The notes under the pieces were generated by a model. The model searched no databases. It had not been told where the DNA came from and saw only the letters and a program-made list of their open reading frames with translations. From Haloferax sp. Atlit-12N (GTDB lineage Archaea > Halobacteriota > Halobacteria > Halobacteriales > Haloferacaceae), in the NCBI RefSeq assembly GCF_003383095.1, contig NZ_PSYW01000001.1:744001-808000 (forward strand): a stretch of DNA of 64,000 bases, given 5' to 3'. This document shows positions 1-64,000 of the stretch, in pieces. The stretch's first letter is position 1, and each line of letters opens with the position of its first letter. The position numbers and the translations under genes were made by a program.

Positions 1-258
1 ATATACCTCGTTTCGAAGCGGCGGCGAGCCGTATCGAACCGTGCGACGACGTGCCTCGCCGTGAAATCCCGCCGTGTTCACCGCCGTACCAACACGATTG
101 TATTCAGGAGGCAATTCTAGACTCCGATTAGTAGTCGAAAATGAATCGTGACAGTCTCAGACGCCCGTTTTCGGTGATTCCCAGTTCTATAGATTCGGAA
201 ATCGCGTCGCCGTTATATGGGGTTCGCGGCCGACGATTCAGATGTAAGGTGAACCGAG
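1..258. other. Left-edge intergenic region with the doxX promoter
   Basis: No convincing reading frame lies here. A TTATAT element at about 212-217 followed by a purine-rich AAGGTGA at 247-253, six bases before the ATG, suggests a leadered mRNA with a Shine-Dalgarno site. That differs from most genes in this window. The stretch is more AT-rich than the coding DNA, as expected for promoter sequence. A gene reading leftward may begin outside the window. Confidence 0.5.
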
Positions 259-786
259 ATGCCCGCTAACGCACAAATCGAGATGCTGGGGAACAGAATG
301 GACTTCGACTACTCGCAGGGCGTCACGGGCTACGTGCTCGTGTTGACCCGCCTCATCACCGGTTACTGGTTCCTCCACGCGGGCTGGGGGAAGATAACCG
401 GTGAGGCGTTCAACGCCGGCGGCTACCTCGCGAACGCCCCCGCTACCTCGCCGCTGCAGGGCTTCTTCGCGTGGGCCGCTGCGACCCCGTGGCTCCTCGA
501 CCTCACGAACATCATGGTTCCGTGGGGCGAGTTCCTCATCGGCCTCGGACTCATCGTGGGTGCACTCGTCCGGCTCGCCGCCTTCTTCGGCGGCGTCCTG
601 ATGGTGTTCTTCTACCTGGGGAACGCCGACTGGGGCCACGGTCTCGTCAACGGCGACCTGTTCGGGCTGATGATGTTCGTCATCGTCGGCACCCTCGCCG
701 CGGGCCGCATCCTCGGCCTCGACGCCATCATCGAGAAGATGGAGTTCGTCCGCCAGCGCCCCGCGCTCAAGTACCTCCTCGGCTGA
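259..786 (+). CDS. DoxX/DoxD-family integral membrane protein
   Basis: The 175-residue product has four hydrophobic segments (about residues 22-42, 85-105, 110-125 and 135-155) and the DoxX-type start GYVLVLTRLITGYWFLHAGWGK. DoxD was first described as a subunit of terminal quinol or thiosulfate:quinone oxidoreductases, but most family members have no tested function. The protein presumably sits in the cytoplasmic membrane. The first ATG is chosen because a Shine-Dalgarno-like GGTGA lies just upstream. No oxidase or thiosulfate-metabolism gene is nearby, so a respiratory role is only a possibility. The next gene is convergent, so it is probably monocistronic. Confidence 0.8.
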   Translation: MPANAQIEMLGNRMDFDYSQGVTGYVLVLTRLITGYWFLHAGWGKITGEAFNAGGYLANAPATSPLQGFFAWAAATPWLLDLTNIMVPWGEFLIGLGLIVGALVRLAAFFGGVLMVFFYLGNADWGHGLVNGDLFGLMMFVIVGTLAAGRILGLDAIIEKMEFVRQRPALKYLLG

Positions 787-886
787 GGGGGTACTCGGGG
801 GGCAGAAAGGGAGTTGCCGTGGGGACGACGACACGCTGACGCGGTCTTGTTTTTCGGAACTGACTCAGACACCGCGAGTGGGCGCG

Positions 887-1483
887 CTACACCGGGTAGT
901 CGGCGTCGGGGTCGACCACGCGGTCGACCTCCTCGGGGACGCGCCAGTCGGTCGTGAGTTCGAGCAGTTGCACGAGCATCCGCCCGGTCGCGCCCCAGAC
1001 GGTGTAGCCGTCGACGTGGAAGAAGTGGAGCCGAATCTCGCCGTACTGCGGGTGGTCGCGGCGCTCCGACTCGTAGTTCGCGCGGTCGGTCAGGTCGTCG
1101 ACCGCGAGCACCGCGATTTCGGCCACCTCGCGCTGGTCGGGTTCGTACTCGCGGTCGGGCACCGTGGCGACGAACGGCGAGACGGCGTAGTCGGTCACGG
1201 TGAGAATATCGTCGAGTCGGCCGTGAAACGTGGTCTCATCGGCTCGAAGGCCGATTTCCTCGTTGGCCTCGCGGAGCGCGGTCGCCCGCAGGTCGGCGTC
1301 GCTGGGTTCGCGCCCGCCGCCGGGGAAACTCATCTGGCCGGGATGCTCGCCGAGATGGTCGGCGCGCTTGGTAAACAGGATGTGCGGCCGCTCGTCGCGG
1401 AACACGACGGGGGCGATGACGGCCGCCCGCCGGCCCGCGTCGACGGTCACCGGTTCGTGTCGGGTGACGCCCGCGAGGTCCAT
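887..1483 (-). CDS. Nudix hydrolase, CoA pyrophosphatase type
   Basis: The 198-residue protein carries a full Nudix box, beginning GGGREPSDADLRATALREA and ending in NEEIGL (about residues 51-75). That is the Mg2+-binding signature for cleaving nucleoside diphosphates linked to another moiety. The upstream FTKRADHLGEHPGQMSFPGG resembles the NuCoA motif of CoA diphosphatases, so CoA or acyl-CoA is the most likely substrate. An in-frame extension to 1585 would overlap the coding region of the neighbour and adds arginine-rich sequence unlike the family, so the ATG at 1483 is used. It is encoded just downstream of, and in the same direction as, the glycosyltransferase gene pair. Confidence 0.85.
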   Translation of the reverse strand: MDLAGVTRHEPVTVDAGRRAAVIAPVVFRDERPHILFTKRADHLGEHPGQMSFPGGGREPSDADLRATALREANEEIGLRADETTFHGRLDDILTVTDYAVSPFVATVPDREYEPDQREVAEIAVLAVDDLTDRANYESERRDHPQYGEIRLHFFHVDGYTVWGATGRMLVQLLELTTDWRVPEEVDRVVDPDADYPV

Positions 1484-1512
1484 CGTCACGATTCGTAAAG
1501 AGATGCCGAGAC

Positions 1513-2001
1513 TTAGGCCTGCCCCTCCGCGTCCAGCGCGGCGTCGAGGCGCTCGCGAATCGACCCCACGTCGGTGTCGGCCCACGCTTCGAGGTCGTAC
1601 GTCACGTCCAGCAGACGCTCGATTTCGTCGTCGTCGCCCGTCTGCACTGCACTCGCGGCCGCCGCCCGGAGACGCGACTCGACCTGCGTCGCCAACTCGC
1701 CCCGCGGCACCTCGCGGGTCGGGTAGTCGAGGATGTGCGGGAGGTCCTCCGCCCGGTCGGGGAGCGTCGGAAACGCCATCGGCCCGACCGTCAGGAGTTC
1801 CGCGTCCGTCTCGTCGTCCTCGTAGGGGACGAGGTAGTAGGCGTCGACCGCGTCGGAAATCGCGCCCGAGAGGGCGTCACCGTCTGTCTCGCGGCCCTGC
1901 TTGAACGCGAGTTCGTCCAGCGCGGTCTCCAGTTCCTCGCGGGTGAGCGCGCCGAAGAGGTCGACGACGCCCGCGAGGTCGTCGTAGGTCGCCTCGCTCA
2001 T
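1513..2001 (-). CDS. Conserved haloarchaeal protein of unknown function
   Basis: This 162-residue acidic soluble protein starts MSEATYDDLAGVVDLFGALTRE. It has no membrane segment, cysteine pair or catalytic motif that I recognise. The N-terminal half reads like a small helical domain (VDLFGALTREELETALDELAF) and the rest is alpha/beta. Its ATG overlaps the stop of the upstream glycosyltransferase gene (ATGA), so the two are very likely co-transcribed and translationally coupled. That links it to the glycosyltransferase, but no function can be assigned. I believe it belongs to a haloarchaeal DUF family; this was not checked. Confidence 0.75.
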   Translation of the reverse strand: MSEATYDDLAGVVDLFGALTREELETALDELAFKQGRETDGDALSGAISDAVDAYYLVPYEDDETDAELLTVGPMAFPTLPDRAEDLPHILDYPTREVPRGELATQVESRLRAAAASAVQTGDDDEIERLLDVTYDLEAWADTDVGSIRERLDAALDAEGQA

Positions 2002-3104
2002 CGGCCCGCAGACTCCCGCACGTCGTCGAGGTCGTCGCTCGCGGCGGAAAGCACCGCGTCGGGCGACAGCGAGGTGTCCCGCCACGCCGGGAGCCGCGTG
2101 TCCTCGCCGGGCTTCGAGATGGCCTCGGCGTAGGTGGCGACCTGCTCGCGCTCGTCTCCCCGGTCGTAGTCGAAGCCGTTGAACGCCGCGTCGGCCGCGT
2201 ACTGCTCGACCAGTCTGTTCCCGGCCTCGCGGTAGCGGTCGGCGAGCGTGTCGAACTCGACGCTTCCGCCGTGTTCCACGACCGCTCTGAGGAGCGTCCG
2301 CCCGACGGACTCGCTCATGTCCGAGAGGCCGGTCGGCCCGCTCACGGAGCGGTGGTCGTGTTCGTACTCGCCGAGGTCGACCTGCGCGCTCCGGTCGAAG
2401 CCGGCGTGGGCGAAGGCGTCGCCGAGGGTGCCGACTTCGAGGCCCCACTTCCGCGGCGACCGCATCTGCAACGCGAGGTCGGACGTGGCCGCGAACTCCC
2501 CGGCGAGGGCGTACCGGAACGAGTCGAGGTATCGAACGATGGGGGCGTCCGTCTCGGCTTCGAGCGCGCGGACGAGCGGGGCGTAAAACAGCCTGAACAG
2601 CCGGCCGTAGAGCCGCCCCTCCTCGACGCGGGCGTAGTAGCCCTTCGAGAAGTCGTGGCCGTGCGCGAGCGGGAACAGGAGCCGCGGGACGTAGCGCTCG
2701 TCGTAGGTCTTCGTGTCCGCGTCGTGGACGACGACGTACTCCTCGCGGGCGGCGCAGCCGAGCGCGAGCCACACGTCGCGGCCCTTGCCGCGCTCGCCGT
2801 CAAGGTCGTGGGAGTCCAGCAGGTCGGCGACGCGGGGACCGTCGCACCACAGCACGTCGAGCGGCAGGTCGTACTCGTCGAGCCAGTCGGCGAACGGGGC
2901 GACCCGGTCGGCGGGCGCGCGGAGGGGGACGACGACCCGCGCGGGCGAGAGCGACTCCAGCGTCGAGAGCACCCGCTCGGCGGCGAGGCCGGCGTACTCC
3001 CGCTCCGTCATCGGCACGACCACGGCGGCGCGGTCGGTCGGGGCGTCGGGGACCGGCCCGGAGAGGTCGTGGAGCGTCGTGACCCGCTCTTGTACGTACT
3101 CCAT
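1998..3104 (-). CDS. GT-A glycosyltransferase, glucosyl/mannosyl-3-phosphoglycerate synthase-like
   Basis: The 368-residue protein has a family-2-like nucleotide-sugar fold. The acidic metal site is VVVHDADTKTYD, preceded by GKGRDVWLALGCA, the arrangement found in glucosyl-3-phosphoglycerate synthases (GpgS) and mannosyl-3-phosphoglycerate synthases. Those enzymes move a sugar from NDP-sugar to 3-phosphoglycerate, making compatible solutes or precursors of methylglucose lipopolysaccharides. No matching phosphatase is adjacent, so the acceptor is unproven. The ATG at 3104 gives the family-like start MEYVQERVTTLHDL; longer frames upstream are intergenic. It overlaps the next gene by four bases. 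The protein is cytosolic, without a membrane segment. Confidence 0.75.
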   Translation of the reverse strand: MEYVQERVTTLHDLSGPVPDAPTDRAAVVVPMTEREYAGLAAERVLSTLESLSPARVVVPLRAPADRVAPFADWLDEYDLPLDVLWCDGPRVADLLDSHDLDGERGKGRDVWLALGCAAREEYVVVHDADTKTYDERYVPRLLFPLAHGHDFSKGYYARVEEGRLYGRLFRLFYAPLVRALEAETDAPIVRYLDSFRYALAGEFAATSDLALQMRSPRKWGLEVGTLGDAFAHAGFDRSAQVDLGEYEHDHRSVSGPTGLSDMSESVGRTLLRAVVEHGGSVEFDTLADRYREAGNRLVEQYAADAAFNGFDYDRGDEREQVATYAEAISKPGEDTRLPAWRDTSLSPDAVLSAASDDLDDVRESAGR

Positions 3105-3187
3105 CGTGTCGGTCGTAGAACCGGGCGAGCAAAAGTGCGGCGAGAGCCGAGTTGTCTGCCGGGTTCGTTCGACCGCCGCCAGTCCGC

Positions 3188-4384
3188 TCAGTTCGGGATG
3201 CGCCCGGCGCGCTGGAAGGCGATGAGGCCCGTGACGACGACCGCCAGCCCGATGGAGAACCAGAAGAACACCTCGTCGAACGCGTAGCCGAAGTCGGTCA
3301 GGGTGCCGACCACGCCCGACCCGCTGGCCTGGAATATCATCATGCCGAACGAGTACACCGAGTAGGCGCTCCCGCGGCTCTCGTCGGGGAGCGTGTCGAG
3401 CAGGTAGGCGTCGAGCGCCGGAAAGAGGCTGTGGATGACGTAGCCGACGACCGCGGTGACGACGAGGAGGCCGACGAGGCTCGTCGTCACGGTCAAGACG
3501 AACACCGAGACGACGAAGGAGACGAGCACGCCGAGGATGTACGGGATGCGCGGCAGTTTGTCGGCGAGCCGCCCCGAGAGGAAGAACGCCGGCACGCCCG
3601 CGCCGAAGATGACCGTCAGCATGTTTCGCGCCGTCGTCGCTGGCAGCCCCTTCGACACCATGTACAGTTCGTAGAAGTTGAACAGGCCCTGCCAGACGAA
3701 GCCGGTGAAGCCGAGGATGACGATGCCGGTGAGGATGACGCGCCACTCGGACCGGGCTGCGCCGAGGAGGTCGCGGTCGGCCGCGCCCGCGTCGGGAAGG
3801 TCCGTCGAGCGGGCCGTGAAGAACAGCGCGAGCGTCACGGCGGCGGCCGCGAGGCCGACGCAGACGAAGACGAGTTGCCACGCCGCGGAAACGAACGGGA
3901 GCCGGGGGACGAGGTCGGCCCCGACTGCGAGGACGAGCGTGACGAAGGGGGCGACGCCGACGGCCGCGAGTTGGCTGGCGGTGCCGTGGATTCCCATCGC
4001 GCGGCCGACGCGGTCGGGGAACAGCTCGCTCACGAGCGGGTTGGCGGCGACGAAGTACGCGCCCGAGGCGAGGCCCATCGAGACCGCGCCAATCATCAGC
4101 GTCTCGACGGTGGTCGCGCTGGCGGTCACGCCCGAGGCGATGACGAGGATGACGCCGGTCCCGAGCACCACCCGGTGTCTCGGAACGCGGGTGAGCAGCC
4201 AGCCGGTCGGGACGCGGAGAGCGGCGCTCCCGAGCCAGACGAGGGTGGCGACGATGCCGACGGTGGCGCGGTCGACCTCGAAGAACGTGATGAACTCCCC
4301 GAGAAGCGGTGCGAAGACGACTCGCGCGAGGTTGACGAGCAGCACCATCCCGCAGAGGGTTCCGAAGAGGCGGCCACGTGACAC
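3188..4384 (-). CDS. Major facilitator superfamily transporter
   Basis: The 398-residue protein shows twelve hydrophobic segments in two halves of six, with the MFS signature GRAMGIHGTASQLAA around the fourth and fifth helices and a cytoplasmic central loop (about residues 190-210, LPDAGAADRDLLGAARSEW). This is the usual length of MFS secondary carriers, which exchange small solutes across the cytoplasmic membrane using ion gradients. The substrate cannot be read from the sequence. It is transcribed away from the zinc-protein gene at 4507, and the gap between them holds both promoters. Efflux of a drug-like compound or uptake of a sugar or organic acid are equally possible. Confidence 0.85.
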   Translation of the reverse strand: MSRGRLFGTLCGMVLLVNLARVVFAPLLGEFITFFEVDRATVGIVATLVWLGSAALRVPTGWLLTRVPRHRVVLGTGVILVIASGVTASATTVETLMIGAVSMGLASGAYFVAANPLVSELFPDRVGRAMGIHGTASQLAAVGVAPFVTLVLAVGADLVPRLPFVSAAWQLVFVCVGLAAAAVTLALFFTARSTDLPDAGAADRDLLGAARSEWRVILTGIVILGFTGFVWQGLFNFYELYMVSKGLPATTARNMLTVIFGAGVPAFFLSGRLADKLPRIPYILGVLVSFVVSVFVLTVTTSLVGLLVVTAVVGYVIHSLFPALDAYLLDTLPDESRGSAYSVYSFGMMIFQASGSGVVGTLTDFGYAFDEVFFWFSIGLAVVVTGLIAFQRAGRIPN

Positions 4385-4476
4385 GGACGAAAGCGCGCGC
4401 CGCGAGGTGACAACACTTTCGACTGAGCGGGGGTGGCGGCGCGTCGTGCGGGGCGAAAACGGGGTTCGTCGTCGGG

Positions 4477-4502
4477 TTTTTATGTTCGTTGCACAAACGA
4501 AC
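4477..4502 (+). promoter_or_regulatory. Promoter with perfect 7-5-7 palindromic operator
   Basis: A TTTTTAT box at 4477-4483 lies 27 bases before the ATG at 4507. It is immediately followed by GTTCGTT-gcaca-AACGAAC (4484-4502), a perfect inverted repeat. The repeat fills the space between the TATA element and the predicted transcription start, where a bound repressor would block the polymerase. Confidence 0.65.
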
Positions 4503-4506
4503 GCTT

Positions 4507-4677
4507 ATGAAGACAACGCGGAAGGGGCTTCGAGACGGGGAGTTGGAGAAGGATACCTACGGACGACTGACCTGTTCCGAGTGCGGCGAGTCGCTGAAGA
4601 AGAAAAACGACCCGGACGAGGTGTTTTCCCTCCGCATCTGCGCCGACTGCGGGCGCGAGTGGAAAGAGCTCAGATAA
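4507..4677 (+). CDS. 56-residue zinc-finger micro-protein (HVO_0758-like)
   Basis: The product has two CxxCG knuckles, CSECGE at residues 22-27 and CADCGRE near residue 47, giving four cysteines for one zinc ion in a zinc-ribbon-like fold. From memory, it matches the characterised 56-residue Haloferax volcanii micro-protein HVO_0758, a structured zinc protein with a reported phenotype on deletion. A longer start at 4489 would lie inside the operator, so the ATG at 4507, 27 bases after the TATA box, is preferred. The basic N-terminus (MKTTRKGLRDGE) could contact nucleic acid. It probably regulates or assists a macromolecular complex; the partner is unknown. Confidence 0.85.
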   Translation: MKTTRKGLRDGELEKDTYGRLTCSECGESLKKKNDPDEVFSLRICADCGREWKELR

Positions 4678-4722
4678 GACAAAGCGACCGACTGCGGGCG
4701 CTCGGGTGGAACCGGCGTCCGC

Positions 4723-5811
4723 TCACTCGAACACCGAATCGAACGTCCGCGCCCCGAGGGGGTCGAACGTGCCGGCCGCGATGTTCTCCGCGACGTGTGC
4801 TACCGACGACGCGCCGACGAGCGCCGCGGTCACGCCGGGCGCGCTCCGCGAGAAGTTGAGCGCCCGCTGGGCCGCCGTGTCGCCGGCGAGCACCGAGTTC
4901 ACCGACGCCGGAATCTCCGCCGCGAGGTCGCCCTGCGCGAGGCTGGCGCTCGTGAAGGCGTGCAGGCCGTGTTCGTGGGCGTACCAGAGCGCGCTCATCG
5001 CCTCGCCCTCGGTGTCGTGGGCCTCGACGGTGAACGCGTCGGCCATCACGACGTTGAACGGGAGCTGAATCGCTTCGAGCGAGTGTTCGTCGTTGCCGAC
5101 GGTTTCTGCCGCGCGCTCGGCCCGATGGACGAGTTCGGGGAGCGACAGGTACGCGTCGTGGTCGGGCGCGACCCGGAATGCTTCCCACGTTGCGACGCCG
5201 TAGCGACCGATGTCGTCGGCGGCGACCCGCCGTTCGAGCACCTCGAAGGCCGCCTCGATTCGGTCGTACACCGTCTCGCGGTCGGCGATTGCCAGTTGCG
5301 TCCCGGGGTTGTGGAGGTAGTAGCAGTCGATGTGGTCCAGTCCCGTCAGGTCGAGCGAGCGGTCGACCATCTCGTCGACGAAGGCGGGCGCGATGGTGTG
5401 ACTGCCGTGGGCGAGTTCGTCGGCGTCGGCGAGGCCGGCGTCGAGGACCGTCTCGCGGACGTACGCGCCGGGGTCGTCGGGGCGCTCGCGGTCGAAGGGG
5501 ACGAACCCGGCCTTCGAGGCGACGACGACGGCGTCGCGGTCGACGTCGGCCCCGCGGACCGCGTCGCCGACGACCCGCTCGGCGCGGCCGTGACGGTAGT
5601 TCGACGCCGTGTCGACGAGGTTGACGCCGTGTTCGAGCGCAGAGACGAGCGACTCGCGGTAGCGGTCGTCGACCGCATCGGTCGGCTCGCCGAGGTAGGT
5701 CCCGATGCCGATACTGGAGACGACGCCGGGGCCGAACCGGCGGTAGAAGGTGCGGCCGAAACTGTCACCGAACCGGTCGCGGTAGGCCCACGTCGCCCGT
5801 CCTGTAGCCAT
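4723..5811 (-). CDS. Aldo/keto reductase family protein
   Basis: The 362-residue protein has the AKR catalytic tetrad in order: aspartate in VNLVDTASNYRHG, tyrosine in the same segment, lysine in VVVASKAGF and histidine in CYYLHNPG. A (beta/alpha)8 barrel using NADPH to reduce aldehydes or ketones is expected. It is about 40 residues longer than minimal AKRs, mostly in loops after the lysine strand. The N-terminus (MATGRATWAYRDRFGDSFGRTFYRRFG) precedes the usual first strand (VVSSIGIGTYLG). Substrate is unknown. It ends close to the convergent zinc-protein gene and starts 66 bases from the end of the DHH gene, possibly in one unit with it. Confidence 0.85.
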   Translation of the reverse strand: MATGRATWAYRDRFGDSFGRTFYRRFGPGVVSSIGIGTYLGEPTDAVDDRYRESLVSALEHGVNLVDTASNYRHGRAERVVGDAVRGADVDRDAVVVASKAGFVPFDRERPDDPGAYVRETVLDAGLADADELAHGSHTIAPAFVDEMVDRSLDLTGLDHIDCYYLHNPGTQLAIADRETVYDRIEAAFEVLERRVAADDIGRYGVATWEAFRVAPDHDAYLSLPELVHRAERAAETVGNDEHSLEAIQLPFNVVMADAFTVEAHDTEGEAMSALWYAHEHGLHAFTSASLAQGDLAAEIPASVNSVLAGDTAAQRALNFSRSAPGVTAALVGASSVAHVAENIAAGTFDPLGARTFDSVFE

Positions 5812-5877
5812 GGTCGGCGCTACGGCGGCCGACGGTTAAGGGCCACCGGTCCGGGTTCGGAGACGGCCGCCGGCGAG

Positions 5878-7062
5878 TCAGATATCGCCCGACAGCGCCT
5901 CGAAAACGTGTTCGAGGAGTTCGTCGCGGGCGATGGACTCGCCGTTGCCGCCGTCGGTGACCGCGTCGGGGCGGATTATCTGGCCGCCGCCCATCCGGGC
6001 GTGGCCGCCGGCGCTCGCCCCGCGGTAGTGGTCGAGTGCGGCCTCCAGCGTCCGCCCCATGTGGACTCGGTCGTCGCGGGAGCGACCAGAGAGGTAGACG
6101 TTGCTCTCGCGCTCGCCGCAGACGACCGCCGCGGTGACGCCCTCGAGTTGAATGAGTTCGTCGGCCGCCTGCGGGATGGCGTCGACGTTCGAGATGGTGC
6201 CGATGTCGGCGACAGCGAAGGGACCGCGCACGTCGCGGCCGGCGATAGCCCGCGCCTTCGCCTCCAGTACCTCGCGGGAGACCTCGGGGTTGGCGATGCG
6301 GTCGAGGTGGTCCTCGTTGACGCCGGGGAAGAGGAAGCCGGCGGCGTCGAAGTCGGCGGCCGAACAGCCCGCAGTGAGGTGTTTGGTGTCCGTGAGAATC
6401 CCGTAGACGAGGCCCGTCGCGACCTGTGACGGGACGGTGTACGAGGCGTTCACCTCGCTGGCGTGCATGTCCGGCGGGACGGGTTTCGCGCCCACGTCGC
6501 GGAAGTACTCGGCGATGATGCTCGAACACGCGCCGTAGTCGGTGCGCACGTCCGTGAACATCTCACCGGTCCCGTCGCCGGGGTGGTGGTCGACGACGGC
6601 GTAGGGAAGGACGCCCTCTGCCCCCGCAAAGCCACGGGGCGCGTTGTGGTCCACGAGGACGACCGCCTCGGCGGCGAGGTCGCTCACGTGGTCGATGGGG
6701 TCTAAGTCGAGGTCGAGAACGGTACGAAACGCGCGGTTTTCCTGGTGTCGAATCTGGCCGGCGAACTGGATTGTCGGTGTGGTCCCGACCTGTTCTGCGA
6801 GACAGGCCACGCCGATCGCCGCGGCCATGGCGTCGGGGTCCGGGTTCGGGTGCATGAGGACGGCAACCTCGTCGACGTCCTCCAGCGCCTCGGCGAAGCG
6901 CGTGCCCATCGGCCGCTTGAAGCGAATCGCGGCGTAGACGACGAGCGAGAGGGCGCCGAGCGCGACGACGAGCGCCGCCGCGATTTCGGGGTGCGCGCGC
7001 ACGAACGAGTCGATAGACTCGAAGATAGCACCCGTGTCGAACTGCCCCACCGGACCGAACAT
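5878..7062 (-). CDS. Membrane-anchored DHH/DHHA1 phosphoesterase
   Basis: The protein of 394 residues starts with one transmembrane helix (about 33-53, ALVVALGALSLVVYAAIRF). The cytosolic DHH domain follows: HPNPDPDAMAAAIG (motif I), VVLVDHNAP (motif II), VVDHHPGD (the DHH motif) and, at the C-terminus, a DHHA1 region with GGHARMGGGQI. The family includes RecJ-like nucleases, nano-RNases and cyclic-di-AMP/pGpG phosphodiesterases. The membrane anchor makes a signalling-nucleotide or short-oligonucleotide role more likely than replication. The ATG at 7062 is used; a GTG three codons earlier adds only MLC. Confidence 0.85.
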   Translation of the reverse strand: MFGPVGQFDTGAIFESIDSFVRAHPEIAAALVVALGALSLVVYAAIRFKRPMGTRFAEALEDVDEVAVLMHPNPDPDAMAAAIGVACLAEQVGTTPTIQFAGQIRHQENRAFRTVLDLDLDPIDHVSDLAAEAVVLVDHNAPRGFAGAEGVLPYAVVDHHPGDGTGEMFTDVRTDYGACSSIIAEYFRDVGAKPVPPDMHASEVNASYTVPSQVATGLVYGILTDTKHLTAGCSAADFDAAGFLFPGVNEDHLDRIANPEVSREVLEAKARAIAGRDVRGPFAVADIGTISNVDAIPQAADELIQLEGVTAAVVCGERESNVYLSGRSRDDRVHMGRTLEAALDHYRGASAGGHARMGGGQIIRPDAVTDGGNGESIARDELLEHVFEALSGDI

Positions 7063-7163
7063 ACACAACACGACCGGGGCCTACCGTATGAATATTCCCC
7101 CTAATCGAGTTGTCCAGATTGACAGAATTTCGGAGGTTCGAACCTGTCGTCCACCGAATACGC

Positions 7164-8060
7164 TCAGTCGTCGCCGGCCCGGTAGGCGTCGATTGCCGCC
7201 CGGTAGCCCTCGCGATACGTCGGATACGCGAACGAATAGCCGAGTTCGCGGAGGGAGTCGTTCGAACAGCGCTTGCTCGTCAGGATGCGACGGCGGGCAG
7301 CCTCCGAGAGGTCGCCCGCGTCGAGGCGTTCTTCCTTCGTCCGCTTTTTGGGGCGCGGGACGCCGCACTCGTCAGCCAGCCAATCCGCGAACTCGTGTTT
7401 CGAGACTGGTTCGTCGTCGACGACGAGGACGGTGTCGTCGCGGGCGCGGTCGGTTTCGAGGAGGTACGCGACGACGCCCGCGGCGTCGTCTCGGTGGACC
7501 ATGTTGAGGTAGCCCGCCGTGACCGGGCCGGTCAGGTAGCGGTCGAGTCGGTAGCGGTCGGGACCGTAGAGCCCGGCGAACCGGGTGACGGTCCCCTCGA
7601 TTCCCCGCTCGGCGGCGTGCTCGCGGGCGACGCGCTCGGCCTCTGCGAGGACACGCGTCTTGTCGGTCGTCGGGTCGAGCGGCGTCGACTCGTCGACGAA
7701 GTCGCCGCCGTGATCGCCGTAGACGCCCGTGCTCGACGTGTAGACGAGGCGCTCGGGCGGCGAGTCGCGGGCGGCGAAGTGGTCGATTGCCGTTCGGAGG
7801 CCCTCGACGAAGACGGTCCGGGCGGCGTCGGCCCCGCGGCCGCCGGAACTCGCGGCGAAGACGATGTGGTCCACGTCGGGGACCGACGCCAGCGAGTCGG
7901 CGTCCGTCACGTCGGCGCGGACCGCCTCCGCACCGGTCGCTTCGATGGCGGCGAGGCCGTCGTCGGAGCGGCGGACACCCCACACGTCGTGGTCGTCGGC
8001 AACGAGCGTGCGAGCGAGTTCGAGGCCGACGTAGCCACAGCCGAGGATGGCGACTCTCAT
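7164..8060 (-). CDS. NAD(P)-dependent epimerase/dehydratase-like protein
   Basis: The 298-residue protein begins with a Rossmann glycine motif, GCGYVGLELA (residues 7-16), and has the extended-SDR strand ERLVYTSSTGVYGDHGG (about 103-119). The usual YxxxK lysine four residues after the tyrosine is not evident, so it belongs to the atypical SDRs related to YeeZ, some of which are not classical oxidoreductases. The C-terminal part (RPKKRTKEERLDAGDLSEAARRR) is polar and positively charged. Its start overlaps the stop of the upstream hypothetical gene (ATGA), so the pair is coupled. A nucleotide-sugar or cofactor-repair role is possible but unproven. Confidence 0.8.
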   Translation of the reverse strand: MRVAILGCGYVGLELARTLVADDHDVWGVRRSDDGLAAIEATGAEAVRADVTDADSLASVPDVDHIVFAASSGGRGADAARTVFVEGLRTAIDHFAARDSPPERLVYTSSTGVYGDHGGDFVDESTPLDPTTDKTRVLAEAERVAREHAAERGIEGTVTRFAGLYGPDRYRLDRYLTGPVTAGYLNMVHRDDAAGVVAYLLETDRARDDTVLVVDDEPVSKHEFADWLADECGVPRPKKRTKEERLDAGDLSEAARRRILTSKRCSNDSLRELGYSFAYPTYREGYRAAIDAYRAGDD

Positions 8061-8476
8061 CGCTCGTTTCGGACGGCGATGACGTGGTGGATGGCCGCCA
8101 GTTCGTTCAGCGTGGCGGCGGTGCGACCCTCGATGGCCTGCTGAATCTCCTGTCCGGAGAGGTCGAGGTCGACCTCGGACGCGAGCGTATCCACGTCGAG
8201 GATGCCGCTCGTCATGCCCATGAGGAGGTGGTCGCGGAACTCCCAGACGATGGCGTCGGCGTCGGGGTTGCCGTCGGCAAGTTCGAGAACCGCGGCGGCC
8301 TGTTCGAGCGTGAGGTCCAACACGCCGTTCGAGAGCGCGGCTTCCGAGACGCCGGCGGCCTCGGCGGCCGTCTCCGACCCGGCGGCGTCGACTGCGCGGC
8401 GAATCTCGTCCTCGTAGGCGGTGCGCAACTCGTCGGCCGAGAGGGTTCCGGGCTTCGCGGCGGCGTCGTACAACAT
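8057..8476 (-). CDS. Conserved haloarchaeal protein with HTH-like middle
   Basis: The ATG at 8476 gives 139 residues starting MLYDAAAKPGTLSADELRTAYEDE. An AAAACGG element near 8503, about 27 bases upstream, supports this start over the longer frame to 8563, which would cross the promoter. The segment SETAAEAAGVSEAALSNGVLDLTLEQAAAVLEL (about 35-67) looks like two short helical repeats with a helix-turn-helix feel, but I cannot call it a DNA-binding domain. The tail ends in IHHVIAVRNER. It is coupled to the epimerase-like gene downstream by a four-base overlap. Function unknown. Confidence 0.7.
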   Translation of the reverse strand: MLYDAAAKPGTLSADELRTAYEDEIRRAVDAAGSETAAEAAGVSEAALSNGVLDLTLEQAAAVLELADGNPDADAIVWEFRDHLLMGMTSGILDVDTLASEVDLDLSGQEIQQAIEGRTAATLNELAAIHHVIAVRNER

Positions 8477-8534
8477 ATACCGCGGATTGGGCGTTCCGGC
8501 GGCAAAACGGTTGCCACTCGGGTCGTATTGGCGG

Positions 8535-11500
8535 CTACCCGTCCGCATGGCAGTTCGCCGCAACGGTGCAACCCGGACCGCCCGCCCAGCCCTCGGAACG
8601 CTCGTCTGCGTCGCCGTCGATGTCGCCGACGCCGACGCCCGACGGGGGTACCGCGACGACGATTGCCGTCTCCACGTCGAACGCGACGCGGTCGCCGCGG
8701 CCGACCGTCTCCGCGACGCCGTCGTCGTCCCAGTCGAGGGCGACGGGCGACCCGTCGCGGGCGTACGTCAGTGACTCCGTGTCGCCGCGGGCGTGGACCC
8801 GGAACTGCGCGAACTCGCCGGCGACCGACACGTCCCAGACGTTGACCGTCGCGTACCAGTACCCCGGGACGGGCGCGACCGGCATCCCGGCGGGGACACG
8901 CTTGAACGACGTATCGAAGCGGGAGTCGAGCGTGTCGTTCACGCGGTCGGTGACCGCCTTCTCGGTGGCGCTCATCGCCGCGTCGGTCGCCATGTCGGTG
9001 ACGGCCTGCTGACGGGCGGTCCGCGTCGTCTCGACGGTCCGGTTCGTGAGTCGTTGTGAGACCGTCGTCGAGCGGTCCTGGCGGACGGTTCGGAACGCCT
9101 CGTCGAGGCGGCGTTCGAGGAGGTCGGCCTCGACGGTTCCCGTTCCGGCGGCCTCAACGGCGATTGCGCGGGCCGCAGAGCCGTTCGTGACCGCCAGCGC
9201 CCGGTGGGCTGGGTCGTCCCACTCGCCGAGCGCGCGCTCCAGAATCCGCTGGCGCTCCGTCATCGAGTGGTCGGTGTGCGCGCGCAGCTCGTCCTCAGCG
9301 GCCTCTTCGGCGGGTACGGTCGACCGGTCGACCGCGGTTTCGAGCCTGTCGCGCCGGTCGGCGAGCGTCTCGTTCGTCCCGTTCGTCGCCGCGAGCGTCG
9401 AATCGGCGGCGAGGAGCGCGCGGGCCGCGACGCGGAGCGGGACGCGGCGGTTCGCGCCGAACACCGGTTCGAGGACAGTGTCTGCGGCGTCGCCGTAGGG
9501 GAGCGTGAACAGGTTGGTGTTGCGGGCGACGAGCGGGTGGTAGGTGCCGCCGCGCGAGACGGTCGGCATCGCGGACCCCGAGAGACCGCCGAGCGAGAGG
9601 TACATGGGGTCAGCGTCGGGGACGAATCGGACACCGGTCTCGTTGCCAGTTCCGTTCTCGCCGTTCGCTCGGGTCTCACCGAGCGCCGCGCGGGCGACCG
9701 CCTCGGCACGGACCGCCTTCGAGAGCGACCCGATAGCTGCGTCCGTGCTCGCGTCGTCGGCCGCGCCGGTCGCCGCCGCGCTCCGGTTCGCCCGGCGGTC
9801 GAGCGCCGCCAGCACGCGGTCGAGATACGCGGCGCGGACCGCGACGCGTGCTCGGTCGGAGACGCCGTCGTAGGCGGCCGGTGCGCCGACGAGCTCTCGG
9901 CGGTCGGCGCGCAGGTCGGACGCGAGTTCCGCGGCGAGGTTCGCCTCGCCCGCGGCAACCCGCCGGGCAGACAGCGTCACGCTCCGGTTTTTCACGCGGT
10001 CGGCGAGCGCGACGAGGTCAGCACGAATCCAGTTGTCGAGGCCGGGAGCCGATGGTGCGGTCGTCAGTCGTGGGTCGGGCGCATCGCCGTCGGCGACGTC
10101 GCGGGCGAGGCCGTCGAACCCGCCGTGGGTCGCAACCGCGTCCTCGGCACGCTCGGCGGCCGCGGCGAAGTTCTCGCCGTCGAGCGCGCCGCCGGGTTCG
10201 ACCGCCGGGTCGATGGGTTGCGCAGGAGTGGACAGGTCGGCCGGGTCGACGACGGCCACGAGGTCGACGCGCGTCTTCGTCTCCGTTGTCTCGTCGGTGC
10301 GGAACGTCTCGTTGCCCCGCCGCCACGTTCGGGTGGTCGTCTCGCTCGTCGTCACGACGCGGGAGCCGGCGGCGACGACGATTGTGTCGGCTTCGAGCGC
10401 CGGCGTTCGCGTCGCCACCGTCTCGACCGACGACGACGCCTCGGTCGTCGTACCGACGAGTTCCCACTCACGGCCGAGGTCGACCGGCGGGTCGTCCGTG
10501 TGATCGACGACGGTCGCGTCGGCTTCGACTGCGACTGCGGCCCGGTGCGCGTCCGCGACCACGTCGTCGTAAGCGGGCGCGTCGCCGTGGCCGTCGAGAA
10601 GGCCGACCAGCGCGTGGTCGGCCGCGGAGCCGACGGAGGCGTTGATGGTCCGGTTCGTCGGAACCTCGCTCGCGGCTGACTCGGCAGACGGATTGGGTGC
10701 GGGGAGCGCGCTCGCCAGTTCGGGCGCGGCGGGGACGCCGGTCTGCGAGAGCAGGCTCTGGGCACCGGCGTGGACGGCGGCGCGACCGGTCGCCCCGCGG
10801 GCGTCGGCGTCAGTCGCCCCGAACGCCTGCTGTTCGGCGAGCAGGACGCCGGCGTTCGTCGCCAGCGCGGCGTGGTCGTTCGAGACGACGTTGTCCACGG
10901 GCGCGCCGGCGTACTGGCTCCAGCCGCGAGTCCACGCCGACGCCCACAGCGCGGTCGTCACCGTCGCGTCGAGCGTCCCGCCGTCCAGCGCGTTCGCGTC
11001 GAGACGGTGCTCGAAGGCCTCGGTTCGGTCGTGGAGCGCGAGGACGGGCGTTCGGACGCCGACCGTCGCGGTGACGGACTCGGTGGCGACGGTGCGACCG
11101 CCGCGAACGACTTCGACCGAGACGTTCTCGACGGTCGCGACGAGGACAGTTCCGTTCTCGCGGCCCGAGATAGAGACGCGGTCCATCGCGTCGCGGAGGG
11201 TCGACTCGTTGGTCGGCCGCGGCAGAGTCGCGGTCGCGTTCACATCGCCGCGGGCGACGGAGACGGCCCGAAGCCGCTCCGTCGCGGCGAGAGCGATGCG
11301 GAGCCTGAGATAGTCGCGGAAGGGGCGCTCCTCGGAGAGCAGTCGTCCGACGGTCGTGTTCGCGGGCGAGGTGACGGGGTTCGCCGCGGCCTCGCGCGCC
11401 GCGTCGCCGACGGCCGCGCGAACGGCGGCGTCGGCCTGTGCGGTCGCGCGGTCCATCGCGTCGTCGACCCGGCGGTCGGCCACGGGGTCGTGACCCGCGA

Positions 11501-11591
11501 GCGCGCCGGAGAACGTCGCGCTCCCGACGAGGAGCAACACACCGAGCAGGGCGAATGGAACCCGACCGCGGTTGTCGTCTGCGAGCCTCAC
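8535..11591 (-). CDS. Giant secreted/membrane-anchored protein of the pilus-like cluster
   Basis: About 1,018 residues with one N-terminal hydrophobic segment (residues 10-32, VPFALLGVLLLVGSATFSGALAG) after a short basic head (MRLADDNRGR). That is typical of a pilin-like or uncleaved signal-anchor protein. The rest is a large acidic, alanine- and threonine-rich ectodomain with many NxT/NxS sequons (NTTVG, NESTL, NRTIN), so N-glycosylation outside the cell is likely. The GTG at 11591 is chosen because it overlaps the preceding stop (GTGA); the upstream GTG at 11600 is less likely. It is the last gene of the cluster and probably its largest surface component. I recognise no enzymatic motif. Confidence 0.75.
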   Translation of the reverse strand: MRLADDNRGRVPFALLGVLLLVGSATFSGALAGHDPVADRRVDDAMDRATAQADAAVRAAVGDAAREAAANPVTSPANTTVGRLLSEERPFRDYLRLRIALAATERLRAVSVARGDVNATATLPRPTNESTLRDAMDRVSISGRENGTVLVATVENVSVEVVRGGRTVATESVTATVGVRTPVLALHDRTEAFEHRLDANALDGGTLDATVTTALWASAWTRGWSQYAGAPVDNVVSNDHAALATNAGVLLAEQQAFGATDADARGATGRAAVHAGAQSLLSQTGVPAAPELASALPAPNPSAESAASEVPTNRTINASVGSAADHALVGLLDGHGDAPAYDDVVADAHRAAVAVEADATVVDHTDDPPVDLGREWELVGTTTEASSSVETVATRTPALEADTIVVAAGSRVVTTSETTTRTWRRGNETFRTDETTETKTRVDLVAVVDPADLSTPAQPIDPAVEPGGALDGENFAAAAERAEDAVATHGGFDGLARDVADGDAPDPRLTTAPSAPGLDNWIRADLVALADRVKNRSVTLSARRVAAGEANLAAELASDLRADRRELVGAPAAYDGVSDRARVAVRAAYLDRVLAALDRRANRSAAATGAADDASTDAAIGSLSKAVRAEAVARAALGETRANGENGTGNETGVRFVPDADPMYLSLGGLSGSAMPTVSRGGTYHPLVARNTNLFTLPYGDAADTVLEPVFGANRRVPLRVAARALLAADSTLAATNGTNETLADRRDRLETAVDRSTVPAEEAAEDELRAHTDHSMTERQRILERALGEWDDPAHRALAVTNGSAARAIAVEAAGTGTVEADLLERRLDEAFRTVRQDRSTTVSQRLTNRTVETTRTARQQAVTDMATDAAMSATEKAVTDRVNDTLDSRFDTSFKRVPAGMPVAPVPGYWYATVNVWDVSVAGEFAQFRVHARGDTESLTYARDGSPVALDWDDDGVAETVGRGDRVAFDVETAIVVAVPPSGVGVGDIDGDADERSEGWAGGPGCTVAANCHADG

Positions 11592-12469
11592 GCCGACCAC
11601 GTCCTGACGACGATAGTGACGCGTCCGACCGAGACGGCCTCGGCGGCGGCTCGCGGGGTGTCGTACCGGGCGCGCATCGCGTCGGCGAAGCGCGGGGCCA
11701 GCGCCGCCGCGAGGTCGGCGTTGGCGGCGCGGGTCTCCTCGCGGGCGACTTCGGGCGCGACGGAGGCGTTCACCAGCACCCCAGCCCGCTCGTACCGGTG
11801 GGTCATCAGCGTCGAAACCGGTTCGTCGCCGCGGAGCGCGAGGCGAGCGAGCGCGGGCGGGAACAGCCCCGAGACGGTTCGATTTGCGACGACACGAGCG
11901 ACGGCGTCGAAGCCGTCGTCGCTGGCGGCGACAGCGTCGTTTCGCGCCGCGGGGAACCCGCTGGGCACGTCAAGCGTCGCGGAGTGGACCGTCGCCGACG
12001 ACGGCGACTCGGGCCCGAGGTCATCAGTCGCGCGGACCGGCGCACCGAGGAACGGCGTCCACACGGCGGCGACGGAGATGCCGCGAGTCGGGAGTTCGGA
12101 GGCGACGCGAGCGGCGGTCCGCGTCCGGAAATCGTCGCGGGCGCGGGTCAGGCGAACGCCGTCGATGGTGGTCGCACCGAGCGTCGCGCGGGCGAGGAGA
12201 CCCGCGAGACTACCGTGAGCGGTCCGGTCGAGTTCGCGAGGGTCGACGCCGTCGGCATCGAGGAGCGACGGGTCCGCGGCCTCGACACCGGGGGCGAGCG
12301 AGTAGTTGACCGTGGCGGTGCTCGTCGCCAGCGACGAGGCGACCCCGTCGGCGTCGATAGCGGCGTGGTCGGCGCTTGTACTCGCGCCGGCGTCCGCGGT
12401 GACGACGAGGCCGATGCTCGCACTCACGAGCAGCAGGCACACCGTCACGTCGAAGACGAGGTCGGTCAT
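11588..12469 (-). CDS. Pilin-like membrane-anchored cluster protein
   Basis: The 293-residue protein has an N-terminal transmembrane segment directly after three residues (MTDLVFDVTVCLLLVSASIGLVV), then an extracellular alanine-rich domain. Two SVAPEVA/LAPGVEA-like stretches and NRT/NAS sequons suggest exposure outside the cell. The short head before the helix resembles pseudopilins, though no glycine or arginine cleavage site for PibD is clear. It overlaps both neighbours by four bases (ATGA and GTGA), so the genes are tightly coupled. It probably forms part of the external or periplasm-like stalk of the machine. The family is known to me only as a haloarchaeal uncharacterised one. Confidence 0.75.
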   Translation of the reverse strand: MTDLVFDVTVCLLLVSASIGLVVTADAGASTSADHAAIDADGVASSLATSTATVNYSLAPGVEAADPSLLDADGVDPRELDRTAHGSLAGLLARATLGATTIDGVRLTRARDDFRTRTAARVASELPTRGISVAAVWTPFLGAPVRATDDLGPESPSSATVHSATLDVPSGFPAARNDAVAASDDGFDAVARVVANRTVSGLFPPALARLALRGDEPVSTLMTHRYERAGVLVNASVAPEVAREETRAANADLAAALAPRFADAMRARYDTPRAAAEAVSVGRVTIVVRTWSA

Positions 12470-12858
12470 CGCCACACCTCGACCCGGAGCGTTCCGAATC
12501 CGACGCGACCGGGTTCGACGCGGACGCTGACGCGGGTCGAATCGGCGTCTGCCTCGGTTGGCGCGTCAGGGCCGACGGCTCGGCGGTCGCCGTCGACCGC
12601 GACGACAACGCGACACGAGAACCCGTCGGGACAGGCGTCGAGCGCGTCCGAGAGCCGCGAGACGGCGACGACGCCCGAGTCGTCGGTGAGGGTGGATTCG
12701 ACGTTCGACAGCGTCGCCGGTGCGAGGTCTCGGTCGGTGGTCGGCAGCGAGTCGTCGAGGACTGTCGCGTAGCCCGAAATCGCCGCGCAGACGACGAATA
12801 ACGCGGTGAGTGCGGCGACGGGCGAGGTCTGTGCCCTACGCCGAGACGATGGTGACAT
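12466..12858 (-). CDS. Small pilin-like protein of the cluster
   Basis: The 130-residue protein has a basic head (MSPSSRRRAQ) followed by TSPVAALTALFVVCAAISGYA (residues 11-31). This resembles minor pilins processed after a charged leader. The ectodomain contains a cysteine pair (ACPDGFSC, about 74-81) that could form a disulfide, and ends in a beta-rich RVEPGRVGFGTLRVEVW. The gene overlaps its upstream neighbour by 23 bases and its downstream one by four. A minor-pilin or assembly-priming role is the natural guess, but cleavage by prepilin peptidase is not certain because the canonical G/A-R-G-V/S-S-P-V core is absent. Confidence 0.7.
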   Translation of the reverse strand: MSPSSRRRAQTSPVAALTALFVVCAAISGYATVLDDSLPTTDRDLAPATLSNVESTLTDDSGVVAVSRLSDALDACPDGFSCRVVVAVDGDRRAVGPDAPTEADADSTRVSVRVEPGRVGFGTLRVEVWR

Positions 12859-13306
12859 CCGTTCCCTCCCAACTGATGTGGCGGACGACGAGCGGTTCGC
12901 TGGCGGGCCGCCACGAGGCGTTCCGGTCGCGTGCGGTCTCAGCCGCGGCGGCGAACGCGGCGGGCGAGTCGAAGACGGCGCTCGGGGACGCGCCGGCGGC
13001 GACCGACCCGAGTCGGGAGTCGGGCGTCGCCGGCGTCACCGGGCCGAAGGCGAACGTGGCGTGTGCCGCGCCGCCGTCGTTTCGGAGGCCGAGTCGGTGC
13101 GGGCCGAGGCGGATGGCGTCGGCATCGAGGTCGTGTTCGGCGGTCGCGTCGTACTCGGCGACGGCCACGGTATCGACGGCGTCGGTGACTCCCGAGGCGT
13201 CGGGCGCGGGCGTCGTCGGGAGGCCGGCGACCGTCCCGACGAGGACGGTCGCGGCCAGCGAGAGCGCGGCCCACGTGTAGAGCGTATCGAGCGGTGCGTC
13301 GAGCAT
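12836..13306 (-). CDS. Membrane-anchored protein of the cluster, first gene of a sub-operon
   Basis: The 156-residue product has a hydrophobic N-terminal segment (about 10-29, YTWAALSLAATVLVGTVAGL) and an extracellular domain rich in aspartate and alanine that ends in strands LVVRHISWEGTDVTIVSA. A TATAAA box on the opposite-strand reading (13332-13337) lies about 28 bases before its ATG. Transcription can therefore restart here inside the cluster. Length and position suggest a structural partner of the three downstream anchored proteins. I do not recognise a characterised family. Confidence 0.75.
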   Translation of the reverse strand: MLDAPLDTLYTWAALSLAATVLVGTVAGLPTTPAPDASGVTDAVDTVAVAEYDATAEHDLDADAIRLGPHRLGLRNDGGAAHATFAFGPVTPATPDSRLGSVAAGASPSAVFDSPAAFAAAAETARDRNASWRPASEPLVVRHISWEGTDVTIVSA

Positions 13307-13331
13307 AGACCGGGGTGGTCCCGTTCGAGTA

Positions 13332-13337
13332 TATAAA
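13332..13337 (-). promoter_or_regulatory. TATA box of the second promoter in the pilus-like cluster
   Basis: Read on the minus strand the sequence is GGTTTATATACTCG, with the box centred about 28 bases before the ATG at 13306. It separates the secretion-core genes (ATPase and membrane protein) from the anchored surface proteins, which could therefore be made in different amounts. Confidence 0.65.
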
Positions 13338-13396
13338 CCTCAGCACGGAACGGCGACGGGAGCGGAGCCGGTGGCGAACGTCGCGAGCGCCGCGAC

Positions 13397-15166
13397 TTAG
13401 ACGAGCGTTCCCGCGGCGGCGAACGCGAGCGCGAACGTCGTCGTCGCCGACACGAGCGCCCGGCCGACGCGAGAGGCCACGAGATGGCGGTCGAGGCCGT
13501 GTTCGACGCCGACCGAGAGCGTCGTCAGGATGACCGCCGAGAGGAGGACGTACGCGCCGACGGCCAGCCCGAGGTCGGCGGTCGAAAGCGGCGCGGCGAC
13601 AGCCGTCTGGTCGAGCGTCTTCGCGGGGGCCATCCCGTCGGCGAGCGCGACGGTTGCGCCGGCGACGAGCGGCCCGAAGACGGCGGCCGTGTTCGACAGC
13701 GTCTCCGTGACGGACGCGAGTTCGCGGCGGGCCTCGGCGTCGAGTCGGGAGAGCGCCGAGAGCTGGTCGGCCATCGAGACGATTGCGCGGCCGGCGGGTC
13801 GACCCTCGCTGGCGGCGAGTCCGAGAAGCGTCGCCACGCCCGCGACACGGGGGCTCGGCGTCGATTCGAGGACGCCGTACTCACCGCGGAACGACTCGAC
13901 GACACCCACGCGGAGGCGACGCTGGACGCCGACGGCCTCTTCGAGCAGGTCGCCGGTTTCGCCCGGGACCGAGGTCGCCGCGCGGGCGAGCGCAGATTCG
14001 ACGGCCTCGCCCTCGCCGACGGCGCGGCCGACGAGATAGAGCGCGTCTGAGAGGCCGTCTTCGACCGCGCGGACGCGGGCTCTGAGCGCCACGACCGGGC
14101 GGGCTGCGACGAACAGCGCGGTCCCGGTTCCGAGGCCGACGGCGGCGAGCGGCGCGAGCCACGGCGCGACGAGCGCGTCGGCGGCGACGAAGCCGGCGAT
14201 TCCAGCGACTGCGCCACCGACGATGCCGACGTGGCGGTGGTCGTCGACCGCGGGGTGAGACGCGTCGACCGAGAGCGGCGCGAACGCGACCGGCCGGCGG
14301 ACGAGCACCCACCCGACCGCGGCGAGGAGACAGGCGGGAAGCGCCACGTCGTAGACGAAGGCGACGTCTGCGGCGGTGACGCCGACGCCGGCGACGCGGG
14401 CGGCCGGGAGCGCGCCGACCAGCGCGAGCGGGAGCAGGACGCCAAAGGCGTAGACCGCCGTCACCGGCCCGCGGACAGAGCCGACGAAGTCGGCGAGGCG
14501 GTCACGGGTCCCCTCGCGGACGACCTCGTGGGCCCGGTCGAGCGCCCGGTCGCGCTCGCCGGCGGGAACGTCCGCGGCAGTCTGTAGGAGCGCAGTCGAG
14601 CGGTCGAGCGCCGGGAACCACGCGCGCCACGCGTCGGCGAACTCGGAGAGCCCCGCGGTCGGCGTCCCGCGGGCGCGGTCGACGTGTGCGGCGAGCGAGG
14701 CCGAAAGCGGGTCGTCGTCGCCGTGTGCGGCGAACGCGCTGGCCCGCTCGACCGAGGGTTCGACGCGCATCCGGAGCGCGATGCGACCGACGAGTTCCGG
14801 CGCGTTTCCGAGCGCCCGCGTCCGGCGGAGCGTCGCCAGCCAGACCGGAAGTGTGTGAACCGCGTGGGCCGCACCGAGCGCGGCCGCGAGCGCGACGAAG
14901 ACGACCGTCACGGTCGGAAGCCGAGCGAGGAGGGCGACGAGTCCACCGAGCAGGCCGGCGGGAAGCGACGAGCCGTAGCCCGCGGCGACGACCGTCTCGG
15001 GGGCGAGGTCCGCGTCGAGAAACGCGAGCGACCGGCAGAGCTCGTCGCTTGGGTCGGCGTCGATGGAGTCGGGCGAAAGCCGCGCGAGCGTCGTCGCGGT
15101 CGAGTGAAGCAAGTGATTCGCACCGGAGTCCGCGCTCGCGCTCGTGGCGGTGTCCGGGTTCAGCAT
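13397..15166 (-). CDS. TadC/PilC-like type IV pilus or secretion platform protein (T2SSF domains)
   Basis: The 589-residue protein carries two T2SSF-type regions (about 120-235 and 385-500) separated and flanked by hydrophobic pairs: residues 73-105, 238-262, 270-290, 313-365, then C-terminal helices at about 505-530 and 540-589. This duplicated layout is usual for archaeal TadC/PilC proteins. In known systems the protein sits in the membrane, couples the cytosolic ATPase to pilin insertion and guides filament assembly. Its start overlaps the ATPase stop by seven bases. The N-terminal 60 residues (SASADSGANHLLHSTATT) are polar and low-complexity. Confidence 0.85.
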   Translation of the reverse strand: MLNPDTATSASADSGANHLLHSTATTLARLSPDSIDADPSDELCRSLAFLDADLAPETVVAAGYGSSLPAGLLGGLVALLARLPTVTVVFVALAAALGAAHAVHTLPVWLATLRRTRALGNAPELVGRIALRMRVEPSVERASAFAAHGDDDPLSASLAAHVDRARGTPTAGLSEFADAWRAWFPALDRSTALLQTAADVPAGERDRALDRAHEVVREGTRDRLADFVGSVRGPVTAVYAFGVLLPLALVGALPAARVAGVGVTAADVAFVYDVALPACLLAAVGWVLVRRPVAFAPLSVDASHPAVDDHRHVGIVGGAVAGIAGFVAADALVAPWLAPLAAVGLGTGTALFVAARPVVALRARVRAVEDGLSDALYLVGRAVGEGEAVESALARAATSVPGETGDLLEEAVGVQRRLRVGVVESFRGEYGVLESTPSPRVAGVATLLGLAASEGRPAGRAIVSMADQLSALSRLDAEARRELASVTETLSNTAAVFGPLVAGATVALADGMAPAKTLDQTAVAAPLSTADLGLAVGAYVLLSAVILTTLSVGVEHGLDRHLVASRVGRALVSATTTFALAFAAAGTLV

Positions 15167-17142
15167 CCCGAACCACGCTCCGCGCGGGCTGCGGCGAGGT
15201 CATCTGGCGTGGTTCGTTCCGTCGCGGCGAGCGAATCGAGATGGGTGGCGCGGGCGTCGAGCGCGTCGAGCACGTCCGCGTACGACTCGCCGGGGCGGGC
15301 CACGGATTCGACCGCGAGACTGTCGCCGCGGGCGACCGACCCCGTGGGTTCGAGGGCGCGACCGTCGTGTTCGAACAGCGTCTCGAACGCCGCGTCGTCG
15401 CCGACGGGGCGGACCTCCTCGACGCGGGCGACGCGGTGTGCGTCCGCGTGTTCGCAGGTGACGACGAGGTCGGTGGCGGCGAACGACGACGCCGGGACGC
15501 CGAGGTCGGAGACGACGCGCTCGCGCACGTCGGCGGCCCCGTCGCCGTGAATCGTTCCGAGGACCGCGTTGGCGTTCGCGCCGACGCGCATCGCCTCGTA
15601 GAGGACAGCGGCCTCCTCGCCCCGGACTTCACCGAGCGCGAGCGCGCCGTCGCCAAGCCGGAGCGCCGCGTGGAGCGCCGCCTGCGGCGTCGGTTCGGGG
15701 CCGCCGGTCGTGTCGGTTCGGAGCGTCTGCACGTCGCGGTCGGCGTCCAGCAGGCTCGACGCCGGAAGCTCCGGCGTGTCCTCGATGAGTACCGTGCGAA
15801 CGTCGCGCGGGAGTTCCCACAGGAGCGACCCGAGGAACGTCGTCTTGCCGGCCCCGCGGGAGCCGGCGACGAGGACCGACGCACCGCGCTCGACCGCGAG
15901 CGAGCAGAGCGCCGCGGCGTCGGACGACAGCGTCCCGTTGGCGACGAGCGCGGGGAGCGTCAGCGGCGTCTCGTCGTGGCGGCGGAACGCGAACCCGAGA
16001 CCGTCGCTGGCGGGCGCGGTCACGCCCGCGACCCGGACGCTCGCGCCGCCGGCCTCAACCACGGTGTCGAGTGTCGGGTCGGCGCGGGAGAACGACGCGC
16101 CGCTCACGCGACGCAGGCGGGAGGCGAGCGACTCCGCGCCGCCGGGCGCGAGGCGGACGTTTGTCGGCATCGAGACGCCGTCGGCGACGACGCGAATCGG
16201 GTTCTCGTCGGCGGGCGTCGAGACGTACACGTCCGAGACCGCGGGGTCCGAAAACAGGTCGTCGAGAACGCCGTGACCCGCGGTGTGCTTCGCCAGAATC
16301 GCCGCGAGCGTCTCGACCGGATCGTCCGGGTCGGCGGCGAGTCGGACGGCGCGGCCCGGCGCGCGCGGGCCGGCATCGACAGCGCCGCGGGCGAGTTGGT
16401 CGTGGGCGGCTTCGAGCGTGCGCGCGGCGCGCTGGTCGAGTGTCGATTCGGGCGGCGTGAGGTGGTAGACGGGGCCGCGCGGGCACTCGTACCGGCGGGC
16501 GACCGCGCCGGTGTCGAGGTCGGTCGTTCCGAGGAGTCGCCCGTCGGCCGGCGGGCGGGGGTCAACGCGGGAGCGCGCGAGCGTCGGGCCGACGACCGCC
16601 CGGAGCGCGTCGCCGTAGTCGGCGCTTCGAGACGCGCCCTCCGCGAGACCGGTTTCGACGGCCGCGCGGCGAACCGGTCCCGCGCGACCCGTCGCCTCGT
16701 GGGCGGCCCCGAGCGGGTCCTCGCGGGCGCGGTCGGCGAGGCGTTCGTCGCGGAAGCGGACGCGCTCTGCGAACCGGCCGGCAGCGACGAGCAGACCGGT
16801 CGCGGCGTCGTCGTACCGGCGTTCCAGCCCGTCGGCGCGGACGACGAGACGGTCGGCGTCGCGGGTTTCGAGCGCCTCGACAACCGTCGCGCGACAGGCG
16901 GGCGCGGTAGAGAGCGACCCGCGGTGCGGGCAGTTCCCGGCGTCGACCGCGAGCGTCACGGTCTCGTCGTCGGGGCGGTCGGTTGGCGTCGAGAACGCGG
17001 TCACACAGCTGCACTCGTCGGTCGAATCGCGGGGCGCGACCCGAACGCCGGTCGCGTCGGCGAGTCGGTCACCGAGCGCGTCCGGGAGCGCCGCAGCGAC
17101 GGTTTCGGAGAGGGAGCCGATGGAAGAGGAGTCGAGGGGCAT
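15160..17142 (-). CDS. TadA/PilB-like secretion ATPase with cysteine-rich N-terminal region
   Basis: The 660-residue ATPase has Walker A GSRGAGKTT (residues 428-436), an Asp-box region IEDTPEL (about 453-459), Walker B LALGEVRGEE (501-510) and the family histidine in GTIHGDG (529-535). It should power pilin polymerisation or retraction from the cytosolic face of TadC. The N-terminal domain contains C44, C46, C71 and C83 with a histidine at 73 (ECSC, NCPHRG, PACRA), a possible metal or Fe-S site. The ATG at 17142 lies 27 bases after a TATTTGAA box, indicating its own leaderless promoter. A fifth cysteine (YECPRG, residue 220) precedes the central linker. Confidence 0.9.
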   Translation of the reverse strand: MPLDSSSIGSLSETVAAALPDALGDRLADATGVRVAPRDSTDECSCVTAFSTPTDRPDDETVTLAVDAGNCPHRGSLSTAPACRATVVEALETRDADRLVVRADGLERRYDDAATGLLVAAGRFAERVRFRDERLADRAREDPLGAAHEATGRAGPVRRAAVETGLAEGASRSADYGDALRAVVGPTLARSRVDPRPPADGRLLGTTDLDTGAVARRYECPRGPVYHLTPPESTLDQRAARTLEAAHDQLARGAVDAGPRAPGRAVRLAADPDDPVETLAAILAKHTAGHGVLDDLFSDPAVSDVYVSTPADENPIRVVADGVSMPTNVRLAPGGAESLASRLRRVSGASFSRADPTLDTVVEAGGASVRVAGVTAPASDGLGFAFRRHDETPLTLPALVANGTLSSDAAALCSLAVERGASVLVAGSRGAGKTTFLGSLLWELPRDVRTVLIEDTPELPASSLLDADRDVQTLRTDTTGGPEPTPQAALHAALRLGDGALALGEVRGEEAAVLYEAMRVGANANAVLGTIHGDGAADVRERVVSDLGVPASSFAATDLVVTCEHADAHRVARVEEVRPVGDDAAFETLFEHDGRALEPTGSVARGDSLAVESVARPGESYADVLDALDARATHLDSLAATERTTPDDLAAARAERGSGC

Positions 17143-17165
17143 ACGAGGGCGTGGCCCCGTCCGGG

Positions 17166-17173
17166 TATTTGAA
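17166..17173 (-). promoter_or_regulatory. Putative TATA element of the TadA-like gene
   Basis: The minus strand reads TTCAAATACC about 27 bases before the ATG at 17142. It is weaker than the other two boxes of this cluster and lies within ten bases of the end of the upstream gene, so read-through is also possible. Confidence 0.45.
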
Positions 17174-17174
17174 C

Positions 17175-17636
17175 CTACGCCGCCGGCGGGTCGGCCGTCG
17201 CGGGGGCGAGGACGACGACAGAACCGCCCGCGTCGGCTTCGAGCGTCAGTCTGAGGCGGTGTTCGCCCGGCCCGAGCACGAGTCGGTCGCCGACGACGCG
17301 AATCCGCGGCCCGCCGACGCGACGGACGACGGTCGGCCCGGCGGCGATGTCCGCCGATAGCTCGACGCCGTCGCCGCCGCGAACCGCGAGTTCGGAGACG
17401 CCGGCCGCGCGCCACGACCCGGTCGGAACGTCGAGGACGACGTGCCGCCGAGCGCCCGCGACACCCGCCGGTGGCGGGTCTTCCGCGGTCGCGAGCGCCG
17501 TCGCGGCGTGTGCGATGTCGTCGGCCATCGAACCGATTGTCACGGTCGTCGCGTCCGCTCGCGCCGCGTCGGCCGCCGGGAAGACGACGCCGGCGATGGC
17601 GACCGCGAGGAGACACGTCAGAACGACGCGAATCAC
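17175..17636 (-). CDS. Secreted small protein of the pilus-like cluster
   Basis: The 153-residue protein has a signal peptide or anchor at residues 4-24 (VVLTCLLAVAIAGVVFPAADA) and a beta-rich extracellular domain with hydrophobic-polar alternation (RHVVLDVPTGSWRAAG, RLVLGPGEHRLRLTL). The start overlaps the stop of the coiled-coil gene (ATGA). Length and topology suit a minor pilin or pseudopilin-like assembly factor, but an Ala-x-Ala site (PAADAARADA) would also permit signal-peptidase release. Function unknown; linkage to the ATPase is positional. Confidence 0.7.
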   Translation of the reverse strand: MIRVVLTCLLAVAIAGVVFPAADAARADATTVTIGSMADDIAHAATALATAEDPPPAGVAGARRHVVLDVPTGSWRAAGVSELAVRGGDGVELSADIAAGPTVVRRVGGPRIRVVGDRLVLGPGEHRLRLTLEADAGGSVVVLAPATADPPAA

Positions 17637-18265
17637 AGCGCGTCGCGGAGGCGGGCGGCCAGTCCGCGGTCGGCGGAGTCGGCGCGGGAACCGGTGGCGT
17701 CGTTCCGGGAGTCGCCGGCGCGGGAGTCGCGAGCGACGTGAGAATCGCGACCGGCGTGGACGGCGGTCTCGGTCGTCTCGTCACGTCGGGGAGAATCGTC
17801 GTACGCGCCCGTGGTTTGTTGGGGGAGTGACGCCGCCTCCGAGGCAAGCGCGTCGGCCGACTGCGGCGGCGCGGGAGACGCCGTCTCGTCGACAAGTTCC
17901 GCTTCGAGCGACTCGGCCTTGGCGAGCGCGGCGTTCGCCCGGCGCTCGACGTCCTCGTTGACCGCGCGGACGCCGCCGAGGTAGCCGCGCATCGCCTGCG
18001 TCGCGGCATCCACCTCGTCGAGGCGCTCGGTGAGCGACTCGACCGCTGATTCGAGTTCGGAGACCCGACGCTCGACGGACGCGAGGTCCTCCAGCGACGA
18101 GAAGTCGGCGTCGCCGTCGGTGATGGTTCGCTCGACCGCGTCGAGCCGCGCGGCGAGGTCGGCAGTGCGGTCGGCGGTGTGGTCCGCCGCGACCGGTCCG
18201 CGGGCAGCGGGCGTTCCGGTGTCTGTGTCACCGTCAGCGTCGAAGTGGACTGGGTCGGTCGTCAT
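17633..18265 (-). CDS. Cytosolic coiled-coil protein heading the pilus-like cluster
   Basis: 210 residues without membrane segments. Residues 45-120 (LAARLDAVERTITDGDADFSSLEDLASVERRVSELE and on) show a clear heptad pattern for a coiled coil. The tail (about 125-210) is charged and disordered, ending GLAARLRDAL, which could be an amphipathic helix. The ATG at 18265 lies 28 bases after a strong TATAAA box, whereas an earlier ATG at 18286 touches the box, so the later start is preferred. Being first in the cluster, it may organise or regulate the ATPase at the membrane. No characterised homologue is known to me. Confidence 0.7.
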   Translation of the reverse strand: MTTDPVHFDADGDTDTGTPAARGPVAADHTADRTADLAARLDAVERTITDGDADFSSLEDLASVERRVSELESAVESLTERLDEVDAATQAMRGYLGGVRAVNEDVERRANAALAKAESLEAELVDETASPAPPQSADALASEAASLPQQTTGAYDDSPRRDETTETAVHAGRDSHVARDSRAGDSRNDATGSRADSADRGLAARLRDAL

Positions 18266-18290
18266 GGGGCGGTCTGGTCCCGTCATCTGA

Positions 18291-18296
18291 TATAAA
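18291..18296 (-). promoter_or_regulatory. Main promoter TATA box of the pilus-like cluster
   Basis: The minus strand reads GCTTTATATCAG, with TTTATA centred 28 bases before the ATG at 18265. The 123-base gap to the divergent cetZ start also contains CTCCG-7-CGGAG (18299-18315), a weak inverted repeat just upstream of the box. Confidence 0.7.
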
Positions 18297-18388
18297 GCTC
18301 CGGCGCGGTCGGAGCCGACCACGACCCGAGCGGTCGAACAGTTCGTCCGTGGGGAACGTTCAAGATGGGCGACGGAGTGGATTGTGGT

Positions 18389-19471
18389 ATGAAAACCGTC
18401 CTGATTGGTGTGGGGCAAGCGGGTGGGAAGCTCACCACCGCTCTCCAGTCGTTCGACCGACAGATGGGGTTCGGCGCGGTACTCGACGCCGTCGCGGTGA
18501 ACACCGCGAAAGCGGACCTCCAGCCGCTTCCGGTCGAGACCGTGCTCATCGGCCAAGACCGCGTCAACGGTCACGGCGTCGGCGGCGACAACGAGCTCGG
18601 TGCCGAGGTCATGGAGGCGGACCAGACCGAGGTCATGTCCGCGCTCGACGGCCGCGTCACGGCCGAAGCGGAATCGATTTTCGTCGTCGCTGGGCTCGGC
18701 GGCGGCTCGGGTTCCGGCGGCGCGCCCGTCCTCGCGAAGGCGCTTCGCCGCGTCTACGACGTGCCGGTGTACGTCCTCGGAATCCTGCCCGGAAAAGACG
18801 AGGGAGCGATGTATCAGGTGAACGCCGGCCGCTCGCTCAAGACCCTCGCCCGCGAGTCCGACGCCGTCCTCCTCGTCGACAACGACGCGTTTCGCTCCTC
18901 CGGCGAGTCGATGAGCGAGGGCTACGACGCCATCAACGAGGCAATCGCTCGACGCGTCGGTCTGCTGTTGGCGGCCGGTGAGGCGACCGAGGGCGTCGGC
19001 GAGAGCGTCGTCGACACCTCCGAGGTCATCAACACCCTCCGCTCCGGCGGTATCGCCGCGCTCGGCTACGCGAGCGCCGAGGCATCTCCCGACGCCGAAG
19101 ACAACATCAACACCGTCATGAGCACGACCCGCCGCGCCGTCCTGACGGGGACGAGCCTGCCCGATGCGAGCGACGCGGACTCCGCGCTCGTCATCATCGC
19201 CGGGGAACCGGACACCATCCCACGGAAGGGCGTCGAGCGAGCGCGTCGCTGGGTCGAAGAGGAGACCGGCAGTCTGCAGGTCCGCGGCGGCGACTTCCCG
19301 CTGGAGAGCGGCCGCCTCGCGTCGCTCGTCCTCCTCGGCGGCGTCGAGCGCTCCGAGCGGGTCGAGTCGTTCATGGAACGCGCCCGCGAGGCCATCGACC
19401 AGGCCAAGACCGAGAAACGAGAGGACCCCAAAGAGATGTGGCACAACGACGACCTCGACGACCTGCTGTGA
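18389..19471 (+). CDS. cetZ: CetZ tubulin/FtsZ-superfamily cytoskeletal GTPase (CetZ2-like)
   Basis: The 360-residue protein begins with the GTP-binding MKTVLIGVGQAGG and has the tubulin signature GLGGGSGSGGAP (residues 102-113). The GGGSGSG form, rather than the GGGTGTG of FtsZ1 at 42 kb, together with short overall length and the N-terminus, places it in the CetZ group. CetZ proteins of Haloferax control cell shape and motility and assemble dynamic structures at the membrane. The tail (KTEKREDPKEMWHNDDLDDLL) is charged and may be the regulatory extension. From memory it corresponds to CetZ2. It is transcribed away from the pilus-like cluster. The ATG at 18389 is used; a longer GTP-loop-preceding start adds MGDGVDCG. 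Confidence 0.9.
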   Translation: MKTVLIGVGQAGGKLTTALQSFDRQMGFGAVLDAVAVNTAKADLQPLPVETVLIGQDRVNGHGVGGDNELGAEVMEADQTEVMSALDGRVTAEAESIFVVAGLGGGSGSGGAPVLAKALRRVYDVPVYVLGILPGKDEGAMYQVNAGRSLKTLARESDAVLLVDNDAFRSSGESMSEGYDAINEAIARRVGLLLAAGEATEGVGESVVDTSEVINTLRSGGIAALGYASAEASPDAEDNINTVMSTTRRAVLTGTSLPDASDADSALVIIAGEPDTIPRKGVERARRWVEEETGSLQVRGGDFPLESGRLASLVLLGGVERSERVESFMERAREAIDQAKTEKREDPKEMWHNDDLDDLL

Positions 19472-19673
19472 TAGCGACCGGCCGCCACTGACGCGGCTAC
19501 CGGCCACCAAATCCAGATTTTCGAGACGTTCGTCCACCAGATGTGGAAATGGAGTTCGTTCTGCGAATGATTTTTCCGTCATGCCGCCAACCCGTGCTAT
19601 GTGTTAACAATGGTTTGTGGGTGGAACGAAACGATGAGTGCGATGGCCGACTCGGCGCGACGCCGAGGACACT

Positions 19674-20777
19674 ATGTCTGAGTCGACGGTCGGCCCGCTC
19701 CGGCGAAGTATCGAAGTCGAGTACTGGGTCGTCGAGGACGACGGGTCGTTCAGCGACCCGGGCGACCTGCTCGACGCCTCGCCGGGGGCCGAACGGGAGT
19801 TCGTCGAGCCCGTGTTGGAGGTGAAGACGTCGCCGTGCGACTCGGCGGCCGAGTTGCGCGCGGAACTGTACGAACGACTCGGCGACGTTCTCTCGCGGGC
19901 CGAAGAAGTCGGGAAGCGACTCGTCCCGCTCGCCACGCCGGTGAGTGCGGAGGAGGTGACGGAGCGCCAGAGCGACCGGACCCGCATCCAGAACCGCGTC
20001 ATCGGGTCTGACTTCCAGTACGCGCGACACTGCGTGGGGACGCACGTCCACGTCGAACAGCGCCCCGGCCGCGAAATCGACCAGTACAACGCGCTCGTGG
20101 CGCTGGACCCCGCGCTGGCGTTGGTGAACTCCTCGCCGTACTACGACGGGAAGCGGTTGGCGGCGGGCGCGCGGTCGAAGCTGTACCGCCGGATGACCTA
20201 CGACGACGTGCCGCACCAGGGTCGGCTGTGGCGCTACGCCGACGACACGCGGGAGTGGTCGCGCCGCCTCGAACGCCGGTTCGAGGAGTTCCTCGTGCGT
20301 GCCGAGGAGGAGGGCGTCGACCGGGCGACCATCGAGGCGAACTTCGACCCCGAGAGCGCAATCTGGACGCCGGTACAGCTCAGAGCCGAGTTCGGCACGG
20401 TCGAGTGGCGCTCGCCCGACTGCGCGCTCCCGAGCGACGTTCTCAGGCTGGCGAACAACATCGCAGACGTGGTGAACCGCCTCGACGACGCGGAACTCAG
20501 AATCGAGGGTGACAGGGGACGCGTGACGGACGACCAGGTCGTCCTCCCCGAGTTCGACGCGGTGCTCCGGTACGTCAACGCCGCCATCGAAGACGGACTC
20601 GACTCCGAGGCAGTGCGGTCGTACCTCGACCGGATGGGCTTCGACGTGGACGCGTACAGCCCGGTGTCACACGAGATAGACGGCCGCGAGACGGTCACGC
20701 CCGCCGAGGCGCGAGAGATGCGGCTGACCCACGCCGACCGACTGGAACGAGACGTGCGGAGCGCAGTCCGGCAGTAA
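19674..20777 (+). CDS. Glutamate-cysteine ligase family (GCS2) protein
   Basis: The 367-residue protein has the GCS2 pattern: IEVEYWVVEDDG near the N-terminus, VLEVKTSPCDSAAELRAEL (about 45-63) and the ATP/metal region HCVGTHVHVEQRPG (118-131) with FGTVEWRSPDC (around 236-246). GCS2 enzymes form gamma-glutamylcysteine, the main low-molecular thiol of haloarchaea, or other gamma-glutamyl amides. Haloferax has a distinct known GshA elsewhere, so this one may use a different amine. The ATG at 19674 replaces an upstream frame that begins in non-coding sequence. It is a single gene between cetZ and a convergent phosphodiesterase gene. Confidence 0.75.
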   Translation: MSESTVGPLRRSIEVEYWVVEDDGSFSDPGDLLDASPGAEREFVEPVLEVKTSPCDSAAELRAELYERLGDVLSRAEEVGKRLVPLATPVSAEEVTERQSDRTRIQNRVIGSDFQYARHCVGTHVHVEQRPGREIDQYNALVALDPALALVNSSPYYDGKRLAAGARSKLYRRMTYDDVPHQGRLWRYADDTREWSRRLERRFEEFLVRAEEEGVDRATIEANFDPESAIWTPVQLRAEFGTVEWRSPDCALPSDVLRLANNIADVVNRLDDAELRIEGDRGRVTDDQVVLPEFDAVLRYVNAAIEDGLDSEAVRSYLDRMGFDVDAYSPVSHEIDGRETVTPAEAREMRLTHADRLERDVRSAVRQ

Positions 20778-20860
20778 GTCGCGAGCCGCCACGAGCGGCT
20801 CTTAGGGGGACCGCGAGAGCGAGCGCTCGAGACAAGAGAGGTCGGTCAGACGTGCCCCGT

Positions 20861-20866
20861 AAAAAA
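20861..20866 (-). terminator. T-run terminator of the phosphodiesterase gene
   Basis: Six A residues on the plus strand give a T6 run on the minus strand about 25 bases after the stop at 20892. Oligo-T tracts without a stem are the usual archaeal termination signal. Confidence 0.5.
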
Positions 20867-20891
20867 GGGAATCAGACGCCGAAGCGGTCGC

Positions 20892-22241
20892 TTACTGCTG
20901 GATGAGGCTCGCGCCGTCGAGTTCGGTGCGACTGTACTCGACGTCCATGAGGTCGAGGATGGTCGGCGCGATGTCGTAGAGGTCGGCGTCCTCGATGACC
21001 GCACCGGGGTCGTCGACGTAGAGCGTCGCGTTGTCGAACGAGTGCATCCCGTTGCGGGGGCCGACGCCGAACACGTCGTCGTGACCCTTGAAGCCGGACT
21101 TCAGGTCGAAGCCGTGGTTCGGGATGACGACGAGGTCGGGGGCGATGTCGTCGTGGTCGCCGCGGAAGGCGTCTTCCTTGACGACGACGCGGTCTGCGAC
21201 CTTGTTGCCGTCGGGGCCTTCGAGCGCTTCGAGTTCGGCCTTGAGTTCGTCGCGGACGGCCTCGTACTCCGACTGCGGGACCGACCCGCGAGGCTCGCGC
21301 CCTTCGAGGTTGATGAAGAACCGACCGGGAATGAGCGAGTACGCCTTCGAGTCCTTGTCTATGTCCGAAAGCGAGTCGTGGTCGTCGTCCTCGTAGGAGA
21401 GCCAGCCGTTCTCCTCGAGCCACGTGTTGCAGTGGACCTCGTAGTCGAGCGAGGTGAAGCCGTGGTCGGACGCGACGATGAGCGTCACGTCCTCGGGGAG
21501 GGCGTCGCGGATGCGACCGAGATAGTCGTCGACGGTGCGGTAGAACTCCATGAAGGCGTCCTTGTTCTTCCCGTCGCGCTCGTAGTCCTTGAACAGGAAG
21601 TGGTTGACGCGGTCGGTCGTCATGAAGACGCCGAAAAAGAGGTCCCAGTCGTCCTGGTCGATGTAGCGCTCGAACGCCTCGTAGCGCCGGTCGAGCGTCT
21701 TGCGAGCGTCCTCCATGAACGCGGTCTTGTCGTCGTCGTGGCCGAGTTTCGCGTTCACGTCGATTTTGTAGTTCATCTCGGAGAGCGCGTCGCGGAAGTC
21801 GTCGGGGTAGGCGGCCTTGTCGACGCCGGGCGAGAGGAAGCCCGAGACCATGCGCTGGACGTTGCGCTGGGGCGGGAACGTCACGGGGACGTTCATGACG
21901 GTGGCCTTGCGGCCGGCGTCGGTGACGCGGTCCCAGACGCGGGTGGCCTGCACGTCGCGCCCCATCGGGACGTACGTGTCGTAGGAGCCGACCTCACGGT
22001 CCTGGAAGCCGTAGACGCCGGTCTCGCCGGGGTTGACGCCGGTCGTGAGCGCCGGCCAACACGCCGAGGACTCGGGCGGGACGATGCTGTCGATGTCGCC
22101 CGCCGAGCCCGCGTCGGCCAGCGCCGCGAAGTTGGGGAACTCGTCGGGATGCTCAGAGAGGAGAGTGAACGGAACCCCGTCGATGCCGATGAAGGCGACG
22201 CGGGGGTGGTCTTTGCCGCGGAGTCGGTCGAACAAACCCAT
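20892..22241 (-). CDS. Type I phosphodiesterase/nucleotide pyrophosphatase (alkaline phosphatase superfamily)
   Basis: The 449-residue protein has the superfamily metal sites: FIGIDGVP (aspartate 20), a nucleophile region PPESSACWPALTTG (residues 55-68), VASDHGFTS (about 256-264) and the late FGVGPRNGMHSF histidine. It should hydrolyse phosphodiester, pyrophosphate or phosphonate bonds of a soluble substrate. No signal peptide or membrane helix is seen, so it is cytosolic. That is unusual for secreted alkaline phosphatases but normal for this archaeal subfamily. A TTCTTATGG element near 22262-22270 precedes the ATG by about 27 bases. No substrate can be inferred from the neighbours. Confidence 0.8.
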   Translation of the reverse strand: MGLFDRLRGKDHPRVAFIGIDGVPFTLLSEHPDEFPNFAALADAGSAGDIDSIVPPESSACWPALTTGVNPGETGVYGFQDREVGSYDTYVPMGRDVQATRVWDRVTDAGRKATVMNVPVTFPPQRNVQRMVSGFLSPGVDKAAYPDDFRDALSEMNYKIDVNAKLGHDDDKTAFMEDARKTLDRRYEAFERYIDQDDWDLFFGVFMTTDRVNHFLFKDYERDGKNKDAFMEFYRTVDDYLGRIRDALPEDVTLIVASDHGFTSLDYEVHCNTWLEENGWLSYEDDDHDSLSDIDKDSKAYSLIPGRFFINLEGREPRGSVPQSEYEAVRDELKAELEALEGPDGNKVADRVVVKEDAFRGDHDDIAPDLVVIPNHGFDLKSGFKGHDDVFGVGPRNGMHSFDNATLYVDDPGAVIEDADLYDIAPTILDLMDVEYSRTELDGASLIQQ

Positions 22242-22446
22242 ACCTCACGGTATCCAAGAGAACCATAAGAAGGTTCGTCTCTCCGCCGGAGTTTGCGACG
22301 AGAGACGACGAATACGGGGCCGTTGTCGGAGAAAGCGGCGAATCTCTCCGGGCGAGAGCGGGACGCTGACACCGCCAACGACGTGTCAGGCGCGAATCAG
22401 GCTATCTCCCCGGCCGGCGGCGAACGTGCGGGACCGTCCACGCGCC

Positions 22447-23301
22447 CTAGGCCCGCGGTTGCCCGGGCATCGAGAACGGGCGCTCCTGAGCGACAGCGGT
22501 CCGACCGCTGACCCGAAGCTCGCTCGCGACGACGAACGCCAGCCCCCACGCGACGAGCGCGATTGCCCACAGCATCCCCACGCTGGACACCTGCGTCGGG
22601 AAGGCGAGCGAGACCGCGCCGAAGTAGATGGCGAGGCCGCCAGTCAGCCACGCGACGAAGCGGTGACCGGGTGAACCTGCGGCCGCGACGAGGCCGAGCA
22701 GTAACAGCCCGATTGCCATCACCGCCATCTCCATGTAGTGACCGGCGACAGCGTGAATGTCACCGGTCGCCTGCAGGCCGAACTGGTTGACCGCGAACGC
22801 GAGCACCGGGAGCGCCGCGACCGCGACGAGGCCGAGGAGTGCCGGACTGTAGTCGTCGCCGACCGAGACGATATCGCGGCCCGAGGGGTGGAACAGCACC
22901 ATGAGCCCGGTGAGCACGAAGAAGGGGACGACCTCCTCGACCGGCCCGCCGCCGACGATAGTGCCGACGAGCACGAGCGTCGTCACCACGAAGGCGACCT
23001 GCATGAGCGCGACGCGCTTCAGCGGGCGGTACAGTTGGCTCGCGACGCCGAGGATGATTATCCAGACGTTCGCCGCGATGACCATCAGGTGCAGGCGGTG
23101 CTCGGCGAGCACGTCGCCGCCCGCGCCCCACCCGACGATGGCGAACGAGAGGAGTTCGCTGACGAAGACGGCCGCCATCCCTAGCGTCACGACCGCGAGC
23201 AAGTAGAACGCGTACAGCCGGGCCTGACCGAACGCGGCCGGCGAGTCGCCGGTGGCGTCCGGAGCGTCGGTACTACTATGTGTCTTGGTGTCAATTGACA
23301 T
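22447..23301 (-). CDS. Eight-helix membrane protein of unknown function
   Basis: The 284-residue protein has a polar 25-residue head (SIDTKTHSSTDAPDATGDSPAAF) and eight hydrophobic segments starting with LYAFYLLAVVTLGMAAVFVSELLSF and ending with MLWAIALVAWGLAFVVASEL. Conserved-looking polar residues sit within helices (HRLHLMVIAANVW, HAVAGHYMEMAV), so histidines could bind haem, metal or protons. I do not recognise the family. Two perfect palindromes lie at its promoter and start codon, so its expression is probably tightly controlled. No partner gene is adjacent. Confidence 0.7.
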   Translation of the reverse strand: MSIDTKTHSSTDAPDATGDSPAAFGQARLYAFYLLAVVTLGMAAVFVSELLSFAIVGWGAGGDVLAEHRLHLMVIAANVWIIILGVASQLYRPLKRVALMQVAFVVTTLVLVGTIVGGGPVEEVVPFFVLTGLMVLFHPSGRDIVSVGDDYSPALLGLVAVAALPVLAFAVNQFGLQATGDIHAVAGHYMEMAVMAIGLLLLGLVAAAGSPGHRFVAWLTGGLAIYFGAVSLAFPTQVSSVGMLWAIALVAWGLAFVVASELRVSGRTAVAQERPFSMPGQPRA

Positions 23302-23344
23302 GGTTCGGAAGAGAGTACGACGGCTGAGAGAATAACCGTTATTC
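23289..23344 (-). promoter_or_regulatory. Promoter with two perfect palindromes
   Basis: GAATAAC-c-GTTATTC (23330-23344) overlaps the position expected for the TATA element about 27 bases before the ATG at 23301. TGTCAATTGACA (23289-23300) is a perfect 12-base palindrome overlapping the start codon. A dimeric regulator at either site would block initiation. Confidence 0.55.
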
Positions 23345-23445
23345 GAGGGTTTCGGACCTGTTTCTCGGCAGGACGCTCAGCGGGTCGAGAGAGTCGAGCC
23401 GCATCGGGCGAAGGAGCGAAGTGCCGCGCGGGACAACGAACGGAC

Positions 23446-23886
23446 GTGAAGGAGTTCGAGCGTAAACAGCTCTTGGAGCGCGTCAATCGGGAGGGTGCGA
23501 CCGTCGGCACGCAGATTCCCGACCGCATCGAGGTCCAAGGCGAGGAGATAGACCTCAGGGAGTTCGTCTTCGAGATAAAGCGCCGCGACACCATCCCGTC
23601 GGGAGAGCGCGAGCGCGTCGACCAAGCGAAGCGGAACCTCCGCCGCGAGCGCCTCGAACGGCTCCAGCGAATCGAGGACAACGAGGTGAGCTACGACGAG
23701 GGGCGGCGATTGGCCGAGGACATCGTCGGCATCGACCGGGCGCTGAACGCCCTCGAACAGCTTCGGCCGGTCGACCTCGAACAGGAAGAAAATCTCCAGA
23801 ACGCCGCGGACCAGAAGCGCTGGATGAACTTCCTGAAGAAGGCACTGGGCCGCGACGGCGGCAAGGGCAAGCGAGGGGGCCGATGA
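23446..23886 (+). CDS. Conserved haloarchaeal protein, charged helical
   Basis: The 146-residue protein starts at a GTG. It is rich in lysine, arginine and glutamate and appears almost entirely helical after residue 45 (KRRDTIPSGERERVDQAKRNLRRERLERLQRIEDN). The C-terminus (KKALGRDGGKGKRGGR) is basic. There is no cysteine or enzyme motif. Its stop overlaps the start of the polX gene (ATGA), so the products are probably made together. A DNA-repair accessory role is an inference from that coupling only. I believe it has a DUF number (5788), unverified. Confidence 0.75.
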   Translation: MKEFERKQLLERVNREGATVGTQIPDRIEVQGEEIDLREFVFEIKRRDTIPSGERERVDQAKRNLRRERLERLQRIEDNEVSYDEGRRLAEDIVGIDRALNALEQLRPVDLEQEENLQNAADQKRWMNFLKKALGRDGGKGKRGGR

Positions 23887-25634
23887 GCCGAAACGACGAG
23901 ATAGCGAGCCTGCTGGAGGAGTTCGCCGACTTGCTGGCGGCGAAAGACGTGGCCTACAAGCCATCGAGCTACCGCCGCGCCGCCGAGAACGTCCGCGAGC
24001 ACCCGAAGCCCGTCGAGGAACTCGCCGAGGCGGGCGAGGACGCGGTCCAGGAAATCGACCGCGTCGGCGACGCCATCGCCTCGAAAATCGTCGAGTACTT
24101 CGAGACCGGCCGCATCGAGGAGTTAGAGGAACTCCGCGAGGAGTTGCCGGTGGATATGGCCGGCCTGACGAGCGTGGAGGGCGTCGGCCCGAAGACGGTC
24201 GGCAAACTGTACGAGGCGCTCGGCGTCGCCGACCTCGACGACCTCGAAGCGGCCGCCCGCGAGGGGAAGATTCAGGAGGTCAAGGGGTTCGGCGCGAAGA
24301 CGGAGGCGAACATCCTCGACGGCATCGAGTTCGCCCGCGAGGCGACCGGCCGCGAACTGCTCGGAAAGGCGCGCCCCGTCGCCGACGACCTGCTCGCGTA
24401 CCTCGGCGACCACGACGCCGTCGGCCGGGTCGAACCCGCGGGGTCGATGCGGCGGTGGCGCGAGACGGTCGGCGACATCGACGTGCTCGCCGAGAGCGCC
24501 GACGCCGAAGCCGTCATCGACCGCTTCCTCGCGTGGGACCTCGTCGGCGACACCATCGAGGCGGGCGAGCAGAAGGCGAGCGTCCGGGTGAACGGGATGC
24601 GGGTCGACCTCCGCGTCGTCGCCCCCGCGGAGTACGGCGCGGCGCTCCAGTACTTCACCGGGAGCAAGGACCACAACGTCCACCTCCGCAACATCGCCAT
24701 CGACCGCGGCCTCAAGATGAACGAGTACGGGATGTTCGACGTCTCGGACGTGGACGACCCCGACGACGGCCCGCGGGCCGGCACGCGCGTCGCCGGCGAC
24801 ACCGAGGAGTCGATGTACGCCGCGCTCGACCTCCCACTCGTCCCACCGGAGATGCGTGAGGACACCGGCGAAATCGAGCGTGCCGCCGAGGGCGACCTGC
24901 CGGACCTCCTCGCGGAGGGCGACCTCCGCGGCGACCTCCACACCCACACCGACTGGTCCGACGGCGACAACACTATCGCCGAGATGGTCGCGGCCGCCGC
25001 GGAGCGCGGCTACGACTACCACGCCGTCACCGACCACGCCACCGGCCCCGGCATGGTCGGCGGCGTCGGCGTCGAGGACGACGACCTGCTCGACCAGTTA
25101 GACGAGGTCCGCGACGTCGCCGAAGACGCGGACATCGCGGTGTTCACCGGCGTCGAGGCCAACATCGACGCCGAAGGCGGCATCTCCGTCGCCGACGACG
25201 TGCTCGACCAACTCGACGTGGTGGTCGCCTCGCCCCACAGCGCGCTCGACCAGGACCGCGAGACGGCCACCGAGCGACTCGTCACCGCGATGGAACACCC
25301 CGCAGTGAACATCCTCGGCCACCCGACCGGTCGGCTCATCAACCAACGGCCCGGCCTCCCCCTCGACTACGAGCGACTCGCAGAGGCCGCCGTCGAAAAC
25401 GGCGTCGCGCTCGAACTCAACGCCAGCCCGTACCGTCTCGACCTGAACGGCGAGGCGCTCAAAATCGCCGTCGAGGCGGGCGCGACGGTCGCCATCGACA
25501 CCGACGCCCACCGACCAGCCGAACTCGACCACGCCCGCTACGGGGTCCACACGGCCCGCCGCGGCTGGGTCGAAACCGCGGACGTGCTGAACGCGCGGTC
25601 GGTCGAGGAACTGTCCGATTTCCTCCGTGGCTGA
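23883..25634 (+). CDS. polX: Family X DNA polymerase with PHP domain
   Basis: The 583-residue protein joins an N-terminal 8-kDa helix-hairpin-helix region (VEGVGPKTVGKLY, residues 98-110; VKGFGAKTEANIL), a PolX palm with GSM (187-189) and catalytic D198, D200 and D242, and a C-terminal PHP domain starting DLHTHTDWSDG (351-361). Bacterial and archaeal PolX enzymes fill short gaps in base-excision repair and carry Mn2+-dependent 3'-5' exonuclease and AP-endonuclease activity in the PHP domain. All of the key acidic and histidine residues visible here are intact. Length matches the family. The gene overlaps its neighbours on both sides. Confidence 0.93.
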   Translation: MSRNDEIASLLEEFADLLAAKDVAYKPSSYRRAAENVREHPKPVEELAEAGEDAVQEIDRVGDAIASKIVEYFETGRIEELEELREELPVDMAGLTSVEGVGPKTVGKLYEALGVADLDDLEAAAREGKIQEVKGFGAKTEANILDGIEFAREATGRELLGKARPVADDLLAYLGDHDAVGRVEPAGSMRRWRETVGDIDVLAESADAEAVIDRFLAWDLVGDTIEAGEQKASVRVNGMRVDLRVVAPAEYGAALQYFTGSKDHNVHLRNIAIDRGLKMNEYGMFDVSDVDDPDDGPRAGTRVAGDTEESMYAALDLPLVPPEMREDTGEIERAAEGDLPDLLAEGDLRGDLHTHTDWSDGDNTIAEMVAAAAERGYDYHAVTDHATGPGMVGGVGVEDDDLLDQLDEVRDVAEDADIAVFTGVEANIDAEGGISVADDVLDQLDVVVASPHSALDQDRETATERLVTAMEHPAVNILGHPTGRLINQRPGLPLDYERLAEAAVENGVALELNASPYRLDLNGEALKIAVEAGATVAIDTDAHRPAELDHARYGVHTARRGWVETADVLNARSVEELSDFLRG

Positions 25635-26190
25635 CGACGTCGGAGCCGACCACCCCGGCACGGTCGCCTCGGGCGTCGACCGCGCTGCTCCCGGCGACAC
25701 GGCACTCCTCTTGGACGTGATGCTCGGCAAACTCGCCACCTACCTGCGGATGTGCGGCTACGACGCCGAGTATGCGCTCGACAGCGAGGACGAGGCGGGT
25801 GATTCTGAAGGTAACCGCGACCCCCGAACCGACCCCGGCGACGACAGCCTACTCGCACGAGCGGACGCCGAGAGGCGCGTTCTTCTCACCCGCGACGTGC
25901 GACTGGCCGAGCGAGCCTCGCGGAGCGTCCTCCTCGCCGAGCGGGAGCCAATCGAGCAACTCCGCGAACTCGAATCGGTCGGCTTCGCGGTCTCGCTGGA
26001 CGAGGAGCCGTCGCGCTGTGGCGTCTGTAACGGCCCCGTCGAGGCGGTCGGCCGCGACGAGCCAGTTCCCGACTACGCGCCCAACCCGACGGCGACGGTG
26101 CTGTGGCGGTGCCGCGACTGCGGACAGGTGTTCTGGCGCGGGAGCCACTGGCGCGACGTGGAAGCGAGATTGAACGGCGGAGAACAGTAA
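25627..26190 (+). CDS. Mut7-C RNase-domain protein with zinc ribbon
   Basis: The 187-residue protein begins at GTG and overlaps the polX stop by eight bases. The PIN-like Mut7-C core shows LLLDVMLGKLATYLRMCGYDAEY (27-49) and RRVLLTRDVRLAERA (81-95); the C-terminal ribbon has CGVCNG (about 129-134) and CRDCGQVFWRG (about 159-169), four cysteines for zinc. An acidic insertion (DSEDEAGDSEGNRDPRTDPGD, about 52-72) is typical of halophilic loops. The family is predicted to cleave RNA. Its coupling to PolX suggests nucleic-acid repair or turnover, but the substrate is not known. Confidence 0.85.
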   Translation: MADDVGADHPGTVASGVDRAAPGDTALLLDVMLGKLATYLRMCGYDAEYALDSEDEAGDSEGNRDPRTDPGDDSLLARADAERRVLLTRDVRLAERASRSVLLAEREPIEQLRELESVGFAVSLDEEPSRCGVCNGPVEAVGRDEPVPDYAPNPTATVLWRCRDCGQVFWRGSHWRDVEARLNGGEQ

Positions 26191-26231
26191 CGGTCGGCGG
26201 TGCGCCGGCGGTTGCCGGTTCGCTGGCGGGA

Positions 26232-27212
26232 CTACTCGCGGCGGCGCGGGAACCACTCGTCGCAGGCTTCCATGTCCTGCATCATCTCGTCGTGGGCCGC
26301 GCAGTAGGGCTTGAGTCCATCCGAGGTGCGGACGTACTCGAAGTACGTGCAGTTGCCGCAGTAGCGGTCGCCGACCATGGCGTTCGCCGGGCGGTCGGCG
26401 GCGGGGTGGTCGGCCGCGCCCGCCGGTGAGCGCGCGGAATCGCTCGACTGAACGGTGTCGACGCCGGAGCGACCCGTCGCCGCGGTGTCGGCAGTGTTCG
26501 ACCCGTCCGACGACGCCGAGGCCGAGGGTTCGACGTCGAGCGGGGTGATGTCCTGCGTCGACGCGCCGCCGTCGGTCGCGCCGGCGTTCGGGTCGGGTCC
26601 GGCGGGCGACTGGTTCGTCTGCGTCTGCACGTCGCCGTCGGGCGTACCGCCGAGGAAACCGATTCCGCCGAGGCCGCCGCCGGATTTCTCGACTTCGACG
26701 ACGCGGGTTTCGCCCTTCTTCGTCACCTGAACCGTGGCCGTGCCGCCGGGGTCGTTCCGCGTCTTGAAGTTGGCGACGCCGACGAACAGACACCAAAACG
26801 TCGTGACCGTGCCGAAGAAGTAGACGCCGACGGTTTCGAGGGTGAGGTCGGGAAGGCCGGCCCCGCAGGTCGCGCCGGTCCACTGACACGGGTAGGCGTG
26901 CGAGAAGAGCGCAACGCCGAGAACGGCGATGCTCGCTCCGATGAGCGACGCGGCGCGGGTTCGACGGCTCGCGGGGAGGACCGCGAGGACGCCGAGGAAG
27001 ACGGCGGGGACGCCGATGCCTCCGAGGATGCCCCCGAGTTCGCGCGCTTCGCCGAGGGTCGCCCCGCCGGACGTGTACACGTCGGTCGTCGCGACGACGA
27101 TGCCCGCGACGACGAGCAACACGCCGAGGAGGAACCCCCCGAAGCCCAGGGACAGCCGTCGGAGACTCGGCCCGCCCCGGCCGCCGTGGTACGCCTCCGA
27201 AAGACTGGTCAT
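26232..27212 (-). CDS. Membrane protein with four helices and a C-terminal cysteine-rich zinc-like tail
   Basis: The 326-residue protein has hydrophobic segments at about 21-41, 64-81, 88-105 and 127-147, a long acidic, serine- and glycine-rich linker (about 170-285), and a compact tail with CGNC-x13-C-x13-C (from YCGNCTYFEYVRTSDG to ACDEWFPRRR). That tail resembles a small zinc-binding module on the cytoplasmic side. Function unknown. A CGTTTTAGG element about 27 bases upstream suggests a leaderless transcript. It is divergent from the gene at 27384. Confidence 0.75.
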   Translation of the reverse strand: MTSLSEAYHGGRGGPSLRRLSLGFGGFLLGVLLVVAGIVVATTDVYTSGGATLGEARELGGILGGIGVPAVFLGVLAVLPASRRTRAASLIGASIAVLGVALFSHAYPCQWTGATCGAGLPDLTLETVGVYFFGTVTTFWCLFVGVANFKTRNDPGGTATVQVTKKGETRVVEVEKSGGGLGGIGFLGGTPDGDVQTQTNQSPAGPDPNAGATDGGASTQDITPLDVEPSASASSDGSNTADTAATGRSGVDTVQSSDSARSPAGAADHPAADRPANAMVGDRYCGNCTYFEYVRTSDGLKPYCAAHDEMMQDMEACDEWFPRRRE

Positions 27213-27383
27213 GGCCCCGACTACGAAAGCAGCCCCTAAAACGATGCGTCAGACGATTATCTGTTTCTCGACACGTCGCGGGCTATCGATATCCCCATAT
27301 CACCCGCCGGACGCGTCGCCGGCCCGTCATCGTCGCATGCGAATCTCGAAGGGATTATCATGCGCGGTGGTTAACCCTCGCGC

Positions 27384-27665
27384 ATGGCTGACGAGGAAGC
27401 AGACGAGGCACCCGCCGTCGAACTCGGTACGGGCGCGTCCGTCGAAGGTGCGCCGCTCGCGCGCGTCGCCTCCCGACTGACGTGGCCGCAAGAAAAGAGC
27501 AGCATCCTGAACAAAGAAGGCGACGCGGTCATCCGCACGCCCGACGGTCCCCAGAGCCTCGAAGACGTGCTCGCCGAGGCCGACGAAACCTACTTCGAGA
27601 CGCGACAGACCTTCGTCGACGACGTGCTCGACATCGTCGGCCGCGACCCGGTCCAGACGGAATAA
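27384..27665 (+). CDS. Small conserved haloarchaeal protein
   Basis: The 93-residue acidic protein has a conserved core RLTWPQEKSSILNKEGDAVIRTPDG and a helical tail (LEDVLAEADETYFETRQTFVDDVLDIVG). It has no cysteines and no membrane segment. The core reads like a wing or beta-hairpin after a helix, but I cannot assign a fold. The next gene starts two bases after its stop and may be co-transcribed. I believe it belongs to DUF5789; not checked. Confidence 0.75.
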   Translation: MADEEADEAPAVELGTGASVEGAPLARVASRLTWPQEKSSILNKEGDAVIRTPDGPQSLEDVLAEADETYFETRQTFVDDVLDIVGRDPVQTE

Positions 27666-27667
27666 CG

Positions 27668-28339
27668 GTGTTGCGCCGCCGGCTCGCCCGCCTCCCGTGG
27701 CTCTACCGCGCCCTCATCGTCGGGGGCGTCGTCGGGGCCGCGTGGAGTCTCTGGCCGCTTCCCGCCGGCGACCTCACCTACCGCGTGGTCCACGACGCCC
27801 TCCTGTTCATCCTCGTACCCGGAGCGCTCGCGCTCGCCCACGGTCGCAACCTCGGCTGGAACGTCGACCGGGCGGCGCTCCGCAACACGGTTCTCCTCGC
27901 GCTGTTCGTCCTCCCCTTCTACCTCGTCGGGTCGAGCCTGCCGTCGATTCGGACGTACTACCCGATGTGGCACACCTCGACCGCCCTCGCGGACTTCCTC
28001 CCGCACGCCGCTCAGCAGTTGCTCGTCGTCGTCGCGGCCGAGACGTACTACCGCGGCCTGCTCTGCGTCGGCGTCCGCGAAATCGGTCGGAAGAGCGCCC
28101 TCATCAGCCCGGTGCTCTACGCGTTTCACCACGTCGGCAAACCCCCGATAGAGATTCTCCTGTCGGCCCCGACGGACGTGCTGTTCGGCCTCGTCGACTA
28201 CGAGAGCGACTCGATTCTCCCCTCCATCGTCGCCCACGGCGGCGGGCTCATCCTCTTGGACTGGCTCGTGCTCCATCCGCCGCTGTTCCCGCCCGAGCAG
28301 GTCGCTTCGGCGCTCCAGTGGCTCCCGATTCCGCTATGA
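27668..28339 (+). CDS. CPBP-family intramembrane metalloprotease (CAAX-like)
   Basis: Starting at the GTG gives 223 residues. The CPBP/ABI motifs are ETYYRGLL (about 114-121, the EExxxR glutamate pair reduced to ExxYR) and FHHVGKPP (about 141-148), with five or six hydrophobic helices. Active members of the family cleave substrates within the membrane, CAAX processing or bacteriocin immunity being examples. The second motif's histidines are retained, so the protein may be active. It overlaps the next gene's start by four bases. A frame reaching back to 27482 would overlap the small gene upstream and is not used. Confidence 0.8.
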   Translation: MLRRRLARLPWLYRALIVGGVVGAAWSLWPLPAGDLTYRVVHDALLFILVPGALALAHGRNLGWNVDRAALRNTVLLALFVLPFYLVGSSLPSIRTYYPMWHTSTALADFLPHAAQQLLVVVAAETYYRGLLCVGVREIGRKSALISPVLYAFHHVGKPPIEILLSAPTDVLFGLVDYESDSILPSIVAHGGGLILLDWLVLHPPLFPPEQVASALQWLPIPL

Positions 28340-28989
28340 GCGACGGCGACGACCGCAAGGACGGGTCCGCGGCCGAGGACGACGAGCCGTATCCGTCGCT
28401 CGGCCTCGCCCGCGGCACCGTCGAACTCGACGCGCACGACCCGCGCTGGCGCGAGGCATACGAGCGCGAGGTCGAGCGCCTACGACCGCGACTCGACAGC
28501 GACGACGCCGGCAGTAGTGGTGGCGACGCCGGCAGTAGTGGTGGTAACGCCGACGGCGTCCGGTTCGAACACGTCGGGAGCACCGCGGTTCCGGGACTGG
28601 CCGCGAAACCTATCGTCGACCTGCTCGTCCTCGTCTCCGACCTCAATGACGCCGGCGGCGTCGCGCGGGCGCTCGAAGCCGCGGGCTACGAGGAACGACC
28701 CGACGACGACGTTCCAGACCGCCGGTTTTTCGTCCGCGGCCCGCCCGAACGCCGAACCCACTACCTCTCTCTGACCGAGGTCGGGAGCGACTGCCACCGC
28801 GAGCAGGTCGCCTTCCGCGACGCCCTCCGCGCGGACGACGACCTCGCGGCCGAGTACGAGCGACGCAAGCGCAGACTCGCCGCGGCGCATTCGGACGAGC
28901 GGAGTCAGTACACGAACGCGAAGGCGTCGTTCGTCGAATCCGTGCTCGACGACGCCGCGTCGTGGGAAGTCGGCGACTCGCTCGTGTAG
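28336..28989 (+). CDS. GrpB/UPF0157 nucleotidyltransferase-fold protein
   Basis: The 217-residue protein carries the GrpB signature FEHVGSTAVPGLAAKPIVDLLVLV (about 75-98) and a late YLSLTEVGSDCHREQVAFRD. GrpB proteins have a polymerase-beta-like nucleotidyltransferase fold; one was linked to dephospho-CoA kinase, but activity is mostly untested. An N-terminal acidic extension of about 70 residues includes a short duplicated DAGSSGG linker. It overlaps the upstream CPBP gene (ATGA), so coupled translation is likely. Confidence 0.8.
   Translation: MSDGDDRKDGSAAEDDEPYPSLGLARGTVELDAHDPRWREAYEREVERLRPRLDSDDAGSSGGDAGSSGGNADGVRFEHVGSTAVPGLAAKPIVDLLVLVSDLNDAGGVARALEAAGYEERPDDDVPDRRFFVRGPPERRTHYLSLTEVGSDCHREQVAFRDALRADDDLAAEYERRKRRLAAAHSDERSQYTNAKASFVESVLDDAASWEVGDSLV
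28504..28545 (+). repeat. Tandem 21-base duplication inside the GrpB gene
   Basis: Two copies of a 21-base unit (GACGCCGGCAGTAGTGG and four more bases) differ only in the last base. They encode DAGSSGG twice in a flexible loop. It is a recent slippage-type duplication that keeps the frame. Confidence 0.85.
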
Positions 28990-29012
28990 GTCGAGCACAC
29001 TACCATAGCTTT

Positions 29013-29025
29013 TCCCCGCCGGGGA
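29013..29025 (+). promoter_or_regulatory. Palindrome just after the TATA box of the DUF302 gene
   Basis: TCCCCG-c-CGGGGA is a perfect 6-1-6 palindrome directly downstream of AGCTTTT (29008-29014), which lies about 27 bases before the ATG at 29040. It occupies the region of the predicted transcription start. It could be an operator or simply GC-rich sequence. Confidence 0.4.
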
Positions 29026-29039
29026 GTCAAGGGTGGGTC

Positions 29040-29495
29040 ATGGCACTCCCAATCGACCCCAGCGCCATCAAACCGGAAGACATCGGCGAGGAACGCGTCG
29101 TCCTCGAGATGGAACACGAGGCGGCAATCGAGCGCGTCCGCGAGGCGTTCACCGACGCCGGGTTCGGTGTTGCCACCGAATTTTCGCCCTCCGAGATGCT
29201 CAACGAGAAGGTCGACGCCGGCCGCGACCCCTACTACGTCCTCGGCGCGTGTAACCCGAACATGGCGGACCGCGCGCTCGACGCCACCGACAAGAAGATG
29301 GGCGGGCTCTTCCCGTGCAACGTGGTCATCTGGGAGGAAGAACCGGGCAAGCAGGTCGTCTACCACCTGAGCATCATGCGCGTCGCCCGACTCATCGGCA
29401 TCGCGCCCGACAACGACGAGATGGCCGACATCATCGCCGACACGGGCGAACTCGTCGAACAGGCGCTCGCCAACCTCGACGCGGCCGAGGCATAA
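29040..29495 (+). CDS. DUF302-family protein
   Basis: The 151-residue protein has the DUF302 shape: an N-terminal EAAIERVREAFTDAGFGVATEF, the YYVLGACNPNMADRALDATDKKMGGLFPCNVVIWEE core and a C-terminal helix. DUF302 proteins are small alpha/beta-fold proteins. Some are near heavy-metal or redox genes, but none has a clear enzyme function known to me. Both cysteines (GACNP, FPCNV) are conserved in many members and could bind metal or be redox-active. The length is normal. It is cytosolic and monocistronic. Confidence 0.85.
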   Translation: MALPIDPSAIKPEDIGEERVVLEMEHEAAIERVREAFTDAGFGVATEFSPSEMLNEKVDAGRDPYYVLGACNPNMADRALDATDKKMGGLFPCNVVIWEEEPGKQVVYHLSIMRVARLIGIAPDNDEMADIIADTGELVEQALANLDAAEA

Positions 29496-29528
29496 TCGAG
29501 GCCACCGAGCGGACGCAGCCGTCTCGAC

Positions 29529-29702
29529 TTACAACCCGTCTCGCGCGTCCACCGCGTCCGCGATGCGCTTGACGTCGCCGCGAATCTTGTACAGCAGGTA
29601 GAGCGCGACGAGCGCCGCGACCACGGGGAGGAGCGCGAAGATGCCGTAGATGAGGATGATGATGAGCAGTTCGGGACCGCCGGGGACCTGTAACGGGACC
29701 AT
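29529..29702 (-). CDS. 57-residue single-helix membrane micro-protein
   Basis: An ATG frame gives MVPLQVPGGPELL, followed by a hydrophobic helix of about 20 residues (IIILIYGIFALLPVVAALVAL) and a basic-acidic cytoplasmic tail YKIRGDVKRIADAVDARDGL. The VPLQVPGGPELL start and single helix are a pattern I recall in several haloarchaeal proteomes. It lies between convergent-ended neighbours and downstream of nreA in the same direction, with a 35-base gap that may contain a promoter. It may stabilise a membrane complex; function unknown. Confidence 0.75.
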   Translation of the reverse strand: MVPLQVPGGPELLIIILIYGIFALLPVVAALVALYLLYKIRGDVKRIADAVDARDGL

Positions 29703-29737
29703 GCGGGAACGTATTATCCGACTGTCAAAATAGTTGC

Positions 29738-31000
29738 TCAGGCGAAGTCGAAGATGTCGGTCTGGAGGCCCGCGGCCATCGTGGACTTCCGCCGGAGGTC
29801 CGCGAGCGAGACGGGGAGGTACTCCGTCACGTCGCGGACGGCGTCGCCGAACGTCTCAGCGTCGGCCATCTCGCCCTCAAAGGCGTGGCGGATGGACTCG
29901 CGAATCTGCCAGACACCGACGGGTCCCCAGTAGTCGTCGGAGACGTGTCTGATGACGAGCGCCTTCGCCTGTCGGCCGCGCTCTTGGAGGTGTTCGAGGA
30001 CGCCGAGTCGGGAGGCGTGGTACGCGCCGGCCGTCTCGTTCACGTAGCCGGACCGGCCCTCGTAGCCCTCGCGGTCGGCCGCGAGGTACATCCCCGCCTC
30101 GGGGTCGGGGTTCCAGACGCTCCCCGGCGCTTTCAGCTCTATCAGTTCGAACTCCCACCGCCCCGGCGCGAGGATGACCCAGAAGGCGTTGCCGATGAAC
30201 TCGTTGCGGTAGATTTCGACGCCGTCGATGCTGTCGGCGTGCTTGACCTGTCCGCGGAGATACTGGCCGAGCGTGTCGTCGACGGCGGTGATGGACCACC
30301 GCGTCGGGACGAGTCGGCGCTGTTCGGTCTGGCCGAGCGCGCCCGCAGAGAGGATGGTGTTGATGTCGTACACGTCGAAGCCGCGGCGGTAGAGATACGT
30401 CATCGCGCCCTCGGCGTTCCAGTCGTCGTCTTCGAGCGTCTTTTTGACCAGTTTGGGGACGTGCGGGTTCTCCGCGAGGTCGGCCGACCGGGCGCGGGCC
30501 CGCGGGCCGACGGGGGTCGCCACGTCGTCGGCGCTGGCGTCGAGGTCGAGCGACGGCTTCCCGTCGAGGCCGATTTCGACCGTCACGGGGCGGTCGGCGA
30601 TGGCGACCTCGCGTTGCGTCCCGAGGAAGCCGTCCCACGAGTCGGCGACGTTCGTCACCTTCGTCCCGCGATTTGAGTTCAGAAGCGAAGTGCGCCGCTG
30701 GAACACGTCGTCGATGCTCACGCCCTCGTCGTACCACGCGGCGCTCGTCTCGAACGAGGCGGCGTCCTCGTCGTGGCCGACCGGCGAGAGAATGCCCGTC
30801 GAGACGTTCGGGTAGTTCGACCGGCCGACGAAGATAGACGGGGAGACGCCGCCGTACAGCGAGTCTCCCTGCACTGTCTCCTCGAACCGGTCTTGGAACG
30901 TCTCGAGGTGGTCGAGGATGCCGTAGGACTTCTCCTCGGCGAGTCGCCGCCGCTCGGCGCGCTCGTCCCGCTCGATGTCCATGTACTCGTCGAGCCGCAT
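29738..31000 (-). CDS. nreA: NreA archaeal DNA-repair protein with PCNA-binding tail
   Basis: The 420-residue protein matches archaeal NreA: the N-terminal YGGVSPSIFVGRSNYPNVSTGIL (about 49-71), KVTNVADSWDGFLG, RGQVKHADSIDGVEIYRNEFIGNAFWVILAPGRWEFELIE and a late YWGPVGVWQIRE. The C-terminus QTDIFDFA is a PIP-box-like motif (Q-x-x-I-x-x-F-x), through which Haloferax NreA binds the sliding clamp PCNA. NreA is needed for resistance to DNA-damaging agents such as mitomycin C, with no enzymatic activity defined. It precedes the TFB gene, 85 bases away in the same direction but upstream of it in sequence order. Confidence 0.9.
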   Translation of the reverse strand: MRLDEYMDIERDERAERRRLAEEKSYGILDHLETFQDRFEETVQGDSLYGGVSPSIFVGRSNYPNVSTGILSPVGHDEDAASFETSAAWYDEGVSIDDVFQRRTSLLNSNRGTKVTNVADSWDGFLGTQREVAIADRPVTVEIGLDGKPSLDLDASADDVATPVGPRARARSADLAENPHVPKLVKKTLEDDDWNAEGAMTYLYRRGFDVYDINTILSAGALGQTEQRRLVPTRWSITAVDDTLGQYLRGQVKHADSIDGVEIYRNEFIGNAFWVILAPGRWEFELIELKAPGSVWNPDPEAGMYLAADREGYEGRSGYVNETAGAYHASRLGVLEHLQERGRQAKALVIRHVSDDYWGPVGVWQIRESIRHAFEGEMADAETFGDAVRDVTEYLPVSLADLRRKSTMAAGLQTDIFDFA

Positions 31001-31084
31001 TCACCGGATGTGGGTCGCCCGCGGGTATGAACCTTCGGCGACGCGACCGGGGTCAGAAAGAGATGCGAATCGCGCGGGCGGGGC

Positions 31085-32065
31085 TCAGGTGTGGATGCCC
31101 ATCGCTTCGATCTGCTCTTGGTAGCGGTTCCGGATGGTGACTTCCGTCACCTGCGCGACCTCGGCGACCTCGCGTTGGGTCTTCTTCTCGTTGCAGAGAA
31201 GCGACGCGGCGTAGATTGCGGCGGCCGCGAAGCCGGTCGGCGACTTCCCGGAGAGAAGCCCCTGTTCCGCGGTCGTCTCGATAATCTCGTTCGCCTTCGA
31301 CTGGACCTCCTTCGAGAGGTCGAGTTCGGACGAAAAGCGCGGGACGTACTTCTTGGGGTCTACCGGCCGCATCTCCAGGCCGAGTTCCTGCGAGATGTAG
31401 CGGTACGTGCGCCCGATCTCCTTTCGCTCGACGCGCGACACCTCGGAGATCTCTTCGAGCGAGCGCGGAATTCCCTCCTTCCGACAGGCGGCGTAGAGCG
31501 CCGAGGTGGCGACGCCCTCGATGGAGCGCCCGCGAATCAGGTCCTCGCTGAGCGCCCGGCGGTAGATGACCGAGGCGACTTCGCGGACCGACCGCGGGAC
31601 GCCGAGCGCCGACGCCATGCGGTCGATTTCGCTGAGCGCGAACTGCAGGTTGCGCTCGCCGGCGTCCTTCGTCCGAATGCGCTCTTGCCACTTGCGCAGG
31701 CGGTGCATCTGCGACCGCTTCTTGGAGGAGATAGAGCGGCCGTAGGCGTCTTTGTCCTTCCAGTCGATGGTCGTCGTCAGCCCCTTGTCGTGCATCGTCT
31801 GCGTGGTCGGCGCGCCCACGCGAGACTTCGACTGCCGCTCGGAGTGGTTGAACGCCCGCCACTCCGGGCCGGGGTCGATGCGCTCTTCTTCGATGATGAT
31901 GCCGGTCTCTTCGTGAATCAACTCGCCGTCGCCGGTCCGAACGACTTCCTCGGGGTCGAGGTTGTCGAGGTCCAACTCCTCTTCAGATGTCTCGTCGTCC
32001 TGTGACTCGTCTCCCCATCGAGTCCGGTCGTGCTCACGCTCCCGCTGGCGGGTAGGCCGTTTCAT
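31085..32065 (-). CDS. tfb: TFB (TFIIB-like) transcription factor lacking zinc-ribbon cysteines
   Basis: The ATG at 32065 gives 326 residues. The two cyclin folds (about 130-220 and 225-320) are intact: [49 protein letters not shown], and [41 protein letters not shown]. The B-reader/linker region [21 protein letters not shown] also matches. But residues 37-61 ([25 protein letters not shown]), where TFB normally has CPEC and CxxC, contain no cysteine, so no zinc can bind. The protein should still bind TBP-DNA and BRE. How it recruits RNA polymerase without the ribbon is unclear. The head (residues 1-36) is charged. Confidence 0.88.
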
Positions 32066-32183
32066 CGCATTTATATATTGTCTATTTCCTTGCACTTCAA
32101 CCTTTGCCGGGGTTCGTCGGAGTGTCGCTGCGCTCTCAGCGACGAACGGAGCGCCTTTACCGAATCACCGGTGAGATGACGGT

Positions 32184-32777
32184 ATGCCGACCGTCGAGTG
32201 CGACCCCGATGAAGCCCGAGGACGACTCGAAGCCGCGGGCGTGTCCGTCTCGCCCGGAAACACCGACCACGAGCGGTGGCGCGCCGAACGCGGCGACGCC
32301 AGCGCCGTCGCCTACGACGGGAAAGTCGTCGTACAGGGGTCGCGGCCGACGGACCTGCTCGCGCTCATCCAGCCGAAAGGCGGCCGCGCGCACGTCTACT
32401 TCGACGGCGCGAGCCGCGGGAACCCCGGCCCCGCGGCCATCGGGTGGGCTATCGTGACCAGCAACGGTATCGTCGCCGAGGGCTCGAAGCGAATCGGCGA
32501 GACGACCAACAACCGCGCGGAGTACGAGGCGCTCGTGGAGGCGCTGTCGGTCGCCGAGGAGTACGGTTACGACGAGGTCGACGTGCGCGGCGACTCCCAA
32601 CTGGTCGTCAAGCAGGTCCGCGGCGAGTGGAACACGAACGACCCCGGTCTCAAAGAGCGCCGCGTGAAGGCTCGAGAGCTGCTGTCGGCGTTCGACCGCT
32701 GGTCGCTGGAGCACGTACCGCGAGAGATAAACGACCGCGCCGACTCCCTAGCCAACGAGGCCCTCGACCATGCCTGA
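32184..32777 (+). CDS. rnhA: Ribonuclease HI
   Basis: The 197-residue protein has a family-typical catalytic set: D74 (VYFDGASRGNPG), E113 (NNRAEYEALVEAL), D137 (VRGDSQLVVKQ) and D187 (INDRADSLANEA). It cleaves RNA of RNA-DNA hybrids, removing primers or R-loops. An N-terminal extension of about 66 residues (CDPDEARGRLEAAGVSVSPGNTDHERWRAERG) is not part of the core RNase H fold and may bind substrate. The last codons overlap the start of the following gene. A GCCTTTACC element about 27 bases upstream suggests a leaderless transcript. Confidence 0.92.
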   Translation: MPTVECDPDEARGRLEAAGVSVSPGNTDHERWRAERGDASAVAYDGKVVVQGSRPTDLLALIQPKGGRAHVYFDGASRGNPGPAAIGWAIVTSNGIVAEGSKRIGETTNNRAEYEALVEALSVAEEYGYDEVDVRGDSQLVVKQVRGEWNTNDPGLKERRVKARELLSAFDRWSLEHVPREINDRADSLANEALDHA

Positions 32778-33330
32778 GTCAGAACTCCCCGAAGACGTGC
32801 TCGCCGAGGCCGAACGGCTGACGCGACTGGCCCGCGACGCCGTGGACCCCGACGAGGCCGCGACGTACCGGTCCGTCCGCGACGACCTCGTCGGCGAGTA
32901 CGAGTTCCGCGCGCGACACCGCGAGGAAGACGACGTGTTAGCGCTCCACCCCGACGAGTGGGTCGACGACGACGGAATCGTCGACCCGACGGAGATAGAG
33001 GACGTGGACCGCGGAATCGAGCGGCCGCTGTCGGGGACCGGCGAGGACCACGAGTGGAGCGCGGTCGAAGAGCACAACGCGGCGTGCGTCGCGACCGTCG
33101 CCGAGGAACACGGCGCGGACCACGCGGCGAATGCGCGGGCGTTCGCGGACTTCCTCGGAAATCACTACGTTCGGCGAATCGAGACAGCCGGTGCTCCCGA
33201 AGTGCGCGAGTTCGTCGAAGAATATTATCCACGCAACGCGTGGCCGACCGCTGAACAGCAGTCGTTGTTGCCGGAGTCGCTCGAGTTGCTCTTCGACGCC
33301 GCAGACGCCGAAGTGCCCGAATACAACTGA
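32770..33330 (+). CDS. RNase HI operon protein, haloarchaeal conserved
   Basis: The 186-residue highly acidic protein starts MPESELPEDVLAEAERLTRLARDAVDPDEAATYRSVRDD. Helical pairs around residues 9-45 and 95-150 suggest an all-alpha soluble fold. There is no catalytic motif, cysteine cluster or membrane segment. The gene begins inside the rnhA coding sequence (eight-base overlap), the arrangement in which homologues are usually named rnhA operon protein. A role with RNase HI is an inference from this conserved coupling. Confidence 0.75.
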   Translation: MPESELPEDVLAEAERLTRLARDAVDPDEAATYRSVRDDLVGEYEFRARHREEDDVLALHPDEWVDDDGIVDPTEIEDVDRGIERPLSGTGEDHEWSAVEEHNAACVATVAEEHGADHAANARAFADFLGNHYVRRIETAGAPEVREFVEEYYPRNAWPTAEQQSLLPESLELLFDAADAEVPEYN

Positions 33331-33365
33331 GCGAACCCCGCGGTTCGTGCGGTGTGTTCAGCCGA

Positions 33366-33725
33366 TTACAGCTTGCCTTCGACGAGCTCCGAGACCATCT
33401 CGGCGCGCTCGTCGTCGGTGACGAACTTCGAGAGCATCCAGTCGAAGCGGTCGAGGACCGCCTGGAGGCCGTCGTCGGTCAGTTCGTACTGGTTCGTCCG
33501 CTTGTCGAGTTCGCTCTTTTCCACCAGACCCATCTCGACGAGGTCGTCGAGGTTGGGGTACAGACGCCCGTGGTTGACCTCGGTGTCGTAGTACGATTCG
33601 AGGTGACGCTTGATAGCCAGGCCGTACATCGGCTCCTCGGCGAGAATGACGAGGATGTTCTGTTGGAACGCGGTGAGGTCCCGAGCCGCACCGGATTTGT
33701 TGCCAATTGTTTGTGCCTCTGACAT
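33366..33725 (-). CDS. PadR-family transcriptional regulator
   Basis: The 119-residue protein is a classic PadR winged helix: DLTAFQQNILVILAEEPMYGLAIKRHLESYYDTEVNHGRLYPNLDDLVEMGLVEKSELDKRTNQYELTDDG, with the wing and the RLYPNLDDL recognition-helix region. A C-terminal helix (about 95-119) should form the dimer. PadR proteins are ligand- or stress-responsive repressors binding inverted repeats. An inverted repeat overlaps this gene's own start codon and lies below its TATA box, which is consistent with autoregulation. The flanking pyrophosphatase and rnhA genes are not obvious targets. Confidence 0.88.
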   Translation of the reverse strand: MSEAQTIGNKSGAARDLTAFQQNILVILAEEPMYGLAIKRHLESYYDTEVNHGRLYPNLDDLVEMGLVEKSELDKRTNQYELTDDGLQAVLDRFDWMLSKFVTDDERAEMVSELVEGKL

Positions 33726-33757
33726 GCATATGGAAATGTCACCTTCCTATTTAAACT
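33720..33757 (-). promoter_or_regulatory. padR promoter with inverted repeat over the start codon
   Basis: TATTTAAAC (33749-33757) reads GTTTAAATA on the minus strand, 27 bases before the ATG at 33725. TGACAT-10-ATGTCA (33720-33725 and 33736-33741) covers the start codon and the leader region. ACAT/ATGT half sites are typical of PadR operators, so this is a probable autoregulatory site. Confidence 0.6.
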
Positions 33758-34060
33758 TTGTCAACGAGCAGTCTGTTTCGCCGTCGTATGGAGACCCATT
33801 ATTCAAAGAAATTGGGGCGGAGCGCACACGAGTGCCGGGTATTGCACAGAGTCGGGCCACGGCGACAAACGGGAGACGACACAGAGTTGCCGAGCGGGCA
33901 TACCCGGGGAATATCTCAAACGCATAGGAGTAGCGTCGTGGGATTCTGTGGGGAATACCTCTACATGTGGAGGGGTTCGAAGCGGCCGACGGAACCCGGA
34001 TGACAGCCAGACGAGACCAATCCCGAAAGGACTTTTGCCCGCATCGAGGATGGGTTCGGT
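33758..34060. other. Non-coding region between padR and ppa
   Basis: About 300 bases without a supported gene. It is AT-richer than its surroundings (an ATTATTCAAAGAAATT tract at 33799-33814) and contains CCTCtACATGTgGAGG at 33958-33973, a 16-base palindrome with one mismatched pair. A GACTTTTGC element near 34030-34038 is the likely ppa promoter. A small RNA could be hidden here, but no structure or promoter shows one clearly. Confidence 0.45.
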
Positions 34061-34594
34061 ATGGTGAACCTCTGGGAAGACATGGAGACCGGCCCCGACG
34101 CGCCGGACGAAATCTACGCAGTTGTCGAGTGTCTCAAAGGCGAGCGCAACAAGTACGAGTACGACAAGGACATCCCCGGCGTCGTCCTCGACCGCGTGCT
34201 CCACTCCAACGTCCACTACCCGTCGGACTACGGCTTCATTCCGCAGACGTACTACGACGACGAGGACCCCTTCGACGTGCTCGTCCTCGTCGAGGACCAG
34301 ACGTTCCCCGGCTGTGTCATCGAGGCACGCCCGGTCGCGCTCATGAAGATGGACGACGACGGCGAGCAGGACGACAAGGTCATCGCCGTCCCCATCGAGG
34401 ACCCCCGCTACGACCACATCGAGGACCTCGAAGACATCCCGCAGCAGACGCTCGACGAGATTGACGAGTTCTTCGCGACCTACAAGAACCTCGAGGCCGG
34501 CAAGGAAGTCGAGACGCTGGGCTGGGAGGACAAGCAGGCCGCCAAGGACGCCATCGAGCACGCGATGGACCTCTACGAAGAGAACTTCGCGTAA
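34061..34594 (+). CDS. ppa: Inorganic pyrophosphatase, family I
   Basis: The 177-residue enzyme has the soluble PPase signature, including GERNKYEYDKDIPGVVLDRVLHSNVHYPSDYGFIPQTYYDDEDPFDVLVLVED (about 24-76), with the D-D-x-D metal site DEDPFDV and lysines and tyrosines of the active site. It hydrolyses pyrophosphate to two phosphates, pulling biosynthetic reactions such as tRNA charging and nucleotide polymerisation forward. Length is typical for archaeal enzymes. A T7 tract 16 bases after the stop ends the transcript. Confidence 0.95.
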   Translation: MVNLWEDMETGPDAPDEIYAVVECLKGERNKYEYDKDIPGVVLDRVLHSNVHYPSDYGFIPQTYYDDEDPFDVLVLVEDQTFPGCVIEARPVALMKMDDDGEQDDKVIAVPIEDPRYDHIEDLEDIPQQTLDEIDEFFATYKNLEAGKEVETLGWEDKQAAKDAIEHAMDLYEENFA

Positions 34595-34610
34595 GCGACT
34601 CCACCGCGCG

Positions 34611-34617
34611 TTTTTTT
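34611..34617 (+). terminator. T7 terminator after ppa
   Basis: A run of seven T residues preceded by GCGCG starts 16 bases after the ppa stop. A plain oligo-T tract is the usual archaeal terminator. Confidence 0.6.
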
Positions 34618-34800
34618 CGACGCCACCCGTCGATCGAGAGCGCCGCCGCCGCGGTCAGCGACGACTTCCGGGAACTATCCGAACCGGAAACCGACCGGCT
34701 TCGGCGACTCGGATACCCGACAGTTATCGCCGGCGCATCGACCGATGAATTATGCGCATGGGTAATCTTTAGTCCCTGTGTCGGGTACGTCGAGACGAGT

Positions 34801-34917
34801 ATGGCAGCCAAGCAACCCCGTCTCGGGCTCCAGCACCCGACCGTCGTCCCCACGAACTTCACGCCCGCCGACGAGGCGGACGAAGACGCCGAGGAAGCGT
34901 CCTCGGAAGACGCGTAA
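34801..34917 (+). CDS. Putative 38-residue acidic micro-protein
   Basis: An ATG frame gives MAAKQPRLGLQHPTVVPTNFT followed by an acidic tail (DEADEDAEEASSEDA). A TAATCTTTAG element (34763-34772) lies about 32 bases upstream, so a promoter is plausible. The basic, proline-rich head and very acidic tail differ from random frames in this GC-rich DNA. I know no homologue, so it could also be a chance frame in a 500-base intergenic region. Confidence 0.4.
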   Translation: MAAKQPRLGLQHPTVVPTNFTPADEADEDAEEASSEDA

Positions 34918-35118
34918 TTCCGGATTTCTCGCGCGACGACCGCCGAGAGCGACAGCGCCGTCGAACCGACGACAGCCCCGCACCGACTTCTGGACGGACA
35001 AGAACCGGCCGAATGAAGCGCGAGATACCACGCCGTCGTCTTCGCGTTTGCGCCCTGTGTTCACATGCCGCATCCATGAGGGAACCCCTTTTTATCTCGC
35101 CGCTGTAAGGCGTTGGTA
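34918..35118. other. Intergenic region with the rhomboid promoter
   Basis: No gene is supported here. A CCTTTTTATC element (35087-35096) lies 27 bases before the rhomboid ATG at 35119. The remainder holds only out-of-frame shadow frames. Confidence 0.6.
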
Positions 35119-36018
35119 ATGCCTATCTGCGACGTGTGCGGCAAAGACGAGAGTCTGCCGTACCGCTGTTCACGGTGTGGCGGGACGTTCTGTTCCGAAC
35201 ACCGCCTCCCCGAGAACCACGACTGCGCGGGGCTCTCCGACTGGGACGACCCCGCTGGCGTCTTCGACAGCTCTTTCGACGACTCGGTGAACAACAAGGG
35301 CGGCCGCGGCGGCGGGCTGCTGAGTTCACTCACGGGCGCTGGCGGCGTGCTCGGCTACTTCCGCGGGAACGTCACCTACCTGTTCCTCGCGCTGATGTGG
35401 CTCACGTTCTTCGCCCAACTCGTCTTGGAGCAGTTCCTCGGACTGCCCAACCTCTCGATCAGCGCCTTTTACCTCACGAGCATTCACCCCGAGTACGTCT
35501 GGACGTGGGTCACCTCGGTATTCGCCCACGGCGGCTTCTACCACATCGTCGGCAACTCCATCGTGTTGTTCTTCTTCGGCCCGCTGGTGGAGCGCTACGT
35601 CGGGTCGCGGAAGTTCGCGGCGCTGTTCCTCGTCAGCGGGATGCTCGCCGGACTGGCGCAGGTCGGCTCGTCGATGCTCCTGTCGCCGGGAAGCGTGAGC
35701 GCCGTCGTCGGCGCGAGCGGGGCCATCATGGCTGTCCTCGGCGTCCTAACCGTCCTCAATCCGGGGCTCAAAATCTACCTGTACTTCATCATCCCCGTGC
35801 CCCTGTGGCTGTTCACCCTCGGGTTCGCCGGCATCTCGGTGTTCTTCTTCGTCAGTCAGAGCGCCGACGGCATCGCCCACTTCGCGCACCTCATCGGCCT
35901 CGTCATCGGCCTCGCCTACGGCCAGCGGGTGAAGGGCCAGCGGAAGGTCCCCTCGCAGCTCTCACTCGGCGGGCGCGGTCCCGGCGGTCCCGGCGGCCCC
36001 GGTCGCGGTCGGTTCTGA
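35119..36018 (+). CDS. Rhomboid intramembrane serine protease with N-terminal AN1-like zinc finger (RhoII-like)
   Basis: The 299-residue protein begins with an AN1-type zinc finger using C4, C7, C17, C20, C25, H28, H34 and C36. Six hydrophobic helices follow, with HGGFYHIVGN (137-146), catalytic S200 in GASG and H257 in HFAHLIG. This is a full rhomboid active site cleaving transmembrane helices of its substrates. From memory, the Haloferax volcanii protein of this design is RhoII, whose deletion alters N-glycosylation of the S-layer glycoprotein. A ubiquitin-like or zinc-controlled recognition role of the AN1 finger is inference. The gene may continue into the endonuclease V remnant two bases on. 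Confidence 0.9.
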   Translation: MPICDVCGKDESLPYRCSRCGGTFCSEHRLPENHDCAGLSDWDDPAGVFDSSFDDSVNNKGGRGGGLLSSLTGAGGVLGYFRGNVTYLFLALMWLTFFAQLVLEQFLGLPNLSISAFYLTSIHPEYVWTWVTSVFAHGGFYHIVGNSIVLFFFGPLVERYVGSRKFAALFLVSGMLAGLAQVGSSMLLSPGSVSAVVGASGAIMAVLGVLTVLNPGLKIYLYFIIPVPLWLFTLGFAGISVFFFVSQSADGIAHFAHLIGLVIGLAYGQRVKGQRKVPSQLSLGGRGPGGPGGPGRGRF

Positions 36019-36019
36019 G

Positions 36020-36817
36020 ATGCGACCGGCCCGCCCCGACCTCGCGCCGCGCCCCGGGCTCTCCCGCGACGAGATGGAGTCGCTCCAGCGCCGCGTCGCC
36101 GAGGCCGCCGTCTTCGAGGACGACCTCCCGTTCGACCCGGCGCGCGTCTCGCTCGACTCGCCGGAACGAGAAAACGAGACGCTCACGAACGCGACAGCAA
36201 CCGGCGGTGACACCGACTCGCCGCCGCTCGTCGCCGGTATCGACCAGTCGTTTCTGGACGACCGCGCGCTGAGCGCCGTCGTCGTCCTCCACGGCGGCGA
36301 GGTGGTCGAGCGCGTCCACGCCGTCTCGGACCTCGACCTGCCGTACATCCCCGGCCTGCTCTCGTTCCGCGAGGGCGGCCCCATCCTCGACGCGCTCGCC
36401 GAACTCGACTGCGACCCCGACCTGCTCGTCTTCGACGGCTCCGGCCGCATCCACTTCCGGCAGGCCGGTCTTGCCACTCACCTCGGCGTCGTCTGCGACA
36501 CGCCGAGCATCGGCGTCGCCAAATCTCTCCTCTGCGGGACGCCGGACGAAGACGTGGACGGCCGACCGGAGGGCTGGCGAACGCCGATTCGCGCCGACGA
36601 CTCGGTCGACCCCGTCGGCGGCCACCCCGCCGGCCCGGAGACGATACCGACGTGCATCAAAAGACGGTCCTCATCACCGGTTGCTCCTCGGGAATCGGGC
36701 GCGCGACGGCGCTCGACTTCCTCGACGAGGAGTGGGAGGTCTACGCCACCGCCCGGAACCCGGCCGATATCGAGACGCTGGGGGAACGCGGCGCGAACAT
36801 CGCGACGCTCGACGTGA
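36020..36817 (+). pseudogene. nfi: Endonuclease V, C-terminally truncated
   Basis: Residues 1-196 are clear endonuclease V: D75 (GIDQSF), the wedge YIPGLLSFRE (109-118), D139 (LVFDGSGRIH) and the following GLATHLGVVCDTPSIGVAKSLLCG. The C-terminal part, with the VSPGH region and the late catalytic histidine, is missing. After DSVDPVGGHPAGPET the frame has no homology and runs as a 55-residue shadow through the SDR gene to 36817. A deletion of roughly 60-70 codons, fused to the SDR start, explains this. The product would probably be inactive on deaminated adenine. It follows the rhomboid gene in one transcription unit. Confidence 0.7.
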
Positions 36818-37497
36818 CCGACCAGGGGGACGTCGACCGCGTGGTCGACCGCATCGCCGACGAGCAGGGCCGCATCGACTGCCTCGTCAACAACGCCGGC
36901 TACGGCCAGATGGGCCCCGTCGAGGACGTGCCGACCGAGCAGGTCCACGCCCAGTTCGACGTGAACGTCTACGGCCCGCACCGACTCATCCGAGCCGTGT
37001 TGCCCCACATGCGCTCGCAGGGCGACGGCACCATCGTCAACGTCTCCAGCGTCGTCGGCCGCGTCGCCTTCCCCGGTACGGGAATCTACGCCGGCTCGAA
37101 GTTCGCACTCGAAGCGATGACCGACGCGCTCCGCACCGAGGTCGAGGAGTACGGCATCGACGCCGTCCTCGTCGAACCCGGTCCGGTCGAGACGCAGTTT
37201 TCGAACCGCGTCGACGACGAGGTCAACGGCAACGGCGAGGACGCCGACGGCCTCGACCGCTCCGGCGCGTACGAGAAACTCTACAAACTGTTCGACGACT
37301 CGCAGGCGCTCGGCAGCAGCGGTCCCGGCGCGATTCCGCCCGAGCGGGTCGCAGAAGACATCGTCAACGCCGCGAGTTCGACCAAGCCGCGGGCGCGCTA
37401 CCAACCCGGAACCGTCGCCCGCGTCGGCGTCCTCGCGCGCTTCCTGCCCGACGCGTGGCGCGACGCGCTCTACGGCTTCGCCCGCAAACTTCCCTGA
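36652..37497 (+). CDS. Short-chain dehydrogenase/reductase
   Basis: The 281-residue protein has the SDR cofactor motif TGCSSGIG (residues 9-16), the NNAGYGQMG strand (about 83-91), the catalytic serine in NVSSVVG and the YxxxK in YAGSKF (about 148-153), so an NAD(P)-dependent oxidation or reduction of a hydroxyl or keto group is likely. A long hydrophobic C-terminus (RVGVLARFLPDAWRDALYGFARKL) could hug a membrane. The start is GTG, right where the endonuclease V frame loses homology. The upstream boundary may therefore have been altered by deletion and the promoter lost, leaving expression dependent on the rhomboid transcript. Confidence 0.85.
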   Translation: MHQKTVLITGCSSGIGRATALDFLDEEWEVYATARNPADIETLGERGANIATLDVTDQGDVDRVVDRIADEQGRIDCLVNNAGYGQMGPVEDVPTEQVHAQFDVNVYGPHRLIRAVLPHMRSQGDGTIVNVSSVVGRVAFPGTGIYAGSKFALEAMTDALRTEVEEYGIDAVLVEPGPVETQFSNRVDDEVNGNGEDADGLDRSGAYEKLYKLFDDSQALGSSGPGAIPPERVAEDIVNAASSTKPRARYQPGTVARVGVLARFLPDAWRDALYGFARKLP

Positions 37498-37564
37498 AGC
37501 CGACCCGTCGCGGTCGGCCTGCGCCGACGGCCCGCGCTGACGACCTGCTCGACGCCGCTCGGCG

Positions 37565-38788
37565 TCAGTCGAGACAGGTCGCGACGACTCGAAGGGCGTC
37601 TTCGCCCTGTACCTGTTCTGCGAGCAGCGGCACCCGCTTCACGTCGCGGCCGCGGAAGAGGTTCGTCGCCGACCGGAGCGCGTCCTGCTGGACCTGCCAG
37701 CGGCGCTGACAGAAGCCGCAGTTCTCCAGGTCCGGCGACTCTATCCACTTGGGGTCCACGTTCGCCACGTCCTCGACGGACTCCATCACGCGGTTGACGA
37801 CGAGCGTCTGGACGGGGATGCCGAACTCGTCGAGCCGCGAGACGAGTCGCTTGGACTCCACGACGCTCATCTCCTCGGGAATCATGACGACGCGGAAGTC
37901 GGTCCGCGTCGGGTCCCGGAGGACCGCGCGCAGGCGCTCGATGCGCTCGCGGAGGTCGTCGAGGTCCGCCATCCCGGCCTGCGGGTCGTCGGGGCCGCCG
38001 CCGAACATCCCCTTGAGGTTGTCCATCATGCCGGAAAAGCGCTGGCGCATGCGGGCGATGCGGCCGAGCATGGAGTCCATCAGTTCGGGGAGTTCGAGCA
38101 GGCGGAGCGTGTGGCCCGTGGGGGCGGTGTCGATGACGACGCGGTCGAACCGCGGGTCGTCCATGTATTCGAGGAGCTGCTGCATCGCCGCGGCCTCGTC
38201 CGCGCCGGGCATCGGCCCGCCCATCCCCATCGGCCCGTCGCCGCCGAGGAGGTCCTCGAAGCCGCCCATTCCGCCGCCCATTCCGCCGCCGAACGGGGAG
38301 TCCGAGTCGTCGCCGGCGAAGGGGTTGTCGTCGTCGTACTCGCCGGTCTCGAAGTCGGTCTCGTCGTCGTACTCCTCGCCCGAGCCGTCGCCGCCGGCGA
38401 ACGGCCCTTCCATGACCGCGTCGGGGTCGATTTCGGCCGCGTAGAGGGGAATCTCCTCCCGAATCCGAGTCGGCTTGTCGGGGACCGGCACGCCGAGCGT
38501 GTCGGAAAGAGAGTGCGCTGGGTCCGTGGAGACGACGAGCGTCGCGGTGCCGTCGGCCGCGCTGGCGAGCGCCGTCGCCGCGGCCATCGTGGTCTTTCCG
38601 ACGCCGCCCTTGCCGCCGTAGAGGACGTAATCGGGCGCGTCGATTCCCTCGGGGAGGTCCTCGGTGTCGGTCGACGTGACCTCGTCCGGGTCGGTGACTT
38701 CCACCTCGATTTCGGCCGGCCCGTCGTCGCCAGCGTCGTCGTCTTCGTCGGCGTCGGGTCGCTCCGTCGGCTCAACGTCGATGTCCAT
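37565..38788 (-). CDS. ArsA/Get3-type ATPase with Gly/Met-rich insertion
   Basis: The ATG at 38788 gives 407 residues. The deviant Walker A GGKGGVGKTT (58-67) and switch-like TAPTGHTLRLLELP (221-234) define the ArsA/Get3 family; the zinc-like C357-GF-C360 matches the Get3 dimer motif rather than arsenite-pump ArsA. No ArsB/ArsD genes are nearby, so tail-anchored or hydrophobic protein targeting is more likely than arsenite efflux. An acidic N-terminal extension (1-50) and an insertion rich in aspartate, glycine and methionine (about 128-200, GGGMGGGMGGFEDLL) are unusual. Confidence 0.87.
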   Translation of the reverse strand: MDIDVEPTERPDADEDDDAGDDGPAEIEVEVTDPDEVTSTDTEDLPEGIDAPDYVLYGGKGGVGKTTMAAATALASAADGTATLVVSTDPAHSLSDTLGVPVPDKPTRIREEIPLYAAEIDPDAVMEGPFAGGDGSGEEYDDETDFETGEYDDDNPFAGDDSDSPFGGGMGGGMGGFEDLLGGDGPMGMGGPMPGADEAAAMQQLLEYMDDPRFDRVVIDTAPTGHTLRLLELPELMDSMLGRIARMRQRFSGMMDNLKGMFGGGPDDPQAGMADLDDLRERIERLRAVLRDPTRTDFRVVMIPEEMSVVESKRLVSRLDEFGIPVQTLVVNRVMESVEDVANVDPKWIESPDLENCGFCQRRWQVQQDALRSATNLFRGRDVKRVPLLAEQVQGEDALRVVATCLD

Positions 38789-38938
38789 GTCGGACCCGAC
38801 ACCGCGGGGCTTTGTGTACTTCTCGGTCTCGGAACCGCCGGAGGACTTTTGCCCGGTCACGTCGGGTCCCGCCCGCGGCACCAACTCCGCAGGTGGCCTC
38901 CCCGTCCGCTTTTGTCCCAACCGTCCGTCGTCGGTCGT

Positions 38939-39463
38939 ATGCGCGAGTTCGCATCCGACCCGCCCGAGGAAGTCCGCGTCGGCGACACCCTCCGCGAGGC
39001 GGGCCACACCGTCGCCGTCGCGGAGTCCTGCACCGGCGGCCTCATCGGGTCGCTCCTGACCGACGTGCCCGGCTCCAGCGACTACTTCGACCGCTCGCTC
39101 GTCACCTACTCCTACGACGCCAAGCGCCACGAACTGGCGGTCTCACGGGAGTCGCTCGACGAACACGGAGCCGTCTCCGAACCAGTTGCCCACGAGATGG
39201 CCGCCGGCGTCCGCGACGTGGCCGACGCGACGTGGGGACTGGCGACGACGGGCATCGCCGGGCCGGATGGCGGCCTGCCCGGTAAGCCGGTTGGTACCGT
39301 CTTCGTCGGCGTCGCCTTCGCCGCGCCGTGGGGGTCCGGTGACTCCTACGCCCGCGTCGAGCGCTTCGAGTACGACGGGTCGCGGACGCAGGTCAAAGAA
39401 CAGATTGCGCGCGGGGCGCTGGCGCTCCTCCGCGAGGAAATCGAGACCGTCACGACCGACTGA
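38939..39463 (+). CDS. CinA C-terminal domain protein, NMN amidohydrolase type
   Basis: The 174-residue protein is a stand-alone CinA/PncC domain: VAVAESCTGGLIGSLLTDVPGSSDYFDRSLVTYSYDAK (about 25-62) and GLATTGIAGPDGGLPGKPVGTVFVGVA (about 99-125). PncC enzymes deamidate nicotinamide mononucleotide, recycling NAD. The serine of AESCTGG is the expected nucleophile position. It lacks the molybdopterin-binding domain of full-length CinA. The chosen ATG is 27 bases after a TTTTGTCC element. The downstream gene reads in the same direction after a 70-base gap. Confidence 0.88.
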   Translation: MREFASDPPEEVRVGDTLREAGHTVAVAESCTGGLIGSLLTDVPGSSDYFDRSLVTYSYDAKRHELAVSRESLDEHGAVSEPVAHEMAAGVRDVADATWGLATTGIAGPDGGLPGKPVGTVFVGVAFAAPWGSGDSYARVERFEYDGSRTQVKEQIARGALALLREEIETVTTD

Positions 39464-39533
39464 GCCGGCCGCACGGCCGCCGTCGGTCGGTTCCGTGGGA
39501 AAGCTTTGTATCCCGCCAGACCAGTCTGCATCC

Positions 39534-40058
39534 ATGAACAAGAAGGGACACGTGCTCAACGCCATCCTGTTGGCGCTTGGGCTCGGCGTCATCCTCACCG
39601 TGGACCCGCGGTCGTTCGAACCGACGATGGATTCGGCGCTCCTCCTCGCCCAGAAAATCGGCCAGTTGTCGCTGCCCGTCGTCCTCGGGGCGCTGTTCCC
39701 CGACGTTGACACCGCTTTCGGCAAGCACCGCAAGACGCTCCACAACCTCCCGGTGTTGGGGATATTCCTCGCGTTCCCGCTCGTCTTCGGCAACCTCCAC
39801 TTCGTCTGGATCGGCGTCGCCACCCACTACGTCCTCGACATGGTCGGCTCGAAGCGCGGCATCGCGCTGTTCTACCCGCTGTCGCCGCAGGAGTACGACC
39901 TGCCGACCGGCGTGGCGACGAGTTCGAAACACGCCGACGCGGTGACCGTCGTCGTCACGGTCGCCGAACTCGGCGTCCTCGCGGGCGTCCACTACTACCT
40001 CTTTTCGCTCGACGTGTCTCTCGCGGACGCCGCGGCGTCGTTCACCGCGGTGGTCTGA
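39534..40058 (+). CDS. Metal-dependent-hydrolase-like membrane protein (DUF457/YdjM type)
   Basis: The 174-residue protein has hydrophobic segments around residues 9-21, 35-52, 77-98 and 137-155, with GHVLNAILLALGLGV, LGALFPDVDTAFGKHRKTLHNL (the conserved FPDxD and HR-x-H pattern) and THYVLDMVGSKRG. These residues are shared with the YdjM/DUF457 group, often called metal-dependent hydrolases. The HR..LHNL motif could bind metal at the membrane interface. Substrate unknown. It is transcribed in the same direction as the CinA gene and convergent to the PHP gene. Confidence 0.8.
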   Translation: MNKKGHVLNAILLALGLGVILTVDPRSFEPTMDSALLLAQKIGQLSLPVVLGALFPDVDTAFGKHRKTLHNLPVLGIFLAFPLVFGNLHFVWIGVATHYVLDMVGSKRGIALFYPLSPQEYDLPTGVATSSKHADAVTVVVTVAELGVLAGVHYYLFSLDVSLADAAASFTAVV

Positions 40059-40121
40059 GGGCGGGGCGGCCGCGACGCTGGCGGGTTCTGGCGCGCTCAA
40101 CAGAACTCCGCTCCGCGAAAC

Positions 40122-40886
40122 TCAGTAGACGCTCACGTCGTCGAACTGGCCGTCGTAGGCGATGTGACTCGGGTGCGTCGGCTCCATCCCCGAAAGCAGG
40201 AGTCGGTCGACTTTCCCCCACGAGTTCTCGTAGCCGAGGTGGGCGAACTCGGCCGCGCCGCGAAGCGCGTGGGAGACACCAGTCCGGCGGACGACCCGGC
40301 GCTCCGCCCCCTCGCGGAGCGCGGCGACGAGGTCGGCCTCGGAGTCGATGTCGCGGTCGAACTCGGTCCACGCCTCGCCGACGGTGCCGTGGAGGTGCGC
40401 GTAGGACGACGCGAACCCCGGCAGTCCCGTCTCGCGGGCGATATCACGCCCGCGGCGGTTGTCCCGCGGCAGGGTCTTCGTGTTGTACGTCTCGACGGCG
40501 TCGATGTCGTCGCGGTGGGCGGCCACGTCCTCGGCGGTGAGACTCACCGTCAGGAACTCGGGGTGCGGGACGAGCGTCGCCGCGTCCTGTCGGTCGAACT
40601 CCGCGAAGGCCCCATCGAGGGTGATGAAGTCGGGAACGGGGTCGGAGAGACCGACCACAAGGACGTGTTTCCGGTCGCGCCACGACCCCGTGAACACCTC
40701 GCGGGCGGGGACGACGAGCAGGTCGTCGTCGGAGAATCGCTCCGCGCGGGCGCGGATGTCGGGCAGGCGGACGAAATGCGGCGCGTAGACGAGCACGTCG
40801 ACACCGCGGGCTTTCGCGCGCGAGACGACCCGCTCGTCGAGAATCTTCACGTGCATATCGACCCGCGTCGTCGTGGTCGCGCTCAC
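40122..40886 (-). CDS. PHP-domain metal-dependent phosphoesterase
   Basis: The 254-residue protein starts at GTG, giving RVDMHVKILDERVVSRAKARGVDVLVYAPHF, so that the D-x-H of the first PHP motif is kept; an ATG eleven codons in would lose it. Further PHP-like ligands are in VVPAREVFTG (E around 64), LVPHPEF (H near 108) and a late SYAHLHG. PHP domains use two or three metals to cleave phosphate esters. Other members include histidinol phosphatase and DNA polymerase exonucleases. The motif order fits a stand-alone phosphoesterase; an RNase P p30-like protein is less likely. Confidence 0.8.
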   Translation of the reverse strand: MSATTTTRVDMHVKILDERVVSRAKARGVDVLVYAPHFVRLPDIRARAERFSDDDLLVVPAREVFTGSWRDRKHVLVVGLSDPVPDFITLDGAFAEFDRQDAATLVPHPEFLTVSLTAEDVAAHRDDIDAVETYNTKTLPRDNRRGRDIARETGLPGFASSYAHLHGTVGEAWTEFDRDIDSEADLVAALREGAERRVVRRTGVSHALRGAAEFAHLGYENSWGKVDRLLLSGMEPTHPSHIAYDGQFDDVSVY

Positions 40887-40984
40887 ACGGTACGGTCGGG
40901 TCAGCCATCAGTTAGTGGTTGCTATTTGTCGAACGGCGGGCGGTCGAAGAAACGGTTTTGTCGCTCACGTCCGTCGGTGGGAAC

Positions 40985-41287
40985 ATGTCCCGGTGGAAGT
41001 GCGGAATCGAAGGGTGTGACGGTCGGTTCGAAGACGCGGAAAGCGCGGTCATCCACCAGACGGTGGAACACGAGCGCCACGAGTGCAAGGTGTGCGGGAC
41101 TATCGTTCCCGAGGGCTACTTCGCGATTCGACACGCCTTCGACGAGCACACCCGCGCCGAGTTCGTCCGCGCGTACGACGCCGACTCCTCCGCGGTCCGC
41201 ATCCGCGAGGACGTAAAGGACGCCGTCGAGGCGGACGCCGACCTCAACAGCGTCGTCGAGACGCTCCGCGAGCAGGGCGCACTGTAG
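40985..41287 (+). CDS. Two-finger C2H2-like zinc protein
   Basis: The 100-residue protein has C6, C11, H24, H29 (CGIEGC...HQTVEH) and C34, C37, H50, H55 (CKVCG...HAFDEH), two C2H2-like zinc modules. The C-terminal half (YDADSSAVRIREDVKDAVEADADLNSVVETLREQ) is helical. Such haloarchaeal proteins are thought to bind nucleic acid or proteins. A regulator of the adjacent secE-spt5 region is a guess without sequence support. It is monocistronic, with promoter-like sequence directly upstream. Confidence 0.8.
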   Translation: MSRWKCGIEGCDGRFEDAESAVIHQTVEHERHECKVCGTIVPEGYFAIRHAFDEHTRAEFVRAYDADSSAVRIREDVKDAVEADADLNSVVETLREQGAL

Positions 41288-41474
41288 ACGAGTCGGAGAG
41301 TCAGGCTGGTCGCGGTGGGACGCGACACGGTCGCGCGAGACGGCCTCGTCGGTGACTGTCGGGGGACATGGGAGTCACCGGGTGGGTGGATGTCGCTAGG
41401 GGACGCGGCGCTCGTCGTGTGCGGTGAGTCGAGCCAAAACTGAGAGAGAAGAGAGCCCTCGTCGGGGCGGACGC
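41288..41474. other. Intergenic region between the zinc protein and spt5 ends
   Basis: Convergent gene ends with no supported frame. Several GC-rich imperfect repeats (CGGTGACTGTCGGGG, GGTGGGACGCGACACGG) are present but form no clear hairpin. Confidence 0.4.
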
Positions 41475-41927
41475 TTACCGCTCTTCGGAGTCGAGGACGC
41501 GAATCTGGTCCCCGCGGACGGTGACCGGAATCGGGACCGTCGCCTCGTACAGTTCGACGGTGACCTGGTCTTTCGTCTCGTCGATGCGCTGGACGCGCGC
41601 CTTCTCGCCTTTGAACGGGCCGGCGATGAGTTCGACGATGTCGCCCTCCGCGATACCCTCCACGTCCGGCGTCGGCGAGAGGAAGTGTTCGACTTCGGCC
41701 ATGCTGGAGGTACCGACCGCGCCGCCGCTCTCGACGAGGCCGCGGGCGTGCGGAATCTCCTCGAGGACGCGCGTGACGATACCGTCGTCGTCGGCCTCGA
41801 CCATCACGTAACTCGTGAGCGAGTCGGGCGCGAGGACGGCGTGAATCTGTTCGAACTCCTTCGTCGCAATCATGTCCGCGACCGTTTGCTCCTGACGAGC
41901 GGTGGTCTTTACGGCGAAGATGGGCAT
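41475..41927 (-). CDS. spt5: Transcription elongation factor Spt5 (NusG)
   Basis: The 150-residue protein has an NGN domain ([24 protein letters not shown] ... [11 protein letters not shown], residues 3-55) and a KOW domain ([23 protein letters not shown], about 93-115). Archaeal Spt5 binds RNA polymerase with Spt4, making elongation processive and bridging to ribosomes. Length is typical. It starts one base after the secE stop, so both are on one transcript. Confidence 0.95.
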
Positions 41928-41928
41928 C

Positions 41929-42102
41929 TCAGACCCCTCCGGGGAGGAAGCTCATGACCGCGAAGATGATGAAGCCGAGCAGTCCGACGAGGAAGATACC
42001 CGCACCGGCGATTTTGGAGATTTGGGAGAACTCCTGCCAGGACGGGGTGCTCGCGAGTTTCAACACGCGAACGTAGCTGTTCAGGTCGTACTTAACGTCC
42101 AT
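41929..42102 (-). CDS. secE: Preprotein translocase subunit SecE/Sec61-gamma
   Basis: The 57-residue protein has the SecE amphipathic region [17 protein letters not shown] and one C-terminal transmembrane helix ([18 protein letters not shown]). It forms the protein-conducting channel with SecY and SecG, moving proteins through or into the membrane. The arrangement secE-spt5 is conserved in archaea, as secE-nusG is in bacteria. An element reading ATAGAAAAAG about 29 bases upstream gives a leaderless mRNA. Confidence 0.9.
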
Positions 42103-42126
42103 GTTGCTGGGGCCTAAGTCGTCGGG

Positions 42127-42136
42127 CTTTTTCTAT
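42127..42136 (-). promoter_or_regulatory. secE-spt5 promoter TATA-like element
   Basis: The minus strand reads ATAGAAAAAG centred about 29 bases before the secE ATG. The rest of the 225-base gap up to the ftsZ1 stop contains no supported gene. Confidence 0.55.
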
Positions 42137-42327
42137 CTATTGATGCACCGACGAGCCGAGCGCGCCGAGAACGTGCCCGCGAGCCGGTAAGAACGGCTGA
42201 TTCGGACGGTTCGGCCGCTCTGCGGGTCCAGCAGTCGGGGTCGCGGACACGGACACACGATGCCGGCGGGCGTCGGAACCGCGGAAAGTAAACGAGTCCG
42301 CGTGGCCGACGACGGTGGTGGCGACGA

Positions 42328-43467
42328 CTACTCGACGTAGTCGATGTCTTCGAGGCGGCCTTCGGCCTCCGCCTGTACCTCGCCGTTGCGGCCGTAGATT
42401 TGGGGCGACTCGACACCGGTGACGACGATCATCGTCCGCATCATGCCTTCGAGTTCGTCGTCGACGGAGGTCCCCCAGATGATGCGCGCGTCGGGGTCGA
42501 TGCGGTCGTAAATCTCCTCGACGACGCCCTCGGCCTCCTCGATGCTCATGTCGGAGCCACCGGTGACGTTGACCAGCGCGGAGTTCGCGCCGGAGATGTC
42601 CACGTCGAGGAGCGGCGAGCGGAGGGCGGACTTGACGGACTCTTGGGCCTTGGACTCGGAGTCGGACTCGCCGAGACCGATCATGGCGACGCCGCCGCGC
42701 TCCATGACCGTCTTCACGTCGGCGAAGTCGAGGTTGACGAGACCGGGCTTGGTGATGAGTTCGGTGATGCCCTTGACCGAGCGCATCAGCACCTCGTCGG
42801 AGACCTTGAACGCCTGGCGGACCGGGAGCTTCCCCACGGCGTCGAGCAGGCGGTCGTTCGGAACGACGATAACCGTGTCAGAAACGTCGCGGAGGCGTTC
42901 GAGACCGGCTTCGGCGTTCGTCCGTCGCACCTCGCCTTCGGCCGTAAAGGGCGTCGTGACGATAGCGATGGTGAGCGCGCCCGACTCGCGGGCCGCCTTG
43001 GCGACGACGGGAGCCGAGCCGGTGCCGGTGCCGCCGCCGAGACCGGCGGTGACGAACACCATGTCGGAGCCCTCGATGGCGTCGTAAATCTCCTCTTGGG
43101 ATTCGAGGGCAGCCTCCTCGCCGACCTGCGGGAGCGACCCCGCGCCGCGGCCCTGGGTCTTCTGCTCGCCCATGAGAATCTTCGTGTCGGCCCCGATTTC
43201 CACGAGGTGTTGCACGTCGGTGTTGGCGGCGACGAGCTTCGCCCCCTTGATTCCCTCCTCGTGCATCCGGTTGACGGTGTTCCCGCCGGCACCGCCGCAC
43301 CCGACCACCGTGATGTTGGTCTGGAGGTCTTTGAGAACCGCTTTCAGTTCGTCGTCAGTCATCGTCCCGGACCGGTTGATGTTGGTCGAGTCGTCGACCT
43401 GAACCGACTCATCCCCCATGTCCTCGGCCTCGGCCTCGTCAATTGCGTCGCCGACGATAGAGTCCAT
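42328..43467 (-). CDS. ftsZ1: Cell-division protein FtsZ1
   Basis: The 379-residue protein has the GTP-binding loop [13 protein letters not shown] (56-68), the tubulin signature [12 protein letters not shown] (142-153) and the T7 synergy loop [10 protein letters not shown] (about 247-256). Haloarchaea use two FtsZ proteins; FtsZ1 assembles the ring first and recruits or stabilises FtsZ2. The N-terminal extension of 48 residues ([21 protein letters not shown]) is acidic, as in other FtsZ1. The C-terminal tail ([17 protein letters not shown]) ends in a short peptide for partner binding. An AAGATAATTA element about 27-35 bases before the start suggests a leaderless mRNA. Confidence 0.96.
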
Positions 43468-43625
43468 ATTTATGGAGACGGTTTACGGAGGACGACTAAT
43501 TATCTTTCCCCCTTCCGTCAGACATCTGTCCGACGAGCCGCCGATTCGTGCCGAAACGTGACATGTGAGCCCGCGGCACAGGACGGCTCACGGGCCGAAA
43601 TCAGTCAACTACGGTTCGCCGGCGG

Positions 43626-44945
43626 TCACACGACGAACTCGACCAGTCGCTCTTTCGAGACGTCTTCGGGCGCGACGGTTTCGCCGTCAATCTCGACCGA
43701 CTGCCCGGCCGAGAGCTTGCCGAACGCCGGTCCTTCTGGGACGCCGAACTCGCGTGCCGCGGCGGGGTCGAAGGCGCGCGTCGTCGCCGTGACCGCCCCG
43801 TCGTCGCGGACGACGCTGTCGTATTTCTCGCGGAGTACGTCACAGAGCCGCGACACGAGTTCGTCGTAGCCGTCGCCCGCGACGGCGGCGCGACCCACCG
43901 CGCGCGCCCCGCCCTCAGTCGTGTGGAAGGCGACGGTCGTCTCGCGGACCGCGTCGAGCGCGGCGTCGAGGTCGATGCCCTGCGCCTCGCCGAGCAGGCC
44001 GTCGGGGAGCGAGACGACCGCGTAGTCGTCGGCGTCGATTCGAGCGCCGAAGCGGAGACCCTCGTCGACCGCGGTGATGTCGGCTTCGAGGGCGGTGACG
44101 CGGTCGAGGGGGACGCCGGTGGTCTCGCGGACCCACGTCTCGGAGACGACCCGGAACCCCTCGGCTTCGAGGGCGGCCGCGAGGTCGTCGCGGTCGCCGT
44201 CGACGAGCGCGAGGTCGGCCGCCGAGGCCTCGAACGCCCGGCGGAGCACGTCGCGGTTGTTCTCGGGCGCGCCCATCGCCTTGAGCTGCCAGTCGGCGGC
44301 GATGTGGCCGACGCGCCAGTCGGTCTCGCGGAGGACGCGCTCGAACCGCGGGGCGTAGTGGCCGCCGCCGAAGCCGACGAGCTGGCGGTCCGCGTCGGGC
44401 GCGACGCCCTCGATGTCGAGGACGGCCGCCGCGACGGCGCGGGCCCCATCGGGGTCTCCCCACTGTTCCTCGTCGCTCCCGAGTTCGACGAACATCGAGG
44501 GGACCGTCGGCTCGGTCGGGCCGTGATGGGTCGCCTCGATGCCGACTTCGTAGTCGTCCGGCGCGCGCTCGCGGAGCGCCTCGACGACGGCGCGCTGGGC
44601 GTTGGGGCACGCGCGGGCGAACCGCCCCGGCTCGCCGCCGTAGTCGGCGGGTCCGAAGTTCCCGGTGAAGTGCGCGGTCAGGAGCGCGCCGGTCTCGCCG
44701 GCGTGTCGGGAGACGACGACGAGGAGGTCGAGGTCGGCGTCGAACGCCTCGGCGGGGTCGTCGAGGTCGATGTGCAGGTCGTCGAACTCGCGGAGTTCGA
44801 AGCCGTCGCGGGAGAAGACGGTGCCGCCGCCGTCGGCGTCGGGTCGGTCCCCGTCGGTTCGTTCGTCCCAATCGGCGAGTTCGAGCAGATGCTCGCCGAT
44901 GTGAACCGATGCGCTGTCGGCGCGGCTGACGACGATTCCAATCAC
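43626..44945 (-). CDS. dtdA: D-aminoacyl-tRNA deacylase, DTD2/GEK1 type
   Basis: The 439-residue protein has the DTD2 motifs in order: IGIVVSRADSASVHIGEHLL (1-21), VVVSRHAGETG, LTAHFTGNFGPADYGG, ATHHGPTEPTVPSMFVELGSDEEQW (about 137-161) and FGGGHYAPRFERVL (about 181-194). It removes D-amino acids or N-ethyl adducts wrongly attached to tRNA, keeping translation stereospecific. An additional C-terminal domain of about 150 residues (TALEADITAVDEGL...) is common in haloarchaea. The upstream exchanger remnant reads in the same direction; a shared transcript is possible. Confidence 0.92.
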   Translation of the reverse strand: MIGIVVSRADSASVHIGEHLLELADWDERTDGDRPDADGGGTVFSRDGFELREFDDLHIDLDDPAEAFDADLDLLVVVSRHAGETGALLTAHFTGNFGPADYGGEPGRFARACPNAQRAVVEALRERAPDDYEVGIEATHHGPTEPTVPSMFVELGSDEEQWGDPDGARAVAAAVLDIEGVAPDADRQLVGFGGGHYAPRFERVLRETDWRVGHIAADWQLKAMGAPENNRDVLRRAFEASAADLALVDGDRDDLAAALEAEGFRVVSETWVRETTGVPLDRVTALEADITAVDEGLRFGARIDADDYAVVSLPDGLLGEAQGIDLDAALDAVRETTVAFHTTEGGARAVGRAAVAGDGYDELVSRLCDVLREKYDSVVRDDGAVTATTRAFDPAAAREFGVPEGPAFGKLSAGQSVEIDGETVAPEDVSKERLVEFVV

Positions 44946-45002
44946 GATACGAGGGTCGCCGAGGTCGACGAAAAGGGCGTCGGAAGCGGCGAGGGGAGCC
45001 GG

Positions 45003-45329
45003 TCAGTCTTCGACCGCGGCCGGGACCTCGTTCGCACCGTAGTCGCCGCGGACGCGCCGGACGGAGAGCTTGGCGACCGCCTCGCGGAGGCTGATGGAGA
45101 ACGTGATGAGGATGCCGAGCGCGAACACCCGCGGCACGTCGGCCTCGGCGGTCTCCGCGCCCCACGCGAGGAGGAACGAGGCCCCGATAACGGCGATACC
45201 GCAGAGGGCGACGGTGACGCCGGTCGTGAGGTCAACGCCGAACACCGTGTGGAGGCCCAGCCACGGGACCGTCAGGAGCGCGGCCCCGAACACCGCGGTC
45301 AGCGGATGACTGAGTCGTTGTCCGACCAT
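45003..45329 (-). pseudogene. Probable remnant of a sodium/calcium exchanger-like membrane protein
   Basis: The 108-residue frame shows two hydrophobic segments and GASFLLAWGAETAEADVPRVFAL, which resembles an early helix of cation/Ca2+ exchanger (CaCA) proteins. The later part (LGILITFSISLREAVAKLSVRRVRGDYGANEVPAAVED) has no match that I can see, and the protein is only a third of a full exchanger. No clear TATA box lies before the ATG, so it probably depends on the exchanger gene 94 bases upstream. A hairpin CTCCCG-aaa-CGGGAG (45378-45392) lies between them. It may be a decayed paralogue or a small membrane protein in its own right. Confidence 0.5.
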
Positions 45330-45422
45330 CGTGGCTACAAGAGCGGAGCCGAAGCGGTTGCTCTTGTGTTTCACAATCTCCCGAAACGGGAGCGAGGTGC
45401 GGACGAGTCGCCCGGCGGGGCG

Positions 45423-46394
45423 TTAGGGAAGGATGAGCCAGAAGAACACGAGATAGCCGACGACGAGGATGCCGCCGTCGAGACGGGACACGTTGCGGTT
45501 GCGGAGCATCAGCGCGATGACACCGAATGTGAACACGAGGAGCGCCGGGAAGTCCAAGGAGATGGTGCTCGCGGGGACGTTCACGGGGACCATGATGGCG
45601 AGGATGCCGAGGACGGCGACGACGTTGTAGATGTTGGAGCCGACGACGTTGCCGATGCTGAACTCCGACTCGCCGCGGACCGCGCTGATGACGGACGCCG
45701 CGAGTTCCGGCAGGGAAGTACCGAACGCGAGGACGGTCAACCCGATGAATCGAGTGCTGAAGCCGTACGCCTCCAGCAGGCCCTTTCCGCCCTGAATGAG
45801 CCAGTTCGAGCCGATGAACAGGAGGAGCAGGCCGAGACCGAGGTAGAGCACGTCCTTGAACTGCGCCGACACCTCGTCTTCGTCCTCGATGTCGAGTTCG
45901 TCCGTGCCGATGGCGTCGGCCGTCGCCGACCGTGCGCGGTAGAGCAGATAGCCCGTGAACGCGACGAGGATGAGCAGGAGGATGCCACCGTCGACGGCGC
46001 TGAGGTTCCCATCCATCCCGAGGGCGACGAGCGCGACCGCCGCGGCGATCATGAACGGGACGTGTCGCCGGAGCGTCGTGGTCGAGACGCCCATCGGCTG
46101 GATGAGCGCCGAGATACCGAGGACGAGGCCGATGTTGGCGATGTTGGAGCCGACGATAGCGCCGAGGCCGAGGTCGGCGCTGTAGCCAAGTCCACTCAGG
46201 ACCGCGACGAAGAGTTCGGGGGTGGTCGTCGCGAACGCGACGATGGTCACACCGACGATGGCCGCCCGGAGACCGAGGCCGATGGCGAGTCGAGACGCGC
46301 CCTCGACGAGCGCCTCGGCCCCGAGGTAGAGCGCGACGATACCCGCCACGAGGAGCGCGGTATCGAAGGAAAGCAGGGTTGCGAGTGCCGACAT
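45423..46394 (-). CDS. Cation/Ca2+ antiporter (CaCA superfamily, YrbG-like)
   Basis: The 323-residue protein has two homologous halves, each with an alpha-repeat: [24 protein letters not shown]...[16 protein letters not shown] (about 44-95) and [22 protein letters not shown]...[16 protein letters not shown] (about 217-266). The glutamates in the two PEL motifs and both GSN asparagines are intact, so calcium or other cation exchange against Na+ or H+ is likely. Ten helices are expected. A GCTTTTAGT element about 27 bases before the ATG supports a leaderless mRNA. It is divergent from aroE. Confidence 0.9.
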
Positions 46395-46535
46395 ACGCGG
46401 GAGTAGACCAACGGGGGACTAAAAGCGCGCCGGTACACCGTGGGTCCGCGACAATCTATCACGGGAGAGTGAACGGGGGAAATCCGCGCCTCGCAGGTCA
46501 TCGAGTCCCGGCGGAATCCGACGCGGGCGGGCGAG

Positions 46536-46541
46536 TTATAT
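46536..46541 (+). promoter_or_regulatory. aroE promoter TATA box
   Basis: GAGTTATATCG is centred about 27 bases before the ATG at 46565, giving a leaderless transcript. Confidence 0.65.
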
Positions 46542-46564
46542 CGTCGGCAGGTCACCTCCCGCCC

Positions 46565-47374
46565 ATGCAAGTCTACGGTCTCGTCGGCAACCCGGTCGGC
46601 CACTCGCTGTCGCCGCCGATGCACGAGGCGGCCTACGAGGAAACCGGTCTCGACGCCCGGTACGTCACGTTCGAACCCGCCCGCGAAGACATCGCGGCGG
46701 CCGTCAAGGGCGCGGATGCCCTCGGCGTCTCGGGGCTGAACGTCACCATCCCGTTCAAACAGGACGTGCTCGAACTGGTCGACCCCGACCCGCTCGCAGA
46801 GCGCATCGGCGCGGTCAACACGGTCGATTTCGGCGGGAAGACGCCGAAAGGGTACAACACCGACGCGGCGGGCGTCACCCGGTCATTCGAGCGCCACGGC
46901 GTCGGCCTCGACGGAAACGCAGCCGTGGTCGTCGGTGCCGGCGGGGCGGGGCGGGCCGCCGCGTTCGCCCTCGCCGACGCCGGCGCGTCGGTCCACGTCG
47001 CCAACCGGACCGCCGAGACGGCAGTCGAACTCGCCGAGGCCGTCCCCGGCGCGACCGGCGGCGGACTGGACACGCTCGACCGGATTCGGGAGGCGGACGC
47101 CCTCGTCAACGCGACGAGCGTCGGGATGGAGTCGCCCGACGAGACGCCCGTCCCCGCGGAGTACCTCCACGGCGACCTCGCGGTGCTCGACGCGGTGTAC
47201 ACGCCGCTGGAAACGCGACTCCTTCGCGAGGCGGCCGCGGCAGGCGCGGTCACCATCGACGGCGCGTGGATGCTCCTCCTGCAGGGCGTCGAGGCGTTCG
47301 AACGGTGGACCGGCCGCGACGCACCGGTCGAGGCGATGAACGCCGCGCTCCGGAGCCACCTCGAGAGCGACTGA
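46565..47374 (+). CDS. aroE: Shikimate dehydrogenase
   Basis: The 269-residue protein begins [20 protein letters not shown] and has the catalytic lysine in [10 protein letters not shown], the NTDAAG substrate motif, the NADP Rossmann [13 protein letters not shown] (about 122-134) and the ANRT(A) NADPH-ribose contact. It catalyses reversible reduction of 3-dehydroshikimate to shikimate in the aromatic amino-acid pathway. Length matches the family. The para-aminobenzoate operon 900 bases on uses chorismate from the same pathway, but the genes are separate transcripts. Confidence 0.95.
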
Positions 47375-47418
47375 GGCCGCTGGTTTTTAAATAACGGGAT
47401 TGCATAGGAGAAGGTAAC

Positions 47419-48159
47419 ATGGGCTTGCTTGACACTATTTCGTCGCTCTGGAAATCCCTCGTTGGTGGCGACTCGTCGTCTTCCTCGAAGGAGGGACGTG
47501 ACGACACGGCGACCGTTACAGTCGAACGCGACACCAGAACCGAGCGCGAGGAACCGGACATCGAGACCGAGGCCGCGGTGAAGGAACCGGTCGAAGAGAC
47601 GGAATCGGCGGACGAGACGGCGGACGAAGAGACCGACGACGCGGTCGAATCAGCGGTCGAAGACGAAGCCGACGCGGAGCCCCAAGTAGACGACGAGGAC
47701 GCCCGCGACGACGCCGAGGTGGCGGCCGACGCCATCGAGGAAGCCGAACCGGAGGACGAAGACGCCGAAGCGGAGCCTGAGTCCGAGTCCGAGGTCGAAG
47801 CCGACGGCGAACTCGAAGACCAAGACGAGTCTGAATCCGCCGGCTCCGACGAAGCCGGCACCGAGGAATCGGACGAAGAAGCGGTCGACGAAGGAGACGA
47901 GGAAGCCGAGGCCGAAGACGAAGCGGACGACGAGGAAGCTGCAGACGACGAACCGGCCGACGAGTCGGCCGCCGACCCCGACGCGCCGACCGTGGACACG
48001 ATTCGTGGCATCGGCCCGGCGTACGCCGAGCGCCTCTCGGAGATCGGCATCGAGAGCATCGCGGACCTCGCAGCGGCCGACGCCGACGAGGTCGGCGACA
48101 AAATCGACGTGTCGCCGAAGCGCGTCCAGCGCTGGATCGACCGCGCCGGCGACGCGTAA
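47419..48159 (+). CDS. Acidic helix-hairpin-helix protein
   Basis: The 246-residue protein has a short hydrophobic head ([16 protein letters not shown]), a very acidic, low-complexity linker of about 160 residues rich in glutamate, aspartate and alanine, and a C-terminal 50-residue HhH domain: [49 protein letters not shown]. HhH domains bind DNA without sequence preference. The acidic linker may mimic DNA or keep the domain soluble in high salt. A GTTTTTAAATA element precedes the ATG by about 30 bases, and the gene ends at a T7 terminator. A DNA-repair or chromatin role is an inference. Confidence 0.75.
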
Positions 48160-48188
48160 CCGACTCGCGTTCCGGGCGACCGAGACGA

Positions 48189-48195
48189 TTTTTTT
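48189..48195 (+). terminator. T7 terminator after the HhH gene
   Basis: GATTTTTTTACCC lies 30 bases after the stop, an oligo-T terminator. The pabB promoter (CCGTTTACCCG, 48238-48248) is downstream. Confidence 0.6.
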
Positions 48196-48269
48196 ACCCG
48201 ACGGTCGCTCACGCTACCTCGCAGACACGTCGCGAAACCGTTTACCCGACGGGCGGACTGGTGTGGGTA

Positions 48270-49784
48270 ATGACCGCACCGACCGTCGTCACCGACCGCG
48301 ACGACTTTCGCGCGACCGCCGCGGTCGAACCCGCCGGCGCGCGCGTCCCCGTCGAGGCCCGCGTCGCCGTCTCGGACCCCTTCGACGCCTATCGACGCGC
48401 CCGCCGGAACACCGGCGGCTTCTTCTACGAGACGACCGGCGGGCAACCCGGTTGGGGTGCCTTCGGCGTCTCCCCCGCCGAGCGCCTGACCGTCGACGAC
48501 CCGACCGACGACGACTGGGGCGACCCCGGCGTCGACACCGCGCCGAGCCTCGCCGCGCTCGAGTCGCTCGTCGACTCGGAGACGCTCGTCCGCGGCGACT
48601 GCGACGTGCCGTACCCCTGCGGCCTGTTCGGGTGGCTCTCGTACGACGCGGCCCGCGAACTCGAATCGCTCCCCGAGCACACGACCGACGACCGGGGGCT
48701 CCCGCACCTGCAACTCGGCCTGTACGACCTCGTGGCGTCGTGGGAGGAGCCCCGACCCGACGACTGCGAGACGACGCTCCGCGTCACCTGCTGTCCCGTC
48801 GTCGACGACGACGCCGACCTCGACGCCGTCTACGACGAGGCGCGAACGCGGGCGACCGACCTCGCCACCGAAGCGGTCGAAGGCGACCCCGTGCCGGTCC
48901 CCGCGCCCGTCGAAGCCGATGAGGCGACGTTCGAGAGCGCCTGCGGCCGTGAGGCGTTCGCCGACCGCGTCCGCGCCGCGAAGGGGTACGTCCGCGACGG
49001 CGACACGTTTCAGGCGAACCTCTCGCAGCGACTCGTCGCGCCCGCCGCGGTCCACCCGGTGGACGCCTACGCCGCGCTCCGACAGGTCAACCCCGCGCCG
49101 TACTCGGGCCTGCTCGAACTCCCCGGCGTCGACCTCGTGAGCGCCAGTCCCGAACTCCTCTTGCGCGTCGAGGGCGACCGCCTCGTCACCGAACCCATCG
49201 CCGGCACCCGCCCGCGAGGGGCGACGCCCGAGGAGGACGACGCGCTGGAGGCCGACCTGACGACCGACGAGAAGGAGCGCGCCGAACACGCGATGCTCGT
49301 CGACCTCGAACGCAACGACCTCGGAAAGGTCTCCGAGTACGGGTCGGTCGAGGTGACGGAGTACCGTCGGGTAGACCGCTACTCGGAGGTGATGCATCTC
49401 GTCTCGCTGGTCGAGGGAACCCGGCGCGAGGGGACCAGCCTCGCCGACGCCATCGCCGCGGTGTTCCCCGGCGGGACCATCACAGGCGCGCCGAAGCCCC
49501 GGACGATGGAGATAATCGACGAACTCGAAGCCACCCGGCGCGGCCCCTACACCGGGAGCATGTTCGCCGTCGGCTTCGACGACCGCGCGGTGCTGAACAT
49601 CATCATCCGGACGCTCGTCCGCTTCGAAGACGAGTACCATCTCCGCGTGGGAGCGGGCATCGTCCACGACTCCGACCCCGACAGCGAGTACGACGAGACG
49701 CTGGCGAAGGCGCGGGCGCTCATCACCGCCATCGACGAGGCACTCGGCGAGCGCGCGGACATGACCGTGGGGGCGGAGCGATGA
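48270..49784 (+). CDS. pabB: Aminodeoxychorismate synthase component I
   Basis: The 504-residue protein is a chorismate-binding enzyme: FQANLSQRL (about 248-256), PIAGTRPRG (309-317), [41 protein letters not shown] and [26 protein letters not shown]. It should convert chorismate and ammonia to 4-amino-4-deoxychorismate. The [11 protein letters not shown] form and the operon with pabA and pabC favour PabB over TrpE. Yet residue 311 is alanine, where E. coli PabB has the reactive lysine (PIKGT). The tryptophan-feedback LLES motif of TrpE is not seen. It overlaps pabA by four bases. Confidence 0.87.
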
Positions 49785-50491
49785 CGCGCATCCTCGTCAT
49801 CGACAACTACGACTCGTTCGCCTACAACCTCGTGCAGTACGTCGGCGAGGCGGTCGCCGAGGCGCGGGGTGGAGACGAGAGCGCGGACGGAAGCGATTCA
49901 GACGCCTCAGACGACGTGCTCGTCTACCGCAACGACGCGCTCTCGGCCGACGACGTGCGCGACATCGACCCGGACGGCATCGTCGTCTCGCCCGGCCCCG
50001 GAACCCCCGCGCAGGCTGGCGTCTCAGTCTCGGTCTTCCGCGACCTCGACTACCCGACGCTCGGCGTCTGTCTCGGCCACCAGTCGCTCTGTGCCGCCCT
50101 CGGGAGTCGCGTCGGCCACGCGCCCCACGTCGTCCACGGAAAGCCGTCACTCGTCGAACACGACGGCGCGGGTGTCTTCTCGGGGCTGCCCGAGCGAATC
50201 GAAGTCGGGCGCTACCACTCACTCGCGGTCGAGCACGACGACGTGCCATCCGAGTTGGTGGTGACCGCCCACACGGTCGCAGCGGGGTCCGAAACCGGCG
50301 GTTCCGATACTGACGAGGGAGACGAACCATCGGTCGTGATGGGCGTTCGCCACCGTGAGAAGCCCCACGTCGGCGTGCAGTTCCACCCCGAGAGCATCCT
50401 CACCGACTCGGGGAAAGACATCGTCCGCAACTTCGTCGCGCTCGCCGCGGGCGACGGTCCGGTGGCCGACGCCTGGGAGGGCGAGCGATGA
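49781..50491 (+). CDS. pabA: Glutamine amidotransferase subunit of aminodeoxychorismate synthase
   Basis: The 236-residue protein has the class I amidotransferase triad: C97 in [10 protein letters not shown]202 and E204 in VQFHPES, and an early [13 protein letters not shown]. It releases ammonia from glutamine for PabB. Two acidic insertions ([14 protein letters not shown], about 32-45, and [14 protein letters not shown], about 170-183) are halophilic expansions. The start overlaps the pabB stop and the stop overlaps the pabC start, so the subunits are translated together. Confidence 0.9.
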
Positions 50492-51456
50492 GCGACGACA
50501 GCGACAACGGCGGCGGTGACGGCGGCGGCGGCGACGACAGTCGGTCGCTTCGCTACCACGTCGACGGCGAACTCGCCCCCGCCGAGTCGGCGTCGATTCC
50601 GATCACGGACCGCGGCTTTCTCTACGGCGACGCGGCCTTCGAAACCCTCCGCGCCTACGGCGGCGAGGTGTTCCACTGGGACGCCCACGCCGACCGGCTC
50701 GCCGAGACGTGCGACGCGCTCGGGATGGGCCACGGGCTGTCAGACGACGACCTCCGCGCGCGAATCGACGAGACGCTGGCGGCGAACGACCTCGACGAGG
50801 CGTACGTCAGGCTCTCGGTCACCCGCGGCAGTCAGGGCGGCCGCCTCACGCCGGCCGAGGAGGTCGACCCCCGCGTCGTCGTCATCGTGGAACCGCTCGC
50901 CCGCGGCGGCCGCGGCTCCGACCCCGTGTGGGACGGCCCCGCGTCGGTCCAGACGGTCAAGACCCGGCGCATCCCCGACCGGTCGCTTCCCGCGCGGGCG
51001 AAGACGCACAACTACCTCAACGGCATCCTCGCCCGCGTCGAACTCCGCGTCACCGGCGCGGACGAGGCGCTCATGCTCGACGCCGACGGCTACGTCACCG
51101 AGGGCGCGACGAGCAACCTCTTTTTCGTCGAGGACGACGCGCTCTGCACGCCGGGTCTCGACGGCCCGGTCCTCCCGGGCATCACCCGCCGCGTCGTCCT
51201 CGACCTCGCCCGGCAGGAGGGCATCCCGATTCGGGAACGGCGCTTCACGCCGGACGACGTGCGCGGCGCGAACGAGGCGTTCCTCACGAACTCGACGTGG
51301 GAACTCCGGCCGGTCGAGACGGTCGACGGCATCCAAGTTGGCGATGGACCGGTGACGAAACTGCTCTCGCGGCTCTACGACGACTACGTGGAGCGACGCC
51401 ACTACGGCGACGACGACGGCGACAACGGTCACAACGACGACAGCGACGAGAACTGA
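50488..51456 (+). CDS. pabC: Aminodeoxychorismate lyase-like PLP enzyme
   Basis: The 322-residue fold-type IV PLP protein has ITDRGFLYGDAAFETLRAYGGE (39-60), the likely PLP lysine K172 in RAKTHNYLNGIL, DGYVTEGATSNLFFVED (about 197-213) and LPGITRRVVLDLA. PabC converts aminodeoxychorismate to 4-aminobenzoate and pyruvate. Branched-chain aminotransferases share the fold, but position directly behind pabB and pabA makes the lyase more likely. Acidic and glycine-rich extensions at both ends (DDSDNGGGDGGGGDDS, DDDGDNGHNDDSDEN) are probably disordered. The product enters folate- or methanopterin-like cofactor synthesis. Confidence 0.85.
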   Translation: MSDDSDNGGGDGGGGDDSRSLRYHVDGELAPAESASIPITDRGFLYGDAAFETLRAYGGEVFHWDAHADRLAETCDALGMGHGLSDDDLRARIDETLAANDLDEAYVRLSVTRGSQGGRLTPAEEVDPRVVVIVEPLARGGRGSDPVWDGPASVQTVKTRRIPDRSLPARAKTHNYLNGILARVELRVTGADEALMLDADGYVTEGATSNLFFVEDDALCTPGLDGPVLPGITRRVVLDLARQEGIPIRERRFTPDDVRGANEAFLTNSTWELRPVETVDGIQVGDGPVTKLLSRLYDDYVERRHYGDDDGDNGHNDDSDEN

Positions 51457-51477
51457 GTCGCTCCGCCGCGCCCGCCG

Positions 51478-51903
51478 TCAGAACTCGACGTTCGAACTTG
51501 AACTCCGGTCGACAGGGTCGGTCTCGATTGCGCCCTGTCCGACGTAGTCGAACTCGTCGTCTGAGAGGAAGACGTGGTCGCCGTCGACCGTGAGTTCGAG
51601 GTCGTCGAGCACCGCGCCCTCGCAGGGGCCGTAGTTGCAGTAGCCCGTGTCGGCCTCGAAATACGCGCCGTGGTTCTGGCAGATGACCTCGCCGTTGCGC
51701 ATCGGCGCGCCGGAGCCCTTGTCGAGTTTGATGTGCGTCAGGTGCATACAGTAGTTCAGCCAGCCTTGGATGCCGTCGTCGGTGCGGACGAGGATGGCCT
51801 CGCGTTCCTCGGCGTCGGCGTCGTCGGCCGCGCGGACCCGAAAGAGAAAGGTCGTGTCGTCGGGCACGTCGCCCACCGCGCAGATTCGTTCGAGGTCGCT
51901 CAT
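51478..51903 (-). CDS. Rieske [2Fe-2S] ferredoxin-like protein
   Basis: The 141-residue protein has the Rieske cluster pattern C52-M-H54 (NYCMHL) and C75-QN-H78 (ICQNHG). A third segment with C-x5-C (YCNYGPCEGA, about 88-97) supplies further cysteines close to the cluster. There is no membrane anchor, so it is a soluble electron carrier rather than the bc1-type subunit. No oxygenase or reductase is adjacent, so its partner is unknown. It is convergent with pabC. Confidence 0.88.
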   Translation of the reverse strand: MSDLERICAVGDVPDDTTFLFRVRAADDADAEEREAILVRTDDGIQGWLNYCMHLTHIKLDKGSGAPMRNGEVICQNHGAYFEADTGYCNYGPCEGAVLDDLELTVDGDHVFLSDDEFDYVGQGAIETDPVDRSSSSNVEF

Positions 51904-51947
51904 TGTGCTCTCGTTGGGTCGGGGTCGAAAATCTCCTTCGAAAGCGG

Positions 51948-52454
51948 TCAGTACGGTCCCGTGTCTAAACCGCGCGACGAGTCACCACCGACCCACAGCA
52001 ACCACCCAGCATGCAGGAGAACAGTCACGGCGGCCACACACAGCGGCGCAGCAATGAACAGGACGATTGCCACGGCTGCCCCCGGTGGCAGCGGGGCATC
52101 CGACGAGCGGTCTACGAGGACGAACGGAACGACTGGTGCCGCGAGTGCGGAGAGCGTTTCGACCGTCCGAAAGACGCCGTTGACGAGACTCTCTCGGTCG
52201 TCCAGCGCGTCGATTTTTCGACGCCGAAGCAGATGCCATCCGTCGCCGAGAGCGTGCGCGACGAGAAGAACCCAGAGCGCAATGAGCGAGAACAGGGCAG
52301 GCCCCCACAGCCACCCGACTCCGGGAGGTGCGGAGAGCCCCGTCTCCGAGAACAGGGCAAACGGAACCACCCCTATGGCGAGAAACACGACGGCGAGGAC
52401 GACCTCGACGGCGAAAATCCGAGGGAATGGGGTGAGACGTGTCAGAGAGGGCAT
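51948..52454 (-). CDS. Four-helix membrane protein of unknown function
   Basis: The 168-residue protein has hydrophobic segments at about 12-36, 47-68, 96-113 and 128-155, separated by a charged cytoplasmic loop (DGWHLLRRRKIDALDDRES). No conserved catalytic residue is evident. The promoter is unclear; the 100 bases upstream up to the tRNA-derived repeats are low in coding character. It may belong to a region of recent rearrangement. Function unknown. Confidence 0.65.
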   Translation of the reverse strand: MPSLTRLTPFPRIFAVEVVLAVVFLAIGVVPFALFSETGLSAPPGVGWLWGPALFSLIALWVLLVAHALGDGWHLLRRRKIDALDDRESLVNGVFRTVETLSALAAPVVPFVLVDRSSDAPLPPGAAVAIVLFIAAPLCVAAVTVLLHAGWLLWVGGDSSRGLDTGPY

Positions 52455-52567
52455 GGGTGGTGCAAAGCGGCAGGGTCGATACAGGTGGTACTGGAGACAA
52501 CTGAATAAATTTTGTCGGCGAAGTATAACGTTCGAGACGCGCCGCTTGGGGTGTCGTTTTCAGGAGA
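52455..52567. other. Short intergenic region before the tRNA-derived repeats
   Basis: It includes an AT-rich patch (CTGAATAAATTTTGTCGGCG, 52499-52518) and no supported frame. The T4 run might end transcripts from either side. Confidence 0.4.
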
Positions 52568-52622
52568 ATAGCGGGAGGTAGAGTTGAACCCCGGTCGCTG
52601 ACGCTCCCCGGTTCAACTCTAC
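52568..52622. repeat. Partial copy of the tRNA 3' end with 13-base-pair hairpin
   Basis: Bases 52568-52589 repeat 52696-52717, the 3' end of the initiator tRNA gene, with one mismatch in 22. Within the copy, GTAGAGTTGAACC (52578-52590) pairs perfectly with GGTTCAACTCTAC (52610-52622) around a 19-base loop. The copy lies downstream of the tRNA in its transcription direction. An attachment-site remnant of an integrated element, or a structured RNA, are both possible. Confidence 0.75.
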
Positions 52623-52649
52623 TGTGCTATGTGGCCGACCTCGTGGGTC

Positions 52650-52671
52650 GCGCCGAGCCGAGCCTCGGCGC
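52650..52671. other. Perfect 8-base-pair hairpin downstream of the initiator tRNA
   Basis: GCGCCGAG (52650-52657), loop CCGAGC, then CTCGGCGC (52664-52671). It could trim or stop the tRNA transcript. No T-run follows on the minus strand. Confidence 0.6.
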
Positions 52672-52696
52672 TCAGGAGTTGAGGTCAGCAAAACCA

Positions 52697-52771
52697 TAGC
52701 GGGAGGTAGATTTGAACTACCGATCTCCGGGTTATGAGCCCGGCGGAATCTCCTGGCTATCCCATCCCGCT
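52697..52771 (-). tRNA. Initiator tRNA-Met (CAU)
   Basis: Read on the minus strand the gene folds with a 7-base-pair acceptor stem (AGCGGGA pairing TCCCGCT), anticodon loop CTCATAA with CAT at the anticodon, a stem with three consecutive G-C pairs (GGG...CCC), a T arm GGTAG-TTCAAAT-CTACC and A73. A1-U72 and the GGG/CCC anticodon stem mark an initiator rather than elongator tRNA. CCA is not encoded. No intron is visible. A TTAACAATAG element about 25 bases upstream (52790-52800) is the probable promoter. Confidence 0.93.
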
Positions 52772-52831
52772 GAATCAACAAACGAGTCTGCTATTGTTAA
52801 GACTTCTGTTTCGGCCGCTGTGTGTCAATTT

Positions 52832-53299
52832 TCACCGTGAGTCGCGCTGACTCGAACGGGCCGCGATGCGCCACGTGAACAGGCTCTCGGCGACGTAGTT
52901 CAGGAGCATCGACGCGCCGATAGCGAGGGGGAGGGGGATGAGTTCCCAGAGGTCGATACCGGCGACCGGAATCGACAGCGGCACCTCGCCGAGCGCCCGG
53001 ACGACGAGCACCTGCACGAGCAGGCCGCCGCTCCGCACGAGGTTCGACTTCACGAAGCGCCGGACCTTCGCGGTGAGGAGGTCCGAGCCCGCGCCCGCGA
53101 ACGTCCAGCGGTCGTTGATGACGAACATGATGATGATTGCGAGCTCCGCGCCGGCGAGCTTCGCGAGTTCGTTGGCGACGCCGAAAAAGACGATGAGGAG
53201 ACTGCTCAGGGAGAGGTCGAACACCGCGCCGACCGCACCCACGGAGGCGAACTTGCCGAAGCGGGTGCCGGAGACGAGCGCCGAGACCCGGTCAGTCAT
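52832..53299 (-). CDS. GtrA-family membrane protein
   Basis: The 155-residue protein has four transmembrane helices (about 19-39, 45-66, 83-101, 122-142) with the GtrA pattern FGKFASVGAVGAVFDLSLSSLLI, FVINDRWTFA and LNYVAESLFTWR. GtrA proteins help move polyprenyl-linked sugars across the membrane for surface glycan synthesis. The ATG overlaps the coding end of the upstream GT2 gene, so the glycosyltransferase and flippase-like protein are probably one unit. A surface polysaccharide or glycolipid is the likely product. Confidence 0.87.
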   Translation of the reverse strand: MTDRVSALVSGTRFGKFASVGAVGAVFDLSLSSLLIVFFGVANELAKLAGAELAIIIMFVINDRWTFAGAGSDLLTAKVRRFVKSNLVRSGGLLVQVLVVRALGEVPLSIPVAGIDLWELIPLPLAIGASMLLNYVAESLFTWRIAARSSQRDSR

Positions 53300-54077
53300 C
53301 CGTGACCTCCGCCGAGAACTGCTCGACGAGGGTCCGCTCGTCGTTCCGAGCGTCGATGAGTTCGTGGAGGCGGTCCTCGCGAATCGTCCGGGCGCGGTGG
53401 CGCGACCGGAGCAGCCCGCGGGCCATCTTGAGCGTCGTATCGACCGGCGAAACAGTCGAGTTGGGCTGGTCTTCCCAGACGACCGGCACCTCGGCCACAC
53501 GGTGGCCGAACGCGCCCGAGACGGCGATGAGTTCGATGTCCCACGCGAACCCCGGCTCGTACAGGTGGGTCCGAACGTCGTTCCACGCCGCGGCGGTGAT
53601 GGCCTTCGCGCCGCACTGGTAGTCGTACAGCGGGACTTCGGTCAGGTGGCGAGCCAGCCACGCGAAGCCGTCGCCGAGGTAGCGCCGGGCGACCGTCTGG
53701 TGGGAGGCGACGGTCGCGTTCGGGTGGCGGCGCGACCCCACGGCGAGGTCGGAGCCGTCGTGGACGGCGGCGACGACGTCGGCCATCGACGCGGCCGGGG
53801 TGCTCCCGTCGGCGTCGGCGAACGCGAGGATGTCCGTGCGGAGCGACTCGAACCCGGCGGTGATGGCCGCGCCCTTGCCGCGGCGGGCGTCGACCGGGTT
53901 CACGTGAGCGACATCGGGGAGGGCAGCGAGGGCGTCGAGCGTCTCGGGCCGCGGTGCGTCGAGTTCGACCCGGACCACCTCGGGGTCCAGTTCCTCGACG
54001 AGAGCGTGGACGTAGGGGACCAGACGCTCGGGGTCGGGCCGATAGGCGGGGACCACCATCCCGACAGACTGCGACAT
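53292..54077 (-). CDS. Family 2 glycosyltransferase, dolichyl-phosphate sugar synthase type
   Basis: The 261-residue protein starts MSQSVGMVVPAYRPD and has the nucleotide-sugar and metal motifs RRGKGAAITAGFE and FADADGSTPA (about 90-99, D-x-D), then YDYQCGAKAI and FAWDIELIAVSGAFGHRVAEVPVVWED. This matches dolichol-phosphate glucose or mannose synthases. It should transfer a sugar to dolichyl phosphate on the cytoplasmic face for protein glycosylation or surface glycans. It has no C-terminal membrane helices, so it relies on the adjoining GtrA protein. The start is ATG 54077; a frame to 54341 extends into shared intergenic DNA. Confidence 0.87.
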   Translation of the reverse strand: MSQSVGMVVPAYRPDPERLVPYVHALVEELDPEVVRVELDAPRPETLDALAALPDVAHVNPVDARRGKGAAITAGFESLRTDILAFADADGSTPAASMADVVAAVHDGSDLAVGSRRHPNATVASHQTVARRYLGDGFAWLARHLTEVPLYDYQCGAKAITAAAWNDVRTHLYEPGFAWDIELIAVSGAFGHRVAEVPVVWEDQPNSTVSPVDTTLKMARGLLRSRHRARTIREDRLHELIDARNDERTLVEQFSAEVTDD

Positions 54078-54173
54078 GCACGACCATTCACTCAATGGGG
54101 TAAAAAGCGAACCGCTCTGGTGCGCACCGGCCATCACAAAACGTATTGCACCCGCGGCGCAGTCATCGGACAG

Positions 54174-56537
54174 ATGGAGTACGCCCTCGTTGTCCGGTGG
54201 TTGCTGCTGTTCGCGACCCTCTGGGCGGTCGGCCTTCCCCTCGCGACCCGCCTGTTCCGACGCCTTCCCGGTCGCGGTGCCGGACTCGCCCTCCCCGTCT
54301 CGCTCGTCGTCTTGACCCTCCCCGCCTACTACGTCGGCCACCTCTCGTTCGGCCCCGTCGCCCTCGTCGCCGGCGTCGGGACGCTCCTCGTCGCATCAGC
54401 GGTCGCGGGGCTCGACCTCGATGCACTCCGCGGCGGCGACCTCCGACTCGCGCCCGGCCTCGACATCGACCGGCGCGCCGTCGCCGACGCGGCCGCGGTG
54501 TTCCTCGTCGCCTTCCTGTTCGCGGTCTCGCTCCGGGCGTTGGACCCCTCGGTCCACGCCGGCGGCGGCGAGAAGTTCCTCGACTTCGGCCTCCTCCAGT
54601 CGCTCGCTCGCGCGTCGGTCCTCCCGCCGGAGGACATGTGGTTCGCCGGCGAACCGGTCCGCTACTACTACGGCGGCCACCTCGTGTCGATTCTCCTCGC
54701 GCGGCTCAGCGCCACCGACCCGTCGTTCGCCTACAACCTCGCGCTCGCCGGCTTCTTCGGGGTCCTCGTCACCGCGGCGTTCGAACTCGGACGCGGTGTC
54801 GCGGCCGCCTCGGGCGCGAACGGTCGAATCGGCGGCCTGCTCTCGGCGTTCTTCGTCGGCTTCGCCAGCAACCTCGTCACCGCGGGGCGGTTCGCCCTCG
54901 CCGCGCTCCCCGAGGGGGTGCGCCGACCCGTCGCGCAGGCCGTCGCCGAGCGGTCGCAGTACACCGTCGAGCAGGTGCTCGCCGGGACCTCGAACTTCTC
55001 GTACTGGAGCGCGAGCCGCGTGATTCCGGGCACCATCAACGAGTTCCCACTTTTCGCGTGGCTCAACGGCGACCTCCACGCCCACATGATGGGCACGCCG
55101 TTTCTGCTTCTCGCGGCCGGCCTCGCCTTCGCGTACTTCCGGACGCCCGAAGACGCGGTCGGGGAGCGCAGACTCCTCGTCGCCGCGACGACGCTCGTCG
55201 GCGCGCTCCAAGTCGTCATCGACACGTGGAGTTTCCCGTCGGTGTTCGGCGTGCTGTTCCTCGGGATGGTCTTCGCACCCGCGCGCCCGTGGACGCTGTT
55301 CCCGGGCCGAGCGCGCGTTCGCTCGGTCGTCGGCGACAACCCAGTCGCCGGCGAGTTAGCTCGCCTCGGTGGCACGGTTGCGGCCGTCGGACTCGCCGGC
55401 GTCGTCGCCGCCGTCCTCGCCAGCCCGTTCCTCCTCGGCGCGGTCGCGGGCGGGGGAAGTTCCCGGACGGTCGAGATTCTCGCGCCCGACCAGCGAAGCG
55501 GGTTCGGCGCGCTGGCGCTCGTCCACGGGGCGTTCCTCGCGGCGTTCGCGGGCTACTACGTCCGCCGCCTCGGGGCGCAGGACGGCCTCGGCGGGCGCGA
55601 GTGGGTCGTGCTTCTCGGGAGCTTCGCAGCGCTGACCGTCGTCGCGGCCGTCCACTCGTTCGCCGCGCTCGCGCTCGTCGCCCCCCTCGTCGCCGTCGGC
55701 TGGGTGCTCCTCCGGTTCGCCGACGACCCGCGATTCGAGACGGTGCTCGTCGTCGCCGGCGCGGGTCTCGTGACGCTCGTCGAACTCATCTACGTGAACG
55801 AGCAGGCCGGCCCCGGTCGGATGAACACGGTGTTCAAGACGTACATGCAGGTCTGGGTGCTCTGGGGGAGCGCGATGGGGGCCGTGTTAGCCGGCTTCGT
55901 CGGCAACGCGGTCGCCGCGAGCGACGTGTCGCTTCCGAGGGTCGACCTCAGCGTCCGCGGGGGCGCGGTCAGCGCCGTCGGCGTCGCCTTCGTCGTCCTC
56001 CTCGTCGCCTCCACCTCGGTGTACGGCGGACTGGCCGTCGCCGACCACGCGAACACGCCCCGCCAGGAGGAGACGCTGGACGCGACGGCCTTCGCGGAGT
56101 GGTGGCACGAAAACGAGTCGGCCGCAATCACGTGGCTCGACGAGACCGTCGAGGGCAACCCGACGATGCTCACCGCGCCGGGGACGACGTGGTCCGCGAC
56201 CGTGAGCGACGAGCGCGAGACCGTCATGTACGGCTGGCGCGGGAATCCGGAGTCGAGCCTGACGGGCGTGCCGACGGTCGCCGGCTGGGCGCACGAGGTC
56301 GGCTACCGCGGCCCCGACGCGTACTACGACCGCGTGCGCGACGTGGACGCGATGTACGTCGGCAACGAGTCGACGCGAGCGCGGCTCATCGAGCAGTACG
56401 ACGTGCAGTACGTGTGGGTCGGCCCGGGCGAGCGCGCTCGCTACGAGGAGATAGAGACGGACGTGGCGTGGCTGACGCCGGTCCACCGGTCGGGGTCGGT
56501 CGTGGTCTACGAGGTAGAAGAAGCGAGACTACCTTAG
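54174..56537 (+). CDS. Large polytopic membrane protein, Chlor_Arch_YYY/DUF2298 family
   Basis: The 787-residue protein has about fourteen transmembrane helices and the family's YYY motif RYYYGGH (about 162-168), PEDMWFAGEPVR just before it, and NEFPLFAWLNGDLHAHMMGTPFLLL (about 287-311) with conserved histidines. The C-terminal 160 residues are extracellular (EWWHENESAAITWLDETVEGNPTML...) and beta-rich. The layout resembles GT-C glycosyltransferases such as oligosaccharyltransferases and arabinosyltransferases. Divergent GT2 and GtrA genes agree with a surface-sugar role, but the reaction is unknown. Confidence 0.8.
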   Translation: MEYALVVRWLLLFATLWAVGLPLATRLFRRLPGRGAGLALPVSLVVLTLPAYYVGHLSFGPVALVAGVGTLLVASAVAGLDLDALRGGDLRLAPGLDIDRRAVADAAAVFLVAFLFAVSLRALDPSVHAGGGEKFLDFGLLQSLARASVLPPEDMWFAGEPVRYYYGGHLVSILLARLSATDPSFAYNLALAGFFGVLVTAAFELGRGVAAASGANGRIGGLLSAFFVGFASNLVTAGRFALAALPEGVRRPVAQAVAERSQYTVEQVLAGTSNFSYWSASRVIPGTINEFPLFAWLNGDLHAHMMGTPFLLLAAGLAFAYFRTPEDAVGERRLLVAATTLVGALQVVIDTWSFPSVFGVLFLGMVFAPARPWTLFPGRARVRSVVGDNPVAGELARLGGTVAAVGLAGVVAAVLASPFLLGAVAGGGSSRTVEILAPDQRSGFGALALVHGAFLAAFAGYYVRRLGAQDGLGGREWVVLLGSFAALTVVAAVHSFAALALVAPLVAVGWVLLRFADDPRFETVLVVAGAGLVTLVELIYVNEQAGPGRMNTVFKTYMQVWVLWGSAMGAVLAGFVGNAVAASDVSLPRVDLSVRGGAVSAVGVAFVVLLVASTSVYGGLAVADHANTPRQEETLDATAFAEWWHENESAAITWLDETVEGNPTMLTAPGTTWSATVSDERETVMYGWRGNPESSLTGVPTVAGWAHEVGYRGPDAYYDRVRDVDAMYVGNESTRARLIEQYDVQYVWVGPGERARYEEIETDVAWLTPVHRSGSVVVYEVEEARLP

Positions 56538-56794
56538 GCCGCGCCGCGCTCGCGAACGACCTCGACGGCCTCGGCGTCGACACCCTCGGTGTCGAGCCAG
56601 TGCGGGACGAACTCGCGCTTTTCGAACGCCTCGCGCTCGTCTTCGGTGCCGACGGTGCACCACAGCTGGACGCGGTCGGGGCCGTGCCAGTCGCCCTGTC
56701 GGTCGACGGAGAACAGGACGTACTCCTCGCCGTCGTACTCGATGACGCCGTCGCGGCGGACGCCGGGGTCGCCGTGGATGATGAGCTTCTTCAT
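56534..56794 (-). CDS. HAH_0734-family small protein
   Basis: The 86-residue protein starts MKKLIIHGDPGVRRDGVIEYDGEEYVLFSVDRQGDWHGPDRVQLWC and is beta-rich with one cysteine. I recall it as a small conserved haloarchaeal family with that name and no function. Its stop overlaps the stop of the convergent YYY-motif gene by four bases. The head is basic-polar and the C-terminus is helical (EREAFEKREFVPHWLDTEGVDAEAVEVVRER). Confidence 0.75.
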   Translation of the reverse strand: MKKLIIHGDPGVRRDGVIEYDGEEYVLFSVDRQGDWHGPDRVQLWCTVGTEDEREAFEKREFVPHWLDTEGVDAEAVEVVRERGAA

Positions 56795-56994
56795 GTGCCG
56801 GGATTGGCACAGTCACCGCTTAATCGCTTCGGCTTCGGGCGTGCGGCTGCGGCGGGGGAACCGCGGACGCTGCAGTCACCGTGGGCTGCCCACATGTGAC
56901 ACGGCGAACGCCCGGTTGCGGCGAGTTCAGGGGCCGCGTCGAACCAAACGGGTTTTAACGGGCCACACCAAAACCCAGCACAAGGTCGATATCT

Positions 56995-57276
56995 ATGCAG
57001 ATGCCACGCCGTTTCAACACGTACTGCCCGAACTGCAAGGGTCACCACGAGCACGAAGTGGAGAAGGTCCGGAAGGGACGCCCGACCGGCATGAAGTGGA
57101 ACGCCCGTCAGACGCGACGCGGCAAGGCCACCATCGGTAACGCCGGTAAGTTCTCCAAGGTGCCCGGTGGCGACAAGCCGACGAAGAAGACCCACCTGAA
57201 GTACATCTGCTCCGACTGTGGCAAGGCCCACATGCGCGAGGGCTGGCGCGCCGGTCGCCTGGAGTTCCAGGAGTAA
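56995..57276 (+). CDS. rpl44e: 50S ribosomal protein L44e
   Basis: The 93-residue protein has two C-x-x-C pairs (YCPNCKG at 11-17, ICSDCGKAH near 71-79) binding one zinc ion, and a basic middle [30 protein letters not shown]44e lies near the E site of the large ribosomal subunit. An AAGGT Shine-Dalgarno-like sequence precedes the ATG, and the S27e gene begins three bases after the stop. It heads a translation operon with rps27e, eif2a and nop10. Confidence 0.96.
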
Positions 57277-57279
57277 ATC

Positions 57280-57474
57280 ATGGCAGGAAACTTCTACAAG
57301 GTCGCGTGCAGCGACTGCGAGAACGAACAGGTCGTCTTCGGAAAGGCCTCCTCGGTCGTCAACTGCGCCGTCTGCGGGACGACCCTCGCCACGCCGACCG
57401 GCGGCAACGCCGAGTTCCACGGCGAGGTCGTCGAGACGGTCGAGCGTCGCGACAGCGACGAACTTGAGGCGTAA
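57280..57474 (+). CDS. rps27e: 30S ribosomal protein S27e
   Basis: The 64-residue protein has a C4 zinc finger C10-x2-C13 (ACSDCEN) and C29-x2-C32 (NCAVCGT) and the conserved NFYKVACSDCENEQVVFGKASSVVNC. It binds the small-subunit head. It sits directly behind rpl44e with a three-base gap, typical of archaeal L44e-S27e-aIF2-alpha operons. Confidence 0.96.
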   Translation: MAGNFYKVACSDCENEQVVFGKASSVVNCAVCGTTLATPTGGNAEFHGEVVETVERRDSDELEA

Positions 57475-57492
57475 CTCCCTGGAGGACCTCGT

Positions 57493-58293
57493 ATGAAGTA
57501 CAGCGGATGGCCTGACCCCGGCGAACTCGTCGTCGGAAAGGTAGACGACATCGCGGACTTCGGCGTCTTCGTCGACCTCGAAGAGTACGAAGACAAGCGC
57601 GGCCTCTGCCACATCAGCGAGGTCGCCAGCGGATGGATCAAGAACGTTCGCGACCACGTCCGCGAGGGACAGACAGTCGTCGCTAAAGTGCTCGAAGTCA
57701 ACGAGAGTTCCCAGCAGATCGACCTCTCGATCAAGGACGTCAACGAGCACCAGCGCAAAGAGAAGATTCAGGAGTGGAAAAACGAGCAGAAGGCCGACAA
57801 GTGGATGGCGCTGGCGTTCGGCGAGGACATCGCCGACGACCGTTACCAGTCCATCGCTAACGCCCTGCTCGCCGAGTTCGAATCGCTCTACGACGGCTTC
57901 GAGCAAGCCGCGATTCACGGTCTCGAAGCGCTCGAAGACGTCGAACTCGACGACGACGAACTCGAAGCCATCGTCGACACCGCGCGTCAGAACGTGTCGG
58001 TGCCCTACGTCAACGTCACCGGCTACGTCGACCTGCGCTCGCCCGCGGGCGACGGCGTCGACGACGTAAAGGAGGCCCTGAAGGCCGCCGAAGGCGACGG
58101 CGAAATCGGCGACGAAATCGAACTGTCGGTCACGTACGTCGGCGCGCCCGAGTACCGCGTCAAGGTCAAAGCGCCCGACTACAAGACCGCCGAGACGGAG
58201 CTCGAATCGAGCGTCGCTCGGGCCCGCGAGGTCATCGAGGCCGCGGGCGGAACCGCGGAGTACCACCGCGAACGCAGCGGCGACGAAGAGTAA
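57493..58293 (+). CDS. eif2a: Translation initiation factor aIF2-alpha
   Basis: The 266-residue protein begins with an S1 domain ([47 protein letters not shown], 11-57), followed by the helical middle and the C-terminal aIF2-alpha domain ([26 protein letters not shown]). With beta and gamma subunits it delivers initiator Met-tRNA to the ribosome. The start has a GGAGG site six bases upstream. It is linked with Nop10 four bases on. Confidence 0.96.
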
Positions 58294-58297
58294 TCGC

Positions 58298-58489
58298 ATG
58301 AAATCTGACATCCGGGTGTGCAGCGCGTGGCGCGACCGCCACGACCGCCCGGTGTACTCACTTTCTGAGACCTGTCCGGAGTGCGGCGCACCCACCGAGA
58401 ACAGCGCGCCCGCCCCGTACAATCCCGAAGACCCCTACGGCGAGTACCGCCGCGCGCGGAAGCGCCGTCTCGCCGAGGAGTCGGAGTAG
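58298..58489 (+). CDS. nop10: Nop10 box H/ACA RNP protein
   Basis: The 63-residue protein has one CxxC pair (TCPECG, about 25-30) and the Nop10 tail PAPYNPEDPYGEYRRARKRR, which binds Cbf5 and guide RNA. Archaeal Nop10 supports pseudouridylation of rRNA. A second cysteine pair, normally near the N-terminus of other archaeal Nop10s (IRVC only one here), looks reduced. It ends the translation operon; the next gene has its own TCTTAACC promoter. Confidence 0.93.
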   Translation: MKSDIRVCSAWRDRHDRPVYSLSETCPECGAPTENSAPAPYNPEDPYGEYRRARKRRLAEESE

Positions 58490-58546
58490 CTGTCTGCGTC
58501 TTCGGCTACCGACGCTCTCTTAACCGGCGCGGCCACCACTACGTGC

Positions 58547-59314
58547 ATGGACGACATCGAAATCGAGGCTGTCGAGGAGGTCGACCTCACCGACCCAGTC
58601 CTCATCGAGGGGCTGCCGGGCGTCGGGAACGTCGGCAAACTCGCCGTCGAGCACCTGCTGGAGGAGTTCGAGGAGGCCACGCTGGTCCGCCGCGTCTACG
58701 CCGACGTGTTCCCGCCGCAGGTGAGCATCGACGAGGGCGTCGCCGAGTTGACCCACGCCGCGATTCACGCCGTCGAGACGCCCGGAGAGGGGCCGGACCT
58801 GCTCTTGCTGACGGGCGACCATCAGGCACAGTCCAACGAGGGCCACTACCACCTCACCGACGCCTTCCTCGACGTGGCCGAGGAGTTCGGCGTCGAGCGA
58901 CTGTTCGCGCTGGGCGGCGTCCCGACCGGCGAGCTCGTCGACGAGCCGTCGGTCCTCGGGGCCGTCGCCGACGAATCGCGCCTCGACGAACTCGAAGAAG
59001 CGGGCGTCGAGTTCCGCGAAGACGAACCCGCCGGCGGCGTCGTCGGCGTCTCGGGACTCCTCCTCGGCCTCGGCAGTCGCCGCGGGCTCGACGCGACGTG
59101 CCTGATGGGCGAGACGAGCGGCTACCTCGTCGACCCGCAGAGCGCGCAGGTCGTCATCGAGGTTCTGCAGGACCTCCTCGAGTTCAGCGTCGACTTCGAG
59201 TCGCTCGAAGAGCGCGCCGAGGAGATGAAGGAAGTCGCCGCGAAGATTCAGGAGATGCAACAGCAACAGCAGGGAACCATCGCCAGCGACGACGACCTCC
59301 GGTACATCGGCTGA
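58547..59314 (+). CDS. PAC2-family proteasome-assembly-chaperone-like protein
   Basis: The 255-residue protein has the PAC2 motifs DPVLIEGLPGVGNVGKLAVEHLLEEFE (17-43), LLLLTGDHQAQSNEGHYHLTDAFLDVA and LFALGGVPTGELVDEPSV. Archaeal PAC2 proteins are homologous to eukaryotic proteasome assembly chaperones, and Haloferax has at least one PbaA-like partner. A C-terminal coiled coil with polyglutamine (EEMKEVAAKIQEMQQQQQGT) is unusual. A TCTTAACC element about 27 bases upstream suggests independent transcription. Confidence 0.87.
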   Translation: MDDIEIEAVEEVDLTDPVLIEGLPGVGNVGKLAVEHLLEEFEEATLVRRVYADVFPPQVSIDEGVAELTHAAIHAVETPGEGPDLLLLTGDHQAQSNEGHYHLTDAFLDVAEEFGVERLFALGGVPTGELVDEPSVLGAVADESRLDELEEAGVEFREDEPAGGVVGVSGLLLGLGSRRGLDATCLMGETSGYLVDPQSAQVVIEVLQDLLEFSVDFESLEERAEEMKEVAAKIQEMQQQQQGTIASDDDLRYIG

Positions 59315-59359
59315 GGCCGCCCCGGCCGTCGCGGACCGACTCGTTTTCAGACCGGGCGT

Positions 59360-60259
59360 TCAGGCTTCGATGATGTCGTCGTCTGCGAACTCCGGGACGA
59401 CGATTTCGCCGTCGAGCGACTGCACCGCGCGGCCGCCGACGCGTATCTCCGCGCCGACTCGCACGCGGACGGTTCCCGGCCGGTCCACGAAGTGACCCTG
59501 TTCGAAGCGGAGTTCGTCCGGCATGGAGTCGAACGCGCCGACCTGCCGGAGGTACGCGCCGCAGGCACCGGCGGCGGTGCCGGTCGCGGGGTCCTCGGAG
59601 ATGCCGATACCGGGCGCGAAACACCGCGCATGGAGCGTGGAATCGCCGTCGATGGCGTCGAAGGTGAAGGCGTAGACGCCCGCGGCGTCGTGTTCGGCGG
59701 CGAGGTCGGCGATGGCGGCGTCGTCAGGGTCCGCACCCGAGAGGTGTTCGAGGAAGTTGACCGGGACGACGAGGAAGGGAAGCCCCGTGGAGGCGACCGC
59801 GACGGGGAGGTCCGCGCCCACGTCGCGGAGCGCGGCGTCATCGACGCCGAGTGCCGCCGCGAGGCGGTCGTAGTCGACTTCGAGCGGGCGCACCGTCGGC
59901 GCGTCCTGCGTCATCCACACCTCGCCGAGGTCGCTGATTTCGATGTCGAGGGTGCCGACGTTCGTCTCCAGCGTGTGCGTGCCCGGTTCGAGTTCGCGTT
60001 CGGCCGCGAGATGGGCGTGAGCCGCGATAGTCGCGTGGCCGCAAAGGTTGACTTCCTGTTGCGGCGTGAAATAGCGGATGCGGCGGTCCGCGGCGGCCGA
60101 CGAGCAGACGAACGCCGTCTCGCTCGCACCGAGTTCGGCGGCGACGGCGCGCATCTGCGCCGCGTCGAGGCCGTCGGCGTCGGGGACGACCCCGGCCGCG
60201 TTGCCGGACAGCGGTTCGGTCGTGAAAGCGTCGACGAGGAGGGCGCGTCGGCTATCCAT
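59360..60259 (-). CDS. PhzF-family isomerase/epimerase-like protein
   Basis: The 299-residue protein has a PhzF double-hot-dog fold signature: VDAFTTEPLSGNAAGVVPDADGL (9-31), FVCSSAAADRRIRYFTPQQEVNLCGHATIAAHA (about 50-82) and the late GISEDPATGTAAGACGAYLRQ with the glutamate-aspartate pair at the catalytic site. Family members catalyse isomerisation of trans-2,3-dihydro-3-hydroxyanthranilate or related substrates; the natural substrate here is unknown. There is no phenazine cluster. The ATG at 60259 is used. Confidence 0.87.
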   Translation of the reverse strand: MDSRRALLVDAFTTEPLSGNAAGVVPDADGLDAAQMRAVAAELGASETAFVCSSAAADRRIRYFTPQQEVNLCGHATIAAHAHLAAERELEPGTHTLETNVGTLDIEISDLGEVWMTQDAPTVRPLEVDYDRLAAALGVDDAALRDVGADLPVAVASTGLPFLVVPVNFLEHLSGADPDDAAIADLAAEHDAAGVYAFTFDAIDGDSTLHARCFAPGIGISEDPATGTAAGACGAYLRQVGAFDSMPDELRFEQGHFVDRPGTVRVRVGAEIRVGGRAVQSLDGEIVVPEFADDDIIEA

Positions 60260-60366
60260 GGAAAGGCGCACTACACGGCGATGTATCAAACCAGCGGGTC
60301 GGCGGCCGGATTACCCGAGAAGTTGGAGAGAAGGAGACGAGCGCGGGTCGGTCGATAGCGGCCGAT

Positions 60367-60537
60367 TCACGCGCGGGTCCACCGGACGCGGCCGCTCGTT
60401 TGAGCTGCGCCGTCGCCCTGCATCACTTCGCGCATGTTCATACAGGCTGGACACCCGACGACCTCGTCCATGTCGTTGCCGAAGACGCGGACGAAGTCTC
60501 GGGAGACGAACTCACCACAGTTACCACACGTGTGCAT
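60367..60537 (-). CDS. 56-residue four-cysteine zinc micro-protein
   Basis: The frame reads MHTCGNCGEFVSRDFVRVFGN and continues to a second pair GCPACMNM, so C4-x2-C7 and C29-x2-C32 could hold one zinc. A GTAGGTGA sequence, seven bases before the ATG, is a good Shine-Dalgarno site. The tail (REVMQGDGAAQTSGRVRWTRA) is polar. Small zinc proteins like this are common in haloarchaea and some affect biofilm or swarming. No function can be assigned here. Confidence 0.75.
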   Translation of the reverse strand: MHTCGNCGEFVSRDFVRVFGNDMDEVVGCPACMNMREVMQGDGAAQTSGRVRWTRA

Positions 60538-60747
60538 TCTGTTTCACCTACAAATCCGCATACTCCGGCACTCGACATAACTATGCCCCTTGTTAACATG
60601 CGTTAGTGTCCGCCTGAACGACGGGTTTCCCGGTTAGTCGTCCCATAACGTCGGTTCGAGCGGTTTTGACACGCCGACACACGGGCGGGGCGAGTCGTAC
60701 AAATTAAAGGGCGTCAGGCGCGGCAGTACGCACGGTGAACGGAATAT
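60538..60747. other. Divergent promoter region of the zinc micro-protein and the phosphoribosyltransferase
   Basis: Two promoters share this gap: a TAGTTATGTC element on the minus strand (about 60575-60583) and CAAATTAAAGG on the plus strand (60700-60710). ACGGTGAACGG precedes the plus start by eight bases as a possible Shine-Dalgarno site. No gene is present. Confidence 0.55.
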
Positions 60748-61461
60748 ATGGGCGACCTCCCCGACGAGTTTAACTGTACTATCACGAACTGGGAGTACAT
60801 CTACGGCCTCTGCCGCGACGTTTCGGACGAGGTCAAAACATCCGAGTTCGAACCCGACGTCATCGTCGCGTTGGCCCGCGGCGGCTGGTTCGCCGGCCGG
60901 TGCATCTGTGACTTCCTCGGGCTGGACGACCTGACGAGCCTGAAGATGGAACACTACGTCGGGACGGCCCAGAAATCGAACGAGCCGGAGGTCCGCTACC
61001 CGATGCCGGAAGGCAGCGTCGAGGGCAAGGACGTGCTCATCATCGACGACATCGCCGACACCGGCGGCTCCATCAAGCGCGCACACGAGTACGTCAACGA
61101 GCGCAACGCGGGCGAGGTCCGGACCGCGACGCTCCAACTCCTCCAGACCAGCGAGTTCGAACCCGACTACGTCGGCGAGCGCCTCGAAGAGTGGGCGTGG
61201 GTCGTCTACCCGTGGAACTTCATCGAGGACATGATCGACCTCACCTCGGGCGTCATGGCGAAAGCCGACGACGACACCTTCGAACTCGAAGACATCCGCC
61301 ACTACCTCGCGGAGTTCCACGACGTGGACCGCATCGAGATGGAAATCGCCCAACCCGACCGGATGCCGGAAGTCATGTCCGAGATGGAGCGCCGCGGCTA
61401 CGTCGAGTCCACCGGCGACGGCGCGTGGCGACTCCTCGAAAACGACGGCGTCGGGGCCTGA
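60748..61461 (+). CDS. Purine phosphoribosyltransferase with C-terminal winged-helix-like region
   Basis: The 237-residue protein has the PRTase PRPP-binding loop VLIIDDIADTGGSIKRA (about 95-111) and the earlier VIVALARGGWFAGRCICDFLGLDDLT with EHYVGTAQKSNEP. It should transfer a phosphoribosyl group to guanine, xanthine or a similar base. The last 60 residues (FELEDIRHYLAEFHDVDRIEMEIAQPDRMPEVMSEMERRGYVESTG) resemble a winged-helix module, typical of haloarchaeal purine salvage regulators or enzymes. From position, the MTA phosphorylase 1.7 kb on is a pathway neighbour. Confidence 0.85.
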   Translation: MGDLPDEFNCTITNWEYIYGLCRDVSDEVKTSEFEPDVIVALARGGWFAGRCICDFLGLDDLTSLKMEHYVGTAQKSNEPEVRYPMPEGSVEGKDVLIIDDIADTGGSIKRAHEYVNERNAGEVRTATLQLLQTSEFEPDYVGERLEEWAWVVYPWNFIEDMIDLTSGVMAKADDDTFELEDIRHYLAEFHDVDRIEMEIAQPDRMPEVMSEMERRGYVESTGDGAWRLLENDGVGA

Positions 61462-61651
61462 ACGCGGCGCACTCGGTTCGCCCGATTCGTTGACTGCTTC
61501 GACTTGTTCGAACCTTCGGTCCCGTTTGACTGCTTCGACAGTCGGTTGCATCTCTCTGGCTCTGTTGGGATCCGCAGCCGCTGATAGATTGCTGAGGGCG
61601 TGCTGAATACAACGCGCGTGTGCTGCAGATAGCCAGAACTGCTCCGCCCGC
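61462..61651. other. Intergenic region with IS-end-like sequence
   Basis: No gene is supported. GTGCTGAATA at 61600-61609 recurs inverted as TATTCAGCAC at 62019-62028, on the other side of the orphan gene. TTGACTGCTTCGAC occurs twice nearby (about 61490 and 61526). The base composition is lower in G+C than the surrounding genes. Confidence 0.5.
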
Positions 61652-61891
61652 TCACCCTTCGAATTCTTCGTCCCGAGATTCGTACCGCAGAATCAATCTA
61701 CCGGGCGTTGGCCTTCGCGTGGCGTTCCGAATCGTCTCGAACTGTTCTAACATCTCTGTCGAGTCACTCGACCCCTTGCGAAGTGTCCGTGACTCCTCCC
61801 GGAGTGAGTTGTACAGACGCTCCATCAGTAGTTCAACGGCGTGCGCGTCTGTCTTCGAATCGATCTCGAACACGGCCTCGTACTTGCCCAT
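61652..61891 (-). CDS. Orphan 79-residue protein
   Basis: The ATG at 61891 gives 79 residues, KYEAVFEIDSKTDAHAVELLMERLYNSLREESRTLRK and a C-terminal helix with RPTPGRLILRYESRDEE. The alternating beta-helix pattern suggests a small ferredoxin-like or KH-like fold. A TTATCTTT element 27 bases upstream on the minus strand supports expression. It lies in low-GC sequence flanked by short inverted repeats, so it could have been brought in by an insertion element, although I recall similar short proteins in other haloarchaea. Confidence 0.6.
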   Translation of the reverse strand: MGKYEAVFEIDSKTDAHAVELLMERLYNSLREESRTLRKGSSDSTEMLEQFETIRNATRRPTPGRLILRYESRDEEFEG

Positions 61892-62146
61892 GGTGCACTT
61901 AGTTCCGGTCGAAAGATAACGATTGTTCCTAGAGAAACGTGGCGGGGTCTGTGATAGCTGTCGGTTCCGTTGATATCTGCCCTGTATTGGGTCATCACTC
62001 TGCTGCATACGCCCTCTCTATTCAGCACACGACATCTATCAGGTTTTGAGAATTTCAACAGAGTCATTCTCTCTGCTCATACTCGACCTCCTTCCGGACT
62101 CGCCCGAAGCGAAACGTTCGTTTGCGTGACGCGCTTCGGCACGCGC
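61892..62146. other. Intergenic region with the second inverted-repeat arm
   Basis: It holds the promoter of the orphan gene at its left end and TATTCAGCAC (62019-62028). No gene is supported. The right end is the AEC promoter region. Confidence 0.5.
62104..62139 (+). promoter_or_regulatory. Nested inverted repeats in the AEC promoter
   Basis: CCGAAGCG (62104-62111) pairs with CGCTTCGG (62132-62139), and inside it AAACG-tt-CGTTT (62112-62123) is a perfect small palindrome. The inner repeat sits about where a TATA element would be, 27 bases before the ATG at 62147. Confidence 0.5.
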
Positions 62147-63121
62147 ATGTCGCTGTTTTCTATCTTCGTCACCGCGCTTCTGCCGATTCTCGCTATCGGC
62201 GCGGTCGGCTTCGCCCTCGGCCGCGTCCGCGACGTTGACCCCGAGCCACTCAACACGGTCACGGTGTACGTCCTCGCGCCGGTGCTCGTGTTCTACAGCC
62301 TCGCGACGACCGAACTCGCCGGCGAGACGCTGGCGACCATCACCGCCGGCGTCGTCGTCTACCACGTCGCCATGCTCCTCGTCGCGGGCGGCGTCGCCCG
62401 ACTCGCCGGCGTCTCCGAACCCCTCCTCGGGGCGCTCGTCCTCGTCGCCGCCTTTCCGAACTCCGGGAACTACGGCATCCCCGTCAGTTCGTTCGCCTTC
62501 GGCGACACCGGCCGCTCGACGGCCGTCGTCTACCTCGCCGTCCAGAGCGTCCTCATCTACACGTTAGGCGTGTACATCGCCGGTCGCGGGGGCGACCGCG
62601 ACGACGGCGCGCCGGGGTGGCGCGTCGGCCTCGAACGTATCGTCCGCATCCCGCTCGTGTACGCCGTCGTCGCCGCGCTCGCCGCTCGGTGGCTTGGTGT
62701 CGTCCCGCCGACGGGCGTCCCCGCGATGGAGACGTTGCGGCTCGTCGGCGACTCGTCGATTCCGATGATGCTTCTCATCCTCGGCATCCAACTCGCGGGG
62801 GCCGACCTCGGCTCCACGCTCTCGGAAGTCGGCGTCGTCGCCGCGCTCAAGATAGTCGTCGCGCCCGCGGTCGCGGTCGGCGTCGCGCTCGTCGCCGGCT
62901 TCGGCGACCCGACGGTCGCGCGGACGTTCGTCCTCGAATCCGCGATGCCCGCGGCCGTCACGCCGCTCATCCTCGTCGCGGAGTTCGGCGACGCCACCGG
63001 AACCGGCTCTGCCACCTCGCTCGCCGAGTTCGTCTCCGCGGCCGTCTTCGCGACGACGCTCCTCAGCGTGCCCGCGCTCTCGGTGCTCATCTACCTCTTG
63101 GACCACGGCTTCGTGGTGTAG
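62147..63121 (+). CDS. AEC-family auxin-efflux-carrier-like transporter
   Basis: The 324-residue protein has about ten transmembrane helices in two similar halves, with the family pattern LNTVTVYVLAPVLVFYSLATTEL (35-57) and FPNSGNYGIPVSSFAFGDTGRS (about 103-124), then FVLESAMPAAVTPLILVAEFG in the second half. AEC carriers move small organic anions such as malate or malonate, usually by ion coupling. Substrate unknown. A short hydrophilic loop (GRGGDRDDGAPG, about 147-158) divides the halves. Confidence 0.87.
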   Translation: MSLFSIFVTALLPILAIGAVGFALGRVRDVDPEPLNTVTVYVLAPVLVFYSLATTELAGETLATITAGVVVYHVAMLLVAGGVARLAGVSEPLLGALVLVAAFPNSGNYGIPVSSFAFGDTGRSTAVVYLAVQSVLIYTLGVYIAGRGGDRDDGAPGWRVGLERIVRIPLVYAVVAALAARWLGVVPPTGVPAMETLRLVGDSSIPMMLLILGIQLAGADLGSTLSEVGVVAALKIVVAPAVAVGVALVAGFGDPTVARTFVLESAMPAAVTPLILVAEFGDATGTGSATSLAEFVSAAVFATTLLSVPALSVLIYLLDHGFVV

Positions 63122-63166
63122 CCCCCGTTTCGCCACGATTTTGTGCGCCCTCCTCCACCTCCGAGT

Positions 63167-64000
63167 ATGAAAATCGGATTCATCGGTGGCAGCGGTATCT
63201 ACGAGGCGCTCCCGCTGGAGAACACCCGCGAGGAACCCGTCGAGACGCCGTTCGGCGAACCCTCAACGACGCCCATCGTCGGCGAGTTCGGCGACACCGG
63301 CCGCGAGGTCGTCTTCCTCCCGCGACACGGCCCGGACCACCAGCACTCGCCGACGACGCTCCCCTACCGCGCGAACATCTTCGCGCTGAAGCAACTCGGC
63401 GTCACCCACGTCCTCGCCAGCAACGCCGTCGGCAGCCTCAAAGAGGACCTGCCGCCGCAGACGCTCGTCGTCCCCGACCAGATTTACGACCGCACGAAAC
63501 ACCGTCCCCTGACGTTCTTCGACGAGGGCATCGTCGTCCACCAGCCCTTCGCGATGCCGTACGACGAGGAACTCGTCTCCATCCTCGCCGAGGCCGCCGA
63601 AGAGGCGACCGACGCGCAGGTCCAGGAGGGCGGCACCTACGTCTGCATCGAGGGCCCCTCGTACTCCACGAAGGCCGAAAGCGAACACTACCGCGCGCAG
63701 GGCTGGGACGTCATCGGCATGACGACCATCCCCGAGGCCAAACTCGCCCGGGAGGCCGAGATGGCCTACGCGACCATCACCGGCGTCACCGACTACGACG
63801 TCTGGAAGGAAGACAGCGAAGTCACGCTCGACGAAGTGCTGAAGAACGCCGCCGCCAACGAGGAGGCAATCAAGGAGACCGTCGAGGCCGCCATCCGCAA
63901 GATTCCCGACGGCCACGAGACCGACAGCCACACTGCGCTCGAAGGGACCATCAACACGCCCGACGAGGCCATCCCCGCCGAGACGAAAGCAAAGCTCGCG
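63167..64000 (+). CDS. mtaP: S-methyl-5'-thioadenosine phosphorylase, 3' end outside window
   Basis: 278 codons are present and the frame is still open at the right edge. Signatures are IGFIGGSGIYEALPLE (3-18), PRHGPDHQHSPTTLPYRANIFALKQLGVTHVLASNAVGSL (about 52-91) and CIEGPSYSTKAESEHYRAQGWDVIGMTTIPEAKLAREAEMAYATI. It phosphorolyses methylthioadenosine to adenine and methylthioribose-1-phosphate, salvaging purine and methionine sulfur. The late loop keeps the typical TGVTDYDVW. A CGATTTTGTG element 27 bases upstream suggests a leaderless mRNA. Confidence 0.92.
   Translation, partial: MKIGFIGGSGIYEALPLENTREEPVETPFGEPSTTPIVGEFGDTGREVVFLPRHGPDHQHSPTTLPYRANIFALKQLGVTHVLASNAVGSLKEDLPPQTLVVPDQIYDRTKHRPLTFFDEGIVVHQPFAMPYDEELVSILAEAAEEATDAQVQEGGTYVCIEGPSYSTKAESEHYRAQGWDVIGMTTIPEAKLAREAEMAYATITGVTDYDVWKEDSEVTLDEVLKNAAANEEAIKETVEAAIRKIPDGHETDSHTALEGTINTPDEAIPAETKAKLA

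Follow-up and report, generated by a model that had tools for sequence, protein, structure and literature searches.

CetZ2 and a divergent pilus-like operon in haloarchaea: different promoters, and a pilus-side box that is also found before DNA repair genes

In the haloarchaeon Haloferax sp. Atlit-12N, the gene cetZ2 lies back to back with an operon for a type IV pilus-like system (the pil block), and computation shows that the two sides of the intergenic region carry different promoters. The pil-side promoter, a TATA box joined to a conserved box, is present in two further copies within the operon and belongs to a class that is also found before DNA repair genes, whereas cetZ2 has a core-promoter element of its own. 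Promoter comparison supports the view that the pil operon may be wired to a repair-associated promoter class. Repair-type pil promoters hint at a pilus-like machine working alongside DNA repair. The window below means the whole stretch of DNA that was analysed, 64,000 nucleotides in length, and published work is represented by excerpts of the papers cited.

The locus and its two promoters

The features of the locus, in window coordinates, are the following.

7164..8060, minus strand: epimerase/dehydratase, flank (PF01370)
8057..8563, minus strand: DUF5791 protein, flank (PF19104); adjoins cetZ2 directly at sites without the pil block
8535..11600, minus strand: large DUF7286 protein, 1021 aa, final gene of the pil block (PF23957, 1005 bits)
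11588..12475, minus strand: DUF7284 protein (PF23955)
12466..12858, minus strand: DUF7285 protein (PF23956)
12836..13306, minus strand: DUF7283 protein (PF23954)
13307..13343, minus strand: third copy of the pil-class promoter, before DUF7283 (PWM 28.1 bits; outside the training set)
13397..15166, minus strand: PilC-like membrane protein, 589 aa, named from position and conservation only; adjoins PilB in homologous loci; no Pfam family above cut-off
15160..17142, minus strand: PilB-type secretion ATPase, 660 aa (PF00437, 61.6 bits)
17143..17179, minus strand: second copy of the pil-class promoter, before PilB (PWM 25.8 bits; outside the training set)
17175..17636, minus strand: DUF7311 protein, 153 aa (PF23993); 4-nt overlap with DUF7310; hydrophobic stretch at the N-terminus, seen by eye
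17633..18265, minus strand: DUF7310 coiled-coil protein, 210 aa (PF23991, 104.1 bits, cut-off 40); AlphaFold2 model; tail motif
18266..18302, minus strand: pil-class promoter of the DUF7310 operon; TATA 18296-18289, box GACGGGACCA 18284-18275, ATG 18265
18266..18388, no strand: divergent intergenic region between DUF7310 and cetZ2, 123 bp
18351..18364, plus strand: cetZ2 core-promoter element GGGGAACGTTCAAG, -38 to -25 from the ATG
18389..19471, plus strand: cetZ2, 360 aa; tubulin GTPase domain and CetZ_C; C-terminal tail NDDLDDLL

The start codons (ATG 18265 on the minus strand; cetZ start 18389) confirm the spacing given in a preliminary description of the locus: the gap between the first cluster gene and cetZ is exactly 123 bp, and an additional in-frame ATG lies at 18365. 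The cetZ product scores 675.6 bits against PDB 4b45 and 322.7 against 4b46, which we take to be CetZ2 and CetZ1 of H. volcanii, respectively; it is therefore CetZ2, and an identity as CetZ1 is ruled out. It contains PF00091 and PF21011, both above cut-off, its paralogues in the same genome reach at most 317.6 bits, and it is 98-99% identical to the CetZ2 of named Haloferax species. FtsZ (tubulin GTPase domain and FtsZ_C) is encoded in the same window at 42328-43467 on the minus strand, ~23 kb from cetZ2. On the pil side, a Pfam search finds DUF7310 and DUF7283-7286 in the block, candidates for the coiled-coil protein and the predicted pilins of subclade 4F, together with the VirB11/PilB-type ATPase expected of that subclade (PF00437). 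By synteny, the cluster would be the subclade 4F (pilB2/C2) type IV pilus-like system.

The pil-class promoter consists of a TATA box and a CGGGACCA/CGCGGCCA box, the end of which mostly lies 8-9 nt upstream of the start codon. In the window, the leftward TATA (18296-18289) reads TTTATATC, and its spacing suits a leaderless transcript. With a matrix made from 47 homologous promoters, itself included, the pil-side promoter (18302-18266, minus strand) scores 39.5 bits and is the top site of the window. After the three pil promoters, the next best place in the 64 kb reaches 8.9 bits. The leftward TATA, described as strong in the preliminary description, is indeed so, and because the promoter is top-scoring in the window it is no chance AT-rich patch. 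The pattern of TATA, spacer, G[AG]CCA and start is found in 47 of 83 distinct homologous loci, against a mean of 0.6 and a maximum of 4 in 200 dinucleotide shuffles; many of the remaining 36 are near misses by eye.

The conserved cetZ2 element has the pattern GGAACGTTCAA and lies between about -37 and -25. It is present in 51 of 79 distinct sequences with DUF7310 and in 40 of 60 without it (shuffle means 0.6 and 0.8). The pil box (at least 10 bits) occurs on the cetZ2 strand in none of 191 loci (147 distinct), and no matching regulatory element was found on the cetZ2 and pil sides. A single operator for cetZ2 and DUF7310 is ruled out by the absence of the box from the cetZ2 strand and of any common element. 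The idea that the genes share a promoter as a means of common control thus fails, and joint control of cetZ2 and the pilus is unsupported, because the conserved elements differ. The cetZ-side promoter (18351-18364) and the repeated copies of the box are absent from the preliminary description.

Published expression data, which come from different species, show no sign of joint control. The pil-2 genes of Hbt. salinarum are co-transcribed from pilB2 onward, and pilB2 is 8.5-fold higher in adherent cells, according to excerpts of Losensky et al. (PMC4292770); a transcript beginning at pilB2 fits the box before PilB. Expression of cetZ2 in H. volcanii drops in sessile cells at most times (PMC7749143, in excerpt).

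The pil-side box in other loci and genomes

The box matrix was trained on the 47 DUF7310 promoters adjacent to cetZ2. It was run over both strands of 129 stretches of loci (2.4 Mb, with some overlap) and finds 189 sites of at least 15 bits, 183 of them distinct, against none in reversed and none in complemented sequence. The distinct sites lie before PilB (58), DUF7283 (49), DUF7310 (42, the training class), DUF7285 (10), DUF7284 (1) and DUF7286 (1), and 22 are without an assigned gene; none of the 183 is assigned to cetZ2 or to flanking genes.

One genus, g30, has a different neighbour. There it is cetZ2 that lies apart, DUF7310 having stayed next to the pil genes; the divergent unit is that of mre11 in 14 of 16 loci. 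With the same matrix, each side of these pil/mre11 loci has a box of at least 14 bits (14/14), and the two boxes are 3 to 18 bases apart in L008, L016 and L230. Mre11 is above its family cut-off in L230 and was recognized by tblastn in the other loci. The promoter class is thus common to the divergent partners in g30 pil/mre11 loci, but not to the pil block and cetZ2.

To follow the box beyond the clusters we used a sequence model (R1) of 74 sites, which include the mre11-side site of L230 and a few other non-cluster sites and no Haloferax repair sites. At E <= 1, it finds 4 to 36 sites per genome in 20 genomes. The box is not a pilus-specific signal, because genomes without this pilus hold it too. 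At E <= 0.3, two Haloferax genomes have 20 and 28 sites (48 in total), of which 30, mostly the best-scoring, were read: five are pil-cluster promoters and 25 are non-cluster sites. Repair genes lie behind ten of the 25, namely RPA (2), a small gene then Mre11 (2), a Rad3-like helicase (2), MutL, RecJ, a NucS-like protein and a Cas4-like nuclease; the boxes before MutL and RecJ are in one genome only. The box is 293 nt from MutL, 154 nt from RPA and 74 nt from RecJ, and one gene stands between it and Mre11. Mre11, MutL, archaeal RecJ and RPA are above NCBIfam cut-offs, and the Rad3-, NucS- and Cas4-like proteins have weak family scores, passing Pfam cut-offs narrowly or in part of the protein. 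RPA with the box is also found in g30 (L265, above cut-off), and the box precedes a NucS-like gene in f5 (L249) and a Cas4-like gene in f2 (L251), both families being below cut-off. The other 15 non-cluster sites precede three pilin-like genes, one MinD-like ATPase, two DUF7857 and two DUF4013 proteins, a TctA transporter, a DUF4352 protein and a TnpB-like protein, with four having no clear gene. Sharing of the box with DNA repair genes is thus seen in the two Haloferax genomes and at the g30 pil/mre11 loci. If 4% of genes are assumed to be of repair type, the binomial probability of 10/25 is 2e-8, or 5e-6 with orthologues counted once (7/19), shared ancestry being ignored in both.

Several box sites have further features. 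The box and RPA are separated by a 48-aa frame (L248, L365), a possible leader that two Haloferax species have in similar form. In the genome from which the window comes, a box promoter precedes a TnpB-like gene with a Cas12f1-like TNB domain (L357). Directly behind the strong sites L245, L247, L252, L253, L257, L264 and L267 are very short GTG...TGA frames, several of them GTGACCTGA. We also considered whether RNA genes follow the box where no open frame does; 10 loci gave no Rfam or tRNA match, and the idea was rejected. A literature search on the letters of the box gave no relevant title among those listed, and the box is apparently unpublished; a search on HVO_0746-0751 gave no paper.

How the box is to be understood is less clear. 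It could be a general core-promoter class, for example that of an alternative TFB/TBP pair, in which repair and pilus genes are included by chance and which has no part in a damage response. The position of the box directly behind TATA, the number of sites per genome and the presence of non-repair genes among them are consistent with such a class, but the excess of repair genes at non-cluster sites argues against chance; we place this explanation somewhat short of an even prospect. In the model that we prefer, cetZ2 and the subclade-4F pilus-like operon would be two separate units, standing back to back in an old and once wider neighbourhood. The cetZ2 gene would have its own leaderless promoter, kept whether or not the pilus is present, and the pil operon would be transcribed from three copies of the box promoter. 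A dedicated regulator or basal factor acting at the box would most likely raise the pilus and DNA repair functions together, as in the Ups system, and DUF7310, the first product, would tether in the cytoplasm. We infer the regulator, induction by damage and a role in DNA exchange by analogy. The two-unit model, with the box in a chromosome-wide, repair-associated promoter set whose regulator raises pilus and repair jointly, appears to us evenly balanced between right and wrong. A broader proposal is tentative and, on the whole, doubtful: an SOS-like haloarchaeal promoter class (TATA plus CGGGACCA) would cover repair genes, the type IV pilus and stand-alone pilins, the pilus being a counterpart of Ups/Ced that joins cells or DNA for recombinational repair, with CetZ2 as an ancestral neighbour and DUF7310 as a tether for either. 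A box common to the pilus, Mre11, RPA, RecJ, MutL and nucleases opens one simple experiment in Haloferax volcanii.

Linkage, history and DUF7310

We surveyed 290 haloarchaeal genomes for CetZ2 (E <= 1e-105) and PilB (E <= 1e-50); three of 293 genomes (G155, G159, G163) are outside these counts. Both proteins are found in 193 genomes, CetZ2 only in 42, PilB only in 19 and neither in 36 (odds ratio 8.7, Fisher test, shared ancestry ignored). Given the 42 and 19 genomes, neither CetZ2 nor the pilus can be a requirement for the other. Where both are present, they are divergent within 5 kb in 121 genomes, otherwise within 5 kb in one, ~7 kb apart in two, and apart or on another contig in 69, some of the other-contig cases being contig ends (e.g. 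G105). The preliminary description had named conservation of the pair as the check on its view. The pair is linked and divergent overall, in f1 (59/61) and in the other groups (39/46), but mostly separated in f2 (15/48) and f5 (8/38). Our two-unit model gives no reason for the strong linkage in f1. In a named set, among the best 80 of 410 matches, 57 have DUF7310 divergent and PilB beside cetZ2, two have DUF7310 without PilB, one has both but with DUF7310 at a greater distance, and 20 lack both (two with a short upstream sequence); these 80 appear to overlap the 290 genomes and are no independent sample. Among the DUF7310 matches listed, DUF7310 is adjacent to cetZ2 in 90 of 143 comparable genomes, always divergently, and 92 further CetZ2 genomes have none among the matches listed. 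Gene order was viewed at 100 cetZ2 sites, 20 moved clusters and the 80 named loci, and linkage in other genomes was taken from coordinates.

The commonest full order in the 100 cetZ2 regions is AKR-DHH-epimerase-DUF5791-[DUF7286 ... PilB-DUF7311-DUF7310]-cetZ2. Eight sites have remnants of the pil block. C-terminal pieces of DUF7286 are left at the cetZ2 site of G125; C-terminal parts of DUF7286 adjoin whole or shortened DUF7310/DUF7311 in G031, G092, G077, G112 and G041, with different breakpoints; G248 has a PilB stub and Halorubrum coriense a DUF7286 remnant. In four g47 genomes, only DUF7285-7284-7286 is left. Many f5 sites are clean, the block being present or absent between DUF5791 and cetZ2. 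Despite the clean f5 sites, the remnants and their different breakpoints favour an old block that was repeatedly deleted in place. In Halorubrum coriense (L350), an mre11 match (2830-3930, 72% identity) lies ~6 kb upstream of cetZ2 and adjoins the site of the DUF7286 remnant.

A PilB tree of 62 rows, like our other trees of the quick kind, has two parts (base support 78). The first, of 45 rows, has 39 of the 42 linked PilBs and six moved clusters; the second, of 17 rows, is made up of the remaining 14 moved clusters, two linked PilBs related to them and a single linked row on a long branch. In second-type clusters, a pilin-like gene of the DERAIEGLPIRL type lies behind the box (L228, L229, L231, L233, L234, L236-L238), with a DUF7382 match in both of those tested, one below cut-off. 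A HerA-like ATPase gene is behind the box in several (four of five tested match HerA families), and in some clusters the arrangement is a back-to-back pair ~45 nt apart. Genome G273 (L230-L232) has three PilB clusters of this pil family, two of the second type. Over 35 genomes, Pearson correlations with CetZ2 distances are 0.74 for PilC, 0.63 for PilB, 0.57 for DUF5791 and 0.38 for the epimerase. By rank (rho), they are 0.52 for PilC, 0.23 for PilB, 0.24 for the epimerase and 0.26 for DUF5791. This evidence is moderate, because only PilC stands out by rank.

This history could be all that joins the two units, an old neighbourhood that is undergoing slow rearrangement and piecemeal loss with no functional link. 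The in-place deletions with remnants at eight sites, and mre11 rather than cetZ2 as the divergent partner in g30, are what such a neighbourhood would leave. The divergent order is, however, kept over several families, and DUF7310 is kept at cetZ2 where PilB is elsewhere; absence of any link is possible, though we lean against it.

The cetZ2-pilus link cannot be read from the intergenic region, and it therefore becomes a question at the level of proteins, for which DUF7310 is the candidate. The AlphaFold2 model (42 sequences; mean pLDDT 73.3, pTM 0.41) has helices at 26-50 and 55-129, a low-confidence disordered linker and a C-terminal helix at 199-209 (GLAARLRDAL, pLDDT ~86). Of 110 distinct DUF7310 proteins, 76 end in a similar way, whereas shuffled tails give 0.17 on average; no protein of eight other families of these loci has such an end. 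A PDB search gave mostly designed coiled coils and no informative relative. In three genomes of genus g36 (G097, G126, G290), DUF7310 is beside cetZ2 without pil genes, and a second-type pil cluster is found at another place, whose surroundings, as far as they were read, contain no DUF7310. This DUF7310 groups with the linked DUF7310 of g67, and its dN/dS of 0.31-0.41 is within the 0.15-0.67 of intact loci. In G011, G051 and G123, PilB is elsewhere with DUF5791 behind it, and DUF7310 remained with cetZ2; DUF7311 also remained in Halorussus marinus and Halomicrococcus. Weak further DUF7310-like matches exist, and genomes with moved clusters may have other such genes elsewhere. The adaptor role proposed for the coiled-coil protein is thus plausible, given its helices, linker and C-terminal helix and its retention beside cetZ2 without PilB in six genomes. 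From the model, DUF7310 is probably a cytoplasmic tether, whose amphipathic C-terminal helix could hold the membrane or a partner, and it may contact PilB or CetZ2.

In the view built on the preliminary description, the pilus would be positioned or scaffolded by filaments of CetZ2, DUF7310 acting as the adaptor, which would be why the genes are linked. That description held that CetZ proteins control shape and motility. CetZ2 is not the CetZ for which this was shown, although rods and motility are inhibited when a GTPase mutant of CetZ2 is overexpressed (PMC9856176, in excerpt). According to the excerpt of PMC10606840, earlier studies reported no change of shape on deletion of cetZ2, and its effects in biofilm depended on time. 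Scaffolding would explain the conserved divergent pairing, the Pearson correlations of CetZ2 with PilC and PilB above those of the flanks, and the DUF7310 that stays at cetZ2 in six genomes, with none seen in the DNA read around the moved clusters and, in three of the genomes, a dN/dS like that of intact loci; a cetZ gene is also beside another pilus type in Thermococcales (Brown and Duggin, PMC9856176). It is nevertheless unlikely: each partner persists alone, the rank correlation of CetZ2 with PilB is no better than those of the flanks, of the 14 second-type clusters read, none adjoins cetZ2 and ten come with a DUF7310 of their own, the promoters differ, and the CetZ2 tail motif is independent of the presence of DUF7310. 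This tail (window 19445-19468), a peptide of the NDELDDLF / DDRLENLF kind in nearly all loci listed, with or without pil genes, is reminiscent of the C-terminal peptide of FtsZ. A docking site that tracks DUF7310 is rejected for it, since tails of the NDELDDLF kind persist without DUF7310.

A relatively recent, mobile acquisition of the pil block beside cetZ2, raised as possible in sections 3.8-3.9 of Brown and Duggin (2023, PMC9856176), would fit the clean f5 sites but is very unlikely, as the eight non-intact sites hold parts of the block, several with ends joined, nearly all linked PilBs group together in the tree, in a part that also takes in six moved clusters, and pil-gene and CetZ2 distances correlate (Pearson).

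Comparison with known systems

The pairing of cetZ2 with pil genes is not new. Of 22 regions examined earlier, 12 have cetZ2 next to the pilB2/C2 regulon (Brown and Duggin, 2023, PMC9856176), and excerpts of Makarova et al. (2016, PMC4858521) describe an FtsZ-like neighbour for subclade 4F and a unique coiled-coil protein, arCOG07564, presumed to be a regulatory subunit. We take arCOG07564 to be DUF7310 from its position and description. The present locus is like these and the pil-2 locus (PMC4292770) in its kinds of genes and its neighbour. New here are the 290-genome count, the deletion remnants, the two cluster types, the three-copy box, the boxes of repair genes and the C-terminal helix of DUF7310.

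A haloarchaeal promoter motif common to repair genes has a precedent in the UV motif TTTCACTTTCA of radA1 and top6B in Halobacterium (PMC2556686). That motif differs from the box in sequence and lies upstream of TATA; the text of that paper has no word beginning with 'pili'.

There is also a likeness to the UV-inducible pili (Ups) and the Ced system of Sulfolobales (PMC5817253, PMC11868833, in excerpt), where a type IV pilus likewise has a promoter motif in common with a wider damage-related gene set; the HerA-like ATPase behind the box in several second-type haloarchaeal clusters is a further likeness. By this analogy, the haloarchaeal pilus may have a role in DNA exchange or the damage response. 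The haloarchaeal system differs from Ups (PMC5817253) in that its pilus belongs to another clade and its box, known from sequence alone, lies behind TATA, whereas the Ups motif is an upstream hexanucleotide.
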